A stretch of 64,000 nucleotides of DNA, taken from Burkholderiales bacterium (GTDB lineage Bacteria > Pseudomonadota > Gammaproteobacteria > Burkholderiales > Burkholderiaceae_E). Every line of letters starts with the position of its first letter. Position 1 is the stretch's first letter. The stretch is taken from assembly GCA_027487815.1 (NCBI GenBank), contig JAIYCW010000067.1, positions 186,001 to 250,000 of the forward strand. Direction: 5' to 3'. Of the stretch, positions 1 to 64,000 are shown piece by piece. The notes below the pieces were generated by a model. The model was not told where the DNA came from. It saw only the letters and a program-made list of their open reading frames with translations, and made no database searches. Position numbers and translations under genes: made by a program.

Positions 1-378
1 CACACCAATGCCTACACCCAGACCACCACGATTCCAGCCAGTACCGACACTGATCGAGGAATTCACCCACGGATCCACCACCCGCGAAACCTGCGAACCG
101 ATGCTGTAGTCAAAACCGATCAGAAAGCGACCATTTGCCTGCTCGGTAAAACCAGCGCGAGCCAGCTCGGCGCGCAGGCCCTGCTCGTAGGTCGCATGCT
201 CCAGGCTATTGGCCTGTGCGGGCTGCCGCACCAAGCGGTAGGTTCGCGATCCGATGGCCGCTGCAGCTGGCCACTCATGAAAGGCCGTCACATCGCTCAC
301 GATCCGCGGGGTCGCGCAGCCCAATACAAGCGCAGTTAACCCAAGAGCAGTAAACAACCTGAAGAATCTGGTAATCAT
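1..378 (-). CDS. Lipoprotein, DUF4136-like (3' end outside window)
   Basis: The N-terminal 126 residues are visible; the gene runs off the left edge with no stop. It begins with a short positive stretch and a hydrophobic segment ending in a lipobox (LVLGC, Cys at residue 21), so the mature protein should be an outer- or inner-membrane-anchored periplasmic lipoprotein. Further on are the stretches FHEWP and YRLVRQP, a segment resembling ELARAGF, and a glycine-rich tail (GTGWNRGGLGVGIGV). This layout resembles the DUF4136 lipoprotein family, whose function is unknown. The ATG overlaps the stop of the upstream lipoprotein gene by ATGA, so the two are probably translationally coupled. The family call is by pattern only. 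Confidence 0.6.
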   Translation of the reverse strand, partial: MITRFFRLFTALGLTALVLGCATPRIVSDVTAFHEWPAAAAIGSRTYRLVRQPAQANSLEHATYEQGLRAELARAGFTEQANGRFLIGFDYSIGSQVSRVVDPWVNSSISVGTGWNRGGLGVGIGV

Positions 379-764
379 CGGGGTGCCTGATAGAAGATGT
401 AATTCGAGCCGTAGTCGCTTACCTCGAAGTAAACTTTCTTCTCGGTTGGATCGGCCACACCGTTCAAATTCTCATCCATGACGCCATAGCCAAACCGATA
501 GGGCCTGGGCTTGTTATCGTCAGTTCCCATGGCAGTGCTGAGTTTATCGATCGACAAAAATCGCCTCATCAGCTTGTCGCCAGCATAAAACTCCAAAACC
601 CCATTGGTGCCGGTCCAGTTCTGAATGTCTCGGGATATCCGGTTTTGGGTCTCTTGAGTACATGCCCCCAAACCCACCAGGCTCACTAGGACCATGAGCC
701 CAACGCTGACCTTGCGCGCCCGGTAACTTAAGCCCGGTACCATACTCACACTTTTGTTTTGCAT
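375..764 (-). CDS. Small putative lipoprotein
   Basis: This 129-residue protein has a positively charged start, a hydrophobic core (VGLMVLVSLVGLG) and a lipobox LGAC with Cys at residue 35, predicting a lipidated periplasmic protein. The mature part is short and polar and contains EFYAGDKLMRRFLSID and a Gly-Tyr-rich region ending FYQAPR. I do not recognise the family. The start at 764 fits the signal peptide; a second ATG at 743 would also leave a workable, shorter one. The gene is coupled by a 4-base ATGA overlap to the next lipoprotein gene and diverges from pepN with only about 12 bases between the start codons, so at least one promoter must lie inside the opposing reading frame. Confidence 0.6.
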   Translation of the reverse strand: MQNKSVSMVPGLSYRARKVSVGLMVLVSLVGLGACTQETQNRISRDIQNWTGTNGVLEFYAGDKLMRRFLSIDKLSTAMGTDDNKPRPYRFGYGVMDENLNGVADPTEKKVYFEVSDYGSNYIFYQAPR

Positions 765-776
765 CGATTGCCTTTC

Positions 777-3533
777 ATGCGCATCCCCACTGCTTCTGCT
801 GCCCAGCGCTCGCCGGTTCTGAGTTCGGATTACACGCCCCCATCTTACCGCGCGATCTCTCTGGAACTGCGTTTCGAACTTGATGCGCAAACCACCAGGG
901 TTCACGCGCTTACCGAAGTTGTTCGAAACGGCTCGCAAGCCGCAGATCTCAGGTTGAACGGCGAAGCCCTGCAGCTGGTTGACCTTCAGGTCAATGGTCA
1001 GCACCGGCAACCCGAGTTTGATGGCGATGATTTGATCGTTCGCGATCCTGGTGAGCGGGCGCTGATTCGCATCACTACCCAGCTCAATCCCCAGGACAAC
1101 TCCACCCTGATGGGCTTGTATCGCAGCAACGGCAACTATTTCACACAATGTGAGGCTCAGGGGTTTCGCCGCATTACCTATAGCCTGGATCGCCCCGACG
1201 TGATGGCACGCTATCGCGTGCTTGTTTTGGCCCGTGAAGCCGAAACACCTGTGCTGCTGGCCAACGGCAACCTGCTTGCAAAAGGCCGATGCGCCGAAAC
1301 CCTGCCCCCAGGGTATCAAGCTTCCATGCTCGCGCACCTGCACCCACTACAAGAGTGGCATTGGGCCTTGTGGGAAGACCCTTTCCCGAAGCCCACTTAT
1401 CTATTCGCTCTGGTAGCCGGGCAACTGGTTGTGAACGAAACCACAATCCAGGTAGGGTCCCCGCCCCGAACCGCCTTGCTGCAGGTCTGGGTAGAGCCCG
1501 GCAATGAAGATAAAACCGATCATGCGATGCAGTCGTTGATCCGGGCGATTCATTGGGACGAAAAGCGTTATGGCCTGGCGCTTGACCTTGAGCGCTTCAT
1601 GATTGTTGCGGTGGGTGATTTCAACATGGGGGCGATGGAAAACAAGGGCCTCAACGTGTTCAACACCAAGTACGTGTTCGCCCATCCGCGCATGGCCACC
1701 GACACTGACTTTGCCAATGTGGAAGCGGTGGTGGGCCACGAATACTTTCACAACTGGACCGGCAATCGCGTCACCTGCCGCGACTGGTTTCAGCTCACCC
1801 TCAAAGAAGGCCTTACGGTATTTCGTGATCAGGAATTCTCAGCCGACATTCTGGCTGAGCAAGCCTCCTCCCCGGCTGCAGCTGCGAGCGCACGCGCTGT
1901 CAAGCGGATTGAAGATGTGAGGGTATTGCGCTCAGCCCAATTTGCGGAAGATGCGGGCCCTATGGCGCATCCGATCCGGCCCGACTCCTATCAGGAAATC
2001 AATAACTTCTACACCGTCACCGTCTATGAAAAGGGCGCGGAGGTGATTCGGATGATGCAAACCCTGGTGGGCGTCAGTGGCTTTCGAAAGGCGATGGACT
2101 TGTACTTTGCGCGCCATGATGGCCAGGCGGTGACGTGTGATGATTTCATAGCCGCAGTGGCCGATGCGAATCAGATTGATCTGGCGCAATTCAAGCGCTG
2201 GTATAGCCAGGCTGGCACCCCTCATGTGCGGGTGCAAGAACGCTGGAATGCCGAGTCAGGCATGCTGCACCTTGATCTGCGCCAAAGCTGCGCACCGACG
2301 CCAGGGCAGCCCGAAAAGCTGCCGTTTCTGATCCCGCTATCGATCGGGCTGCTGGATGCGCAAGGTCACGAGCTTGCATTAAATGCACAGGGCGACACCA
2401 CCGAAGTCGTACAGCTTTGTGAAGCCGAACAAACCTTCAGCTGGGGGCCCTTTAGCCAACGGCCAGTGCTTTCTGCCGGGCGCGGCTTCAGCGCGCCGGT
2501 GGTGCTGCAACAAGACCAAAGTGATTCCACCCTGGCCTTTTTGGCAGCACACGATACTGATCCTTTTAATCGCTGGGAGGCCGGGCAACGGCTAGCGGCC
2601 AACGCAATCCTTGCCTGTGTTGCTGGCATAGATGTACGAGTCGCCGCGCAGGTGCTCACCGAAGTGATGGCGACCGTGCTGGTAGCCGACCTTGACCCCG
2701 CATTCAAGGAACAATGCCTGATGCTGCCAGCTGAGGGCTTTATTGCTGAGCAACTCGCGGTGGTCGATCCGTGGGCGGTGCGCAGCGCACGCAATGCTGT
2801 GCGGGATCATCTCGCCATTACGCTTCAGACCCAATGGCGCTCGACCTATGAAGCACTGCGTGCCGATCATTTGAGCGACACGACTCGGACCCCTGACCCC
2901 TATTCTGCCGATCCGGGCCCGGCGGGCCGGCGCGCTTTGGCCAATCTCGCTCTGGGGTATTGGGCCGCGAGCCTGGCGCCAGAAGCGATGCAATGTGTAA
3001 AGGATCAGCTGCGCCGCGGCACAAATCTCACCGACCGGGCCGCGGCCCTGAATTGCCTGATCCAGGGCCTTGATCCCGAGCGCGACGGGCTGATCGAAGC
3101 CTTTGCGCAGGAGTTTGCTGATGAAGCCCTGGTGCTGGACAAGTGGTTCTTGCTTCAAGCCACTGCGCAAACTCGAAGCGCCCAGCATTCGCGCACTACG
3201 CTCGATCGGGTTCAGGCGCTGATGCATCATCCGCAATTCACCTTGCGTAATCCAAACCGCGCCCGTGCATTGATTGCAAGCTTCTGTCACGGCAACCTGG
3301 GCGAGTTTCATCTTCCCGATGGCCGCGGCTATGAGTTTTGGGCCGATCAGGTGATCGCGCTGAACGGCATTAATCCGCAGGTAGCCGCCCGACTGGCTCG
3401 CGCCATGGATCGGTGGCGTAAATTCACCCCGGAGCTGGGGGAAAAAATGGCGGTCGCTATGCGCCGCGTGCGTGCCTGCGAAAATTTGTCATCCGATGTG
3501 CAAGAGATCATCGACAAAGCGCTCGCGGCCTAG
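777..3533 (+). CDS. pepN: Aminopeptidase N (M1 family zinc metallopeptidase)
   Basis: A 918-residue cytoplasmic aminopeptidase that removes N-terminal residues from peptides. The M1 signature is intact: the exopeptidase motif GAMEN near residue 285, the zinc site HEYFH at 321-325, and the third zinc ligand Glu344 in LKEGLT, with the expected spacing after the HExxH. The length and the C-terminal helical region match the gammaproteobacterial and betaproteobacterial PepN type (about 870-900 residues). I chose ATG 777 because the reading [10 protein letters not shown] that follows matches the usual PepN N-terminus; an upstream in-frame start at 759 is possible. fbp follows after 37 bases in the same direction and is probably cotranscribed. 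Confidence 0.95.
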
Positions 3534-3570
3534 CAAGCTTCAACTTCTGACTGAGTTTTTCGAGAATTCC

Positions 3571-4566
3571 ATGAAACGTGTATCCCTGACCCAATACCTG
3601 ATTGAAAAGCAGCGCGACAAAGGCCTGATTCCGGGAGAGTTGCGGCTCTTGCTCGAAGTGGTTGCGCGAGCTTGCAAGCGCATCAGTTACTCGGTGGGCA
3701 AAGGGGCACTGGCCGATATGCTGGGCGAAGCCGGATCGGATAATGTGCAAGGCGAGTCACAGAAAAAACTTGATGTGATCGCCAATGAGGTTTTGCTGGA
3801 AGCCAATGAATGGGGCGGCCACCTGGCGGCTATGGCCTCAGAAGAAATGGATCATCCCTCGCTGATTCCGAATCGATATCCCAAGGGCGAATTTCTATTG
3901 CTCTTTGACCCATTGGATGGCTCAAGCAATATTGATGTGAATGTTTCGATTGGCACCATTTTCTCGGTGCTCCGTATGCCCTCCGGTGTCACTGAGCCCA
4001 CAGAGCAACATTTCCTGCAGCCGGGCACGGCCCAGGTCGCCTCGGGCTATGCGGTGTATGGCCCCTCCACCCTGCTTGTGCTTACTGTTGGCGACGGAGT
4101 GGCCTGCTTCACGCTGGATCGCGAAACCGGCAGCTGGTGGCTCACCCAGGATCGCATGCATATCCCGGTCTCTACCAAAGAGTTTGCGATCAACGCTTCC
4201 AATGCCCGGCATTGGGAGCCTCCGGTAAAACGCTATATCGATGAACTCTTGGCCGGCAAGGAAGGGCCGCGCGGCAAGGACTTCAATATGCGCTGGGTCG
4301 CCTCCATGGTGGCGGACGTGCATCGTATCCTCACCCGGGGCGGCGTGTTTATGTATCCCCGCGATGCCCGCGAGCCCGATAAGCCAGGCAAGCTGCGCTT
4401 GATGTATGAGGCCAATCCGATGGCTTTTCTTGTTGAGCAGGCGGGCGGTGCATGCACCAACGGATCCATGCGCACGCTGGACATCACGCCTGAAAAACTG
4501 CATCAGCGGGTTGCGGTGTTTCTCGGCTCCAAAGAGGAAGTTGAGCGCGTTACTAGCTATCACTAA
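3571..4566 (+). CDS. fbp: Fructose-1,6-bisphosphatase, class I
   Basis: A 331-residue gluconeogenic enzyme that hydrolyses fructose 1,6-bisphosphate to fructose 6-phosphate. The metal- and phosphate-binding signature [10 protein letters not shown] begins at residue 113, and an upstream SEEMD provides a further metal ligand. The C-terminal part carries [20 protein letters not shown], typical of the class I enzyme. The length is as usual for bacterial FBPase I. The start at 3571 fits the family N-terminus ([10 protein letters not shown]). The gene lies 37 bases after pepN and its stop overlaps the convergent histone-deacetylase-like gene by four bases. Confidence 0.95.
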
Positions 4567-5486
4567 TCATCGAGCAGGGCCTGCACATGCAGCTCGGTGC
4601 AGCGCGCTAGGGCTCCGAGGTCATAGCCTCCTTCAAGGCTTGAAACTATGCGCCCCTCGCAAAAGATGTTGGCCATCATGGTGATCTCCTGGCTCAACCA
4701 GGCATAGTCGGCATCGATCCAGCCAAGCTGCGCAAGATCGTCGGCCCGATGCGCATCGAAGCCCGCCGACACTACAATAAGCTGCGGCGCGAATGCCCGC
4801 ATGGCCGGCCACCAATGATCCTTCACCGCCTGGCGCATGACCGAGCCATCGCTGTAGGGCGGCAAGGCAACATTGATCATGTTGTCAGCCAAGGGCTGAT
4901 CGCCTGAGCCCGGATAAAGCGGCGATTGAAAAGTGGAGAGCATCAGCACGCCCGGATCGCCTGCCAGAATCTCTTCGCTGCCGTTGCCGTGATGCACATC
5001 AAAGTCGATCAGCGCAACGCGCTCCAAGCCATACTTGGCCATCGCATGACGAACCGCAATCGCGACATTGTTGAGCATGCAAAACCCCATGGCCTGATAG
5101 CTCAGCGCATGATGGCCGGGCGGGCGCACCGCACAAAACGCTCGATCCACAGCGCCTGCGCACACCAGATCCACCGCACGCACAGCAGCTCCTGCCGCAT
5201 GCAAAGCCGCCTCCAGGCTATGCGAATTCATCGCCGTGTCGGCATCCAGCATGTGATAGCCCTGATGCGGCGCGGCATGCCGCAATTCCTCCCAATAGGC
5301 CTGGGTATGCGCACGCAATATCTGCTCTTCTGACACTTTGGGCGCAGATTCACAAATGAGCTGGTCCATCAGGCCACGCTGCACCAAGCGATCATGAATC
5401 GCAGCCAAGCGCTCCGGGCATTCAGGATGGCCCGGGCCCATCTCGTGCAGCAGGCCTGAGGGGTGCGAAAGATAGGCAACACGCAT
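4563..5486 (-). CDS. Histone deacetylase family protein (class II-like amidohydrolase)
   Basis: A 307-residue zinc-dependent deacetylase-fold enzyme. Diagnostic motifs are HPECPERL near the N-terminus, RPPGHHA at 121-127 (the catalytic His pair), DFDVHHGNG at 161-169 (zinc ligands), [10 protein letters not shown] and the C-terminal SLEGGYDL. Bacterial members act on acetylated polyamines, acetoin-related substrates or protein lysines; the substrate cannot be told from sequence here. The frame stays open upstream, but the family N-terminus MRVAYLSHP at 5486 is the sensible start because the extension would run through the neighbour's terminator and reading frame. The gene is convergent with fbp, overlapping by four bases. 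Confidence 0.92.
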
Positions 5487-5512
5487 CCGCGCACTGTAAC
5501 CGAAACTCCAAC

Positions 5513-5541
5513 CAAAAAATAAACCGGGTCCTGGACCCGGT
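5513..5541 (-). terminator. Rho-independent terminator
   Basis: A perfect 8-bp inverted repeat (ACCGGGTC, three-base loop CTG, GACCCGGT; 5523-5541) is followed, reading on the minus strand, by a T-rich tract (complement of the A-run at 5513-5523). It lies 25 bases after the stop of the minus-strand lipoprotein gene and before the histone-deacetylase-like gene, so it should end the lipoprotein transcript. Confidence 0.85.
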
Positions 5542-5565
5542 CTGATCGCCACCAGCAGGCGTTGA

Positions 5566-6540
5566 CTAGAAGGTGATCGTCGCCAGTGCGCCGCCGCATG
5601 AGGTGCCCGCGGCAAAACTGTACGTGCCAGCAAACGCGCCCAGAGACTGGGAAATCCCGGGGGCTGTGACAATCGAATTGTCGCAAGCCTCCGAGGCTGG
5701 CAAGTTGGTAATGCACAGCGCAGCAATGCCCGCCACCGAAATGGTGCAGGCCCGGGAAGGCCCGGTCAGACCCGTGTTGGCATTGATGTTTACCCCGGTG
5801 CCCGTCAGCGAAACGCTAAGTGGGAAGGTGCCCAGCCCTGCCTGCTGCAAGGTGGTGTTGTAGGTGGTCAAAGCGGTTTGCAAGGCGCTTTGGTAACTCG
5901 CGCCCCAGCCATTGATCAACGCGGCCAGGCTGATGTTGCCGGCATTCACCTGATACTGGGACAGCGCGCCGAGCCAGGCGGCGTAAGCGTTGGTGGCCCA
6001 CTGTGAATTCACAGTACTGAAGGTTGGTGCCGTGCTGGCCAGATTCACATTCGATCCCAGGCCCAATTGATTGGCAAGCGCAGTGGCCGCGTTTGCGAAG
6101 GCCGTTGCGCTCACACTCGACCCCATTTGATTAAAGGCCACTTGAGTCAGCGGCGTGACCATACCCGCTACCGCGCCACCGTTGCCTACATTCACCACGC
6201 TGGTCATGGGTGTGGAGAGCGAGCGAGTCGTGCCCGTTGCTTCATCCACATAGGAGCCGCCCGTTGCCTCGATCAATACGTCGCCGGTCGTGGTCACGGC
6301 AATGGAATACACCCCCAGGGCATTGGTAGTGCCACAGGCCAATTGCGCTCCGCGCACACCACCGCTCACGGCATATACGCATACCTGGGCACCGTTGACC
6401 AGACCTGCCGATACTGTGCCCGACACCGTTGCCGACACTGGTGCTGCGGCTCCACCGCCACTGCTGCCCGAGCTGCATCCAACCAAAACTGCTCCGCTGA
6501 AGAGCGCTAGTGCCAAAAGACTTGCCCGATCGTGTTTCAT
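5566..6540 (-). CDS. Lipoprotein of unknown function
   Basis: A 324-residue protein with a signal peptide and lipobox (LVGC, Cys at residue 22), followed by a Ser/Gly linker (SSGSSGGGAAAP), which is the usual layout of a surface or periplasmic lipoprotein. After the linker comes a segment GTVSAGLVNGAQVCVYAV with the look of a small beta-sandwich repeat (carboxypeptidase-regulatory-like, as in GVYSI after a turn). The remainder is low in charge and rich in Ala, Thr, Asn and Gly, with several cysteines near the C-terminus (RACTI, ALCIT, EACDN, SCGG) that could form disulfides. I do not recognise a family. A good ribosome-binding site precedes the start and a clear terminator follows, so it appears monocistronic. 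Confidence 0.7.
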   Translation of the reverse strand: MKHDRASLLALALFSGAVLVGCSSGSSGGGAAAPVSATVSGTVSAGLVNGAQVCVYAVSGGVRGAQLACGTTNALGVYSIAVTTTGDVLIEATGGSYVDEATGTTRSLSTPMTSVVNVGNGGAVAGMVTPLTQVAFNQMGSSVSATAFANAATALANQLGLGSNVNLASTAPTFSTVNSQWATNAYAAWLGALSQYQVNAGNISLAALINGWGASYQSALQTALTTYNTTLQQAGLGTFPLSVSLTGTGVNINANTGLTGPSRACTISVAGIAALCITNLPASEACDNSIVTAPGISQSLGAFAGTYSFAAGTSCGGALATITF

Positions 6541-6544
6541 TGCA

Positions 6545-6550
6545 TTCCTC
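6545..6550 (-). promoter_or_regulatory. Ribosome-binding site of the lipoprotein gene
   Basis: GAGGAA on the minus strand, four bases before the ATG at 6540 (CGAGGAATGCAATG). It is one of few strong Shine-Dalgarno matches in the window and supports the chosen start. Confidence 0.7.
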
Positions 6551-6651
6551 GTTGGTGACTTAATCTGAGGTCAGAAGAGTAACCATTGCGAAGCCGCGCT
6601 CCATCATCCTTTGGGGTGAGCTGATCAGGGGAGATGTTGAAGGATCGGGAC

Positions 6652-6725
6652 TGGAGCGGGTGAAGGGAATCGAACCCTCGTATCGAGCTTGGGAAGCTAG
6701 CGTTCTACCATTGAACTACACCCGC
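6652..6725 (-). tRNA. tRNA-Gly (anticodon CCC)
   Basis: A full cloverleaf of 74 nt, with CCA encoded, folds on the minus strand: acceptor GCGGGTG/CACCCGC, D-loop AATGGTA, anticodon loop TTCCCAA (CCC), T-arm with TTCGATT. The sequence closely parallels E. coli tRNA-Gly(CCC). The anticodon stem CTAGC/GCTCG contains one non-pair (T28 opposite C42) where a G-C pair is usual. Confidence 0.93.
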
Positions 6726-6745
6726 AAGGTGCATTGCGCTGCCGC

Positions 6746-6751
6746 ATTATA
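6746..6751 (-). promoter_or_regulatory. Candidate -10 box for tRNA-Gly
   Basis: A perfect TATAAT on the minus strand, 20 bases upstream of the tRNA 5' end, which would place transcription start about a dozen bases before the mature tRNA. The -35 region is G-rich (TTGGGG) at short spacing and is a poor match, so this rests mainly on the -10 box and its position. Confidence 0.5.
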
Positions 6752-6827
6752 CTTGCGCGCCTTGGCCCCCAACCTCGACCCTCACCCCCGACCTTCCTTA
6801 GCCCTGTATTTCGCCAGCCTGCCCCTT

Positions 6828-7574
6828 ATGCAGACCACCCTACCCGGCTCCGAACCCGAGCCCACCAACGCCCACCCGCTGATTCGCACTTATAGCGGCC
6901 GAAGGGGTCACATTACAGTGGGGCAACGCCAGGCACTGCAGGACTTGAGCGGGCGTTTTTGCGTGCCTTTTGCCCAGGGCTCCTTTGATTGGCCAACGCA
7001 CTTTGGAAGATCGGCCCCCCGTGTTTTCGAAATCGGCTTTGGCATGGGCGAAACCACTGCTGCGATTGCTGCTGCCAACCCGCAATCCGACTACCTAGGC
7101 TGCGAGGTTTATCCTGCCGGAGTGGGCGGTTTACTGGTGAGGATCGGGCAGCAGCAGCTTACCAATATCCGCATCTGTCACTACGATGCCGTGCTGGTGC
7201 TGACCCACATGATCGCGCCAGATTCTCTGGACGCCGTGCATGTGTATTTCCCGGATCCCTGGCGCAAGAAGCGACACCATAAGCGGCGCCTGATTCAGCC
7301 GCCGCTGGTCGAGCTGGTGCGCTCGCGACTCAAGCCGGGGGGCTATCTGCATTGTGCGACTGACTGGGAAGACTATGCGATGCAAATGGCGCAAGTGCTT
7401 GGCACAGCGCCGGGCATGCGAAAGCGGGCTGACGAGATTGGCCTGGAACCAGCAGCGGGGGCATCAAATGGCTTTAGTGCCCGGCCGTCCTGGCGCCCGC
7501 TGACCAAGTTTGAGGCGCGTGGGCTGCGGCTCGGGCATCAGGTTTGGGACCTGGTGTACGAACGAAGCGCCTAA
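6828..7574 (+). CDS. trmB: tRNA (guanine-N7-)-methyltransferase
   Basis: A 248-residue enzyme that uses SAM to form 7-methylguanosine at position 46 of tRNA. It shows the SAM-binding motif EIGFGMGE, the acidic GCEVY loop, and the TrmB signature YFPDPWRKKRHHKRR, with the C-terminal TDWEDYA element. The open frame extends back across the tRNA gene, so ATG 6828 is chosen as the first start after it; no strong ribosome-binding site is visible. The position beside a tRNA gene on the opposite strand is probably coincidental. It is convergent with uppP, 22 bases apart, with no obvious terminator between. Confidence 0.93.
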   Translation: MQTTLPGSEPEPTNAHPLIRTYSGRRGHITVGQRQALQDLSGRFCVPFAQGSFDWPTHFGRSAPRVFEIGFGMGETTAAIAAANPQSDYLGCEVYPAGVGGLLVRIGQQQLTNIRICHYDAVLVLTHMIAPDSLDAVHVYFPDPWRKKRHHKRRLIQPPLVELVRSRLKPGGYLHCATDWEDYAMQMAQVLGTAPGMRKRADEIGLEPAAGASNGFSARPSWRPLTKFEARGLRLGHQVWDLVYERSA

Positions 7575-7596
7575 GCACCACTCCAAGCGCCTGAGT

Positions 7597-8460
7597 TCAA
7601 CCCGCCGCCCATTCCACCCATCCAAAGTAAGCGGTGAGCAGCACCAAGCCGCCAAAGAAGATGCGATACCAGGCAAACGGCACAAAGGTGTTGGTCGCAA
7701 CAAATCGGATCAGCCATTTCACGCAAACCAGCGCGCTTATAAATGCGGTAAACAGCCCAACCCCAAACATGCCAATGTCGTCGGTCGACAGCAAGTGGCG
7801 GTATTTGAAGGTGTCATAAGCGCCAGCGGCAATCAGGGTTGGCACAGCCAAAAAGAACGAAAATTCAGTGGCGGCCTTACGCGACAACCCGAACAACAAG
7901 CCCCCGATGATGGTGGCCCCGGAGCGCGAGGTGCCGGGTATCAGCGCGAATGCTTGAGCCAATCCGAGCTTGAGTGCATCCACCGGCTGAAGTGCTTCAA
8001 CCTCGGTGATGCGGGGCTCGCGAGCGAGACGTTTTTGGCGCGCTTCCACCCAAAGAATCACGAAGCCGCCCACTACAAAAGCGATCGCCACGGGCACGGG
8101 CTTGAAGAGGTAAGCCTTGATGTACTTGCCAAAAAGCAAGCCCAACACAGCAGCGGGCATAAACGCGATCACAAGGTTAGTCACGAACCGGCGTGCGACT
8201 TCGTCATGCGCCAGCCCGCGCAACACAGCGGCAAACCTCGCCCGATAAAACCAGATCACTGCCAGCATGGCCCCGGTTTGAATGGCGACATCGAAAAGCT
8301 TTTCCTTTTCACCAGTAAAGCCCAGCAGGCTACCGGCCAGGATCAGATGGCCGGTGCTGGAAATCGGCAAAAACTCGGTGAGTCCTTCGACCACCCCCAA
8401 AATCGCCGCTTTTACGAGCAAGGGCAAGGCTACTAGCAGTTCAAACATGGCCGCCATCAT
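7597..8460 (-). CDS. uppP: Undecaprenyl-diphosphatase (BacA family)
   Basis: A 287-residue integral membrane phosphatase that recycles undecaprenyl diphosphate to the monophosphate carrier used for peptidoglycan and O-antigen assembly. It carries both family signatures: [15 protein letters not shown] near the N-terminus and PGTSRSGAT in the middle, with the catalytic Glu, Ser and Arg positions present, and about eight hydrophobic segments. Starts at 8460, 8457 and 8448 are all possible; 8448 would give an N-terminus closer to the family norm. It diverges from the response-regulator gene across 48 bases. Its product supplies the lipid carrier that the polysaccharide locus further along needs. 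Confidence 0.93.
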
Positions 8461-8508
8461 ACGTAAGAGTGATTAACATACGCATTCGAGTCGTGCATCA
8501 TGTGACGT

Positions 8509-9162
8509 ATGTCCAGTATTTCGCCTCCCCGTGTCGCGCCGAGCATATTGGTCATCGATGATCATCCGGTGGTGGCGGATTCGGTTGCCGCGCTGGTCCG
8601 CTCACTGGTGCGCGATGCAGTCATTCAGCAAGCCCACGGACTGAAAGCCGCTTTGGCCCACGCGCAACGCGACCGCCACTTTGATCTTTTGGTGATTGAT
8701 CTTTCGCTACCTGATAGCCGGGGGATCACGACCTTTGAAACCTTGCGTGGCACCTGGCCACTCGCCGATATCGTGGTGTTTACTGGAGTTGAGCACGCGC
8801 TGCTGCGGATGCAATGCCTGCAAGGCGGAGCACTTGCCTTTGTGACAAAAAGCGAAGATGTGCAGGCCCTCAAGCAAGCAATCGGGCAAGCGCTGAGTCT
8901 AGCGATTAGCTTTGAGGCCGCTCAAACCGGTGCCTCACTCACCGACAGCCATGCTGGCCTAAACGCCAAGGCGCGATTTGAGCTCACCCCAAAACAGCAG
9001 GTCATCTGGCAGGATGTTGCTGCGGGTTACTCAAATGCCGAGATCGGGCAGCGTCATGAAATTGCCCTGAACACGGTCAAGACCCATGTGCGCGAGATTC
9101 TCGAACGGGTTGGCGCACGCAATCGCACCGAAGCTGCCCGCCTGTATTTTGAGCTGCATTAA
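8509..9162 (+). CDS. LuxR/NarL-family response regulator
   Basis: A 217-residue two-domain regulator. The receiver domain (about 10-125) has the acidic pair DDHPV, the phosphoacceptor Asp in VIDLSLPDS, the conserved Thr in VVFTGVE and the Lys in FVTKSED. The C-terminal LuxR-type helix-turn-helix (about 155-215) includes LTPKQQ, GYSNAEIGQRHEIALNTVKTH and ILERVGARNRTEA. It should bind DNA when phosphorylated. The gene overlaps the following hybrid kinase gene by about 14 bases, so the two very probably form one signalling unit, with the kinase or its attached receiver domain as phosphodonor. Targets are unknown; the CATACG motifs in the upstream divergent region are one candidate. Confidence 0.9.
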   Translation: MSSISPPRVAPSILVIDDHPVVADSVAALVRSLVRDAVIQQAHGLKAALAHAQRDRHFDLLVIDLSLPDSRGITTFETLRGTWPLADIVVFTGVEHALLRMQCLQGGALAFVTKSEDVQALKQAIGQALSLAISFEAAQTGASLTDSHAGLNAKARFELTPKQQVIWQDVAAGYSNAEIGQRHEIALNTVKTHVREILERVGARNRTEAARLYFELH

Positions 9163-11617
9163 GCCCTATTGCAGCCTCAAGGGTGTTTGCATTCTCATCC
9201 TTGCGCTGCTGATCAGCTCGCTTGCCATACAGGCAGAGGCGCGCACGCAACCCGATTTGCCTGGCTTGCTTATGTCGCCTCCGTTGTGGGCACATCAAGT
9301 GCAAGCGGTAGAGCGTGGTGCTTCTGCCCCCTCGGAGGCCGATCTTCACACCGATCTGATCATCAGCCTGGGCGACACCCAATCGAGCTGGCACCCAAAC
9401 GATGCAGAGCGCGCGTTAGCTGGCACCGATGTGCTGCGCCCACGGTCCGCGATTCAGGAAGTGGGGCGACATCGATTTCCGGGGTGGGCGGGCTTTGTGC
9501 TCAGAAACGCCAGCGATCAGGCACTCGACCAAGTGATCTATCTCAATCACCCCACCACGGACTTCGCGGCGCTCTATCGCTGGACCGGTTCGCAATGGGC
9601 GCAGGTGCGGGGGCGCCATGAAACCGCAATCGGCTGGTTCGAGCGCGACCGTTATCCGAGTTTCGATATCACCCTGCCTGCAGGCGCAACCCACTGGTAC
9701 ATGCTGCGTCAGCACACTGTATCGCCCATGCGATTTACCCTGGTCGCGCAAAACAATCCGGCCCATAAAACCGATGAGCTATGGAAGCATCTGGTACTGG
9801 TGCCCGTGTTTTTGGTGCCGATAGCTGTAGGACTGTTGCTGGTTACTTTGCGCCGCCTCACCAACACCGGTGGCCAAGCACTGTTTATGAGCTTTATTGC
9901 GGCTGATCTGTTTGGCGCCTCCTGGCTGGTGGGCATTCTTCCTGAGCTGTTTCCCACCCACTCCCCCTTGACGCTGCGTGCCCTCGCGCAGACTTCCTAC
10001 GCGCTTGTTGCCCTGTTTGGATCGCTGCACCTGCTGCGCTTTCTCGACCTCTGGAGCCTTGCGCCCCGGGTCAGCCACGCGGTAGCCGCCTGCGCAATAC
10101 TGTTTGCGATCTCCGTCGCACTTAGTGCAATGCTTGATCCATGGCGAGCTTCCAATCTACTTATCGGCGGCTGTGCAATCAGCGTGTTGATCAATATGGC
10201 GCTTGCCGGATACGCATGGCGCAAAAACCGCCCCTACAGCGGGCTCTACACCCTGGCCTGGGGCGTCTATCTGCTCTCCTTTGTCATGTTTGCCCTTTAT
10301 AAACTGGAGTGGGTCATTCCCCATGCCTGGGGCATGACGGTGTACATGCAAAGCGCCGGCGTATGTTTATTGATTGGCTATGCGATTGCCAAATCGGTGA
10401 TCGAGCGCGACACTCGCCTCGGCGCTGCGCTGGAACAAGCCTACCGACAACGTACGCAGATCGAGCAGCTTTCCCTGGAGCGCGATCGCTTGTTTGCTGC
10501 GGCCAATCATGACTTGCGTCAGCCCCTGCAGGCGGTGGCCCTGAATCTGGAGCTGCTGCGAACCCGAGCGGCCGAGCATCCCGAGCTCAACACCATCATC
10601 GCCCGCATGCGTTTAGCGCTGGGATCCATGGGCGGCATGCTGAGCGCACTGCTTGACTTGCGACGCGCCGACCACACCGGCAGCGCACCCAATCTTGAGC
10701 CAGTGGAGTTGCAACCGCTATTGCAGCGCCTGGCAATTCAGTTTCGCGAACAAGCCCGAGCCAAAGGGCTGGCCCTGCGCCTGGTCTCTACGCGCGGTTG
10801 GGTCATGGCCGATGCGGTTTGGCTGGAGCGGGCCCTGAGTAACTTGCTCTCCAATGCCCTGCGCTACACCGAGCGCGGACGCATCGTTCTTGGCGTACGC
10901 AGAGGGCCAAAGGACGACCTGCGAATTCTGGTGATTGACACCGGCTCGGGTATCGCTGCGATGGATATCAAGCGTCTTTTCGGGGAGCATCAAAGCGGAA
11001 CGATCCATCAAGCAGGCCATCAGTTCCAGGACGATCGACGTTACGGACTGGGCCTGTATATCGTTCAGCGGCTCACCCAGGCGATGGGCGCACAGGTCGA
11101 CGTCAGGAGTGTTGAGGGCAAAGGGTCGCAGTTTGCAATCCAGATGCGAAGCGCTGTGCCCAAGCAGTCACCGCCCCGATCCGGGTTAGACCACGACGAA
11201 CCCGCTGAGTCTCTCAACGGACTGCAAGTCTTGCTGCTCGATGATGATCCGCTAACCCTCGCATCCCTGTCGGAGGCATTGCAACAATGCGGCGCAATTG
11301 TCACTGCCGAAAGTGACCCCTCAGCGATTCGCCTGCTTCTGGGGCGTCCGGCCCAACGCTTCGATATTGTGCTTTCAGACCTTTACTTTTCAGGCTACCC
11401 CTTGGGGCTGGAGTTTTTGCAGTTGGCCCGATTGAGCTTGCCTGAAACAAACCGCATGATGATGACGGCTGATCCCGAAGCATTGCGCAAATTACTGCTT
11501 GATCCAGAACTGATCACTCAAACTTTCCCCAAACCGATCAGCCTGCTGGATCTGACCCGAGGGCTCGGCCGGGTAAATCGGGCCGTTGCGACAACCCAGG
11601 CTGACACCAGGCTTTGA
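9149..11617 (+). CDS. Hybrid sensor histidine kinase with 7TM-DISM sensor
   Basis: A membrane sensor kinase of about 822 residues. A signal peptide (ILILALLISSLAIQA) is followed by a periplasmic beta-rich domain of the 7TMR-DISM extracellular type (WAGFVLRN, YLNHPTTD, YRWTG), seven hydrophobic segments, a dimerisation domain with the phosphoacceptor His in NHDLRQPLQ, an ATPase domain (NLLSNALRYT, DTGSGIA, YGLGLYIVQ) and a C-terminal receiver (LLLDDDP, phosphoacceptor in VLSDLYF, Lys in FPKPI). Start choice: TTG 9149 leaves the signal peptide near the N-terminus; an ATG at 9086 would add 21 residues inside the response-regulator gene. DISM sensors are thought to bind small ligands, often carbohydrates; the ligand here is unknown. 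Confidence 0.88.
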   Translation: MSCIKPYCSLKGVCILILALLISSLAIQAEARTQPDLPGLLMSPPLWAHQVQAVERGASAPSEADLHTDLIISLGDTQSSWHPNDAERALAGTDVLRPRSAIQEVGRHRFPGWAGFVLRNASDQALDQVIYLNHPTTDFAALYRWTGSQWAQVRGRHETAIGWFERDRYPSFDITLPAGATHWYMLRQHTVSPMRFTLVAQNNPAHKTDELWKHLVLVPVFLVPIAVGLLLVTLRRLTNTGGQALFMSFIAADLFGASWLVGILPELFPTHSPLTLRALAQTSYALVALFGSLHLLRFLDLWSLAPRVSHAVAACAILFAISVALSAMLDPWRASNLLIGGCAISVLINMALAGYAWRKNRPYSGLYTLAWGVYLLSFVMFALYKLEWVIPHAWGMTVYMQSAGVCLLIGYAIAKSVIERDTRLGAALEQAYRQRTQIEQLSLERDRLFAAANHDLRQPLQAVALNLELLRTRAAEHPELNTIIARMRLALGSMGGMLSALLDLRRADHTGSAPNLEPVELQPLLQRLAIQFREQARAKGLALRLVSTRGWVMADAVWLERALSNLLSNALRYTERGRIVLGVRRGPKDDLRILVIDTGSGIAAMDIKRLFGEHQSGTIHQAGHQFQDDRRYGLGLYIVQRLTQAMGAQVDVRSVEGKGSQFAIQMRSAVPKQSPPRSGLDHDEPAESLNGLQVLLLDDDPLTLASLSEALQQCGAIVTAESDPSAIRLLLGRPAQRFDIVLSDLYFSGYPLGLEFLQLARLSLPETNRMMMTADPEALRKLLLDPELITQTFPKPISLLDLTRGLGRVNRAVATTQADTRL

Positions 11618-11642
11618 CCGTCCTGCTGTCCACCCCTATAAT
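11614..11642 (+). promoter_or_regulatory. Near-consensus sigma70 promoter of the TetR-efflux operon
   Basis: TTGACC at 11614-11619 and TATAAT at 11637-11642 are separated by exactly 17 bases, which is an almost perfect sigma70 promoter. The -35 box overlaps the stop codon of the kinase gene. Transcription would start near 11649, inside the palindrome that follows, and about 27 bases before the TetR start codon. Confidence 0.8.
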
Positions 11643-11645
11643 TAC

Positions 11646-11659
11646 TGACCAGCTAGTCA
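11646..11659. promoter_or_regulatory. Candidate TetR operator
   Basis: TGACCAGCTAGTCA is a 14-bp palindrome with 12 symmetrical positions. It covers the predicted transcription start immediately after the TATAAT box. A repressor bound here would block the promoter. The position and symmetry are as expected for autoregulation by the TetR protein encoded just downstream; the binding itself is inferred. Confidence 0.55.
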
Positions 11660-11675
11660 TTTAGGCCCTCCTTCA

Positions 11676-12323
11676 ATGTCCACTCCTGCAGCCGAAGCCT
11701 TCAAGGCGCCGCGCTGGGAACGCCGCAAAGACAGCCGCCCTGCCGAACTATTGCAGGCGGCGCTGGACCTATTTGTGGAACGGGGCTTTGCTGCCACACG
11801 ACTCGATGATGTCGCAAAACGGGCGGGCGTCAGCAAGGGCACCCTTTATCTCTACTTTTCCTCCAAGGAAGATATCTTCAAGGCGAGCGTTCGCGAAACC
11901 ATCGTGCCGATGATCGAAGCCTTTGGAGAAACGGTTAATCAAAGCGATCTTCCCGCCGACAAACTGCTGCGCGCGTTTTTCATGGAGTGGTGGAACTCGT
12001 TCGGAGCCACCAAGCTCTCGGGGCTGGTAAAGCTGATCATGGCGGAAGCCAATAACTTCCCCGAGATGGCGCGGTTTTTTAACGATGAAGTCATTGCCCT
12101 GAATTTGCGGGTGCTTATTGATATCGCCGACAAGGGCGTTGCCGAGGGCCGTTTCAGGAAAGTGGATACGGAGGCGCATTCCCATCTGTGGATGGCACCT
12201 CTGGTGATGCGGGCGATCTGGAGTCAATCAGTGGGTAATGTTTGTACGTCAATGTATATGGTGAGCGCTGAGGAAATGATTGATTTGCATGTAGATCAGA
12301 TTTTGCGGTCGTTGCGCCCATGA
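11676..12323 (+). CDS. TetR/AcrR-family transcriptional repressor
   Basis: A 215-residue regulator with an N-terminal TetR helix-turn-helix (about residues 25-72): ATRLDDVAKRAGVSKGTLYLYF followed by SSKEDIF. The C-terminal ligand-binding domain is alpha-helical and unlike any specific subgroup I can name. It is the first gene of an operon: its stop overlaps the start of the periplasmic adaptor gene by ATGA, and the strong promoter upstream carries an operator-like palindrome. The obvious role is ligand-responsive repression of its own operon, which encodes an RND efflux pump. Confidence 0.9.
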   Translation: MSTPAAEAFKAPRWERRKDSRPAELLQAALDLFVERGFAATRLDDVAKRAGVSKGTLYLYFSSKEDIFKASVRETIVPMIEAFGETVNQSDLPADKLLRAFFMEWWNSFGATKLSGLVKLIMAEANNFPEMARFFNDEVIALNLRVLIDIADKGVAEGRFRKVDTEAHSHLWMAPLVMRAIWSQSVGNVCTSMYMVSAEEMIDLHVDQILRSLRP

Positions 12324-13471
12324 AGCGCGGCCTGGTTATCGCGGTTGGTGTGATTGCGATTGGGGTTCTCGCCGCGGGCACTTGGCGGGCGATGAAGCCG
12401 CGCACTGTACCTGCCGAGCCAAAAGCGAACGCTTCAGCCATCGCAATGCCGGCCGCCTCAGAAGCCATTGAGCTCGTGGCCAGCGACTTGTTGGTGGTGA
12501 GCGCAGTTGACCTGAGTCGTCAGGTACCGGTCACAGGTAGTTTGCGGGCCGTGCAACAAACCGTGGTCAAGGCCCGGGTCGCAGGCGAATTAAAAAGCCT
12601 GGATGTGCGTGAGGGGCAAACCGTCAAGCAAGGCCAACGTATCGGGCAAATCGATACCCTGGAGCATGAGTGGCGGGTCAAGGAGCGGGAAGCTCAGCTT
12701 CAAGCCAGCGAGGCACAAGTAGCGAGCGCGCAGCGCACCCAGGATAACAACCGCCAATTGCTTGAGAAAAACTTCATCTCCCAGGCCGCCTTTGATGCCA
12801 GCCGCTTTGCATTGGACACGGCTTCGGGCAATCGCGATGCGGCCCGCGCCCAACTCACTTTGGCCCGCAAAACCCTGAACGATGCCGTGCTTACCGCGCC
12901 TATCAGCGGCGTGGTGGCCGAGCGCTTTGCGCAGCCCGGCGAAAAGCTATCACCCGATAACCGCATCTTGTCGATCATCAACCTGGCCAGCATGGAGATT
13001 GAGGCTTCAGTACCAGCCTCAGAGCTTGGCGGCGTGAGCATCGGTCAGGCGGTTGCATTAAAGGTGGAAGGTATCAAGGAGCTGCAAAAGGGTAGCGTTG
13101 TGAGGATCGCGCCATCCACCAGCGCGGGCACCCGCTCGGTGCCAGTGTATATTCGATTGCAAAGCCCGCCTGTGAGCAACGAGCAAATTCGCGCAGGCCT
13201 GTTTGCGCAGGGCCAACTCGATGTGGAGCGGCTGGGCAATGTATTGGCTGTCCCTCAGGGCGCGCTGCGTGACCAGGCCGGGCGCACCACGATTTATCTG
13301 ATCAAAAACAATCGGATTGAAGAGCGCGAGGTCAAGCTCGGGCTGCGTGGCAATCTGCCTGATGGGCGAGCTGTTGTGCAAGTGGTTCAGGGACTGAACG
13401 CTGGTGAGCAAATTGTTGCTGCCAACCTTGGCGTGCTCAAATCCGGTGCTGCGGTGAAGGTCAAGCCCTAA
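12320..13471 (+). CDS. RND efflux pump periplasmic adaptor subunit (membrane fusion protein)
   Basis: A 383-residue HlyD/AcrA-type adaptor that bridges an inner-membrane RND transporter and an outer-membrane channel. An N-terminal hydrophobic segment (VIAVGVIAIGVLAAG) anchors or exports it; no lipobox Cys is present, unlike AcrA. The lipoyl/barrel-sandwich halves are visible as GSLRAVQQTVVKARVAGELK and LTAPISGVVAER, separated by a coiled-coil hairpin (KEREAQLQASEAQVASAQR to LTLARKTLNDA). Beta-barrel and membrane-proximal domains follow. It overlaps the TetR gene by four bases and precedes the transporter gene by three bases. Confidence 0.93.
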   Translation: MKRGLVIAVGVIAIGVLAAGTWRAMKPRTVPAEPKANASAIAMPAASEAIELVASDLLVVSAVDLSRQVPVTGSLRAVQQTVVKARVAGELKSLDVREGQTVKQGQRIGQIDTLEHEWRVKEREAQLQASEAQVASAQRTQDNNRQLLEKNFISQAAFDASRFALDTASGNRDAARAQLTLARKTLNDAVLTAPISGVVAERFAQPGEKLSPDNRILSIINLASMEIEASVPASELGGVSIGQAVALKVEGIKELQKGSVVRIAPSTSAGTRSVPVYIRLQSPPVSNEQIRAGLFAQGQLDVERLGNVLAVPQGALRDQAGRTTIYLIKNNRIEEREVKLGLRGNLPDGRAVVQVVQGLNAGEQIVAANLGVLKSGAAVKVKP

Positions 13472-13474
13472 ACC

Positions 13475-16400
13475 ATGTGGTTCACGCGCGTCTCGATTGC
13501 CCACCCGGTTTTTGCCACCATGATGATGGCGGCCTTCGTCGTGCTTGGGCTGTTCTCTTACAACAAGCTGTCGGTCGAGCAGTTTCCCGATGTGGCTTTC
13601 CCGGTTGTGGTGGTCGCTACCGAGTATCCGGGCGCTTCACCAGAGGTGGTGGAAACCGAAGTCACCCGACGCATTGAAGAGCAGGTCAACACCATCAGCG
13701 GTGTGTATGAACTGATCTCGCGCAGCTACGAGAGCAACTCGGTTGTGATCATCCGATTTGATCTCACGATTGACCCGGCCAAGGCCGCGCAGGATGTACG
13801 CGAAAAAATTGCATTGGTGCGGCCAATCCTGCGCAAAGAGGTCAAGGAGCCCCTGGTTACGCGGATCAACCCGGATGATCAGCCCGTGGTTTCAGTGGCG
13901 GTGCAAAGTCCGCAGCGCAGCGCCCGCGAACTCACCAGCCTGGCCGAGCAAGTCATCAAGCGCAGGTTGGAAAACGCGCGCGGTGTAGGCCGCATCACAG
14001 TAGTGGGTGGGGTTAAGCGCGAAATCCAGATCGTGCTGCGACCCGCCGAAATGGAAGCCATGCGTATCGGCGTCGATCAGGTGCTCAACGCACTGCGTGC
14101 CGATAATCAGGAGCTGCCCGCGGGTGCCCTGAGCAGCAAGGAGCGCGAGCAGGTTGTCTCCATTCGTGCCCGCCTGCGCTCGCCGGAAGATTTCAATCGG
14201 ATCGTGGTGGCCCGCCGCGGCGGTCAGCAGGTGTTGCTCAATCAGGTTGCCCAAATCATTGATGGCGAGGAAGAACAGGAAAACGCTGCGCTGGTGAATG
14301 GCAAGCGGGCGATTGTGCTGGATGTAGTGAAGTCGCAAGGCGAAAACACGATTGCGGTGGTCGACGGTATTCGGCGGATTGCTGATGAGCTCAAAGCCAA
14401 GGGCGCGCTACCGGCCGATGTTGAGCTCAAGGTGATTCGGGATGCTTCCACGCCTATTCGTAATTCGGTCGCCAGCGTCAAGCGCAACATTATTGAAGGT
14501 GCGCTGCTTACCGTGGTCATCGTGTTTCTGTTTCTTTCCTCGTGGCGCTCCACTGTCATCACTGGCCTGACCTTGCCGATCTCACTGATTGGTACCTTTC
14601 TTGTGATGTATGCGATGGGGTTCTCCATCAACATGGTGACCTTGCTCGCGCTATCGATTTGCGTGGGCCTGCTGATCGATGATGCGATTGTGGTGCGGGA
14701 AAACATCGTGCGGCATCAAGCCATGGGCACCCCACATCGCGAAGCCGCACTGATCGGCACCGCCGAGATTGGGCTGGCTGTGATGGCCACCACGCTCACT
14801 ATCGTTGCGGTGTTTCTTCCGATTGGCTTCATGGGCGGCATCATCGGCCGGTTCTTCAAGCAGTTCGGGGTCACTGTCGCTTTTGCGGTGCTGCTTTCAA
14901 TGTTTGTGTCCTTCACGCTCGACCCGATGCTCTCGGCAGTTTGGCGCGATCCGGATGCCAACGGCGCCCGGGGCAACGGCCCCATTGCCAGGCTTTTACG
15001 CGGCTTCCAGAAGATGGTGGGGTGGTTCGAAGCGCGCTACGTGCGCTTGCTCGGATGGAGCCTGCGCAGTTGGCGTACTCGTGCCGTTACGGTGGGGATA
15101 GCGTTGCTTAGCTTGCTGGCTTGTGTCCCGATTATTCGGGTGGTGGGCACTGAGTTTGTGCCTCAAGCCGATAACAACGAGCTCTACATGCAGATCTATA
15201 CCCCGGTAGGCTCATCGCTGGAATTCACCCAAAGCCGGGTGCTGCTGGTCGAGGCCGCGCTGCGCGAATTCCCCGGGGTCATCGAGACCTACGCCACAAT
15301 AAACACCGGCACAGTGCAGGGCAAAAACTACGCCACGGTGTTCGCCAAACTTGTCCCTCGTGGGCAGCGGCCCCTGTCGGTTCAGCAGTTGCGGCGTCCG
15401 GTGCGCGAACGCATCAGCAACATCGGTGGGGTCACGATCACCGACCTCGGCACGCTTGCTTCCGTGGGCTCGGGCAAACCAGTTCAAGTGAGTATTCAAG
15501 GCCCGGATCGGCAACAACTAGAAGGCTTTGCATCGCAGGTGATGCAGATCATCGAACGTATCAATCAGCAAATGCGTACCGATCTCCAGCTCGCCGCTGG
15601 CCAGGGGCTGGTGGATATTGATACCAGCTCCAAGCCCTCCAAGCCCACCATCGATATCGAGATCAACCGCGCGTTGGCAGCCGATCTTGGTATCAATGTT
15701 GCCCAGGTGTCCGCCGCGATTCGCCCGATGCTCGCCGGTGAGTCTGCAAGCTCTTGGCGTGGCCCAGACGATGAAAACTATGATGTGAAAGTGCGGTTGC
15801 CTCGCGCCGCCCGCGACAGTCTGGCGGATCTGGAACGTTTGAGCCTGAGCGCTTCGCTGCTCGACACAGATGGTGCCCCACGCATGGTGGCCTTACGCCA
15901 AATCGCTAGCCTCACCCCAAGCACCGGCCCCACGCAGATCAATCGCAAAGACCTCACTCGCGAGATCATGGTCTCGGCCAATACCGATGGTGTGGCTGCA
16001 GGCACGGCGGGCACCCGACTGCAGGCGGAGCTTGCCAAGATCGAACTGCCCCCGGGCTATCGTTTTGTGACTGGCGGAGCCACACGCGACATGATTGAAA
16101 GCGCGGGCTATGCGGTGCAGGCGCTTTTGCTTGGCGTGGTGTTTATCTACATGATCCTTGCCTCGCAATTTGGCCGCTTCGTCCAGCCGCTTGCGATCAT
16201 GGCTTCACTGCCACTATCACTGATTGGCGTTGTGGTGGCGCTTCTGATCACGCGCTCCACCCTCAATATGTTCTCGATGATCGGCTTCATCATGCTCATG
16301 GGCCTGGTCACCAAGAATGCGATTTTGCTGGTGGACTATGCCAACCATTGCCGCGAGCGGGGCATGGATCGATCGCAGGCCCTGCTTGAGGCCGCCAGTG

Positions 16401-16636
16401 TCAGGTTACGCCCGATCCTGATGACTACGCTGGCAATGGTATTCGGCATGATCCCGCTTGCGCTTGGTATCGGCGAGGGCTCCGAACAGCGTGCCCCGAT
16501 GGCGCATGCAGTTATCGGTGGAGTGTTGGCTTCCACCTTGCTGACCCTGGTTGTGGTGCCTGTGCTCTACAGCCTGCTGGATGACTTAACCGCCTGGCGC
16601 AAGCCCGCTGCAGCTTCAAAAACAACTGTTTCTTGA
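13475..16636 (+). CDS. RND multidrug efflux transporter (HAE1 type)
   Basis: A 1053-residue proton-driven inner-membrane exporter with the family's twelve-helix, two-large-loop organisation. The proton-relay residues are present: the Asp pair in GLLIDDAIVV at residues 402-403 and the Lys in LVTKNAILL at 947. A typical N-terminus (ISHP-like IAHPVFATMMM) and the FVPQADNNELYMQI and VVPVLYSLLD elements also fit. The sequence is closer to the MdtB/TtgB-like broad HAE1 group than to heavy-metal (HME) pumps, but the substrate cannot be read from sequence. Its partner adaptor is immediately upstream and a TolC-type channel lies three genes downstream. Confidence 0.93.
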   Translation: MWFTRVSIAHPVFATMMMAAFVVLGLFSYNKLSVEQFPDVAFPVVVVATEYPGASPEVVETEVTRRIEEQVNTISGVYELISRSYESNSVVIIRFDLTIDPAKAAQDVREKIALVRPILRKEVKEPLVTRINPDDQPVVSVAVQSPQRSARELTSLAEQVIKRRLENARGVGRITVVGGVKREIQIVLRPAEMEAMRIGVDQVLNALRADNQELPAGALSSKEREQVVSIRARLRSPEDFNRIVVARRGGQQVLLNQVAQIIDGEEEQENAALVNGKRAIVLDVVKSQGENTIAVVDGIRRIADELKAKGALPADVELKVIRDASTPIRNSVASVKRNIIEGALLTVVIVFLFLSSWRSTVITGLTLPISLIGTFLVMYAMGFSINMVTLLALSICVGLLIDDAIVVRENIVRHQAMGTPHREAALIGTAEIGLAVMATTLTIVAVFLPIGFMGGIIGRFFKQFGVTVAFAVLLSMFVSFTLDPMLSAVWRDPDANGARGNGPIARLLRGFQKMVGWFEARYVRLLGWSLRSWRTRAVTVGIALLSLLACVPIIRVVGTEFVPQADNNELYMQIYTPVGSSLEFTQSRVLLVEAALREFPGVIETYATINTGTVQGKNYATVFAKLVPRGQRPLSVQQLRRPVRERISNIGGVTITDLGTLASVGSGKPVQVSIQGPDRQQLEGFASQVMQIIERINQQMRTDLQLAAGQGLVDIDTSSKPSKPTIDIEINRALAADLGINVAQVSAAIRPMLAGESASSWRGPDDENYDVKVRLPRAARDSLADLERLSLSASLLDTDGAPRMVALRQIASLTPSTGPTQINRKDLTREIMVSANTDGVAAGTAGTRLQAELAKIELPPGYRFVTGGATRDMIESAGYAVQALLLGVVFIYMILASQFGRFVQPLAIMASLPLSLIGVVVALLITRSTLNMFSMIGFIMLMGLVTKNAILLVDYANHCRERGMDRSQALLEAASVRLRPILMTTLAMVFGMIPLALGIGEGSEQRAPMAHAVIGGVLASTLLTLVVVPVLYSLLDDLTAWRKPAAASKTTVS

Positions 16637-16650
16637 TGAGATGAACCACC

Positions 16651-17322
16651 ATGGATATTGAACTCGCACGCTTCAACATGATCGAACAGCAAATCCGCCC
16701 CTGGGATGTGCTCGATCAAACCATACTTGCCACCTTTTCGCGGGTGCGCCGTGAACAGTTTGTGCCCGCGCCGATGCAGGCCCTTGCCTTCACCGATATG
16801 GAGATCCCATTGAATGTGGCTGGCTACTCAAGCGGCCAGCATATGTTGGCCCCAAAAGTCGAGGCGCGCTTTTTGCAAGCGCTTGCTCCAAAGGCCTCAG
16901 AGCGCTGTCTGGAGATCGGCACGGGATCGGGATACATGGCCGCATTGCTCGCTCATCATTGTGCGCAAGTTACCAGCGTCGAGCGTGACCCGAAGCTTGT
17001 TGCGTTCGCTCAATCCAATCTTGAGTCCACTGGCGTAACGAACGTGCAAGTGGTGCAAGGCGACGGCTCCCTTGCCGACCGATTCGCTGGCGAAGAGTTC
17101 AACATGCTTGTTTTTTCCGGTGCTTTGCACACCATCCCCAAGGCCTTTGAAGCATTGCTCGCACCGGGTGCGCGAGTCATCTCGATTCAAGGTGAGCGGC
17201 CGGTGATGCGAGCCATGCTCGGCACTTACAACGCCAAAACAGGATTGGTGCAGCAGGTGATGTTTGAAACCATGGCCGATTCACTGGTGGGCTTTCCGGT
17301 GCCCAGCCATTTCGAGTTCTGA
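16651..17322 (+). CDS. Protein-L-isoaspartate O-methyltransferase family protein
   Basis: A 223-residue class I SAM methyltransferase of the Pcm family. The N-terminus (ARFNMIEQQIRPWDVLD) is that of the betaproteobacterial Pcm-like group that sits beside tolC. The SAM motif is LEIGTGSGYMAALLAH, followed by the acidic VERDP. Canonical Pcm has a TISQP-like substrate loop; here the equivalent region reads AGYSSGQHMLAP, so repair of isoaspartyl protein damage is likely but not certain. It lies 14 bases after the RND transporter gene and 21 bases before the rhodanese gene, on the same strand. Confidence 0.8.
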   Translation: MDIELARFNMIEQQIRPWDVLDQTILATFSRVRREQFVPAPMQALAFTDMEIPLNVAGYSSGQHMLAPKVEARFLQALAPKASERCLEIGTGSGYMAALLAHHCAQVTSVERDPKLVAFAQSNLESTGVTNVQVVQGDGSLADRFAGEEFNMLVFSGALHTIPKAFEALLAPGARVISIQGERPVMRAMLGTYNAKTGLVQQVMFETMADSLVGFPVPSHFEF

Positions 17323-17343
17323 CGTTTTTCGAATGCGACAACA

Positions 17344-17682
17344 ATGAGCGTGAAGCCAATGCAGGTTACCGAGCTTGCTGCAATGACAACCACAACTGAT
17401 GCAGAGCAGTCACGCAGCCTGCGCGTGCTGGATGTGCGTGAGTTGTGGGAAGTGCAATTAGCGCCAATGCCCGATGCGGTGCATATTCCGATGGGCGAGA
17501 TCACCTCGCGCTATGCTGAGCTGGACCCCGAGCTCACCTGGGTTTGTGTATGCCACCACGGCATGCGCAGCATGCAAGTGGCGATGTATCTGCAGCGCCT
17601 TGGCTTTGAACATTTATACAACCTCACAGGCGGCATTGACGCCTGGTCACACCAGGTTGACCCCTCGATACCCCGCTACTAG
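17344..17682 (+). CDS. Single-domain rhodanese-like protein
   Basis: A 112-residue protein with one rhodanese fold: LDVRELWEV near residue 30, IPMGEI in the middle, and the active-site loop CHHGMRSMQ with a catalytic Cys at about residue 61, followed by GFEHLYNLTGGIDAW. Such proteins carry sulfur as a Cys persulfide for transfer reactions; the acceptor is unknown. It is between the Pcm-like gene and tolC with gaps of about 21-22 bases on either side, an arrangement that is common in Burkholderiales without a clear functional explanation. ATG 17359 is an alternative start. Confidence 0.85.
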   Translation: MSVKPMQVTELAAMTTTTDAEQSRSLRVLDVRELWEVQLAPMPDAVHIPMGEITSRYAELDPELTWVCVCHHGMRSMQVAMYLQRLGFEHLYNLTGGIDAWSHQVDPSIPRY

Positions 17683-17704
17683 ACCCTTTCCGATAGAGAA
17701 CCTT

Positions 17705-19012
17705 ATGAACCGTCAGTGGATCCTTGGTGTGTTTGTGGTGCAGGCTGTCATGGCATCCGCGCCTGCAAGTGCGTACAACTTGGTGGAAGCCTATCGCGAT
17801 GCGCTCACTTATGACGCCGCGCTCGCCAGTGCGCGCTCTGCGGTGCAGGTCAGCCGCGAACGCAGCATTCAATCCAACGCGGGCTTGTTGCCCGCCATCA
17901 ACGGTACCGGCTCGATCAGCCGCCAGCTTAGCGACAACAACATTTCTCCCCGACGCGAGTTTACTGCCAGCAGCTACGGTGTAAACATGAGCGTGCCAAT
18001 CTATCGCCTGCAGAATATTGAGGTCTACGAGCAAAGCAGACTCTCCATAGGTGTCACCGAAGCGCAGCTTGAGCAAACTTCGCAAGACCTCATGGTCAGG
18101 GTAGCGCAAGCCTATTTCGATGTCCTCGCCGCCCAGGATAACCTCGGCACTGTAGTAGCGCAGAAGCGCGCGATCTCCGAGCAACTTGCTGCTGCCAAAC
18201 GTAATTTTGAGGTTGGCACTGCCACCATTACCGATCAGCAAGAGGCCCAAAGTCGCTTTGATTTGGTGGTGGCTCAAGAGCTTGCCATTGAAAACGATTT
18301 GGCCACCAAGCGTGCGCAACTTTCCACCCTCACCGGCAAGCCCGTAACCTCGCTCGCCACTTTTGGTAGTGGTGTCAACCTGATTGGCCCCCAGCCCGCC
18401 GATCCCAATGCCTGGACCCAGGGCGCACGCGAAAACAATCTCGGTGTGGTGCAATCCAAAATCGCGCTGGAGATCGCCAGACGGGAGATTGATCGCCAGC
18501 GGCTCGCCCATCGACCCACTGTCGATCTGGTTGCAAGCGTGACTCGCAGCGAAAATCCAACCGCCCAGTTTGTTGGTATTCGTACCACTGGAGCAAGCCT
18601 CGGCTTACAACTCAACGTACCGATCTACGCAGGTGGCGCAATTGATGCACGGGTTCGGGAAGCGATTGCAGCCCGTGATAAATCGATGACCGATCTGGAG
18701 AATTCGCGCCGCTTGGTTGAGCAAGCTGCGCGATCCCAGTATCTCGGGGTGAGCAGTGGCCTGGCCCAAGTCAAAGCGCTGGAGGCGGCCGAAAAATCAA
18801 GCCAGCTTGCTCTCGATTCCAACCAGCTGGGCTATCAGGTGGGGGTGAGGATCAACATCGATGTGTTGAATGCACAGCAGCAGCTCTTCACCACCCGGCG
18901 TGATCTGGCCAAAGCGCGCTATGACGTGCTCGTCAACGGGCTGAAACTCAAACAAACCGCAGGCTCTTTGCGCGAAGAAGATTTGCAAACCGTCAATGCC
19001 CTGCTCAAGTAA
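17705..19012 (+). CDS. tolC: TolC-family outer-membrane efflux channel
   Basis: A 435-residue outer-membrane protein forming the trimeric exit duct of tripartite efflux pumps or type I secretion systems. A Sec signal peptide ends near PASAYN. Two tandem OEP repeats follow, with the typical EAYRDALTYDAALASARSA opening, the helical DLMVRVAQAYFDVLAAQDNL, and its counterpart ARSQYLGVSSGLAQVKALEAAEKS in the second repeat. The reading frame is open further upstream, but the start at 17705 gives the proper signal peptide. It is the last gene of the TetR-RND series and overlaps convergent waaA by eight bases. Confidence 0.93.
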   Translation: MNRQWILGVFVVQAVMASAPASAYNLVEAYRDALTYDAALASARSAVQVSRERSIQSNAGLLPAINGTGSISRQLSDNNISPRREFTASSYGVNMSVPIYRLQNIEVYEQSRLSIGVTEAQLEQTSQDLMVRVAQAYFDVLAAQDNLGTVVAQKRAISEQLAAAKRNFEVGTATITDQQEAQSRFDLVVAQELAIENDLATKRAQLSTLTGKPVTSLATFGSGVNLIGPQPADPNAWTQGARENNLGVVQSKIALEIARREIDRQRLAHRPTVDLVASVTRSENPTAQFVGIRTTGASLGLQLNVPIYAGGAIDARVREAIAARDKSMTDLENSRRLVEQAARSQYLGVSSGLAQVKALEAAEKSSQLALDSNQLGYQVGVRINIDVLNAQQQLFTTRRDLAKARYDVLVNGLKLKQTAGSLREEDLQTVNALLK

Positions 19013-20321
19013 GTAAGCCGGCCATCTTCAACGCAGCCAGGGTGCGCGCTGTTGCGCCCTGATGCTGATGGGTGAACGCCATCCCCTGCTTGCCCATGGC
19101 TTCTCGCTTTGGCTGATCCTGAGCGAGCATGATCGCTTGATTCACTAGCGCTTCAGCATTGTCCAGTTGCAGTGCCGCGCCCGCCTCAATCGCCAGCTCG
19201 CTAGCCAACGCGAAGTTAAAGGTGGAAGGCCCGAGTAACACTGCCCGACCTTGCGCGCAAGGCTCTATCAGATTTTGTGAGCCAAAGGCGCCCAATGATC
19301 CGCCCATGATCACCACATCGGCGCGCTCAAAGTAAGCCGCCAACTCGCCCATGGAATCGCCCAGCACCATCCAGGCCTCATCACGCTCGCCATCAAAGCT
19401 GCCAGCACTGCGCCTGACTGCGCCGCCTCGTCCCACAGTAGCTCCTGAAGCCAATAGCGCCCACACCGCATCAAACCGCTGAGGATGGCGCGGCACCCAC
19501 CACCACTGAACTGCATCGGCTTGCGGATGGCGCAGCACGGCTTCAAGCAGCGCAGCCTCCTCGCCCTCCCGCGAGCTGGCAATCAGCACCGCAGGGCGCA
19601 CCGAACCCTCACGCCACACTCGGCCTAAAGCCCGCTTAGCTTCATCAATCGTGTGATCAAACTTCAGATTGCCAAGCACCTCAAGCGCTCGAGGCGCGAG
19701 CTGCGTGATGCGCTTTGCATCAGCTTGACTTTGTGCCTGCACAAGATCGAGCTGTTGGAGTGCAGGGGCCAACAGCCCACGTCGTTTGAGCCCCTGGCGC
19801 AAAGATTTTTCGGAAAGCCGCGCATTGACCAGCGCGATAGGCACACCAGCACGCTTGGCCTCATTAACTAAATTCGGCCAGAGCTCGGTCTCCATGATGA
19901 GAATGAGCGCGGGCTTCAGTCGTGCAATCAAGCGGCGTTGGGTCCAGGCGAGGTCGTAGGGCAAATAACGCCTCATCACCCGATCACCAAATAGCTCCAC
20001 GCTGGTTTGACGACCTGTCGGTGTCATATGCGTGAAGAGAATTCGGCGGCGCGGATCGTCTTGCAACAAGGCGCGCACTAAAGGCGCTGCAGCGCGAGTC
20101 TCGCCTACCGAGACCGCATGGATCCAGATCAACGACCCTTGAGACGTTTGGCTTTCAGACCCAGACAATTCCCCACGATCAAGCGCCCAACGTTCAGCCC
20201 AGCCCTGCCGATACTCGGGCTGGCGCCAGGAGCGCCAAAGCAAATAACCCATCACCAGGGGCGTGGCGAACCACCAGGCCAGGCCATACCAGAGCAGTGC
20301 CCGGTCGCGCCGAACAGTCAC
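19005..20321 (-). CDS. waaA: 3-deoxy-D-manno-octulosonic acid (Kdo) transferase
   Basis: A 438-residue inner-membrane GT30 glycosyltransferase that adds Kdo from CMP-Kdo to lipid A precursor. It has an N-terminal membrane anchor (WYGLAWWFATPLVMGYLLW), the SVGETRAA motif, METELWPN in the middle and the C-terminal CMP-Kdo-binding region MGGSLGAFGSQNLIEP. The length is typical. It overlaps the upstream waaC by four bases (20318-20321), so the two are coupled. Whether it adds one or two Kdo residues cannot be seen from sequence. Confidence 0.95.
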   Translation of the reverse strand: MTVRRDRALLWYGLAWWFATPLVMGYLLWRSWRQPEYRQGWAERWALDRGELSGSESQTSQGSLIWIHAVSVGETRAAAPLVRALLQDDPRRRILFTHMTPTGRQTSVELFGDRVMRRYLPYDLAWTQRRLIARLKPALILIMETELWPNLVNEAKRAGVPIALVNARLSEKSLRQGLKRRGLLAPALQQLDLVQAQSQADAKRITQLAPRALEVLGNLKFDHTIDEAKRALGRVWREGSVRPAVLIASSREGEEAALLEAVLRHPQADAVQWWWVPRHPQRFDAVWALLASGATVGRGGAVRRSAGSFDGERDEAWMVLGDSMGELAAYFERADVVIMGGSLGAFGSQNLIEPCAQGRAVLLGPSTFNFALASELAIEAGAALQLDNAEALVNQAIMLAQDQPKREAMGKQGMAFTHQHQGATARTLAALKMAGLLT

Positions 20322-21304
20322 CAGGGCACTCCAAGCTCGCTAAGCGCCGCGATCACTTGCGCAACGCTAGGCCACTGGCCGGGGGCGCCCAGGGAGCGCG
20401 CACGGGCACTCCAGGTCGGGCCGTAGCGCCAGCTCTCAGTCGCGCCAAAAATACACACCGTGTTTTTATCCAAAGCGGCTGCAAGATGGGTGAGGCCAGT
20501 ATCGACCCCAATCACCGCTTGCGCGTGCGCAAGCATGGCCGCAGCCTCCGCAAGGCTCATGGGGCCAGGCACCATCGCCGCTTTGGTTTGTGTTTCTGTA
20601 TTCAGGCTGTCTGCCAGGGCCTGCGCCGCTTCACGCTCATGTGCACTGCCCCAGGGCAATACCACCGAATAGCCCCGCTCCATTGCATCCCGCGCAAGTG
20701 CTTGCCAGCGCTCGGCGGGCCATAGCTTTTCGGGTCTTGCAGTAGCATGCAAACAAACGAGGTAAGGCCGCCCATCGCCGGTTAACGATGCGACAAGAGT
20801 TTCATGCGGATCGCTGCGTAAGCCAAACACTGCGGCCCCGGCGGGCACGGCATAGCCGAGTGCCTGAGCTGCCAAAGAGCGGGTACGCTCAATGGCATGC
20901 AATTCACGCGACACCGCAAATCTGTGCTGATAGCTCAATGTGGCCAAAGGCTCACGCGCGCTTGACCAATCAAAACCACTGCGCGGCCCCCTTAGATGCC
21001 AAGCCACATAAGCCGATTTCAGCAAACCTTGAAGGTCAATTACATGATCGTATTGCGGCTCGCGCATCACCTGCCACAGCGCCCCGCGCTCAGCCGCACT
21101 TGCGCGCCATGCCTTGCGCCAGCGTCGCATCGCCACCCGATGCACCTGATACACAGCCGGGTGCAAAGCAGGCAAATCAGCAAAGCTTTCCTCCACCACC
21201 CAATCAATCACGGCATCAGGAAAGACTGCACGAATGTCCGACACCACCGGGAATGTGTGAATCACATCGCCCATCGAACTGGTTTTAACCAAAGCCACAC
21301 GCAT
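20318..21304 (-). CDS. waaC: Lipopolysaccharide heptosyltransferase I
   Basis: A 328-residue GT9 glycosyltransferase that transfers the first L,D-heptose to Kdo in the LPS inner core. Diagnostic features are the N-terminal VKTSSMGDVIHTFPVV, the DLQGLLKSA motif, and the ADP-heptose site VDTGLTHLAAAL followed by CIFGAT. The open frame continues upstream, but MRVALVKTSS at 21304 is the family start. Its stop overlaps the waaA start, and the gene lies 56 bases after the GlpD-like gene on the same strand. Confidence 0.93.
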   Translation of the reverse strand: MRVALVKTSSMGDVIHTFPVVSDIRAVFPDAVIDWVVEESFADLPALHPAVYQVHRVAMRRWRKAWRASAAERGALWQVMREPQYDHVIDLQGLLKSAYVAWHLRGPRSGFDWSSAREPLATLSYQHRFAVSRELHAIERTRSLAAQALGYAVPAGAAVFGLRSDPHETLVASLTGDGRPYLVCLHATARPEKLWPAERWQALARDAMERGYSVVLPWGSAHEREAAQALADSLNTETQTKAAMVPGPMSLAEAAAMLAHAQAVIGVDTGLTHLAAALDKNTVCIFGATESWRYGPTWSARARSLGAPGQWPSVAQVIAALSELGVPW

Positions 21305-21360
21305 GGGCGGGCAGTGTACTAGAGCGGCGCGCCCTGCTTTGCACGCAACCAGACTAGCCG

Positions 21361-22452
21361 TCAGTCTTTGAGCATTTGCCCGGCGCGTTGGGCCACTTCC
21401 AGGCCAAGCGAGCGGGCTGTGGTCCACTTCCCACCAAACACGCTGATGAGGCGGCCCTGGCTTTCAATGTGATGCTCGCGGGTGTTCACATTGGCACTGG
21501 CCGATTGCCTCACCAACGGGCGCACACCCGCATAAGTTTCCACTAACCTTGATTGGGCACTGCCAGCGCCGAAATAGTGATCAAAAGCGGTGGCCAGGTA
21601 TTCTTGCTCGGCATCAGAAATACGAATCGGGTCGTCCAGCAACTGCTCGGCTTCGGTGGTGCCAACGATACTCATACCCGCATATCGCCCCATCCCGGGC
21701 AGCACGAAAAACACCCGTTGATCCTGCGGCGCCTGCAACAACAACCCTTGTTCGGGCGCGCCGCTCAACACCAGATGCGCACCCCGCACCAAGCGCAAAT
21801 CAGCCTGCATCGACACGCCACTGGATTTAAGAAGCTGCGCGGCCCAGGGGCCTGCCAGATTGCAAATCAGATCGAACTGATGCGCCCGCCCCGCGCAAAT
21901 TAATCGCCCTTGAGTATCCACGGAAGTGACCGCGCTGGAGGAGTGAATCATTGCACCGAGTGCCACGAGCTGATCGGCCGCCCATCGCCCCAAAGCCAGA
22001 TCATCCATCTGGCCATCGGTGAATTCAAAAGCTCCCACAAGCCCATGGGGGCTCAGCGCAGGCATTGCAGAAAGCACTTTGCCCGCAGGCCACCAATGAT
22101 GCTTGGGCCAACCCCGGGGCGCGAGGCGATCGTAAAGCGAGAGCCCCAGCTTGATCAGCAAGCGGGCCCGGCCCTGCCCTTTGTAAACAGGCAAAAGCAA
22201 AGGTAACTGACGAGTGAGATGAGGCGCTTGCTCAAGCCACCAGGAGCGCTCAGCCAAGGCTTCATAGACCAAACGCCAATCGCCGGTTTCAAGATAACGC
22301 AGCCCGCCATGCAGGAGCTTGGTTGACGCCTGCGAGGTCTGCGCCATTGGCGCACCGCGCTCAAACACCTCGACCAAATGACCCGCCTGCGCAAGCGCAC
22401 GCGCCGCCATCACGCCATTGATACCCGCACCAATTACCGCGATCTTTGCCAT
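21361..22452 (-). CDS. GlpD-like FAD-dependent oxidoreductase, short form
   Basis: A 363-residue flavoprotein resembling the catalytic part of glycerol-3-phosphate dehydrogenase. The FAD dinucleotide fold IGAGINGVMAAR starts at residue 7. The GlpD signature KLLHGGLRYLE follows near residue 45, and GGKWTTARSLG near the C-terminus. GlpD enzymes are about 500 residues; the C-terminal cap domain is missing here because the protein ends about 20 residues after GGKWTT. It is therefore either a shortened G3P dehydrogenase or a related DAO-family oxidase with another substrate. It lies among LPS genes (pgm 12 bases upstream, waaC 56 bases downstream), which hints at, but does not show, a role in surface-glycan metabolism. 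Confidence 0.75.
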   Translation of the reverse strand: MAKIAVIGAGINGVMAARALAQAGHLVEVFERGAPMAQTSQASTKLLHGGLRYLETGDWRLVYEALAERSWWLEQAPHLTRQLPLLLPVYKGQGRARLLIKLGLSLYDRLAPRGWPKHHWWPAGKVLSAMPALSPHGLVGAFEFTDGQMDDLALGRWAADQLVALGAMIHSSSAVTSVDTQGRLICAGRAHQFDLICNLAGPWAAQLLKSSGVSMQADLRLVRGAHLVLSGAPEQGLLLQAPQDQRVFFVLPGMGRYAGMSIVGTTEAEQLLDDPIRISDAEQEYLATAFDHYFGAGSAQSRLVETYAGVRPLVRQSASANVNTREHHIESQGRLISVFGGKWTTARSLGLEVAQRAGQMLKD

Positions 22453-22464
22453 CGCGGCACGGTA

Positions 22465-23850
22465 TCAGAAGGGCAGCTTCGCGTCAGGCTTGATGGCTAG
22501 AAGCGCTGCTCTAAACTCGCCCTGAATGCGCTGCAGCGCCTGCGCGGTGTCCGCCTCAAAACGCATCACAATCACAGGCGTCGTGTTTGAAGGACGGGCC
22601 AATCCAAAGCCATCGGCATATTCTGCGCGCACGCCATCGATCGTGATGATGTCCTGGGCATTAGCGAAACTCGTTTTGGCATGCTGGGAAAGCGTTTTCA
22701 TTATCGAAAAGTTCTCGCCCTCAGCGCACATCAACTGCAACTCAGGTGTTGTTGGAGAATCAGGCAAGGCTTCAAGCGCCGCATTCGGATCAGCCAGCTT
22801 GGAAAGAATCTCAAGCAAACGCGCCCCGGCATATAAGCCATCATCAAAGCCATACCAGCGCTCCTTGAAGAACACATGCCCGCTCATCTCGCCCGCCAGA
22901 GGTGCGCCGGTTTCACGCAGCTTGGCCTTCACCAACGAATGCCCCGTTTTCCACATCATGGGTTCGCCACCATGGGCGCGCACATAGCTGGCCACGTTGC
23001 GACTGCACTTCACGTCATAAATGATTTGTCCGCCCGGCACGCGCGAAAGTACATCTTTGGCAAACAGCATCAGCTGGCGATCCGGGAAAATGATCTTGCC
23101 GGACTTCGTGACCACACCCAGGCGATCACCGTCACCGTCAAAGGCCAGGCCCAACTCGGCATCTGTTTCCTGCAGGCAGCGAATCAGATCCTGCAGATTC
23201 TCAACATGAGCCGGATCAGGATGATGATTCGGAAAATTGCCATCCACCTCACAAAAAAGCTCAGTGACCTCACAACCCATCGCCCGATACAAACGAGCGG
23301 CGAAAGCCCCGGCAACACCATTGCCACAATCCACTGCAATCTTCAAAGGCCGCGCCAGCTTCACATCCGAAGTCACCCGGTCCAGATACCGTTGCCCCAA
23401 ATCCACCGACAGCGATTGCCCAGGGGTAGGCGCCAATTGGTTGGTCGCACCCGACTGGATTGACTGCAACAATGCCTGAATCGTTTCACCATACAAAGTG
23501 TCGCCTGCCACCATCATCTTCAGACCGTTGTACTCCGGGGGGTTATGACTCCCCGTCACAGCCACGCCCGAACCGGTGTTGAGTTCGTAGGTCGCGTAGT
23601 ACACGATAGGCGTGGTCACCATCCCAACATCAATAGTGTCCAAACCCATCTCGCGGATGCCCTGGGCCAACGCAGACTGCAAGCGCGGACCCGATAAGCG
23701 GCCATCGCGACCCGCCACGAATTGCTTGACGCCTCGCGCCTTGCCTTGCAGAGCTAACGCGCGCCCGATGTGCCTCGCGGCGTCTTCGGTGAGGGTTTGA
23801 TCGACGATCCCACGGATGTCGTAGGCTTTGAAAATGGATGGAGAAATCAT
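22465..23850 (-). CDS. Phosphomannomutase/phosphoglucomutase
   Basis: A 461-residue AlgC/ManB-type alpha-phosphohexomutase that interconverts hexose 6- and 1-phosphates, feeding nucleotide-sugar synthesis for LPS and exopolysaccharide. The phospho-Ser loop TGSHNPPEYNG has its catalytic Ser at residue 101; the metal loop is DGDGDRLG; the sugar-binding GEMSGHVFF and the C-terminal phosphate-binding RPSNTTP are present. The ATG at 23850 has a ribosome-binding site (AAGG) six bases upstream and opens with the family N-terminus IFKAYDIRG; a GTG at 23880 is less likely. It could supply the glucose 1-phosphate needed upstream of UDP-glucuronate and UDP-xylose. Confidence 0.92.
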   Translation of the reverse strand: MISPSIFKAYDIRGIVDQTLTEDAARHIGRALALQGKARGVKQFVAGRDGRLSGPRLQSALAQGIREMGLDTIDVGMVTTPIVYYATYELNTGSGVAVTGSHNPPEYNGLKMMVAGDTLYGETIQALLQSIQSGATNQLAPTPGQSLSVDLGQRYLDRVTSDVKLARPLKIAVDCGNGVAGAFAARLYRAMGCEVTELFCEVDGNFPNHHPDPAHVENLQDLIRCLQETDAELGLAFDGDGDRLGVVTKSGKIIFPDRQLMLFAKDVLSRVPGGQIIYDVKCSRNVASYVRAHGGEPMMWKTGHSLVKAKLRETGAPLAGEMSGHVFFKERWYGFDDGLYAGARLLEILSKLADPNAALEALPDSPTTPELQLMCAEGENFSIMKTLSQHAKTSFANAQDIITIDGVRAEYADGFGLARPSNTTPVIVMRFEADTAQALQRIQGEFRAALLAIKPDAKLPF

Positions 23851-23856
23851 CTTGAA

Positions 23857-23860
23857 CCTT
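23857..23860 (-). promoter_or_regulatory. Ribosome-binding site deciding the mutase start
   Basis: AAGG on the minus strand, separated by six bases from ATG 23850 (CAAGGTTCAAGATG). It favours ATG 23850 over the GTG thirty bases further upstream. Confidence 0.55.
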
Positions 23861-23922
23861 GAAATACCAATTGGAATCACTGACGAATGAAAGTGTATCG
23901 GGTAATTGCTACAAACTAGCGC

Positions 23923-25176
23923 TCAATTCTTCACGTCAGTCGCCAAAAAATTAGAGCTTTTATCTTGGGTCTCAGGAGTCGTAACCAGGCAAATCGTTAT
24001 CAATACGGCGAGTCCGTATGCAAAGACTCGGACGTTTGCCTGATGCGCAAACACCTCATTGGTTAGCCCAAATACCGCCCATGCCACCAGGTAAATGCAA
24101 ATTAGGGATGCGCAGCCTGCGCAAATGCCCTTGGCCCACCGTAACAAAAGAATGACCGCCGCTACAAGCCAAAGCAACCCAAATACACCATAAGAAACAA
24201 GCAAGCTCAGGATCGTATTGTGAGGGTGTTGGAATCCAGGCGTGAGCGTTAGTGAACCCTCGCTCGCAAGCGCCTTTAAATAGCTCTCAAAGCCAAATGG
24301 CCCCGATCCGAACCAAGGCCTCTGAACAATCAAGTCAGCTGCCAGGCGGGCCATTTCAAGTCTAGGTCCAAGAGAATCCTTGAGTGTTCCACCATCTACA
24401 GCCCCTTGATTGAAATCGCGGAAAAGATGTTGAAGCCGTAGAAGTCCGGCAACATGAGGTGATACTTCCACCCTGCTCAAAAGCCACGCCAACAAAACGC
24501 AAGCAGTGAAGACTCCGGCACCGATCAGCTTCCAGTAAGGTTTCAGCCAGGGAAACAGAAGGAAAATCACCATTGGAAAAACCAGCGCTGGGCCGCGCGA
24601 GCCCACCATGAAAAGACCAATAAGCAGCCCTAAACCAAGCACCAAAAACAATAGCCGATCCGGGGGCTCACTGGATCGTCTCATAGCCAATACGAGCAAA
24701 ATCAGCCAAGTCCAGAGCGCCGTAGCATGCACTATCCAGTTAGTGGAGTACTTCGGGGCGGCCCCGCTGCTGAAGTAAACAAGTAGCGGCTCCTGCAACG
24801 CTGCAACAAAAATTCCTAGTGCTAGCGCCCATTGGATTTGCGCTGATTGCAAGCGGGCCACCCACATCGCTGTCACTAACGCTGGAATGAGCAATATTGG
24901 CCACCAGACAACTGCTGATAGCTTGAGGTTCCAAGTTAATACTGCGACTAGGTTAAGCGCTAGAGGCATTGCACAGCATACCCATAGGACTCCGAGCTTT
25001 TTCGCAACCGTTGCATCAATTGGAGAAGCAGTGGTTCGCCTAACCCAATAGGTAAGGCAAAGACCAGACATGCCCACCAACCAAAAGACAACCCCAGCAA
25101 CCTTGTTGCTCGCCAACGTCGACAACGGAAAGCTCAACACACCCAGCAATAGCAGTTTCCTTGGAAGCATCAGCAA
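23923..25176 (-). CDS. O-antigen ligase/polymerase-like membrane protein (Wzy_C family)
   Basis: A 417-residue polytopic inner-membrane protein with about ten hydrophobic helices and one larger periplasmic loop. The region GSGPFGFESYL and, further on, FQHPHNTILSLLVSYG carries the Arg/His-type loop signature of the Wzy_C family, which includes WaaL O-antigen ligases, PglL oligosaccharyltransferases and some polymerases. Because a second, different Wzy-like protein is encoded inside the glycan operon (29710-31119), and this gene sits next to wzz and the LPS-core genes, I favour a ligase role (transfer of undecaprenyl-linked glycan to lipid A-core). The possibility that it is the polymerase is open. 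Start at 25176 or 25170. Confidence 0.75.
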   Translation of the reverse strand: MLMLPRKLLLLGVLSFPLSTLASNKVAGVVFWLVGMSGLCLTYWVRRTTASPIDATVAKKLGVLWVCCAMPLALNLVAVLTWNLKLSAVVWWPILLIPALVTAMWVARLQSAQIQWALALGIFVAALQEPLLVYFSSGAAPKYSTNWIVHATALWTWLILLVLAMRRSSEPPDRLLFLVLGLGLLIGLFMVGSRGPALVFPMVIFLLFPWLKPYWKLIGAGVFTACVLLAWLLSRVEVSPHVAGLLRLQHLFRDFNQGAVDGGTLKDSLGPRLEMARLAADLIVQRPWFGSGPFGFESYLKALASEGSLTLTPGFQHPHNTILSLLVSYGVFGLLWLVAAVILLLRWAKGICAGCASLICIYLVAWAVFGLTNEVFAHQANVRVFAYGLAVLITICLVTTPETQDKSSNFLATDVKN

Positions 25177-25203
25177 TTCCGCTTGATGGAATAGCTTAGC
25201 GAC

Positions 25204-26016
25204 TCAGGGTGCTTTGCCAATTTGCTTTCGGAAGAGCAGATAGGCTGCCAACGCTCCAGCGAAAGAACCAAGGACACTGCCGCTAAACAGCCAAAGCCAT
25301 TTATTTGGAGCAACTGGTCGACTGGAGATTTCAACCGGCTGAAAAAATCCTGTTGGTGCATTCTTCGGTGGATTCAATTGATCATCAATGGCAAACAGCT
25401 GCTCGCGAAGACGCGTTATGGCGGTATCTCTTGTGTTCAGAACAGAACTGCTGGCAATCACGGAGGCCACGGCATCATTTCGACCGAGTGTCTTGCGCAA
25501 CGCTTCCTCGGACTGTTCGCGGTTGCGCAGAGCCTCCGAAAGCTCGGCGCTTGTGGTGGCCCGATAAGTCCGCAGCCTGTCATAGGCCTGGGCGGATAGC
25601 CGCTGGTGATCCTGCTGAACCAGCTCGACTGCGAGCTCGGCCCACTTTTGTGCGAGATCGGTACTTGGCGCGCGCAGCGTAACGGCAACCAAACCCGGGC
25701 GATCAGACACTCTTGGAACCAAATAGGTTTCGAGGAGTGCAAATGGAACGCCAGTAACGTCAACGTCGAGCTTGCTACCCTGAAGCAGACGTTTGAAAAA
25801 ATCCTCTGACCTCATCCGCTCAACTACCCGGTGGGGAGCCTCAATCGGGGTCATTGGCCCAAGACTTCCCTGACCGCTTGCATAGGTTCCCGGTACGGCG
25901 CCCACCTGTAACAGAAAACTTGCCTGCCACAGCGGCGGTAGCTGAAATGCAATCGCCACCCCAAGCACCGCGCCACTGACGGCAGTGGCCAAGATCAAAA
26001 GAACAATACGCTTCAT
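25204..26016 (-). CDS. Wzz-like chain-length determinant protein
   Basis: A 270-residue polysaccharide co-polymerase-type protein. Two membrane helices bracket the protein: VLLILATAVSGAVLGVAIAF at the N-terminus and WLFSGSVLGSFAGALAAYLLF at the C-terminus. The periplasmic middle is largely helical and polar, as in Wzz, and a Pro-rich segment (SSRPVAPNKW) precedes the second helix, matching the family's Pro/Gly-rich pre-TM2 motif. Such proteins set the modal chain length of Wzy-polymerised O-antigen. ATG 26016 is preferred over a TTG two codons upstream. It is the first gene of the leftward wzz-waaL-like-pgm series, diverging from a methyltransferase gene. Confidence 0.8.
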   Translation of the reverse strand: MKRIVLLILATAVSGAVLGVAIAFQLPPLWQASFLLQVGAVPGTYASGQGSLGPMTPIEAPHRVVERMRSEDFFKRLLQGSKLDVDVTGVPFALLETYLVPRVSDRPGLVAVTLRAPSTDLAQKWAELAVELVQQDHQRLSAQAYDRLRTYRATTSAELSEALRNREQSEEALRKTLGRNDAVASVIASSSVLNTRDTAITRLREQLFAIDDQLNPPKNAPTGFFQPVEISSRPVAPNKWLWLFSGSVLGSFAGALAAYLLFRKQIGKAP

Positions 26017-26103
26017 TCGCAAAAACCTGACTGGTTGATTCTAGACATTGGTATCCCTATCAGTCGGCTATCACTGTCAGGGTCAGCTTCATGCTAATGG
26101 GCC

Positions 26104-26113
26104 ATTATATAAT
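26104..26113. promoter_or_regulatory. Palindromic, potentially bidirectional -10 element
   Basis: ATTATATAAT is a perfect 10-bp palindrome between the divergent wzz-like and methyltransferase genes. It reads TATAAT on the plus strand at 26108-26113 and on the minus strand at 26104-26109. A weak minus -35 (CTAACG, 3 of 6 matches) lies at the 17-base spacing; no good plus -35 is seen. It is a candidate promoter for both flanking genes. Confidence 0.45.
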
Positions 26114-26138
26114 CCCGGTTTTATCTCGTTAGTCTCCA

Positions 26139-26999
26139 GTGCTTGAAGCCTTCCCCAACTTAGGGCTGCCCAAACAAACCTTTTATTGGACCAAGAGCCT
26201 TGCCAAGAGCTTGGGACGCCTTCTTGTAAAACGAGTGCGGCGTGATTCGACAGTGGTTGCAAGCGAATACGACGGCGGGCATTGGGCAAAACTCCTTAAC
26301 GAAGCGCCGTGGCAGAACTTCAACAAGGCCAAGGACTACCTGGCTGGAGTGGACTCGAGCGCACTCGTTTGCCGTATAGGTAACCAATACAAGAAGGTCA
26401 CGAAACAGGACTACTACCGGGATCGAATCTATGCGCTGAGCGAGTTTATCGCTCCTTACATTTTGGATACCCGTCGGGTAGTTGAACTTGGCTGCGGAAC
26501 TGGATACAACTTGCTTAGCCTCGCAACCAGTGATCCGGAGCTCCAACTCGAAGGCTATGATTTGTCGCCTAATGGGATAGCCGCTGCACGTCAGCTGTTC
26601 AAGCACTTTGGTTGTTCTCCGGGCATCGTTTTGGATCAGATTGATTTAACGCTAGCGAGCCACCCGAATTTCCCTGCCATTCATAACAAAGCTGTTTTCA
26701 CATTTTTCTGTCTCGAGCAGATTCCCTACTCGATAGACAAAGTCGTTGAAAACATCCTGAGGCAACGGCCATTGAGAGTGGTTCATGTGGAGCCTGGTGT
26801 CGATCTTTTGCGGGCAGGCAACCCCATGGACTGGCCCAACTGGCTGTACGTTCGCTCGGTGGACTATCAGACCCAGCTGTTTCGTTGTATCGAGCGGCTC
26901 GAATCAGCGGGCCAGCTGAAGGTAATTGAAAGACGGCGCCTGCCGTTTTCGCCCACGATTCAGAATGACGGCATGTGCATTATTTGGGAGCCAATTTAG
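26139..26999 (+). CDS. Class I SAM-dependent methyltransferase
   Basis: A protein of about 286 residues with a SAM-binding Rossmann core starting at VVELGCGTGYNLLSLA (near residue 111), then GYDLSPNGI as the acidic second strand and FTFFCLEQIPYS in the place of the later motif. The N-terminal 100 residues (VASEYDGGHWAK, RIGNQYKKV) are not familiar. Translation would begin at a GTG; no in-frame ATG occurs until far into the gene and no strong ribosome-binding site is visible, so the true start is unsure. It is the only plus-strand gene inside the minus-strand glycan locus, convergent with the WecA-like gene by a 20-base overlap. Modification of the glycan or its sugar precursors is a reasonable inference. 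Confidence 0.7.
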   Translation: MLEAFPNLGLPKQTFYWTKSLAKSLGRLLVKRVRRDSTVVASEYDGGHWAKLLNEAPWQNFNKAKDYLAGVDSSALVCRIGNQYKKVTKQDYYRDRIYALSEFIAPYILDTRRVVELGCGTGYNLLSLATSDPELQLEGYDLSPNGIAAARQLFKHFGCSPGIVLDQIDLTLASHPNFPAIHNKAVFTFFCLEQIPYSIDKVVENILRQRPLRVVHVEPGVDLLRAGNPMDWPNWLYVRSVDYQTQLFRCIERLESAGQLKVIERRRLPFSPTIQNDGMCIIWEPI

Positions 27000-27984
27000 C
27001 TTGTCCTGCACCAACCCAAAATGCTAACCAAGCCAGCGGGAGCCAAGCGGCGCCCAAGGCATACCAAGCCAACCATGGAAATTGCTGAACCAGATAGGCT
27101 AACGGCAACAGCCAAAACACATTGATAGCTGTCAACATCACAACCACCCGAAAATGGCTGTCCCAACGCAAGGCTAAGATTTGATAGGCGTGTGACCGAT
27201 GGGCTGTCATCCAACGCTGACCAGTGAGGATTCTGGTTGACAGCGTTACGATCGTATCCATCAAAAAAACGCTCATGAGGATAGCCCAGATAAATGCATT
27301 GGAGATGTCACGCAGGCTAGCCTCAACCCAATAAACTGCAAGGGTCACTCCAATGAAGCCGCTGCCGACATCACCCAAGAAGATACGCGCCGGCGGCTTG
27401 TTCCAAACTGCAAATCCGGTTGTTGCCCCAACCAGTACCCAAAGCCCGGCTAGCTCCTGATCACTCCCGGTCAGCAAGGCCGCGCTCGCAGCAACAAAAA
27501 TAGTCTGGGCAGCCGCGATCCAGTCTATTCCATCCATAAAGTTAAAGGCATTAAGAACAAAAGCCATCGCTATAGCAATTGGCCCGATAAGCCACCAATC
27601 GAAACGGATTACCGCATCAAATGCGTAAGCGCGTTCGATCAGCACTGCAGTAAGAACAACACTCGCGAGCAAATGTACGCACAAGCGCAGGGTACTGGGT
27701 AAGGGCCGGTGGTCGTCGACAAATCCCACCACAGCAACGCTGCCCGCAGCGAGGATGATCCAGGCATAAAAATAGGCCATGTTCGGTGTGTGCCATGCCG
27801 ACCCGGCCCAGGCGGCGATAACAACCAGCACAACAGAAGCTCCGCCACCCCGCGGTACGGGCCGTTGATGCGAACTCCGCTCATTGGGAATATCCATAAG
27901 ATGGCGACGCCCGTAAAGCACTAATCCCCAAGTGACCAACCAGGCCAGAAAGCCTGCCAATATCAAGTCAAAAACAGGGCTCAT
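26980..27984 (-). CDS. WecA/WbpL-like undecaprenyl-phosphate sugar-1-phosphate transferase
   Basis: A 334-residue polytopic enzyme of the MraY/WecA superfamily that starts a lipid-linked glycan by moving a HexNAc-1-phosphate from UDP-sugar to undecaprenyl phosphate. The cytoplasmic motifs are present: DIPNERSSHQRPVPRGGG near the N-terminus, GFVDDHRPLP with the Mg-binding Asp pair, NAFNFMDGID and RIFLGDVGSGFIG. The SSHQ-PRGGG form is the one seen in WbpL-type initiators that use FucNAc or QuiNAc. The start codon overlaps the stop of the upstream WbpV-like gene (TAATG). It is the last gene of the operon. Confidence 0.88.
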   Translation of the reverse strand: MSPVFDLILAGFLAWLVTWGLVLYGRRHLMDIPNERSSHQRPVPRGGGASVVLVVIAAWAGSAWHTPNMAYFYAWIILAAGSVAVVGFVDDHRPLPSTLRLCVHLLASVVLTAVLIERAYAFDAVIRFDWWLIGPIAIAMAFVLNAFNFMDGIDWIAAAQTIFVAASAALLTGSDQELAGLWVLVGATTGFAVWNKPPARIFLGDVGSGFIGVTLAVYWVEASLRDISNAFIWAILMSVFLMDTIVTLSTRILTGQRWMTAHRSHAYQILALRWDSHFRVVVMLTAINVFWLLPLAYLVQQFPWLAWYALGAAWLPLAWLAFWVGAGQAKLAPK

Positions 27985-28982
27985 TATTCTTGGCGCTCAC
28001 GGGCACGAGCGGCCATCCAGTGGCGGGCCACCAGCGCGATTTTCTCGCTAACATCCACATTGTTGTTCCAACCCATAGTCGCAACAGCATTGCTACTGTC
28101 AATAATCAGGCGATTCGCCAATTTAGACCACTCCAATCTACGCCCGGTGATTGTCGCTGAGGCTTGGAGTATTGCTTGTGGTAGTGAGAACATTCTCAAC
28201 GGCTCACCAAGCCCATCTCCTATAGCGGCAAGGGTGGAGCTCATGCTGATAGGTTGAGCATCTGCTGCAACAAAGCAACCACTATTCTTTTGGCTGTTGG
28301 TTGCTGATCGGTAAAGCAGGTCAACCAAAGAATCGATCCATACCATCGACCGCATATTGGTTAGCCCCGCGAAAGGTAATGGCCACCCTGCATGACAAAG
28401 TCTAATCAATCTGGGCAGGTTACCTGGGCAGTCTGGACCGTAGACCATGGCCGGTCGTATGACTGTCATTCGGGACACATCCTGGCCAAAAAGGATGCGT
28501 AATGATGACTCAGCGGCAAGCTTCGATAGTGCATAAGGCTCTTTAGGCGCAAAAGGGCTAAGCTCGGTGATTGGATCGAGAGACTGTGAGCCGTGCACCC
28601 CTATGCTGCTTACAAACACAAATCGCTCCACGCCAGCTAAAAGAGCACCCTTCGCCACTTGTACGGCAAGCTTATGATTTATTGCATCAAAAGAAGTGTG
28701 ACCATTCCCTCCCGAAGGTTGATGAGCTAGGCCAACCAGATGAATCACATATCGAATTCCACTGAATACATTTTCCCAGTCAGTATCTGTCCTGAACTGG
28801 CTGGTGGAACGCACGATCACATTTTCAGGAAGCTGTCTGGACCCCTCCCGGCTAAGTGCAAGCACAGCATGCCCGCGCCTAGCGAGAAACCTCACTAGGT
28901 GGCTCGCGATGTACCCGCTCGCGCCAGTAACCGCAAATTCTGCATTCAAGGTGCAACTCAAAAAACTCGGTACTTCCACCAC
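27984..28982 (-). CDS. NAD-dependent epimerase/dehydratase, WbpV-like
   Basis: A protein of about 330 residues in the extended short-chain dehydrogenase family. It has the nucleotide-binding GASGYIASHL, the catalytic SSIGVHGS and YALSKLAAE (YxxxK). Its closest look-alikes are WbpV-type 4-keto reductases and UDP-glucose 4-epimerase-like enzymes. With WbpM (45967-47856) and the WbpL-like transferase that follows, a 4-keto reduction giving UDP-QuiNAc or UDP-FucNAc is the natural role. The start is uncertain: a GTG at 28982 overlaps the end of the GT2 gene by 25 bases, and a TTG at 28949 is an alternative just before the nucleotide-binding strand. Confidence 0.8.
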   Translation of the reverse strand: MVEVPSFLSCTLNAEFAVTGASGYIASHLVRFLARRGHAVLALSREGSRQLPENVIVRSTSQFRTDTDWENVFSGIRYVIHLVGLAHQPSGGNGHTSFDAINHKLAVQVAKGALLAGVERFVFVSSIGVHGSQSLDPITELSPFAPKEPYALSKLAAESSLRILFGQDVSRMTVIRPAMVYGPDCPGNLPRLIRLCHAGWPLPFAGLTNMRSMVWIDSLVDLLYRSATNSQKNSGCFVAADAQPISMSSTLAAIGDGLGEPLRMFSLPQAILQASATITGRRLEWSKLANRLIIDSSNAVATMGWNNNVDVSEKIALVARHWMAARARERQE

Positions 28983-29713
28983 GCTCGAGCCGCGTAGTTT
29001 GAAAAGTACCAGGCAGAGGTTACTGTTCCCAATTGCTCGATCCGGCGATAAGTATTCCAGACCTCCCGAGCAGACTTCCCCTTATTTCGGGATACGGAGT
29101 GGCTCATAACTCGATAACGCATTAAATCCTGATCTATTCCTATCGCCCAGCGATGCGGCCGCAGCAGCTCAAGCCAACACGCAAAATCATCGTAGTACGT
29201 AGCCTTCATTTGGAAGTCCCCGGTACGCTTACGATCAACCAAAACTGTCGAGGTAGCAATTGCCGTGTTACCAAGCAGTTGGCGATAGCTCAATCGACTT
29301 GGCACTCCGATGTATCGCCCTGTGACCTGGCCCAAGGCATCTATACGTCGAAAGCCGGTGAAGCCAAGACATGCATCACTGTTTTGGAGTGCCGTTAGCT
29401 GCAAATCAAGTTTATTGGGGAGCCACAGATCATCACTATCAAGAAAAGCAATCCACCGGCCTTGAGCTCGTTGTAAGCCGGCATTTCTGGCTGCTGCAGG
29501 GCCCCCGTTACGGTCTTGACGCAAAGGCTTGATGCGTGGATCAGAGCGGGCGTGTTCTTGTAAAACCTCGAAGGTGTTGTCAGGCGAACAATCATCAGTA
29601 ATCAAGAGCTCCCAGTTTGGATAACTCTGCGCCTTTACGGAGGCGATGGTCTGAGCAACATAGGGGGCGGCTTTCCAAGCTGGGGTAACGATCGACACCA
29701 GTCCGTCGTTCAT
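28958..29713 (-). CDS. Family 2 glycosyltransferase
   Basis: A 251-residue inverting glycosyltransferase of the GT-A fold. The N-terminus VSIVTPAWKAAPYV, the GPAAARNAGLQ element and the metal-binding FLDSDDLW (DxD) are typical GT2 motifs. There is no membrane anchor, so it should act at the cytoplasmic face on lipid-linked intermediates. ATG 29713 overlaps the stop of the upstream Wzy-like gene by ATGA and gives the standard family N-terminus; starts further upstream are possible. It is the only GT2 enzyme in the locus and could add xylose or another neutral sugar; the specificity cannot be read from sequence. Confidence 0.85.
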   Translation of the reverse strand: MNDGLVSIVTPAWKAAPYVAQTIASVKAQSYPNWELLITDDCSPDNTFEVLQEHARSDPRIKPLRQDRNGGPAAARNAGLQRAQGRWIAFLDSDDLWLPNKLDLQLTALQNSDACLGFTGFRRIDALGQVTGRYIGVPSRLSYRQLLGNTAIATSTVLVDRKRTGDFQMKATYYDDFACWLELLRPHRWAIGIDQDLMRYRVMSHSVSRNKGKSAREVWNTYRRIEQLGTVTSAWYFSNYAARAWWKYRVF

Positions 29714-31119
29714 ATCGCTCGCCCCTTGACTAGTTGCCATGGAACCATGGGGCCATACCAACGTGCCCATGCGGGCTCCAATACGCTAAACAGAACCATA
29801 GCCCCTAACTTTACCCAGAAAGTCCATACAGTCACTACATTCAACATGCCCCCTACCAGCACAATACACAACGCAAAGTAGACATAGGTCTGCCAAAACA
29901 GCGCGAGGTAGTAGCCTTGAATGATGGATCTGACCATCAGTGCTAGCAGCACCGCATAAGCTACACCCAACAACGCAACAACAACGATGCCGTGAAACGG
30001 CCCAATCCACTCATAAAGACTTTCCGGAAAGCCTCCGGTGTACTGAGTCCCATGTCCGAGGAGTTCCAAAGTTCGGGCGTCGCCCAAAACCAAGACCATC
30101 AGCATTTGCATCCCGGTGTTGCGGGTTGGGTCGAGCGGTTCGCTGAACATCCAATGGTAAGCCGCCACTGGATCCCAGCCTGCCGCACCAAACAACCTTC
30201 CGGCACTCACCCACCATAGCTCGACGGGCTGAATAAAAATCCGTTGATACAGGCTGTTGTTTCGCTCCGCTACGTCCTCGAAACGAATGCCGACATAACT
30301 ATTGGCCAGGGCGAGGACCACTACCATCAACAGCAAAGCAGCGCCAGTACCAATAATCCTTGGCCGCATGATCCAGGCTTGCAATCCAGTAAGAGCCACA
30401 AGAGAATTTTGTGATTTGTAGATAATCACTGCGGCAAACGGCAGCACGAAAAACGAACCGAACGCATAAAACGCCGAGAACCTGTGACCAGCAAGCAGGC
30501 AGTAGCCAAACACTGCCAAAAGGAGGACAACAAACCGCAAGTCATAGCAACCAATTTGGATCCGTCGAACTACACACAGTGTTCCGAAAAGCAGCATAAG
30601 CAAACTACCGTATTCAAATAACCAAAGGTGAAGCACGCCAGCGTGTTCCCTTGCATACTCAACTCGCTCCATACCAACGAATAGCGGAATTACCCCACGC
30701 AGAAACATATCGCCGTAAAGTCCCAGCAAAAATCCGACCCCGATCCCAAACACGATATCGCCAAGAGTCAAACCACCTGTTTGTGCGGCTGAGGGCTGTC
30801 TACGCTGGCTGAACAAAGCAGGCTTGGTCAAAATGCGGAACGTCAGCGCAGAAGCGCCAAGGAAAACCGCGAAACTGCCCCACAGATAAACGGCATAACC
30901 TGCACCCCCTACAAAGCGATCCACCTGATCAGCGAACAACGGTCCAGTGAGCTCAAGCGAAGCCGCAGCGACGCTTCGGTGTGCAATCATGACCAGGGTT
31001 AAAACGCTAGCCACGACAAAAGCTGGCGAATATCTGGCAAGCAAAACCGAAACGCAAACCAGTGCTAGTAGCCCTGCAATAGCTACCAGATGCCCTTCAA
31101 GGGCATACACACCCATCAT
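29710..31119 (-). CDS. Putative O-antigen polymerase (Wzy-like membrane protein)
   Basis: A 469-residue protein with roughly ten to twelve hydrophobic helices and a long polar loop in the second half (RFEDVAERNNSLYQRIF through GTQYTGGFPESLYEW). This topology and the position between flippase-side genes and glycosyltransferases are what one expects of Wzy polymerases, which are too divergent for motif recognition. The FPESLYEW stretch resembles the periplasmic loop of oligosaccharide repeat-unit polymerases. The start overlaps the stop of the preceding gene by ATGA. The call rests on topology and context. Confidence 0.65.
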   Translation of the reverse strand: MMGVYALEGHLVAIAGLLALVCVSVLLARYSPAFVVASVLTLVMIAHRSVAAASLELTGPLFADQVDRFVGGAGYAVYLWGSFAVFLGASALTFRILTKPALFSQRRQPSAAQTGGLTLGDIVFGIGVGFLLGLYGDMFLRGVIPLFVGMERVEYAREHAGVLHLWLFEYGSLLMLLFGTLCVVRRIQIGCYDLRFVVLLLAVFGYCLLAGHRFSAFYAFGSFFVLPFAAVIIYKSQNSLVALTGLQAWIMRPRIIGTGAALLLMVVVLALANSYVGIRFEDVAERNNSLYQRIFIQPVELWWVSAGRLFGAAGWDPVAAYHWMFSEPLDPTRNTGMQMLMVLVLGDARTLELLGHGTQYTGGFPESLYEWIGPFHGIVVVALLGVAYAVLLALMVRSIIQGYYLALFWQTYVYFALCIVLVGGMLNVVTVWTFWVKLGAMVLFSVLEPAWARWYGPMVPWQLVKGRAI

Positions 31120-32498
31120 GTTTGTAGAACCGCAGCCAATGCATCGGCCATTGCCTTAACACTGTCGTCATGGTCAACGTACAACTCACCACGTCGCGTT
31201 TGCCGCCAAAGCGCCTCAAACCACTTCAATGAGTCGGAATCCAGCTCCTGGCTTCGTGAGGCTTGAAGACAGCGTGTAATTGCGGCTGACAAGTCCGCAC
31301 CGCGCTCAAACGGCGTGATGAAGGGTGCATCGCTGTAAAAGGCATCGCCCAAAGCCAACACCGGAACGCCGAGCAAAGCCGCTTCCGCACCCGACTTGGA
31401 GTTCACAGTCACCACCGCCCTTGCACGACGCAAGACTTCATAATTATTTGTCTGCGCAGGTACCAACTTCAAATGATCATAACGCTTGAGTAACTGACCC
31501 ACCCGACGGGCATCCATGGCACCGATCATAGCTGGGTGTTCCTTGATCACCAGCTGCAAACCGTAAGGCAACGATTGGGCAATACGCTCGATGAGGGTTA
31601 GTTGATCAAGGTATTCGGGGGCCCGCAAGGTCAACGCCATATCCGCTGGAACGTGCAGGGGATAATAAACAAACTGCCCCAACTGATCCATCGAAGTGGA
31701 CATTGCACGCATCTTTCGAGCGTTGACAACCATTCTCAGGTGGGTTTGAACATGCCAACCAATATGTCCAAACTCCTGCCGCTTACCCAGCAAGTACTTG
31801 TCAACGACTTTTTGGACAAGACGCGTCAAGTTCCTCTGATTCAGCACTTTCTTGAGAGCCGCGGAGTAGTGATGTGCATCCTTCCGAGGTATAACCACCG
31901 TTCCGGCCTGCTTAGCGCTTTGCAAATAGGACAGCATTTCAGGACTGCAATCCAGCCCATGGGTACCGACTTCAGGCTTGGGCGCAGCAAAAGAGTTACG
32001 TGAAAAAAGCAACCCACCCTTGAAAAATGATGGCTCAATGAACCAGTGCTCAAGTTCGTGTTTGCGGGTAGCAAAGTAGACCCCTACTACTGACAGAAAA
32101 CCGCCCACTTCTTGGACTACCGTGATTTGCGCATACTGCTTGCTCAAAACCTTGAGTGCATGGTCGGCACACTGGAGGCAATCCGCAAGTTTGGCGACTA
32201 GATAGTCACTGTCTCCAACGCCAAAAGCCAGTCGTTCGTGTAAAACCCATTTATGCAGGTCCCGGATACCAAAGCTCTCAATCACCTCAATGCTTTGAGC
32301 CCGAGTACGGTCAGGTTGTCTGCTTCGCCCATCGAAGGTCAGGAGGCCAGCTGCCCGCAGCTCCTCTGTACTGCGATCGTCAAAGGACAAAAAAGCCAGA
32401 GTGACGCCGAGTTCCGCTGCCAGGAGTCCAACAGCTTTCCAATAGGAGGTCTGATACTGGGCCAGCGTAGTGACAAGGACCACTTGAGTCGAATTCAT
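31116..32498 (-). CDS. Capsule-type polysaccharide biosynthesis protein, putative GT-B transferase
   Basis: A 460-residue soluble protein. The C-terminal half resembles capsule polysaccharide biosynthesis (KpsC/KpsS-like) proteins: YPLHVPADMAL, the IKEHPAMIG strand-turn, and a nucleotide-sugar-binding-like VTVNSKSGAEAALLGVPVLALGDAF. In related families this region binds a CMP-activated acidic sugar, so the protein is a candidate transferase for one of the nonulosonic acids made by this operon. The N-terminal half has no recognisable motif. It overlaps both neighbours by four bases. Specificity is inferred from context only. Confidence 0.65.
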   Translation of the reverse strand: MNSTQVVLVTTLAQYQTSYWKAVGLLAAELGVTLAFLSFDDRSTEELRAAGLLTFDGRSRQPDRTRAQSIEVIESFGIRDLHKWVLHERLAFGVGDSDYLVAKLADCLQCADHALKVLSKQYAQITVVQEVGGFLSVVGVYFATRKHELEHWFIEPSFFKGGLLFSRNSFAAPKPEVGTHGLDCSPEMLSYLQSAKQAGTVVIPRKDAHHYSAALKKVLNQRNLTRLVQKVVDKYLLGKRQEFGHIGWHVQTHLRMVVNARKMRAMSTSMDQLGQFVYYPLHVPADMALTLRAPEYLDQLTLIERIAQSLPYGLQLVIKEHPAMIGAMDARRVGQLLKRYDHLKLVPAQTNNYEVLRRARAVVTVNSKSGAEAALLGVPVLALGDAFYSDAPFITPFERGADLSAAITRCLQASRSQELDSDSLKWFEALWRQTRRGELYVDHDDSVKAMADALAAVLQT

Positions 32499-33376
32499 GC
32501 GGTTCTCAAGAGCGCTTTTTCAATTGAATCTTGCACTCCCTTATCAATGAATCGTGGTTTTCCATCGGGAAACAGTCGGGGTAACGTAAGGTATGTCGCT
32601 GTGTAAAGCAATCTTTCATGGCCTGGTGCCATCCGACTACCCATATGAAGGCACCTTGAAGTTTCCACCAGGAAGGCGCTAAGGCGCTCTCCCGTCACTT
32701 CTTGCTTATGGGCATGCACAAACTCGATACCAAGACTCTCATCGGATCGATGGCTGCGCCAGCTGAATCGGCGCTGGTCGGAATGTGGACCAGCAATAAA
32801 GGTAAACGGGCCATCTTCTACAGCGGCCACATCGGTCAAATAAACAAACAGCTTAATGGTGTGCACATCATCATAATCTCGATGCCATAACTGGGAAGAC
32901 TCAAGCGCAGACTCGCTGTGCCGTGAAAGCGTCAGCAACACATAGTCCAGATAAGGCAACTCACCAAGCCTTGCAGCCAGCACCTTGGCGAGCGGCCGTT
33001 GCAGCGCAAACCTCACAAACGGGTTATCAGAGGGCAGTGCGCCATCTGTCATGTCAGCATCCAATAGCCGCGTCCAAAATTTCTTGCTGGTGTTGTGTTG
33101 AGTGGCCGGGCTTGTTTCACTTGAGAGCTTCAAATGAGCAGCCGCTGAGAGACTTGCCAACGCGTCTTGCTCAAGCAACTCATCGACGCGCACCCAACCA
33201 TGCAGCGCCAGCGCTTGCGCTGCATTGTTTTCCCTGGCGTTCAATTCAAAACTGCGAGCCAGGGCCCTGCGCTCCGAAACGAGCTTGGACTCCCAAAGCC
33301 TCAAAGCCGCTTTCGCCCCCTTTGCCAAAGGGGTACGGTTGGCATGCCACCAAATCCTGCTAACCAAGCTATTCAT
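32495..33376 (-). CDS. Phytanoyl-CoA dioxygenase (PhyH)-like Fe(II)/2-oxoglutarate oxygenase
   Basis: A 293-residue protein of the PhyH family. The facial triad is visible: His165 and Asp167 in LWHRDYDD and His244 in RCLHMGSR. An Arg in HERLLYTATY (about residue 255) is placed to bind 2-oxoglutarate. Members hydroxylate or otherwise oxidise small molecules, sugars, lipids or acyl groups. The gene is fully embedded in the glycan operon with four-base overlaps at both ends, so a sugar, an N-acyl group or a lipid-linked intermediate is the likely substrate. The N-terminal 50 residues are not part of the fold and are rich in basic residues. Confidence 0.8.
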   Translation of the reverse strand: MNSLVSRIWWHANRTPLAKGAKAALRLWESKLVSERRALARSFELNARENNAAQALALHGWVRVDELLEQDALASLSAAAHLKLSSETSPATQHNTSKKFWTRLLDADMTDGALPSDNPFVRFALQRPLAKVLAARLGELPYLDYVLLTLSRHSESALESSQLWHRDYDDVHTIKLFVYLTDVAAVEDGPFTFIAGPHSDQRRFSWRSHRSDESLGIEFVHAHKQEVTGERLSAFLVETSRCLHMGSRMAPGHERLLYTATYLTLPRLFPDGKPRFIDKGVQDSIEKALLRTA

Positions 33377-34908
33377 TTGCTATTGCCATTGTCTTTGGGA
33401 CGCCAAAACCCTTGCCTGAACAAAGCCCAAACCTTCACTCTTTGCCCATTCGTTAGCAGTACAAACCAGGCAAGAGCCCAAAGCGCTAGCAGGCAGGCGG
33501 CAATTGTAGCAATCAGCCCTTGCCACCCAAGGCTTGCAAGACTCAGACCAGGTATCACTCTCAATGAGAACAGCGCTGCCGCCAACCCCAGAAACGCCGC
33601 TAGTCGCCACCATGTTGAAGCGTTGACCCCTTGTGACTGGGCAACAATGCGCGCTTGAGGAACGAGCACGACGACTTGGGCAATGACTGTTCCCAGCACT
33701 ATGCTTCGCTCAGCGAGCATGTCGAGAAAGAACCACGCAATCGCATACATCACGAGGGTTTGCAAAAAACTAATTCGAATCCAACGGCGAAACTTTTCAG
33801 GTTGAACCATAAGCGCGGAGCCCCCGAAATTCAGTATCACTCCAAGCCCGGTGGCTACAAAAACGATGGCTGTCCACGGCCCATATTGCGCGAACTGCTC
33901 GCCCAGCCATAATCCCAGAATGCGGTCAGCCACAAGGCTGGATGCGATCACGGGAGGAAGCACAAGCACTGATACGACAACCAGTCCGAGTTGACCCAGT
34001 CGGCGCATCTGGCTTTCATCGCTTGCCTCATCCAACCGGGCTGCCACCGGCAACACACTTGAATTCAACAGTCCGAAAATCATCTTTGCAAACCTTGGCA
34101 AGCGCATGATGACGTCGAAAAGCCCGGCGGCTGCAGGACCAAGCCAGCCGCTAACTACCAGGGGCGGTAGCTGTGTGCTGGTGACTCCTAGAAGCTTGCT
34201 CACCCACATCGGGCCGATAGCCTGCCCCAAGCCTGAATACCGCAGCCTGTGCATTTGACTTAAGCGCAGGCCTGAGTGGCGTCGTGCCGTTCTGCGGCAG
34301 GCCTCAAGAACCGCCAAGGCGCGCAGCATCTGTACAAAGACAAAAGCGGCCCCGACATAGGAAAACCGATAGTCAAGTACAACCGCTGCAAAGGCTAGTG
34401 CTGCAAACACCAGGTTCACACCAATCTCAAGAGAGCGAAGTCTGCGGTAGGCCTCAAAACCCTTGAGCACCCCCTCGGCAACCAACAACACAAACAGGAG
34501 CGGTAAGGCTACGGCCGTCAGGTAAAGCAACCAAACCACGTCAGTGCGATACTCAGGGGGGACTTTAAGCAGTGCGGTCCACCACAGGGCTGAAAGAGCC
34601 AAAAACAAACCTACACATACCCCAATCACTACAGCAGCCATCAGCAGCGCTGTAATCTTTACCGAGGCATCCTGCCAGTCGGCAGATACCCGAGCGCGCG
34701 CCACCGCTTGAGTGGATAACTCGGAGAAGCCGAAGTCAAAGACCGCAAAAAAAGCAAGCGGCAAAAACAACCGTACCAGCACTAACAGACCATACTGCTC
34801 GATTCCATAAGCCTTGATGAGCACAGGAACCAAAACGAGCGCCAAAGCACTGCCCGCAAAAAACGCGGCTGCATTCACTGCGGTGTTAACTGCCAGTGCT
34901 CTAAGCAT
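33373..34908 (-). CDS. Polysaccharide flippase (Wzx/MATE-like)
   Basis: A protein of about 511 residues with twelve or more hydrophobic helices, of the oligosaccharide-flippase (PST/MOP) superfamily. The opening NTAVNAAAFFAGSALALVLVP and GIEQYGLLVLVRLFLP are typical of Wzx proteins, in which a Y/FG motif follows the first helix. It would move undecaprenyl-linked repeat units across the inner membrane for polymerisation. I chose ATG 34908, which follows the stop of the preceding gene by two bases; an upstream start at 34944 would overlap that gene. The C-terminus is positively charged and cytoplasmic. Confidence 0.85.
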   Translation of the reverse strand: MLRALAVNTAVNAAAFFAGSALALVLVPVLIKAYGIEQYGLLVLVRLFLPLAFFAVFDFGFSELSTQAVARARVSADWQDASVKITALLMAAVVIGVCVGLFLALSALWWTALLKVPPEYRTDVVWLLYLTAVALPLLFVLLVAEGVLKGFEAYRRLRSLEIGVNLVFAALAFAAVVLDYRFSYVGAAFVFVQMLRALAVLEACRRTARRHSGLRLSQMHRLRYSGLGQAIGPMWVSKLLGVTSTQLPPLVVSGWLGPAAAGLFDVIMRLPRFAKMIFGLLNSSVLPVAARLDEASDESQMRRLGQLGLVVVSVLVLPPVIASSLVADRILGLWLGEQFAQYGPWTAIVFVATGLGVILNFGGSALMVQPEKFRRWIRISFLQTLVMYAIAWFFLDMLAERSIVLGTVIAQVVVLVPQARIVAQSQGVNASTWWRLAAFLGLAAALFSLRVIPGLSLASLGWQGLIATIAACLLALWALAWFVLLTNGQRVKVWALFRQGFWRPKDNGNSK

Positions 34909-34910
34909 GC

Positions 34911-36296
34911 CTAATTGCCATGTGCTTTTTGGATGCCAACGCACCTACTGCTTCCGCTCCAAGACAGGGGCTGGCTCAGCGTGCTGACGACATGGCCTGC
35001 ATCCACGCCGGCTAGACGCTTGATGATTTGCTCCACATCCCAGCGATCAAAGTTTTTCGATGCAAGGGCTTTGAACTGGGCAGGATTACGCCAGCGTTTA
35101 ACTGCTTGAACAGTACGGTACCCGAGGAATTGACGCACCAGAGTTCCCGAAGAGTCGTTGCGCCGTTCATGAAGCGTCGGCTCGCTGGGCTCCGACGAAG
35201 GCTTGGGTAAGCTCGTACCGTTCACCAAGTGCGCCAAGTCGTGGGCAATTCGCTCGGCGGCAGAGCCGTCGATCTCGTGATACGAGTCACGGATTACACG
35301 TTGACGGGCTAGTTGCAAGGCTTCGTCCAATACGGGAAGACCGTAATCATCGATCCCCTTGAGAAATGCCACCAACTGATCGACACTGCCACAGCGACGA
35401 CTGACAGCTGTCGGGCCATCCAGTGCCAGAGCTCCTCCAGCAAGCCAATCCATGGAGATGACCTCGCGATGCATCATTGAGGCTTCCACAGCGGTAGAGC
35501 AGTTTTGATGCACCAGGATCTTTGAATCTCTGAGCCACGGTAAAACGGACCCCTCCTGACGAACTTCCACATTAGCCAGACCAAGCCTTGCATAGGCCAG
35601 GGGTGATTCGAAAGGATGAGGGCGTACTACAAATCGTTCATTGGGCAAAGCTGTAGCAACCTTCTTTATGGCTTCAAGCATGCCTGTAAAGCCGACACGG
35701 TTAGCGCTCAGGAACTCCCGTGCAAACGCGTCAGTAAATCCCGCAGAGCGCATCGCGCGAATCTCGTCTTCCGGACCGGTTGAAAACCTCGCATTGATTA
35801 CAGGAAAGTTGGTATTGAACAATACATAGCCAGGCGCGATGGTTTCTGGCAGGCTTTTCTTCCAGGGGTCAGCGCAAAAGTCAAAGCGCGGACAGCCGCT
35901 TAAGAATGGGGCCGGCCCGCCAAGGCCTGGATGCGCAATGAATTGATCATGCTGTGCCTCGCCCCACAGGTAATACCGATCAACACAATCGTATCCATTA
36001 ACCGAAGCGACCATGTCGGAAAAGTGCTTGGCAGACTTGCCGCCGACTCCCTCTGTATCCAGTATCGCAACCCTGGCCCCAGCAGACCGATATTGCCGCA
36101 GGGCCTCAAGATTATTGCTGCGAAGATAGTTGCTGACAACTACGTCCGGTTTGAGCTTGGGAATGTCAAACCGCTGCGAGTGCATCGGTACCAACCAGAC
36201 TTTGGCTCCCAGTTTGGTCAGTTGCCACCCTAGCAATACGAGTCCGTCCAGATCGCGAAGTGGGTTATCAACAATTAGACATACAGTAAAGGCCAT
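34911..36296 (-). CDS. Surface carbohydrate biosynthesis protein, putative GT-B transferase
   Basis: A 461-residue soluble protein resembling the proteins annotated as surface carbohydrate biosynthesis proteins, which often accompany nonulosonic-acid genes. Recognisable parts are the N-terminal CLIVDNPLRDLDGLVLLGWQL, ILDTEGVGG, SGCPRFDF, the FVVRPHPFES strand and VHQNCSTAVEASMM, which together look like the C-terminal nucleotide-binding half of a GT-B enzyme. A role in transferring pseudaminic acid or another acidic sugar is plausible because pseI is immediately upstream (gap of three bases). No biochemical function is established by sequence alone. Confidence 0.65.
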   Translation of the reverse strand: MAFTVCLIVDNPLRDLDGLVLLGWQLTKLGAKVWLVPMHSQRFDIPKLKPDVVVSNYLRSNNLEALRQYRSAGARVAILDTEGVGGKSAKHFSDMVASVNGYDCVDRYYLWGEAQHDQFIAHPGLGGPAPFLSGCPRFDFCADPWKKSLPETIAPGYVLFNTNFPVINARFSTGPEDEIRAMRSAGFTDAFAREFLSANRVGFTGMLEAIKKVATALPNERFVVRPHPFESPLAYARLGLANVEVRQEGSVLPWLRDSKILVHQNCSTAVEASMMHREVISMDWLAGGALALDGPTAVSRRCGSVDQLVAFLKGIDDYGLPVLDEALQLARQRVIRDSYHEIDGSAAERIAHDLAHLVNGTSLPKPSSEPSEPTLHERRNDSSGTLVRQFLGYRTVQAVKRWRNPAQFKALASKNFDRWDVEQIIKRLAGVDAGHVVSTLSQPLSWSGSSRCVGIQKAHGN

Positions 36297-36299
36297 AAG

Positions 36300-37358
36300 T
36301 CAGAGAGGCTGCAACAAATCCCACGACATCGCAGTTCCGCGAGCCACTGCACGCGCTACAGGCTTGCCTAAAAGTGCAGGCAAGAACTTCGGAGGCAATC
36401 CAAATCCGGGACGGATTGCCCGCAAATTTTGCGCTGTTAAAACTTCTCCTGCGGCAAGATCCTCGGTAACGTAAAGCGAGCGACGAAATACGGTTGATTT
36501 GAGTTCAGCCTGGCCTGGGCCATAGCGAATCTGTCCGATGGCCTGCCACGCACGTTCGGTCTCGATTACCAATTGCGCAAGTTCTTCGGGCTCCATCGAA
36601 AAAGTGGAATCAACTCCCCCATCGCTTCGCCTCAAGGTGAAGTGCTTCTCTACAACGGTTGCTCCAAATGCCACAGCCGCGACCGCCGCGCCCACGCCCA
36701 TGGTGTGATCAGATAAGCCGACCTGGCAACCAAACAATTCGCGCATGTGGGGGATGGTTGCCAGGTGCGTGTTGACAGGGGTGGCCGGATAGGTGCTTGT
36801 ACATTTGAGCAGTATGAGCTCCCGGCAACCGCTATCGCGCGCGCAACTTACAGCTTCATGAAGATCGGCAACTGAAGCCATTCCAGTAGAAATGATCAGC
36901 GGCTTGCCTGTGCTCGCTGCCCTCGCGATCAGGGGCAAATCAAGGTTTTCGAATGATGCGATTTTGTAGGCTGGAGCATCAAGTGACTCAAGAAAGTCTA
37001 TGGCTGTCTCATCAAAGGGGCTGCTGAAAGCCACCATCCCATGGGCTCTGGCCCTCTCGAAAACAGGCTGATGCCATTCCCATGGCGTATGAGCTTTTTC
37101 ATAGAGCTCATAGAGGCTTTGACCTGCCCAAAGACTGTCGGGATCGTCGATCATGAACTCGCGCTCTCGCAAATCTAGGGTCATCGTGTCAGCCCGATAG
37201 GTTTGAAGCTTTAGCGCATGAGCACCAGAGGCCGCCGCCGCATCAACGAGCATCAGGGCTCTATCGAGACTTTGATTATGGTTACCCGACATTTCTGCAA
37301 TAACAAAGGGACGGTGCCCGGGGCCCAATTCAAACTGGCCAATCTTGATAGTGTTCAC
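36300..37358 (-). CDS. pseI: Pseudaminic acid synthase
   Basis: A 352-residue NeuB-family enzyme that condenses the 2,4-diamino-6-deoxy-altrose with phosphoenolpyruvate to give pseudaminic acid. The TIM barrel opens with FVIAEMSGNHNQSLDRAL, characteristic of PseI (sialic-acid synthases read AEIG.NHNG), continues with KLQTYRADTMTLD, CTSTYPATP and KHFTLRRSDGGVD, and ends with a C-terminal SAF (antifreeze-like) domain from about residue 290 (SLYVTEDLAAGEVL). The start codon is GTG and overlaps the formyltransferase stop (GTGA). It is the last sugar-synthesis step of the pse group in this operon. Confidence 0.92.
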   Translation of the reverse strand: MNTIKIGQFELGPGHRPFVIAEMSGNHNQSLDRALMLVDAAAASGAHALKLQTYRADTMTLDLREREFMIDDPDSLWAGQSLYELYEKAHTPWEWHQPVFERARAHGMVAFSSPFDETAIDFLESLDAPAYKIASFENLDLPLIARAASTGKPLIISTGMASVADLHEAVSCARDSGCRELILLKCTSTYPATPVNTHLATIPHMRELFGCQVGLSDHTMGVGAAVAAVAFGATVVEKHFTLRRSDGGVDSTFSMEPEELAQLVIETERAWQAIGQIRYGPGQAELKSTVFRRSLYVTEDLAAGEVLTAQNLRAIRPGFGLPPKFLPALLGKPVARAVARGTAMSWDLLQPL

Positions 37359-38029
37359 GATTCATCCTCGGGTTTATCGAGCTTACGTAAGGTAATGGCG
37401 TAGCGGTGGCCACGCAAATCAAAGTACGCGGGGTAACGCACCGGATCGCACACACGGAGCAAATCAAACTGCTCAGCCAATGACTGGTACGGATCGAGTT
37501 GACTGTCCTGCGGTGTTCGTCGACGATAGCTGCTGGCTGGCTCATCGGCTTGAACGCGGGGGTTTACGCTGCGCCAGTGTTGTACGGCAAATTCAATCAG
37601 TTCGACCTCTGCTTCAAATAGCAATGTATTGAGCTCATCAACCAACTCATGGCCATTGAGCCGGATTTTCTTTTGATGCCAGATCGGACCGGAATCCACA
37701 GGCTCGCAAGCCTCGATCAAACTTACCGTTATCTCGTTTGCACCGTCAATGATTTGCCAAATCATCGGAGACCAACCCCGGCCTCTGGGTAAATCGCTCG
37801 CATGGATAACCAGCACCTTGGCATAGCGGGCAATCACGGACGGACGTGCGATCTCCGAGCATGACACCAGGACAAGTAGGTCACCTCCCTGTGCGTCATC
37901 AAGCCGATGCACCAATCCAAAGTGACCCGAGGGTCGTACGGATGCACTGTGGGCGCACCACGCCCGCAAATGGGGAATAACGGGATGCGCCGGATCTGTA
38001 CATACCAGGCAGACTCGCAAGCTACTCAT
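37355..38029 (-). CDS. Formyltransferase-family protein in the pse cluster
   Basis: A 224-residue protein of the formyl_trans_N fold. The active-site region is VIHASDLPRGRGWSP with His76, followed by Asp112 in EPVDSGPIW, matching the His and Asp of the Asn-His-Asp triad of methionyl-tRNA and UDP-sugar formyltransferases; the Asn position is Val74 here. It lies between pseG and pseI, overlapping both by four bases, exactly where many pse clusters have the acetyltransferase pseH, which is not present in the window. The inference is transfer of a formyl group from 10-formyl-tetrahydrofolate to the 4-amino group of the pseudaminic-acid precursor (the future N-7 position). Confidence 0.75.
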   Translation of the reverse strand: MSSLRVCLVCTDPAHPVIPHLRAWCAHSASVRPSGHFGLVHRLDDAQGGDLLVLVSCSEIARPSVIARYAKVLVIHASDLPRGRGWSPMIWQIIDGANEITVSLIEACEPVDSGPIWHQKKIRLNGHELVDELNTLLFEAEVELIEFAVQHWRSVNPRVQADEPASSYRRRTPQDSQLDPYQSLAEQFDLLRVCDPVRYPAYFDLRGHRYAITLRKLDKPEDES

Positions 38030-39054
38030 CCAAGGGCAAATTCATTAAGGTAGGTCGCGACACGTCGCGCCCCAAGACCGTCAACCAACGAGCGGCCTAT
38101 ACGCCACTGCTCCATCCTGCTTGAAGGAGAGTTAATCACATTCTCGATTGCATGAGCCAGCTGTTTAACACTCACTGCGCTGGCCGGGCCCGCCCAGAAG
38201 GTCAGCCCCGCTGCATGCGCACTTTGCCCGATGGCCAACTGATTCTCAGCCACGCTTACAACCACACTTGGTAGGCCGAGACAAGCCCGCTCCCAGGTTG
38301 ATGAGCCTGTGGCACCGATGCACAAGTCCGCCCAAAGCATATGGTCTACCACCGCCTCAGTATGCCGAATGACCTCCACCCTGTCTGTTTCGGCATATCT
38401 AGCCACAATCTCACTGGCACGGGGGTTTGCTGCACCGACTATTGCACGAATTTGACGCACTCCCCCAACCAGTGCAAGCGCTTCCAGCGCTAATTCCGTA
38501 AGCCCTGTCGGATCAGAGCCTCCAGCCTGAATAAGGACCTTTTGTACTACCGGAGCAGGTGTGTAGTGCGCCCTTTTAATGGCGAACTCGGGTCGCAACA
38601 AAGCATACCGTGGTCCAAGTAACTGCTGAGTTGTCGGCCGAATCCAACGCGAATAACGCATGGAAGCATCGGGGAAAAAATTCTGGTCAAGTAAAACATC
38701 AGCTGCATGGGGCCGACTCGCAGTGTCATCAATAGCAAGCAGGCAGTGTGCAATAGATTGCGCCTGCACCTCCCACGCGCTATCCAGCTCGTAATGGTCA
38801 ACTATGATGAATTTGAAATCCTCAGCAAAGTTCGGCAGGTGATCGATGGACGCATCTTCGACCCAATGCCAATCCACCCAATGAATACTTTGAAGAAAAT
38901 CCTTCAGTCCGGGACTTACTCCACTAAGAAAGCTAATCGAGGAACCCTGGCGACGTAGCTCATCGGCCAGAGTAAGGCAGCGTTGAATATGGCCCATTCC
39001 TATGCTGGGTGAAGCATCGGCCCTAAACAATGCTTTCGGGATAGCGGCACTCAC
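38026..39054 (-). CDS. pseG: UDP-2,4-diacylamido-2,4,6-trideoxy-altropyranose hydrolase
   Basis: A 342-residue GT-B-fold hydrolase that removes UDP from the activated altrose intermediate before condensation by PseI. The N-terminal loop ADASPSIGMGHIQRCLTLA contains the catalytic His of PseG, and the C-terminal nucleotide-binding region shows LIQAGGSDPTGL and IGATGSSTWERACLGLPSVV. Length and motif order match PseG (about 280-360 residues). The start codon is GTG overlapping the pseF stop. Because the acyl group at C4 is probably formyl here, the enzyme may have to accept a formylated substrate. Confidence 0.9.
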   Translation of the reverse strand: MSAAIPKALFRADASPSIGMGHIQRCLTLADELRRQGSSISFLSGVSPGLKDFLQSIHWVDWHWVEDASIDHLPNFAEDFKFIIVDHYELDSAWEVQAQSIAHCLLAIDDTASRPHAADVLLDQNFFPDASMRYSRWIRPTTQQLLGPRYALLRPEFAIKRAHYTPAPVVQKVLIQAGGSDPTGLTELALEALALVGGVRQIRAIVGAANPRASEIVARYAETDRVEVIRHTEAVVDHMLWADLCIGATGSSTWERACLGLPSVVVSVAENQLAIGQSAHAAGLTFWAGPASAVSVKQLAHAIENVINSPSSRMEQWRIGRSLVDGLGARRVATYLNEFALG

Positions 39055-39758
39055 CCTTCCAAGTCCCCTGTTCTCAATAAAGTGAACAGCTGTTCAGCGC
39101 GCGCCCAGTCCTCGACAGTATCGATATCTTGAACTCGACGATGATCCAGTGCCCAGGCTAGGCTATTACCTTGGTACATGCTTCGTAGGTCAGCAAATGC
39201 ATCGGGTCTGCCCCAATAGAACTGTCCAGCATCATGCCAAGCCTCCTCGAGATCCTGGGAACGCCGCAAAATTGCCTCGGCAAACATCGGCTCAACGCTC
39301 CCATCTGCTTTCACACGCAAGCTGCGTTGAATGGGAAACTCAAATCGGGTTACCGAAAAGAGGAAGTCCATCAATGAGTCTTCAAATCGGAGGCAACTTT
39401 CCTGAAGGTCAACAGCGCTAACAAATGGCGCAGTCGCATATAGACAGCATACCGACTCAAATTGGCTTCCATGCGCCCGCAGATGGCGAACGGCATGACC
39501 AACCACAGCATTGGTACCAGTAAACGCATCCGCCAAATCTGCAGGGCGTAGGAATGGTACCTGCGCGCCCGAATTGTGCGCGACTTCGGCGATCTTCGGA
39601 TCATCGGTAGATACGATAACCTGATCAAAAAGTCCGCTCTCCAAAGCAGCTTCGATCGAGTAAGAAATGATCGGTTTACCGACAAAAAGCCGAATGTTCT
39701 TGTGAGGAATTCGCTGGCTTCCTCCTCGCGCCGGTATGACTGCTAGACGGGGGCCCAT
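39051..39758 (-). CDS. pseF: Pseudaminic acid cytidylyltransferase
   Basis: A 235-residue CMP-sugar synthetase that activates pseudaminic acid with CTP. The CTP-binding P-loop-like motif is PARGGSQRIPHKNI (the SQRIP-K variant is that of PseF; NeuA has SKGLPGKN). QVIVSTDD, CCLYATAPFV and the C-terminal RVQDIDTVEDW complete the family pattern. It lies eight bases after pseC and overlaps pseG by four bases. This is one of two cytidylyltransferases in the operon; the other is at 44190-44891. Confidence 0.92.
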   Translation of the reverse strand: MGPRLAVIPARGGSQRIPHKNIRLFVGKPIISYSIEAALESGLFDQVIVSTDDPKIAEVAHNSGAQVPFLRPADLADAFTGTNAVVGHAVRHLRAHGSQFESVCCLYATAPFVSAVDLQESCLRFEDSLMDFLFSVTRFEFPIQRSLRVKADGSVEPMFAEAILRRSQDLEEAWHDAGQFYWGRPDAFADLRSMYQGNSLAWALDHRRVQDIDTVEDWARAEQLFTLLRTGDLEG

Positions 39759-39766
39759 CGGAAAGG

Positions 39767-44189
<4,423 letters not shown>

Positions 44190-44200
<11 letters not shown>

Positions 44201-44891
44201 GATTGGCGCCATACAAAGCATGGTTCATCAGTCCCTCAACCACTAAAAAATCCTCAACGGAGTCAATCTCCCAACTTTCAATCTCAGCCATTTCAAACAT
44301 CGCTATCTTGCCGCCTAACCGGTTCTTCAAGTCTTGGAGTATTGCGCAACGCGTAATGTAAATTGATCCGTTTTCACGATATTGACGATCTTCAGGAGAA
44401 ATGTCCTGGCGCCGGGGTCTATGAACATAATCGTAGTTAGCTTTTGGTGTTGAAGGACTGGACCAAAAGAAGGCGTGGCTTGCGCAAACGCTTACCAGCG
44501 AATCGGCTTGTTCAGCTTCAAACTTCTTGATAGCGGCGTCTAAAGTGCCAGCGAGCCGTAAAGGGGAAGTTGGCTGCAACAACACAACTGCATCAAAAGC
44601 GCCTTTATGCAAGGTCGCTAACGCAAGAGCGTATTCCAGAACAGGCTCCGTTGCAGTGGTATCTTGGGCTAAGGCGGCTGGGCGTAGCTCGGGAACCCAC
44701 GCTCCTGCTGCCAATGCTGTATCAGCTATCTCCCTGCTATCGGTACTAACGAGGACGGTGTCAATCGCCTTGCACGCCTGGGCTTGCTCGATCGACCACT
44801 GAACGAGCGGTTTCCCACAAAGCTTCCGAACGTTCTTTCCTGGCAATCCCTTGGAACCACCACGCGCTGGAACTACCGCTAGGTAACGCAT
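44190..44891 (-). CDS. NeuA-type CMP-nonulosonate cytidylyltransferase
   Basis: A 233-residue acylneuraminate cytidylyltransferase-family enzyme. The nucleotide motif is [17 protein letters not shown], with [21 protein letters not shown] and [10 protein letters not shown] all present. The SKGLPGKN form and the QPTSPLR element are those of NeuA and LegF rather than PseF. It begins directly after the UDP-xylose synthase stop and overlaps the CBS-NeuB fusion gene by 11 bases, so it very probably activates the product of that fusion enzyme. Whether the sugar is a legionaminic, sialic, KDN-like or other nonulosonic acid is not determined. Confidence 0.85.
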
Positions 44892-45851
44892 TTAATTTGC
44901 TGGCAGGCGGGTCTTAAAGTAATCAATGGTTGCCAATAGTCCATCCCGCAATGCCACAGTAGGCTGCCAATCAAGTTTATCCCGCGCCTGGGTGATATCG
45001 GGGCAACGCTGCATCGGGTCATCGGCTGGCAATGGCTTGAAGACTATCTCTGAATCGGAATTGCACAGCTCAACTATGATTTCAGCGAGCTGGGAAATTG
45101 AATACTCCACCGGGTTACCCAAGTTGACTGGCCCCGTCAAGGCAGCATCAGAACTCATCAGTTTCATCAAGCCACCAATCAAATCGTCTACATAACAAAA
45201 GGACCGTGTCTGACGACCGTCACCGTAAACGGTGATCGGTTTTCCCTGCAAAGCTTGCACGATCAAATTCGAAACAACTCGACCGTCGTCGGGGTGCATT
45301 CGCGGCCCGTAAGTATTGAATATCCTGGCCACTTTTATCTCGAGCTTGTGCTGCCGATGATAGTCAAAAAACAAGGTCTCCGCGCAACGCTTGCCTTCGT
45401 CGTAGCACGACCGGATTCCGATCGGATTCACGTTTCCCCAATATTGCTCGGTTTGAGGGTGTACATGCGGATCGCCATAAACCTCGCTAGTGGAAGCTTG
45501 CAGGATTCTCGCGTTGAGGCGTTTGGCGAGGCCGAGCATGTTAATCGCCCCGTGTACGCTGGTCTTGGTGGTTTGAACCGGATCGTGCTGGTAATGAACC
45601 GGGGAAGCTGGGCAAGCCAGATTGAATATCCGGTCAACTTCAACGTAAAGGGGAAAGGTGACGTCGTGGCGCATGAGTTCGAAACGGGGATGCGTTCGGA
45701 GGGTCTCAATGTTGGCCAATGCGCCAGTGTAAAAGTTATCTACACACAGCACTTCATCGCCCGCTTCCAATAAGCGCTCGCACAAGTGCGAACCAAGAAA
45801 ACCCGCCCCGCCCGTCACTAGCACCCTTAGACGGTCAAACTTGAATCGCAT
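44892..45851 (-). CDS. UDP-glucuronate decarboxylase (UDP-xylose synthase)
   Basis: A 319-residue extended short-chain dehydrogenase that decarboxylates UDP-glucuronate to UDP-xylose. The diagnostic features are [31 protein letters not shown], the [20 protein letters not shown] stretch, and [11 protein letters not shown], which includes the catalytic Tyr and Lys. These match the UXS family better than UDP-glucose 4-epimerase. It is the first gene of the long minus-strand operon and ends one base before the next start codon. No UDP-glucose dehydrogenase is in the window, so UDP-glucuronate must come from elsewhere. Confidence 0.88.
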
Positions 45852-45892
45852 ACGCCCTCACCGAACACAGACCTTACGCCCCTCGAACCGCA

Positions 45893-45902
45893 GAGTATAC
45901 TC
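45893..45902. promoter_or_regulatory. Palindromic candidate promoter element between the glycan operon and wbpM
   Basis: GAGTATACTC is a perfect 10-bp palindrome in the 115-base divergent region. It reads TATACT on both strands (plus 45896-45901, minus 45894-45899), so it can serve as a -10 box in either direction. The -35 matches are weak (plus CTTACG at 17-base spacing, 3 of 6; minus poorer). Confidence 0.35.
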
Positions 45903-45966
45903 GGTGCAAGGAAGGATTTTGGCTCTCCATACTCTGCCTCCAACCTTTCCCTTTGCCTAAAAGAAC

Positions 45967-47856
45967 ATGTTCCGGATCATCACATCCCCTCGTACCCTAG
46001 TGGTTTTGGCCTTCGACTGCCTATGTGCAGTGATGGCTTGGCAGATAGCCCACTTTGTTCGATACACCCTTGAGGGCGGACAAATCCCTTCGATAGCAGT
46101 CAGCATGCTTCCATTGGTCATCGCTGCAGAAGCTGCATGCTTCCTTGTCTTTGGTCTTTACCGGGGGTTTTGGCGCTTTTCTAGCCTGCGTGATTTGCGC
46201 AGAATTTTCTTCAGCGTTGTCGCTGCCGCAATGCTGATTCCTTTGGTCGCGTGGCTTGCTTTTGGACCGCCTCCACCTCCTCCTAGGTCGATCTATTTGA
46301 TCAACCCATTACTGCTCTTTACGATGATGGCCTTGGGCCGCATCATTTACCGATGGTGGCGAGAGGAGCGTCCATTCGCGGGTACCCGAAACCTTGGAGA
46401 CCCGGTACTGCTGCTATTGACCGATAACTCAAACCTTTCCTTGATCGAGTCTTTTGACCAATCCTCCCGGTGGCGATTGGTTGGCTTGCTGGATCAGAAT
46501 GGGCGCCTTTCGGGTCGTCGGGTTCACGGCCAACCTGTGCTGGGAACCTGGCAAGAACTTAGCTCCATCGCAGAGCGTTTGGGAGTCTCCCATGCGCTGC
46601 TTGCTGACGCAGGGCTACATCACGAGCTCCGGCGCAAGGTGTTTGAGCTATGTGAACAAGCGAACTTGAAGCTCATGCTCGCGCCCGCTCTGGACAGCGT
46701 TATGAACGGTCAGATCAAGATCGCCGACATTCGTGAGGTCGAACTCGACGACCTCCTGGGTCGTGATCCAATAGACCTTGACCTGCCAGGAATTTCACGG
46801 CTACTTCAGGGCCGAACCGTCCTTGTCACCGGAGCGGGTGGGTCAATTGGCTCGGAGCTTTGCCGCCAGATTGCAGCATTTGGGCCATCTCGGATTGTCC
46901 TGATCGAGACCAGCGAGTATTCTCTCTACCAAATGGATCAGGAGTTTAGGGGGAGATTCCCGGGGATAATTATTGAAAGCTGGATTTGCGATGTAAAGGA
47001 CACTGATCGGCTAGTCGAGATTTTGCAGGCTACCCGTCCTTACCTTGTCTTCCATGCAGCTGCATACAAGCACGTCCCTCTTATGGAGGTCGATAACGCT
47101 TGGCAGTGCGTGCGCAACAACGCCTTCGGAACCCTGAGCTTACTTTATGCGTTGGAGGCCTGTCCGGTCGAGAAGCTTATTGTCATTTCAACCGACAAAG
47201 CTGTAAACCCGACCAATGTCATGGGAGCAAGCAAACGGCTCGCTGAGCAGCTAGTTCAAATTTGGACTAAAAAAACCGGGATCCCTGCAATGATGGTGCG
47301 CTTTGGCAACGTTCTTGGGTCAACCGGTAGTGTTGTGCCGCTCTTCAAACAACAAATCGCAATGGGTGGCCCTGTCACCGTGACCCACCCAGACATACGA
47401 CGCTACTTTATGTCCATCCCGGAAGCGGTAAAGCTCGTCTTGCAGTGTTCAAACATGGGGCGTAGCGGAGAGATTTTTGTGCTGGATATGGGTGAACCTG
47501 TGCGGATCGTCGATTTGGCGCGCGACTTGATCCATCTTTCGGGATTTACCGAAGATCAAATCAAAATTGAATATACCGGTTTACGCCCAGGCGAGAAGCT
47601 GTATGAAGAGCTTCTTGCAGACCATGAAACAACGTTGGAAACCCGTCACTCCAAAATCCGAATTTCGCGATCCCAAGCCCTTCCAGACGATGTATGGTGG
47701 AACAGCGCCATCGAGATGCTCAGCCAAACCCGGCCGCTTTCGGATGCTTTGACAAAGGACATGCTGAGACGTTTTGTGCCCGAATATGCACACATGACCA
47801 AAGCCGGTCAATCTGCTCACTCCGATACCCAAGTTCTAATAGCGGCAAAAGCCTAG
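45967..47856 (+). CDS. WbpM/CapD-type membrane UDP-GlcNAc 4,6-dehydratase
   Basis: A 629-residue nucleotide-sugar dehydratase with an N-terminal membrane region of four helices (residues about 10-115) and two Rossmann-like domains. The second cofactor motif is TGAGGSIGSELCRQ near residue 287. The catalytic region TDKAVNPTNVMGASKR has Met419 in place of the usual Tyr, with Lys423, as in WbpM-type enzymes that form UDP-4-keto-6-deoxy-GlcNAc. It should supply the precursor of D-QuiNAc or D-FucNAc to the WbpV-like reductase and the WbpL-like transferase. It diverges from the glycan operon and is followed by apaH after 46 bases. Confidence 0.93.
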   Translation: MFRIITSPRTLVVLAFDCLCAVMAWQIAHFVRYTLEGGQIPSIAVSMLPLVIAAEAACFLVFGLYRGFWRFSSLRDLRRIFFSVVAAAMLIPLVAWLAFGPPPPPPRSIYLINPLLLFTMMALGRIIYRWWREERPFAGTRNLGDPVLLLLTDNSNLSLIESFDQSSRWRLVGLLDQNGRLSGRRVHGQPVLGTWQELSSIAERLGVSHALLADAGLHHELRRKVFELCEQANLKLMLAPALDSVMNGQIKIADIREVELDDLLGRDPIDLDLPGISRLLQGRTVLVTGAGGSIGSELCRQIAAFGPSRIVLIETSEYSLYQMDQEFRGRFPGIIIESWICDVKDTDRLVEILQATRPYLVFHAAAYKHVPLMEVDNAWQCVRNNAFGTLSLLYALEACPVEKLIVISTDKAVNPTNVMGASKRLAEQLVQIWTKKTGIPAMMVRFGNVLGSTGSVVPLFKQQIAMGGPVTVTHPDIRRYFMSIPEAVKLVLQCSNMGRSGEIFVLDMGEPVRIVDLARDLIHLSGFTEDQIKIEYTGLRPGEKLYEELLADHETTLETRHSKIRISRSQALPDDVWWNSAIEMLSQTRPLSDALTKDMLRRFVPEYAHMTKAGQSAHSDTQVLIAAKA

Positions 47857-47902
47857 TGGCGCCCTAGCCTTCAACAGCCTTCTTCATGCCCTTTTCCATG
47901 AC

Positions 47903-48727
47903 ATGCCCAGCCCTAATTTCGCGATAGGCGACATCCAGGGCTGTCACCCAAGCCTCAAGGGCTTGCTGAATCTCCTGCCTGGCGATCGAGCCGCCGCGCA
48001 AGTAATTCTGCTGGGCGACCTGGTTAATCGCGGCCCCGATTCGCTGGGTGTTTTGCGCTGGGCATATTCCAATCAAGTTCGCACGGTGCTGGGTAATCAC
48101 GACCTGCACTTGCTTGCCGTGTATGCAGGCCTGCGCAGGCCCTCTCCTGCCGATACTTTGGCCGAGGTGCTAGCTGCCCCCGATGTTGATGAGCTGCTCA
48201 ATTGGCTACGGATGCAGCCGCTTGCTCGTTTTGAACACAACCACTTGTTTGTTCATGCTGGGGTGCTTCCTCAATGGGAGGCGAGCGAGGTGATCAGCTT
48301 GGCTGACGAGGTAGGCCAAGCCTTGAGTGGGCCGAATTGGCGTGAGTTTCTCGCCAACATGTATGGCAATACTCCGACCCAATGGCACAACTCACTAAAA
48401 GATCATGAGCGCCTGCGAGTGATTGTGAATGCGCTCACGCGTTTGCGCTTTTGCACGCCCGAAGGTGAGATGGAGTTTGCTACCAAGGAGGGCCCCGGCG
48501 CCACCCCGGCAGGATACCTGCCCTGGTTCGACATCCCGGGCCGAAAAACCGAGTCCATCACCGTGGTGTTTGGCCATTGGTCGACTCTGGGCTTTATCGA
48601 ACGCCCCAACCTGCTCGGGCTGGATACCGGATGTGTTTGGGGTGGGCAGCTTACTGCTGTGCGGCTCGAAGATCGCGCACGATATCAGGTAGATTGTCCT
48701 CAAGCGGCAATGCCTGGGCCTCGCTGA
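47903..48727 (+). CDS. apaH: Symmetrical diadenosine tetraphosphatase
   Basis: A 274-residue metallophosphatase that splits Ap4A into two ADP. The phosphoesterase motifs are GDIQGC at 9-14, LGDLVNRGPDS, LGNHDLHLLA and VHAGVLPQW, and later FGHWSTLG with GLDTGCVWGG, which is specific to ApaH. The length is normal. It is convergent with plsC, and the last 25 codons of the two genes overlap. Confidence 0.93.
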   Translation: MPSPNFAIGDIQGCHPSLKGLLNLLPGDRAAAQVILLGDLVNRGPDSLGVLRWAYSNQVRTVLGNHDLHLLAVYAGLRRPSPADTLAEVLAAPDVDELLNWLRMQPLARFEHNHLFVHAGVLPQWEASEVISLADEVGQALSGPNWREFLANMYGNTPTQWHNSLKDHERLRVIVNALTRLRFCTPEGEMEFATKEGPGATPAGYLPWFDIPGRKTESITVVFGHWSTLGFIERPNLLGLDTGCVWGGQLTAVRLEDRARYQVDCPQAAMPGPR

Positions 48728-49442
48728 TAGCGCTTCGAAGTTGCTGTGCTATGTCGTGGCGCTTGCTGCCAAGGGCCACCGGAATTGCAGGCAGGCTTTT
48801 CACATGCGCAAGGATGCGCCTGGCTCCAGTCAGCCACCACATGGATTGCACAAAGCTGATGGTTCCGGTGTAGTCGGTCAGAGGTGAAAACGCGCCCCGC
48901 TCGTCGGTGTACTTGAGCGCAAACGGCAACACCGGGCAAGGTGTCCTGACGGCAGCTTCTAGCAAGTTGGCATGGAACGGCAAGAGCCGTTGCCCGTCAC
49001 TGGTTGTGCCTTCCGGAAACACCGCAACCAAACGCCCCCCCTGAACTGCGCCAATGATGGTGTCGATCGCACGATGCACTGCATGACGCTTGCCCCGCTC
49101 AAGAAACAACGTGCCTGCGCGCCTTACCAATGTGCCTACCACGGGCCATGCGGCCACATCCGACTTTGCAACGAACGAGGCCGGGCGCAGAGAATTGATC
49201 ACAAAGATATCGGTCCAGGAAATATGGTTGGCAGCGATCATTCCCGGGCCTTGATGACTCGCGAAATGAGCCTGACCAGTCATCACAATCCGAATACCGA
49301 GCACGCGAACCAGCCAACCCGACCAGACGCGAATCATGGTGTAGCGAAACTTCTGGGTAAGCATGGGGAACAGCACAATGGTGCTGAACAAACCGCCCAG
49401 CAGCAGAATCACAACCAGTGGCAATCGATAAATCCGGCGCAT
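48651..49442 (-). CDS. 1-acyl-sn-glycerol-3-phosphate acyltransferase family protein
   Basis: A 263-residue membrane-associated PlsC-family acyltransferase for phospholipid synthesis. The catalytic NHISWTDI (HX4D) and the glycerophosphate-binding FPEGTTSDG are present, preceded by one or two N-terminal hydrophobic segments (LPLVVILLLGGLFSTIVLF). ATG 49442 gives the membrane segment close to the N-terminus; upstream starts would overlap the pyrX gene. It is the last gene after pyrX and overlaps apaH at its 3' end by 77 bases. Acylation of other lipids (for example ornithine lipid) cannot be excluded. Confidence 0.85.
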   Translation of the reverse strand: MRRIYRLPLVVILLLGGLFSTIVLFPMLTQKFRYTMIRVWSGWLVRVLGIRIVMTGQAHFASHQGPGMIAANHISWTDIFVINSLRPASFVAKSDVAAWPVVGTLVRRAGTLFLERGKRHAVHRAIDTIIGAVQGGRLVAVFPEGTTSDGQRLLPFHANLLEAAVRTPCPVLPFALKYTDERGAFSPLTDYTGTISFVQSMWWLTGARRILAHVKSLPAIPVALGSKRHDIAQQLRSAISEAQALPLEDNLPDIVRDLRAAQQ

Positions 49443-49462
49443 CACTTGCTTGTTAATGTCGT

Positions 49463-50743
49463 TCAGCGTGACTGGTGATAAACAAGTCTGCCATCCACAA
49501 TGGTGGCGCACACACGGCCCTGCACTTCGCGATCCAGATACGGGGAGTGTTGGCCCTGGCTACGCAAGCTCGCTCGCGTCACGATCCAATCCTCGCGTGG
49601 GGCGATGACCGCCCAATCGAGGGTCGGTTTGATACCCAGAATTTCAGCCGGCTTGGAGTGCACACGCTGCAGCCAGTGCTCAGGCGAGCATCCGGTTTCC
49701 TGGGCCCACTTCAAGGACAGGGGCAAGAGCAGTTCGAGCCCTGTGACTCCAGGCTCAGCTTCACCAAAAGGAAGCAACTTGCTGTCGTCGTCCACCGGAG
49801 TGTGATCAGAGCAGATCGCATCAATCGTGCCATCCAGCACCGCTTGGCGCAGGGCATCACGATCGCGCTGGGTACGAAACGGCGGGTCCACCCGGTAGTG
49901 ACTATCAAAAAATCCAATATCGATATCAATCAGATGCAGATGATGTACAGCCACATCCGCGGTCACTGGCAAGCCTTCGCGCTTGGCTTGCCGCACCAAC
50001 TCCACGCCGGCTGCGGAGGACAACCGGCAAAGATGTACCTTGCATCCAGTCGCCCGCACCAGTTCGAAGATTGTGTGCAATGCCACCGTTTCTGCAGCTG
50101 TTGGTACACCCGGCAATCCCAGTCTGGTGGCTACTGCTCCACTGGCTGCAACACCGCCTCTTGCCAGAAACGGATCTTGCGGCTGCAGCCATACGGTAAA
50201 GCCGAAGCTCGATGCATATTGCATCGCGCGCATCAGGGTTTGGGTATCGGTGATCGGCACGCCAGCATGCGAAAAACCGACACATCCCGCTTCAGCCAGC
50301 TCGGCCATCTCAGTGATCACTTCTCCTTTGAGGCCAACAGTAAGCGCCCCCAAAGGATAAAGGTGCGCAGCGCGCAGGTTATGGGCCCGATGCTTCAGCA
50401 TCTCAACCAGGCCCGGCTCATCCAGAGCAGGCTCGGTATCGGGTGGGCAGCTAAGTGAGGTCACACCACCTGCGAGTGCGGCTTGCATTTCAGATTCAAG
50501 GGTCGCTTTGTACTCAAATCCCGGCTCACGCAGGCGCGCGGCAAGATCAACCAACCCAGGGGTCAGCCAACCTTGATCGGCCTGGATCACGTGATCAGCA
50601 ACAAAACCGTCGGGTGCATGATCAATCCCCAACAACCCACCGCCTTGCAGATAGGCCGTGTGGGAAGGGCGGGAGGAATCGGACGCCATCTTGGTGTGGC
50701 CTGCCACCCAACTCAAGCCCTGAACTTCGATTTTTTGATTCAT
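49463..50743 (-). CDS. pyrX: Dihydroorotase-like protein lacking the HxH site (PyrX/PyrC')
   Basis: A 426-residue amidohydrolase-fold protein adjacent to pyrB. In active dihydroorotases the strand after the initial PG(L/F)(I/V)D reads HxH; here it reads PGLVDLAARLREPG with Ala68 and Arg70 in place of the two metal-binding His. Other segments (ICSDHTPV, VTGLELLLP) are conserved. This matches the non-catalytic PyrX/PyrC' proteins that associate with aspartate carbamoyltransferase in pseudomonads and many betaproteobacteria, where they are needed for PyrB assembly. It follows pyrB after 16 bases. A catalytic dihydroorotase must be encoded elsewhere. Confidence 0.85.
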   Translation of the reverse strand: MNQKIEVQGLSWVAGHTKMASDSSRPSHTAYLQGGGLLGIDHAPDGFVADHVIQADQGWLTPGLVDLAARLREPGFEYKATLESEMQAALAGGVTSLSCPPDTEPALDEPGLVEMLKHRAHNLRAAHLYPLGALTVGLKGEVITEMAELAEAGCVGFSHAGVPITDTQTLMRAMQYASSFGFTVWLQPQDPFLARGGVAASGAVATRLGLPGVPTAAETVALHTIFELVRATGCKVHLCRLSSAAGVELVRQAKREGLPVTADVAVHHLHLIDIDIGFFDSHYRVDPPFRTQRDRDALRQAVLDGTIDAICSDHTPVDDDSKLLPFGEAEPGVTGLELLLPLSLKWAQETGCSPEHWLQRVHSKPAEILGIKPTLDWAVIAPREDWIVTRASLRSQGQHSPYLDREVQGRVCATIVDGRLVYHQSR

Positions 50744-50759
50744 CGTTATCCGTGTTGTT

Positions 50760-51731
50760 TCAGTGGGCCGCGAGGATGCTCATCACCGCCATCCGCACCG
50801 CGATACCAAAAGTGACCTGGTCCAGGATCACTGAGCGCGGCCCATCAGCCACTGCCGATTCAATCTCGACGCCTCGATTCATGGGGCCGGGATGCATCAC
50901 GATGCAGTCGGGTTCGGCCATTGCGAGCTTTTCCTCTGTTAGCCCGTAGTGCTTGAAGTACTCCTGAGCTGAGGGAAGCAATGCGCCGCGCATGCGCTCG
51001 CTTTGCAGGCGCAGCATGATGACAACATCGACTCCGCGCAAGCCTTCACGCATGTCGTGATAAACCCGCACGCCCATGTGTTCGAGCCCACCAGGGATCA
51101 GGGTCTTGGGGCCCACCACACGCACTTCAGGCACTCCAAGCGTGGTGAGGGCATGGATATCACTGCGAGCGACGCGTGAGTGCAGCACATCACCCACAAT
51201 GGCGACCCGCAGATTGCTGAAATCTTTCTTGAAATGCCGGATCGTGTACATATCCAGCAAGCCTTGGGTAGGGTGCGCATGGCGACCATCCCCGGCGTTC
51301 ACCACATGCACATGCTCGGCGACATGTTGGGCTATCAAATAAGGTGCACCGCTTGAGGCATGCCGCACCACAAACATGTCCGCCTGCATAGCCGCCAGGT
51401 TATCAATCGTATCGAGCAGAGATTCACCCTTGGCCGCCGATGAGGTGCTGACATTCAAATTGATGACATCTGCGGAGAGGCGTTTGGCTGCAATCTCGAA
51501 GGTCGTGCGCGTACGGGTGCTGTTTTCAAAAAACAGATTGAACACCTGTTTGCCTCGCAGCAAGGGAACCTTCTTCACATCGCGCTCCGATACCCCGACA
51601 AAACTTTGGGCGGTATCGAGAATCTGGGTCACGATGGCCCGCGGCAGGCCTTCAATCGTCAGCAGATGCTGGAGTTCACCGCGTTTGTTGAGCTGGGGAT
51701 GGGATGGCATGGTCGCGTATTCTACCGCCAT
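50760..51731 (-). CDS. pyrB: Aspartate carbamoyltransferase catalytic chain
   Basis: A 323-residue enzyme forming carbamoyl-aspartate in pyrimidine synthesis. The carbamoyl-phosphate site [43 protein letters not shown] and HPGPMNRG are all present. It lies between pyrR and pyrX. The start is unsure: ATG 51731 gives MAVEYATMP, while ATG 51710 ([14 protein letters not shown]) matches the family N-terminus equally well. Confidence 0.95.
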
Positions 51732-51764
51732 GCCCAGGGGCGGCGCGCCAGACCCTTGCCTGCT

Positions 51765-52307
51765 TCAGGCGAGCTGTTCGGTGGCGAGTTGCAAACGGCC
51801 TTGCGTATCGCGGGAAAGCACAAAGCTTTGACCTTCTGGAGGTTGGAGGCTGCCCCCGCAGAATGTTGCCGCCACAGGCAGCTGCCGCCCACCGCGATCA
51901 ATCAGTACAGCCAGCTCAACCGAGTCGGGGCGGCCAAAATCAAACAGCTCGTTGAGTGCGGCCCGCACGGTGCGGCCGGTGTAAAGGATGTCGTCCACTA
52001 AAAGAATCGAAGCGCCCTGCACTTCACATTGCATATCCGTGGCCTTGAGGTTGCTGCCCAGGGCCCGGCTGGCACCCTGGCTGCTCAAGCTGCGGCCGTA
52101 GTCGTCGCGATGAAAAGCCGAAGACAGGAAGCTGATCGGCGTGCTCAGGCCCAAAGCTTCATGAACCCGCTTCGCAACCCAGGCCCCCCCAGTGTGAATC
52201 CCCACAATCGATAGCTCACGCGGGTGCAGCCTGAGGCTCTCGCGAATTTGGTCAATCAGGTGAGCGAGCAAAGATTCCGCAGTGGGCAAGGAGGCGGGCT
52301 GGGTCAT
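51765..52307 (-). CDS. pyrR: PyrR-like phosphoribosyltransferase
   Basis: A 180-residue PRTase-fold protein. The PRPP-binding loop is LLVDDILYTGRTVRAAL, and the N-terminal GIHTGGAWVAKRV and later VLIDRGGRQLP fit PyrR. Gram-positive PyrR binds pyr mRNA and has uracil phosphoribosyltransferase activity; proteobacterial homologues have less certain roles. Start 52307 (MTQPASL) fits the family better than an upstream start that would overlap ruvX. It is placed directly upstream of pyrB, gap about 33 bases. Confidence 0.9.
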   Translation of the reverse strand: MTQPASLPTAESLLAHLIDQIRESLRLHPRELSIVGIHTGGAWVAKRVHEALGLSTPISFLSSAFHRDDYGRSLSSQGASRALGSNLKATDMQCEVQGASILLVDDILYTGRTVRAALNELFDFGRPDSVELAVLIDRGGRQLPVAATFCGGSLQPPEGQSFVLSRDTQGRLQLATEQLA

Positions 52308-52320
52308 GGTGCAAACTAGG

Positions 52321-52731
52321 TTAAGGGGCGGGCTGGGGTGGCAGTGCAAGCGAATCGAAGTACTGCTGCAAAATCACCGCAGCCGCCTCCGAATCATCAT
52401 CCGACTCTGAACTATACCGCTCATCCACCAAATGAACCGGCAAGTGAAACCGGCCATTGAGCTGCCGCGCGAACCGCTCACAGCGCATGGTCATCTCGTG
52501 TTCGGCGCCATCAGGATGCGTCGGGCGCCCCACCACCAAGGCCTCGGGCTGCCATTCATTGAGAAGTTTGGCGACCTCGTCAAAGCGTCGTTGGGCAATT
52601 TGCGTATCGATGACTTTTAAAGGGCGTGCCTGCCCCAGCAGAGTATTACCTACCGCGACACCGGTGCGGCGGGTACCAAAATCAAACGCTAGGAAGGTTT
52701 GGGCCGCCGACGAGCTGCCGGCCTCAGGCAT
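52321..52731 (-). CDS. ruvX: Holliday-junction resolvase-like protein RuvX (YqgF)
   Basis: A 136-residue RNase H-like protein that in several species processes the 5' end of 16S pre-rRNA; the name comes from a predicted resolvase fold. The motifs [13 protein letters not shown] at the N-terminus (metal-binding Asp), [20 protein letters not shown] (second acidic residue) and the C-terminal [13 protein letters not shown] are present. Its start overlaps the algH stop by eight bases, and pyrR follows after 13 bases. Confidence 0.9.
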
Positions 52732-53308
52732 GCCCTGCAGCAGAGGCTAAAAACACCGGGTTGACACCAAGCAAACCAAAAGCCCGCGATAAGCGATCTT
52801 CGGCCGGCACATCAAACATGATGGACACATCAGCAGGAACGGTGAGCCAGGCATTACGGGAAATCTCTTCTTCGAGCTGCCCCGGCCCCCAACCCGAATA
52901 TCCCAGGCTGATCAGCATATGCTCTGGACCATCACCACGAGTGACCGCTTCGAGCACGTCTTTGGATGATGTGAGAGCGATCTCATCGCTTACTGAAATC
53001 GTGGTGCCCCAATCACCGCATGGGCTATGCAAAACGAAACCCCGATCTGTTTGAACCGGGCCGCCGGCGAGCACCATGGCTGATGAGTCAACACTTCGGG
53101 GCAGGCTCAATTCGATTCTGCTAAACAGGCGCGCGAGATTGAGATCAGTAAGCTTGTTGACCACGACGCCCAAGGCTCCGCGGGTGGAATGCTCAGCAAT
53201 AAAAACCAGCGAGCCTTCAAAGTTCCCATCAGCCATGGAGGGCATGGCGATCAGGAAATGATTGGCGAGATGGTCAGCAAAGCTGGCTTCGTATGCGCTC
53301 GTTTTCAT
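52724..53308 (-). CDS. YqgE/AlgH family protein
   Basis: A 194-residue member of the UPF0301/AlgH family. Typical features are [12 protein letters not shown] near the N-terminus, [32 protein letters not shown] and [15 protein letters not shown]. AlgH was linked to alginate regulation in Pseudomonas, but the biochemical role is unknown. It is the first gene of the minus-strand algH-ruvX-pyrR-pyrB-pyrX-plsC series and diverges from the photolyase gene. Confidence 0.92.
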
Positions 53309-53393
53309 GACTTCATGGTACCAATACCTGAGCCAAATGGAAGAACATTTTCCACACCACTGACAGGGCTGGGCACAATCGTCGGTTGTCTAC

Positions 53394-53407
53394 TGCAAAG
53401 TGTTGCA
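53394..53407. repeat. Short inverted repeat upstream of photolyase
   Basis: TGCAAAGTGTTGCA has 5-bp arms (TGCAA/TTGCA) around AGTG and lies six bases before the photolyase ATG. It could be an operator for a light- or damage-responsive regulator, but its small size allows chance. Confidence 0.25.
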
Positions 53408-53413
53408 CTGTCT

Positions 53414-54913
53414 ATGCCCTCTACTTCCTCGCCGAGTCGCGCTCTTGTCTGGTTCAGGCGCGACCTTCGGTTGCATGACCACCATGCCTTATCAGCAGCG
53501 CTTCAGACCTACGACGAAGTGATCTGCGTATTTGTTTTCGATCGCGCAATTCTTGATCGTCTTGCCACTCGCAGTGACCGGCGTGTGGAGTTCATTTGGC
53601 TGGCTATTGGGCAAATGCATGATGCGTTAGACAAACTCGGTTCGGCCCTGGTAGTTGCGCACGCGCATGCGAGTCAGGCTGTGGTTGATCTAGCATCCGC
53701 GTTCAAAGTCAAAGCGGTGGTGTGCAATCACGATGACGAACCTGACGCGATCGCGAGGGATGCAGAAGTTGCACTTGCGCTTGCGAGCCTGGGATGTAAA
53801 TTTCAGAGCTTCAAGGACCATGTCATTTTCGAGCGCGCCGAAGTGCTCACGGCAATGGGCCAGCCCTTCTCGGTATTCACGCCCTACAAAAATGCTTGGC
53901 TCAAACGTCTTGTGCCCGCCGACTATCAGGCCCACCCGGTGGGTCTTGAGCATAAATGCGCCGAGCGCAATTGGCTGGAAGAAAGCCTGAAGTCATTGCG
54001 CATCCACCCACACTGGCTTGGGCCACCCGCGAGTCTTCAGGCCATTGGATTTGAGCCCACCAATCTGGGGGAACTTGCCATGGGTGTGGGCACCGACGGC
54101 GCGCGTGAGCTGCTGAATGATTTTGTCAAGCGCATGGGGAAATACGGCGAGGCACGTGACTATCCCGCACTGCGCGGGCCCTCCTATCTTTCGGTGCATC
54201 TTCGCTTCGGCACTCTGAGCATTCGCGAGCTTGTTCAACAGGCTCTGGCGGTGCAGAGCACTCAAGCCCAGGATAGTGAAGGCGCGCGGGTCTGGCTTTC
54301 CGAACTGATCTGGCGCGACTTTTATCATCAGGTACTGCACCATCATCCCAGGGTGGTACACCAGGCCTTCAAGCCGGCCTATGACCGTATCCAATGGGAT
54401 GACGATCACGAGCACTTCAACGCATGGTGCGAAGCCCGCACCGGCTACCCATTAGTTGATGCGGCAATGCAGCAGATCAATCGCACCGGCTACATGCACA
54501 ATCGCTTGCGTATGGTCGTCGCATCATTCCTGACCAAGGATCTCGGTGTGGATTGGCGCAAGGGCGAAGCTTACTTTGCACAACATCTGAATGACTTTGA
54601 CCTGGCCGCCAATAATGGCGGCTGGCAATGGGCGGCTTCGTCGGGCTGCGATGCCCAGCCCTACTTTCGAATCTTTAACCCGATCACCCAATCCGAGAAG
54701 TTCGATCCCAAGGGGCAATTCATTCGCCGCTATCTACCGCAGCTCGCGGCGCTCAGCGATAAGGCCATCCACGCGCCCTGGCTCGCCAGCCCGATCGAAC
54801 TCAAAGCGGCTGGAATCAGGATTGGGGAAGATTATCCCGCGCCGATCGTGGATCATGCGCAGGCCCGCACCCGGACTTTGCAACGCTATACGGTTGTAAA
54901 GTCCGAAGTTTGA
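53414..54913 (+). CDS. Deoxyribodipyrimidine photolyase (cryptochrome/photolyase family)
   Basis: A 499-residue FAD enzyme that repairs pyrimidine dimers using light. The antenna domain begins LVWFRRDLRLHDHHAL; the FAD-binding domain shows LRGPSYLSVHLRFGTLS, WRDFYHQVLHHHP, NRTGYMHNRLRMVVASFLTKDL and, near the C-terminus, DFDLAANNGGWQWAASSGCD with FRIFNP. These are class I CPD-photolyase features. ATG 53414 is chosen because the frame upstream is open but overlaps algH and carries no family sequence. The 3' end overlaps the convergent chpA by 28 bases. Confidence 0.92.
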   Translation: MPSTSSPSRALVWFRRDLRLHDHHALSAALQTYDEVICVFVFDRAILDRLATRSDRRVEFIWLAIGQMHDALDKLGSALVVAHAHASQAVVDLASAFKVKAVVCNHDDEPDAIARDAEVALALASLGCKFQSFKDHVIFERAEVLTAMGQPFSVFTPYKNAWLKRLVPADYQAHPVGLEHKCAERNWLEESLKSLRIHPHWLGPPASLQAIGFEPTNLGELAMGVGTDGARELLNDFVKRMGKYGEARDYPALRGPSYLSVHLRFGTLSIRELVQQALAVQSTQAQDSEGARVWLSELIWRDFYHQVLHHHPRVVHQAFKPAYDRIQWDDDHEHFNAWCEARTGYPLVDAAMQQINRTGYMHNRLRMVVASFLTKDLGVDWRKGEAYFAQHLNDFDLAANNGGWQWAASSGCDAQPYFRIFNPITQSEKFDPKGQFIRRYLPQLAALSDKAIHAPWLASPIELKAAGIRIGEDYPAPIVDHAQARTRTLQRYTVVKSEV

Positions 54914-57900
54914 GACAGCCGCTTCTGATCCACGTAGCGTTGAATCAAATGCAGCAACGAGTCTTCGTCATAGGGCTTGCCCAGGAAGTGATTCACGCCG
55001 ATGGACTGCGCAATGCCGCGGTGCTTGTCTCCCGTGCGTGAGCTGATCATGATGATTGGCAATGATGCAAATCGTGGATCAGCACGCAGATTTCGCGCGA
55101 GGTCAAAACCATCCATGCGTGGCATTTCAATATCAAGCAGCATCACATCGGGCCGCTGCTCCTCCAGTTGCCGAAGCGCATCCAACCCGTCTTTGGCCAG
55201 CTGCACCTGATAGCCTTCACGACTCAACAGGCGCTGGGTCACTTTACGCACCGTCACTGAATCATCAACCACCATCACGGTTGGAGGCAGCTCGGCGATG
55301 GCCGCTTGAACCATCGCATCCACATGCGCAAGAGTGTTTGAGTGCAGCGTGTTGGCCAGCTGCAGCGGGTTAATAATCAGCACGATCTCGCCATCGCCCA
55401 GAATGGTTGCTCCCGCCACCCCCGGTACTGCGGCAATCTGCACGCCAACATGCTTGATTACAACTTCCTGATTTCGGCCTACCGCATCCACATGCAAGGC
55501 CACGCGCTCGGTACCAAGCTGCACCACTAGCACGGGAGATTGGTGTTGAGCGGTTGGCGTGGCGTCTTCACCAAGCGTTAAATGTCCGAGGTAATGCACC
55601 GGCACCCGCTCGCTACCATGCACCACATGCCCGGCGCGATGCACTTCTGCCAACTGCTGTGGCTTCATCGGAATCACCTGCTCTATGGCAGAGGTGTTGA
55701 TCGCGTAGTGATGGGTGCCGGCACTCACCAGGGTAACTTGGGCCAATGCCAAAGACAGGGGCAGGCGCACAGTAAATACTGTTCCCATGCCTGCCTCAGT
55801 CTCAATCTCGATACGCCCGCCCAGATCGGTAACGGTAGCGCGTACGACATCCATCCCAACACCGCGGCCAGCCAGCTCGGTCACTTGAGCGGCTGTTGAA
55901 AACCCGGGTGCAAAAATCAGCTGTGCGGTTTCAGCATCGGACAATTCGGCCGAAGCAGAAATCAATCCCTGCTCGATCGCACGCGCACGAATGCGTGGCA
56001 TGTTCAATCCGGCACCGTCATCACTAAATGCCAAGACCACTTCATTGCCCTGTTGCTCGACCCGCAGTCCCAGTTGACCCACTTCCGGTTTGCCGGCGGC
56101 CAGGCGAACTTCACGAGCCTCAATACCATGAGCCACCGAGTTACGCAGCAAATGCTCAATCGGGGCGACCATGCGCTCCAGCACGTTGCGATCCATCTCT
56201 GCGGCTGCTCCAACCACATCCAGATTGACCCGCTTGCCGGCATCTTTTGAAGCCTGACGCACGACGCGGTACAGACGATCCGCCATGGAGCCAAACTGCA
56301 CCATCCGAACCTGCATCAAGTGCTGCTGCAGCTCGCGCATGGATTGACCCTGCCGCTTCAAGTCAGCGGTAGCGGCCTCGAGATTACGGTGTGCATTTTG
56401 CTGCACAGTAGCCACGTCATTGACTGATTCGGCCAACATCCGGGTCAGTTCCTGGAAGCGTGTATAGCGATCAAACTCCAGGGGATCAAAATTGCGATCC
56501 TGATCCTTGTGCTGAGCCAGTTGCGCTTCAATCTGACTCTCGGCCTGGATCTCGACCTCCCGCAATTGGGTGCGCAAGCGATGTACGTTTTCGGTCAGCT
56601 CGCTTAAGGCCTGGCGAATATTGGTCAGCTCATTGTCAAGGCGTGAGCGCGCAATCGAAACCTCACCGGCCTCATTCACGATACGGTCAAGCAAATCAGC
56701 CCGCACTCGCAAAAGATGTGCTGCATGAGCAGTTTGGGGCAGGGCGACTGCCGGTGTTTTTACCACGCTTGCCTGAGCCGTGGCTTGCACTGGTTCGGCA
56801 GGCTGGTGATCCCGTTCGGGCAGTGTGTTCTCATGCACAACGTCAGCACGATCCGTGCCAAGCGAACCAAGTTCAGGAAGTGGCGCGGTATCAGCAAACT
56901 CAGCAGAGCCACTTTGCAGCGCGCTGTTGATGCCTGATATCTCGAGCACCTCTTCAACCGGCATTGGCTCGCCGCTGACCAGGTGCTCGAAATGCACCAT
57001 CACCTTGTCAAAACGTTGAATCAGCTCATCGACCGTCGCGGCGTTGCCTCGACCCAAGGCCAGCAAATCCTCAACTTCGGTTTCCATCTCATGCAAGGTT
57101 TGCCCGAGTCGCATCGCGCCAGCCATGCGCGCGCCACCCTTGACAGTATGCAAGCCACGCATGACCGATTGGCCGAGGCTCATATCGTCTGGCTGCGATT
57201 GCCATTGGGCCAGCTGCTCGCCCACGCCAGGCAATATGTCCTGGGCCTCAACAAAAAAGATCGAAGCCAGCTCCTGATCTATCTCGTCCTTCAATCCGGC
57301 GCTGTCTGCAACCTCAGCTTGAGCGTCCAGGTCAAGTGCGGCCTCGGGAGCATCAAACTTCACCTCGCTTTGCTCTGCGAATTCACTCACGGGCGCTGCC
57401 GCAACAGCCGTGTGACTGCGCATTTGCGCCTGCAGATTGGCCAAATCCACCAACAACACGTCATCAAGCCCGGGCTCTGCTCCGGCTGCAACCTGGTGAA
57501 GCATACGATGCAAGCCGTCGATTGCCGGACGCATCTGGGCAGCAGGTTCGTCACCAACCCATCCGAAACACTCACGCCAAACGTTTAGCGTCTCTTCAAG
57601 TGCAAGGCTCATTGAGCGAACTGACCCCAGGCCAACTAGGGCGCCTGCGCCAGCCAGCGAATGTGCACTGCGCACAGCAGTTTCAATGCTCGCATCGTCA
57701 TTGACTTGACCCACTTCAACAACCTGCTGCATTGCCGAAATGCGGTCCTGTGCTTCCGCCATGAAGATTTCAAACAAGGCACGACTCACACTACGCTCGC
57801 CGATCACCACTTGCGATTCGGCAGGCTGCTCGGTGGCCGGAAGTCCGATCGAGGATGCAAGGAATTCAAGTGGCAGCTCGACTCCGGAGGCCGCATACAG

Positions 57901-60285
57901 GGCGCTCGCCTCGCTCACTGCATCCGGCAATTCAACGGTTTGAAGCTCGCTGTCATGAGTCGGTATCGGATCGAAGTCCTGGATCGCGGGTACCGACTCT
58001 GGAATCAGCTCGATCACGGTACCAGACACCTCCCGGCCCAGGCTTTGTGCACGTTGCGTCAGCGCATCCATGTCATAACCGGCCTGCGTGTCGATGCGAA
58101 TCAGCTCGATCCACTGCGAAAACGCCTCCTGCGCTTCAAGCACGAGCGCGACCATTTGCGCTGATGGTGCCAGCTCTTGAGCCAGCCAGAGATTAAGCAA
58201 TTGCTCAAAGGCCCATGCCTTGTTTCCAAACGTAGTCAGGCCAACCATCCGGCTGGAGCCTTTCAGGGTATGGAATCCCCGTCGAATGGTAACCAAGGAC
58301 TCTTGGGCCTGCGGAAACTGAATGAAGCCAGATTGCTCAAGACCTCGCGCTTGCTCGGCAATCGCCTGAGCAACCTCGGTTGCTTCCTCGATAAAGATGC
58401 CTACCAACTCTGCATCATGGTTTTGTGGCTCAGCGACCGGGGACTCCGTTGCGCTGACTGGCGCTGCCAGCTGGTGATGTGTTTCAGCAGGGGCCTGGCG
58501 CTCCGGCTCAACCATGGTCGAAACAGTTTGCAGTTCGGCCTGCAATTGGAATAGCGGATCTTCGATCAAACGGGTGACCGAGCCTTGGAGCATCCGGAAA
58601 GTTTCGCTTTGAGCGTCAAACTCAAAACGCTGGTGTTTGCTTGCGGGTTGTAGCAAGGCCTCTACGAAAAACCCCAGCACGCCCATGTTGCCAGCAAGAG
58701 TCTCAAAGCTGCGTGCGTCTGCACTGTCGGCACTGGACCCGGCGGTTTGGCGGGCCATGGATTGCGCGGCCAGTCGGGCTTGTTCATGCCCAAGCACCAT
58801 AAACGCGCCCGCGGTCTGTTCAAGCAAGCGAGCGGCCTCTTGCAGGCCTTCGATTTGCGCGGTATCCCGGAAATAGGCGTCGAGTGCGCTTTCGGCCTGC
58901 TTGAGCGAGCTTTGCAGCTCACGCACAAAACTGATAATGGTGCCGCGCTCTTCAGCGGCTTGGCTGAACCGCTTGAGCCATGGAGGCATGGGCAACTCTT
59001 GCTCGGGTTGCGCTGTAAAGAGCACCAGGCGTTTTCCGAGTTCAGCGCAATGGGCGTCAAGCTGTGCAAGCTCATGCGCCGGCTGCTGGAACACATGCTC
59101 GACAAAAAGAATCGCACTTGCACCCTCAATGGCCAAAGCTTCCAGCCCTTTGGGATTTAATCCATTGCCGCCCAAAACCTTGCGAACCTCTTCAAGGCTT
59201 TGCATCAAGTAGCCAAGGCCGGGCAAAGTGAGGCGCTCAAGCGCAACATTGAAGCGCGCAAGCGCATCGTTTAATGCCTGCGCATCGCTACCGCTGCCAA
59301 GCCATTGGCCTTTGGCTGCACGAGCGATCTTTTCCCACGCAAGCTTGACCTCAAGGATGGCTTCATGGGCTTTGCGCCGAAATCGCAGATCCTGGGTAGC
59401 GTAACGCCGCGTTTCATAATCTTCCGGCGCGATGGTGGGCAACTGCCATGCGGCTTTTGTCTCGTCGACCATCGGCACACCGCGGGGCACACACGCGATT
59501 GCAAACAGCAGGTCGGAAAACAAACGATCGGCAATCGGTTGTTGCTCGAGCGTGGCGCGCACCTGCAGATTCAAGCGAGCGAGCAGCCGCTTGTTGTAGA
59601 CATCCTCAGGCGTTTTTCCTGACTGGAAGCTCGCCATGAAGACCAATACGAGCTGCCAGAACTGGCGTTGATTCTGCGCGCCTTTCCATTGGGTCATCAG
59701 CGAGATCGCACCGGCCATATATTCGCCACCGCGGCGCGCATCATTTTCCTTGAGGTGCTTGAGCAGACCGCGCTCAAACTGCTGCCGAATTTGCAGCGGA
59801 TCCACCTCTTCATTCACTGGCAGCGTCGCGGCAAACCTTGGTCTGCGGGAAAGATCGGGGAAATACAGATCAGCTGGATGGATTCGCTTGGCTCCGCGCG
59901 CCTCAAGCAAATCACGCAAGTAAGGAAACAGACTAAGCGCGCTGACCTCGGAGCCTGCCAAAAGCGCCTCAAGATATTCAGTGGCCGACCGGAAAGCGGC
60001 ACCAAGCAGGCTTAGCGATTGCGCAGTGAGCGCCTGTTCGCCTTGCTCCACTGCATTGACCAGAGCCTCGGCCTCGCTTGTCAGAAGCGACACACCCGGT
60101 ACATCAACCACCTGCAATGCACCATGGGCCTGATGGAGTGAATTGCGGGCCATTCGCAGCAGATCAATCCCGGATTGATCGCTCGCAAGATAGCTTTCCA
60201 GCTGCTGCTCGGCGGAATCCAGACACTGCCGAATTTCGCCCAAACACCAGCTCAAGGTCACCAAATCGGGGAGGTTATGCATCAT
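54886..60285 (-). CDS. chpA: ChpA/PilL-type hybrid chemotaxis histidine kinase
   Basis: A 1799-residue kinase controlling type IV pilus twitching motility. An N-terminal region with a degenerate Hpt-like helix (LHQAHGAL, about residue 50) is followed by three clear Hpt domains: FHTLKGSS near 669, AHSLAGAG near 872 and LHTVKGGA near 1045. A coiled dimerisation segment follows, then a CheA ATPase domain ([12 protein letters not shown] near 1372, [10 protein letters not shown] near 1478), a CheW-like domain (about 1510-1640) and a C-terminal receiver ([11 protein letters not shown], phospho-Asp in [11 protein letters not shown] near 1718). P. aeruginosa ChpA is longer (about 2470 residues) with more phosphotransfer sites. 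It overlaps pilJ by ATGA and is the last gene of the operon. Confidence 0.92.
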
Positions 60286-62561
60286 GCCACCTTGAAGCGC
60301 GCAGCGGAGCGCTTGAGTTCCTGGGCAAGCTCTGCGAGTTGGCGGATCGAGCCGGCTGTTTGTAAAGTACCTTCGCTGGTTTGCTCGGTCACCAGCAAGA
60401 TTCGCTGGATGCTTTGCGCGACGGTTCCGGCGGAGGCCGCCTGCTTGGATGTGCTGCTGGCGAAGTGCTCAATCATTTCGCCCAGTTGATTCGATACTCG
60501 CGCGATATCCACCAAAGCGCGGCCTGCATCATCTGACAAGCGCGTTCCTTCGACTACACCCTGAGTGCTTCGCTCCATAGCGGCTACCGCATCCTGGGTG
60601 TCGGCCTGGATGGTTTTGATCAATGCCGCGATTTGCTTGGTTGCCTCACCTGAGCGTTCGGCCAGGCGTTGTACCTCTTCAGCAACGATAGTGAACCCGC
60701 GCCCGGCTTCACCCGCAGATGCTGCCTGGATGGCTGCATTAAGCGCCAGCACGTTGGTTTGTTCGGTGATATCGGAAATCAGCTCCACAATCTCGCCAAC
60801 TTCCTGGGATGACTCCCCCAGGCGCTTGATGCGCTTGGCAGTATCCTGGATTTGATCGCGAATGCTGTTCATGCCACTGATCGCGTTTTGCACCGCGCGG
60901 CCACCTTCCTGAGAAACTTTGACGGATTGCCGCGCAACATGCGTGGACTCCGAGGCTCGAGCGGAGACCTCATTGATCTGCTGCGCCATGCGCAACACCG
61001 CTTCACCAGTTTCGCGAATCTCGCGCGATTGCTGATCGGAAGCCGCCTGCAGGCTTGAAGCCGTCATTTGCGCCGTGCTGGAAGCGTCATTGACCAGCTC
61101 GGCCGTTGAGTTGATGCGAGCCACCAGGTTGCGCAACTCTTCCACCGTGTAATTCACCGAATCGGCGATCGCACCGGTAATGTCTTCAGACACAGTGGCC
61201 TGCACGGTAAGGTCGCCATCGGCCACCTCCTGAAGCTCGTTCATCAAGCGAAGAATGGCTGCCTGATTCTGATCGTTGGTGCGCTTGGCATCTTGCTCCA
61301 GACCCTGAGCAATCCGGCGCTGCTGCTCGGCTGCCTCGGCACGCTTGCTGCTCTCTCGGGTGTAACCACGCACGAGACTCAAAGCGGCCAGCAAAGCCAG
61401 CAGGCCGCAGCCCAATGCAAACATGCTGTTCCAGCTGCGGCTGCTCTCTGCAGTTCGAATTGCAGTTTGCAAGGCACTGAGCTGCGAACGCAAAACTTCA
61501 CTCTCGGTAAAAATCGCGAGTTCCGATTGCTTGGCGAGCACCAGCGGCTTGAGCCCATCCAGTACCTTTTGCATCTGCGGGGCGATAGCCCGTTCGAAGG
61601 CAACCAGTTCAACAAGCGCAAGCTTGCTTTCGGCATCGGTTAGTGCTGCAACCCTGAGCCGTTCACTACCGTTACCAAAGGCTGCCAGCAGATCGCGGAA
61701 ATACTGCAAATCATTGTCCAGAGTCCGGGCCGCCACATCAGTTGCACTTCGCACATCACTGAGCCGCGCAACATCATTGGCCAGTTTCTGGGTCAGCATG
61801 ACCAAATCCCCGGCAGCAGACACTTCCCGCGCACTCGCATTGGATTGAACCTTGTGGGCCGCAATAACTTGCGCGGCTTCCAGAGCGTTCTTGTTCTGGG
61901 CAAGCATGCTGGACGACAGCTGAGCCAGCGTGAGCACAAGTCCCGATTGATCCGCCAGTTGCTGAACCGCTGTATCGAGGGTTTTCCAGGAGGTGGTCAT
62001 CGATTTGCCATTGACACCTTGGGCCAGCGGAATACCCAAACCAAACATGGCGTCTTCGCCGCCAAAGGTTCCCAGAGCGGATATGGACTGGCTCAAAGCC
62101 TCGCGACTTTCCCGCAGCTGCTTGCCTGCCTCGGGCGTTCCCTGGATAAAGCCCGGGGTTGATTTGGCCAGACGCTGCGAATGCATCAAGGCATCGCCCA
62201 CCAGTTGGCTAAGCTGGGCGTGGTGCCCGGCCTGCTTCGAATCCAGGCCAAGAAAAACAAATGCTGCAGCTACTGCTACAGCCACCAGGGGTAGCGTAAT
62301 TTGCACCCTCAGCTTGAAACTCAGACGATCGAGCCAACGTACTTTTCGACCAGACAAAAGTTCCTCGTCCCGGCCTGACTTCCCGGGCGATGACTTGTCA
62401 AAAGCGCTGCCGGACTGTATCGCGGAGTCTTCACGATCAGTATCGCGCATGATCGAGACGGGTCCGTTGTCGGATGCAGGTAGCTTCGATTTCGTAGCTG
62501 CGGCCTTGCTTGAAGCAGGCTTGGGTTGACGACGCAACAGGCGGGTGGCCATTTCAATCAT
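60282..62561 (-). CDS. pilJ: Type IV pilus methyl-accepting chemotaxis protein PilJ
   Basis: A 759-residue membrane chemoreceptor for the Pil-Chp system. Two membrane helices ([14 protein letters not shown] near residue 95 and [17 protein letters not shown] near 385) enclose a periplasmic helical region of PilJ type. A HAMP segment and the signalling hairpin follow, with the conserved tip [21 protein letters not shown]. The first 70 residues are polar and cytoplasmic. The start is 62561 or 62552; AGG upstream favours 62561. It signals through the CheW-like PilI to ChpA. Confidence 0.92.
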
Positions 62562-62573
62562 TGCATGGGCCTA

Positions 62574-63125
62574 TCAGCGTTGTACTTTGAGAAACACATC
62601 ATCACGCAGCAACTCGGCAATATTGAGTTCGCGCCACAGCCGACCCTCGGCGTCGCGCCAACAAGCGCCCGACCAAGATCCGGTCTGCGCAGGCAGGCCT
62701 TGCTCGGCAGCATCTTGCGCGCCAATTTCGCTCCATTGCGCAGGGTTGTGCAGCCCCAGCATTCGAGTCACCAGAAGTGCGCTGTTGACTCCAAAGCGAT
62801 TGGATACCGCCAGCAAGCGGCAGTCCTTGTTGATGGGGGTAGGCCCCAAGCCCACAAAAGCGCTGAAATCGGTGACGGCATGAAGCACCCCACGCAAATT
62901 GGTCAAACCAAGCAACCAGCTCCGAGTATTGGGTACAGGGGTGATACTTCCACTTAGCGGAAGAATCTCTCCGGCATCTTCGAGGGCCACCAGGTAGCGT
63001 ACATGACCAACCAACAGGCCCAGGCGAGCAGTAATCTGCACCTCGGCCGCTTGCTCCAGACGCCTATCGAGCCGGCTCTGGAACTCCTCGCGAGTTGATG
63101 GTTCATGTTGCGCGATATCGTTCAT
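62574..63125 (-). CDS. pilI: CheW-like coupling protein PilI
   Basis: A 183-residue protein with a single CheW domain (about residues 30-170): VGHVRYLVALEDAGEILPLSG, VPNTRSWLLGLTNLRGV and a C-terminal CWRDAEGRLWRELNIAEL. It links the PilJ receptor to ChpA. Its start overlaps the pilH stop by ATGA, and pilJ follows after 12 bases. Confidence 0.9.
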   Translation of the reverse strand: MNDIAQHEPSTREEFQSRLDRRLEQAAEVQITARLGLLVGHVRYLVALEDAGEILPLSGSITPVPNTRSWLLGLTNLRGVLHAVTDFSAFVGLGPTPINKDCRLLAVSNRFGVNSALLVTRMLGLHNPAQWSEIGAQDAAEQGLPAQTGSWSGACWRDAEGRLWRELNIAELLRDDVFLKVQR

Positions 63126-63526
63126 GGAGCAGCAGGCGCTGCTGCGCGTAAAAGTTCGGTGAGTCGGCTCAGCAAATCATCAGTGCTGATGGGCTTAACC
63201 AGATAATCCCGCGCACCTTGGCGCAGGCCCCAGATTCGGTCAGTCTCATTACTCTTTGAGGAGCACAGGATGACCGGAATCGATTGGGTGAGTGGATCGC
63301 GAGACAAGGCACGAGTAGCCTGAAACCCGCTCAAGCCCGGCATCACCACATCCATCACCACCGCATCCGGCTTCTCAGCCAGGGCCTTCTCATAGGCCTC
63401 ATCACCTGTTTCAGCGGTTATGACGCGAAAACCGCGCTTGGCCAAAAAATCAGCCAAGTAAAAGCGTTCGGTCGGTGAATCATCGACCACCAGGATCTTT
63501 GCGCTGAGTGCTGCAGATGTGCTCAT
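63122..63526 (-). CDS. pilH: Twitching-motility response regulator PilH
   Basis: A 134-residue single receiver domain: ILVVDDSPTERFYLADFL, phosphoacceptor Asp in VVMDVVMPGLSG, Ser in ILCSSKS and Lys in YLVKPIS. PilH antagonises pilus extension signalling or acts as a phosphate sink in P. aeruginosa. The TERFYL feature is typical of PilH. It overlaps both neighbours by four bases. Confidence 0.9.
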   Translation of the reverse strand: MSTSAALSAKILVVDDSPTERFYLADFLAKRGFRVITAETGDEAYEKALAEKPDAVVMDVVMPGLSGFQATRALSRDPLTQSIPVILCSSKSNETDRIWGLRQGARDYLVKPISTDDLLSRLTELLRAAAPAAP

Positions 63527-63933
63527 ACTGCCGCCAGCAAATCGCGCCGACCAAACTCCGCAACTGCCTTGAGCAGGCTGTCCTTGGTGAATGGCTTGGT
63601 GAGGTACTGGTCCGAACCCACCATCCGGCCGCGGGCTCGATCAAACAAACCGTCTTTGGACGAAAGCATGATCACGGGCGTATTTGAAAATCGCGGGCTT
63701 TTCTTGATCAGCGCGCAGGTCTGATACCCATCCAGCCGTGGCATAAGAATGTCGCAAAACACAACATCCGGGCCATGATCGGCCAACTTGGACAACGCCT
63801 GGAATCCATCTTCAGCGGTGATGACTGTGCACCCCGCCTGGCCGAGAAAAATCTCGGCACTGCGCCGAATCGTATTGCTGTCGTCGATTACCATGACCTT
63901 AACACCGGTCAGGGTTTTGGTTGGATCTGCCAT
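63523..63933 (-). CDS. pilG: Twitching-motility response regulator PilG
   Basis: A 136-residue single receiver domain: VMVIDDSNTIRRSAEIFL, phosphoacceptor Asp in VFCDILMPRLDGYQ, Ser pair in IMLSSKDG and Lys in YLTKPFT. PilG promotes pilus extension. The SNTIRRSAEIFL sequence is characteristic of PilG. The first gene of the pilGHIJ-chpA operon, it follows the rubredoxin gene after a gap of about 30 bases. Confidence 0.92.
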   Translation of the reverse strand: MADPTKTLTGVKVMVIDDSNTIRRSAEIFLGQAGCTVITAEDGFQALSKLADHGPDVVFCDILMPRLDGYQTCALIKKSPRFSNTPVIMLSSKDGLFDRARGRMVGSDQYLTKPFTKDSLLKAVAEFGRRDLLAAV

Positions 63934-63963
63934 GCATCACCCCTGTGCGGGCAGATCCGGGGG

Positions 63964-64000
63964 TTAGATCTGCACCATTTCAAAATCATCTTTTCGCGCC
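63964..64000 (-). CDS. Rubredoxin, C-terminal end only
   Basis: The last 11 codons and stop of a gene entering from the right edge. They read ARKDDFEMVQI, the usual end of a one-domain rubredoxin, an iron-sulfur electron carrier. A rubredoxin gene directly before pilG is a common arrangement in Burkholderiales, which supports the call despite the short visible part. Confidence 0.7.
   Translation of the reverse strand, partial: ARKDDFEMVQI

Follow-up and report, generated by a model that had tools for sequence, protein, structure and literature searches.

A PhyH-superfamily oxygenase family is linked to nonulosonic acid synthesis genes and may oxidise the sugars that they make

We analysed a 64,000-nucleotide stretch of a Burkholderiales contig, referred to here as the window, in which a run of minus-strand genes extends from position 45851 to 26980 with intergenic gaps of at most 8 bases (Table 1). 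One gene of this run encodes a 293-residue putative oxygenase, P0001, whose reading frame is open throughout, while frame 1 of the plus strand contains many stops over the same interval. The gene shares exactly 4 bases with the flippase gene before it and exactly 4 bases with the KpsS-like gene after it, as described in the first-pass annotation, which had placed a dioxygenase inside a glycan operon with both of its ends overlapping glycan genes. The open reading frame is beyond chance, because homologues in several phyla keep the same residues and the structural model is confident (see below). A search for tandem repeats found none, and a promoter scan returned fewer sites than shuffled sequences and was uninformative. 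Since LPS genes (a Kdo transferase domain and heptosyltransferase I) lie at 19–21 kb, the glycan cluster is likely an O-antigen locus, although it may be a capsule locus instead. A methyltransferase-like gene at 26139–26999 lies on the plus strand within the otherwise minus-strand cluster.

Table 1 Features of the glycan gene run in the window
Feature	Position	Strand	Remarks
Family 2 glycosyltransferase (GT2)	28958..29770	-	Homologues 50–52% in L115, L117
DUF6418 protein, probably Wzy polymerase	29710..31119	-	PF19982
KpsS-like glycosyltransferase	31116..32498	-	PF05159 Capsule_synth; gene after dioxygenase
PhyH-superfamily Fe(II)/2-oxoglutarate dioxygenase P0001	32495..33376	-	293 aa, ATG start
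Wzx-like O-unit flippase	33373..34944	-	PF01943, E 9.1e-11; gene before dioxygenase
TIGR04396 surface carbohydrate biosynthesis protein, candidate NulO transferase	34911..36296	-	
PseI pseudaminic acid synthase	36300..37358	-	TIGR03586, 490.9 bits, above cut-off
Formyltransferase in PseH place	37355..38029	-	PF00551; no NCBIfam match above cut-off
PseG	38026..39054	-	TIGR03590 above cut-off
PseF cytidylyltransferase	39051..39758	-	TIGR03584 above cut-off
PseC aminotransferase	39767..40924	-	TIGR03588 above cut-off
PseB dehydratase	40921..41925	-	TIGR03589 above cut-off
Second NeuB-family synthase	41918..44221	-	CBS-NeuB-SAF-TIM-barrel fusion, 767 aa
Second cytidylyltransferase	44190..44891	-	PF02348; below PseF cut-off
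SDR sugar dehydratase/epimerase	44892..45851	-	Adjoins second synthase unit

The formyltransferase of the pseudaminic acid genes is a likely substitute for PseH, from which a 7-N-formyl pseudaminic acid is predicted; homologues of it also occur in the clusters of three related loci (L035, L037 and L115). The second unit resembling a nonulosonic acid (NulO) pathway spans 41918–45851, and the TIM barrel of its NeuB fusion is xylose-isomerase-like. Since synthase and sugar isomerase are joined in one protein, the product may be an unusual ulosonic acid. The window thus holds two NulO-type pathways, and P0001 may serve either.

Assignment of P0001 to an enzyme class depended on its relatives. Queried alone, the protein matched 0 Pfam families at E ≤ 10 and 0 NCBIfam models at E ≤ 0.01, its best phmmer match in the PDB reached an E of only 0.31 (HygX, by entry title), and its single match in PHROGs, a terminase small subunit (E 0.007), was at chance level; single-sequence scans of genome_contigs, viral_contigs and phage records gave no result. 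At the family level, 63 of 81 aligned members matched PF05721 (PhyH) at E ≤ 0.01, and a profile built from the 81 sequences matched solved structures of ectoine hydroxylase (E 2.8e-9), leucine hydroxylase (GriE), SnoK, PhyH-type dioxygenases and HygX, with weak matches to EvdO1 and kanamycin B dioxygenase. An AlphaFold model of P0001, computed with 72 sequences as input (pLDDT 89.3, pTM 0.90), has the double-stranded beta-helix fold of the PhyH superfamily. Foldseek returned 392 PDB matches for this model at E ≤ 0.001 (best E 6.4e-10), the best 50 of which were all 2-oxoglutarate (2OG)-dependent oxygenases or related halogenases, with PhyH-type oxygenases at the top. VIA alignments gave Z values of up to 17.8, this one for ColD (rmsd 3.2, 222 aligned residues), and the list included SnoN (Z 16.0, rmsd 3.7, 214 aligned) and KanJ (Z 15.6, rmsd 3.9, 233 aligned). 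Because Z values in the VIA list were nearly tied and identity to the model was 10–20%, the fold picks no particular reaction.

The residues named in the first-pass annotation as an intact His-x-Asp...His triad were found where they had been placed (H165, D167 and H244), and the best candidate for the 2-oxoglutarate arginine that it mentioned is R255, eleven residues after H244. By analogy, the triad would be the metal ligands and R255 the 2-oxoglutarate arginine. All four were invariant, in 10 of 10 and 81 of 81 aligned sequences and in 8 of 8 close orthologues, as were F177, D182, V183 and G189 across the 81-sequence alignment. Further residues invariant among the 8 close orthologues (the window's included) comprise K98, W101, H209, D212, C242, S247 and R248, which are possible contacts to an acidic sugar. 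A 2OG halogenase of the HalB/BesD type, in which the triad Asp is replaced by Gly or Ala, is disfavoured by the invariance of D167 (81/81). With complete active site, family profile and model fold in agreement, P0001 is a PhyH-superfamily Fe(II)/2OG oxygenase, and to the extent that sequence and model can decide, this class is settled. The earlier 'PhyH-type' label accordingly holds through the family profile and the fold, and not from the protein sequence alone. In the records consulted, relatives were annotated as phytanoyl-CoA dioxygenase or hypothetical protein and nothing else.

Relatives were collected by sequence and not by context, in a single scan of genome_contigs that yielded 80 loci; a few further relatives came from genomes of the window's class and order and a few from plasmids. 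Duplicates (L001–L006, L020, L096–L100) and fragments or weak rows (L022, L026, L065, L073, L095, L101, L102) were dropped before counting, and L034, L044, L093, L094, L103, L104 and L105 were dropped by choice before alignment; near-copies (L007/L043, Azospirillum and Nitrospirillum groups) are contained in the set. A NeuB/PseI synthase was encoded in the fetched flank at 31 of 79 relatives' loci and, where nearly all of both flanks was available, at 23 of 49, as counted with a profile of seven sequences, five of them from the relatives' loci themselves. By blast, the synthase was PseI-like at 21 of the 31 NeuB-bearing loci and of other NeuB types at 10. We take the NeuB-positive loci, from the genus names in their titles, to belong to Pseudomonadota, Bdellovibrionota, Bacteroidota, Verrucomicrobiota, Cyanobacteriota and Chloroflexota.

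Sphingobium plasmid pTK1 carries its relative in one run with genes annotated as pseB, C, F, G, H and I, and at L024 the dioxygenase gene is flanked directly by the cytidylyltransferase gene on one side and NeuB on the other. At two Salinisphaera loci (L011:12481-14178 and L020:5800-7497), NeuB is fused to a D-lyxose-isomerase-like cupin, its neighbours are a HAD phosphatase and a cytidylyltransferase, and the module shows no gene for N-acylation; at L012, NeuB lies beside a KdsC-like phosphatase, again with no visible N-acyl gene in the module. Judged by gene content, these modules appear to lead to ulosonic acids that lack N-acyl groups. A protein of about 490 residues at L024:11600-13063 had no Pfam match; it has homologues in L019, L023 and L027, and this family, which directly adjoins NeuB or the cytidylyltransferase, perhaps comprises NulO transferases. 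On Azospirillum plasmids (L008, L009, L010; ~7–10.5 kb) the relative adjoins genes annotated as SRPBCC and sialidase family, with no NeuB in the flank. NeuB was missing from the fetched flank at 48 of the 79 loci, 18 of these loci being shorter than 15 kb. Among the genomes examined for 38 of these 48 NeuB-negative loci, 28 encode NeuB elsewhere at E ≤ 1e-20 and 10 gave no match at this threshold; a tie to NulOs thus does not hold for the family everywhere.

To judge this association against background, we drew 114 genomes of the window's class, of which 30 encode NeuB, compared with the 28 of 38 above. NeuB lay within 10 kb of 1 of 58 PhyH genes, and this single gene (G043) is itself one of the relatives (L013); for O-unit flippases the count was 5 of 119, one of them the window's own. 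Fisher's test of 31/79 against 1/58 gave p 3e-8 with kinship ignored, with controls from one class, on draft contigs and with same-contig coordinates compared by eye, and relatives from many phyla. Mapped on a quickly built tree, NeuB presence needed 16 changes compared with a mean of 25.9 after shuffling, and 0 of 500 shuffles were as low. The tree group that contains the window was NeuB-positive in 9 of 11 members, a grouping with support of 87 that is not starred and rests on the midpoint root; branches were long for L014, L015, L012, L019 and others, and L019 and L014 are possibly joined falsely. In a later draw, a profile built from five close sequences was run on 398 genomes of the phylum and matched 6 besides the window's, and all 5 fetched loci had NeuB within 10 kb, three of the five being from one genus and the locus of G745, which shares its genus with G758, having been left out. 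The dioxygenase family is linked to NulO synthesis.

Close orthologues share more of the window's gene order. The nearest (41% identity), at L016 in gammaproteobacterium IMCC1989, has the window's immediate neighbours on its two sides, namely homologues of Wzx (25%) and KpsS (38%), and lies downstream of a PseI (65%). Another contig of that genome (L120) carries a cytidylyltransferase (54%), a CBS-NeuB-TIM fusion (62% in its NeuB part), pseB and pseC in the same order as in the window. In three genomes of one genus (L115–L117) the order is Wzx, dioxygenase (39–40%), TIGR04396, and L116 and L117 have a KpsS homologue (~40%) one gene further from the dioxygenase. The synthase of these three is not PseI-like (34–35% to the window's PseI), and its neighbours at L115 are a DegT aminotransferase, a UDP-GlcNAc 2-epimerase family protein, a formyltransferase, a CBS-nucleotidyltransferase and a cytidylyltransferase, a set which we take to resemble the legionaminic acid pathway. 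Close orthologues thus keep Wzx and KpsS-like or TIGR04396 neighbours while the NulO pathway passes from pseudaminic to legionaminic type. At L016, two members of the dioxygenase family (5162-6079 and 9977-10876) occur in one pseudaminic acid cluster; one adjoins a hexapeptide acyltransferase and the other has the window's gene order. In NeuB-bearing loci, no gene cluster is a direct same-strand neighbour more often than the one to which this acyltransferase belongs (10 cases), and every member checked (L016, L007, L028, L059) matched Hexapep; in the window, no hexapeptide acyltransferase gene touches the dioxygenase gene.

We propose NulO oxidation because the relatives repeatedly adjoin genes for sialic-acid-like sugars. 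P0001 would be a cytoplasmic oxygenase acting before the residue is flipped by the neighbouring Wzx, a timing suggested by the gene order, and its substrate would be a CMP-NulO or a NulO already transferred onto the lipid-linked O-unit. With iron held by H165, D167 and H244 and 2-oxoglutarate held by R255, O2 and 2-oxoglutarate would yield succinate, CO2 and an Fe(IV)=O species that takes hydrogen from the sugar and returns OH. Our first guess at the target is the C3 methylene, the position that KdoO hydroxylates in Kdo, and in some related loci the hexapeptide acyltransferase would cap the new hydroxyl. We consider it somewhat better than an even bet that P0001 hydroxylates or otherwise oxidises a NulO before flipping, with activity, substrate, position and timing all predicted; C3 as the position, proposed by analogy, carries about half of that confidence. 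The wider statement, that the family across six phyla hydroxylates NulOs at C3 or another backbone carbon and that acyltransferases cap the product in some species, is offered only tentatively.

The linkage leaves the substrate unfixed, and the Wzx, KpsS-like, TIGR04396 and GT2 neighbours would equally fit an enzyme acting on another O-unit sugar, in which case NeuB would be near because such O-units often contain both sugars. Persistence of homologues of these four neighbours while the NulO type changes speaks for this reading, as do the many loci lacking NeuB in the fetched flank; on the other side, NeuB proximity in the family is far above that of O-unit flippases, and the position of the L024 gene directly between cytidylyltransferase and NeuB also speaks against it. 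We regard oxidation of another sugar as rather unlikely.

The first-pass annotation had suggested hydroxylation of a sugar or an N-acyl group, and of these two the first probably holds. Pse and Leg bear N-acyl groups, and conversion of N-acetyl to N-glycolyl on pseudaminic acid or a relative would suit a family that so frequently partners Pse clusters, with PseI-like synthases in two-thirds of its NeuB-bearing loci (21/31). In the window, however, the formyltransferase in the place of PseH is the probable source of one acyl group, and formyl offers no methyl for hydroxylation; in addition, the NeuB, HAD phosphatase and cytidylyltransferase modules of L011/L020 and L012 are without visible N-acyl genes at the scope of the module. 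Since the type of the partner synthase varies, a target common to NulOs, such as a backbone carbon, is favoured, and an N-acyl target appears improbable. Other aminosugar chemistry, either oxidative deamination as by KanJ or epimerisation as by SnoN, both of which act on sugars, would fit the VIA results in that KanJ gave the longest alignments listed (up to 235 residues, Z 15.1–15.6) and SnoN reached Z 16.0, but with nearly tied scores and such low identity the fold does not choose the reaction, and we think this very unlikely. That P0001, as a PhyH protein, has degenerated or moonlights and plays no catalytic part in the glycan, a reading for which only its missing Pfam match speaks, is scarcely credible given an intact frame, catalytic residues kept in 81 of 81 aligned sequences, four-base overlaps on both sides and orthologues at 39–41% in similar gene order in other genera.

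In bacteria, NulOs influence how phages, hosts and immune lectins achieve recognition. A recurring oxygenase in NulO clusters predicts oxidised NulOs, forms which may be absent from structure databases and may escape chemical probes; hydroxylation at C3 or elsewhere on the backbone, if true, would mean that some sialic-acid-like sugars are no longer 3-deoxy and that a KdoO-like reaction has come from a different oxygenase family. The linkage also offers a testable substrate for proteins labelled phytanoyl-CoA dioxygenase or hypothetical protein. Fold and chemistry are already known, and the novelty lies in how repeatedly one PhyH subfamily occurs with NulO synthesis. Our search of open-licence papers found none describing a link between a PhyH protein or dioxygenase and NulOs, and in the retrieved part of PMC6120980 the word 'dioxygenase' appears only within a reference title. 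The nearest printed lead, going by the retrieved text, is XAC3597 of a Xanthomonas LPS cluster (PMC3130047).

Several PhyH tailoring oxygenases of antibiotic pathways (HygX, AviO1, KanJ, SnoN/SnoK) act on sugars. These PF05721 enzymes share with P0001 the fold, the HxD...H motif with its Arg and the predicted Fe(II)/2OG chemistry, whereas the P0001 family lies in cell-surface glycan clusters and identity over the model is 10–20%. CMP-Neu5Ac hydroxylase (CMAH) is an oxygenase that acts on a nonulosonic acid, which is its likeness to our proposal; it is a Rieske iron-sulphur enzyme unrelated to PhyH. The Kdo dioxygenase KdoO, which we take to belong to another Pfam family than PhyH, was not named among the PDB matches of the 81-sequence profile, and no sequence link to it was found, a weak test given that P0001 has no Pfam match and escapes even PF05721; its absence from the listed VIA fold matches carries no weight. 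The earlier remark that dioxygenases are not standard O-antigen enzymes is fair, yet two precedents exist. In Xanthomonas citri, XAC3597 (bdp11), described as 'similar to phytanoyl-CoA dioxygenase', lies within the LPS gene cluster, and according to the retrieved portion of the paper its insertion mutant was recovered for a biofilm defect and shows reduced swimming together with impairment of EPS and/or LPS (PMC3130047). Its likeness to P0001 is one of description and LPS-cluster location, with no NulO link stated in that portion. The other precedent, KdoO, is encoded in Burkholderia O-antigen clusters, according to the part of the source retrieved (PMC5462993), and its Fe2+/2OG-dependent hydroxylation of a 3-deoxy-2-ulosonic acid in LPS would be the parallel to the reaction that we propose for P0001.
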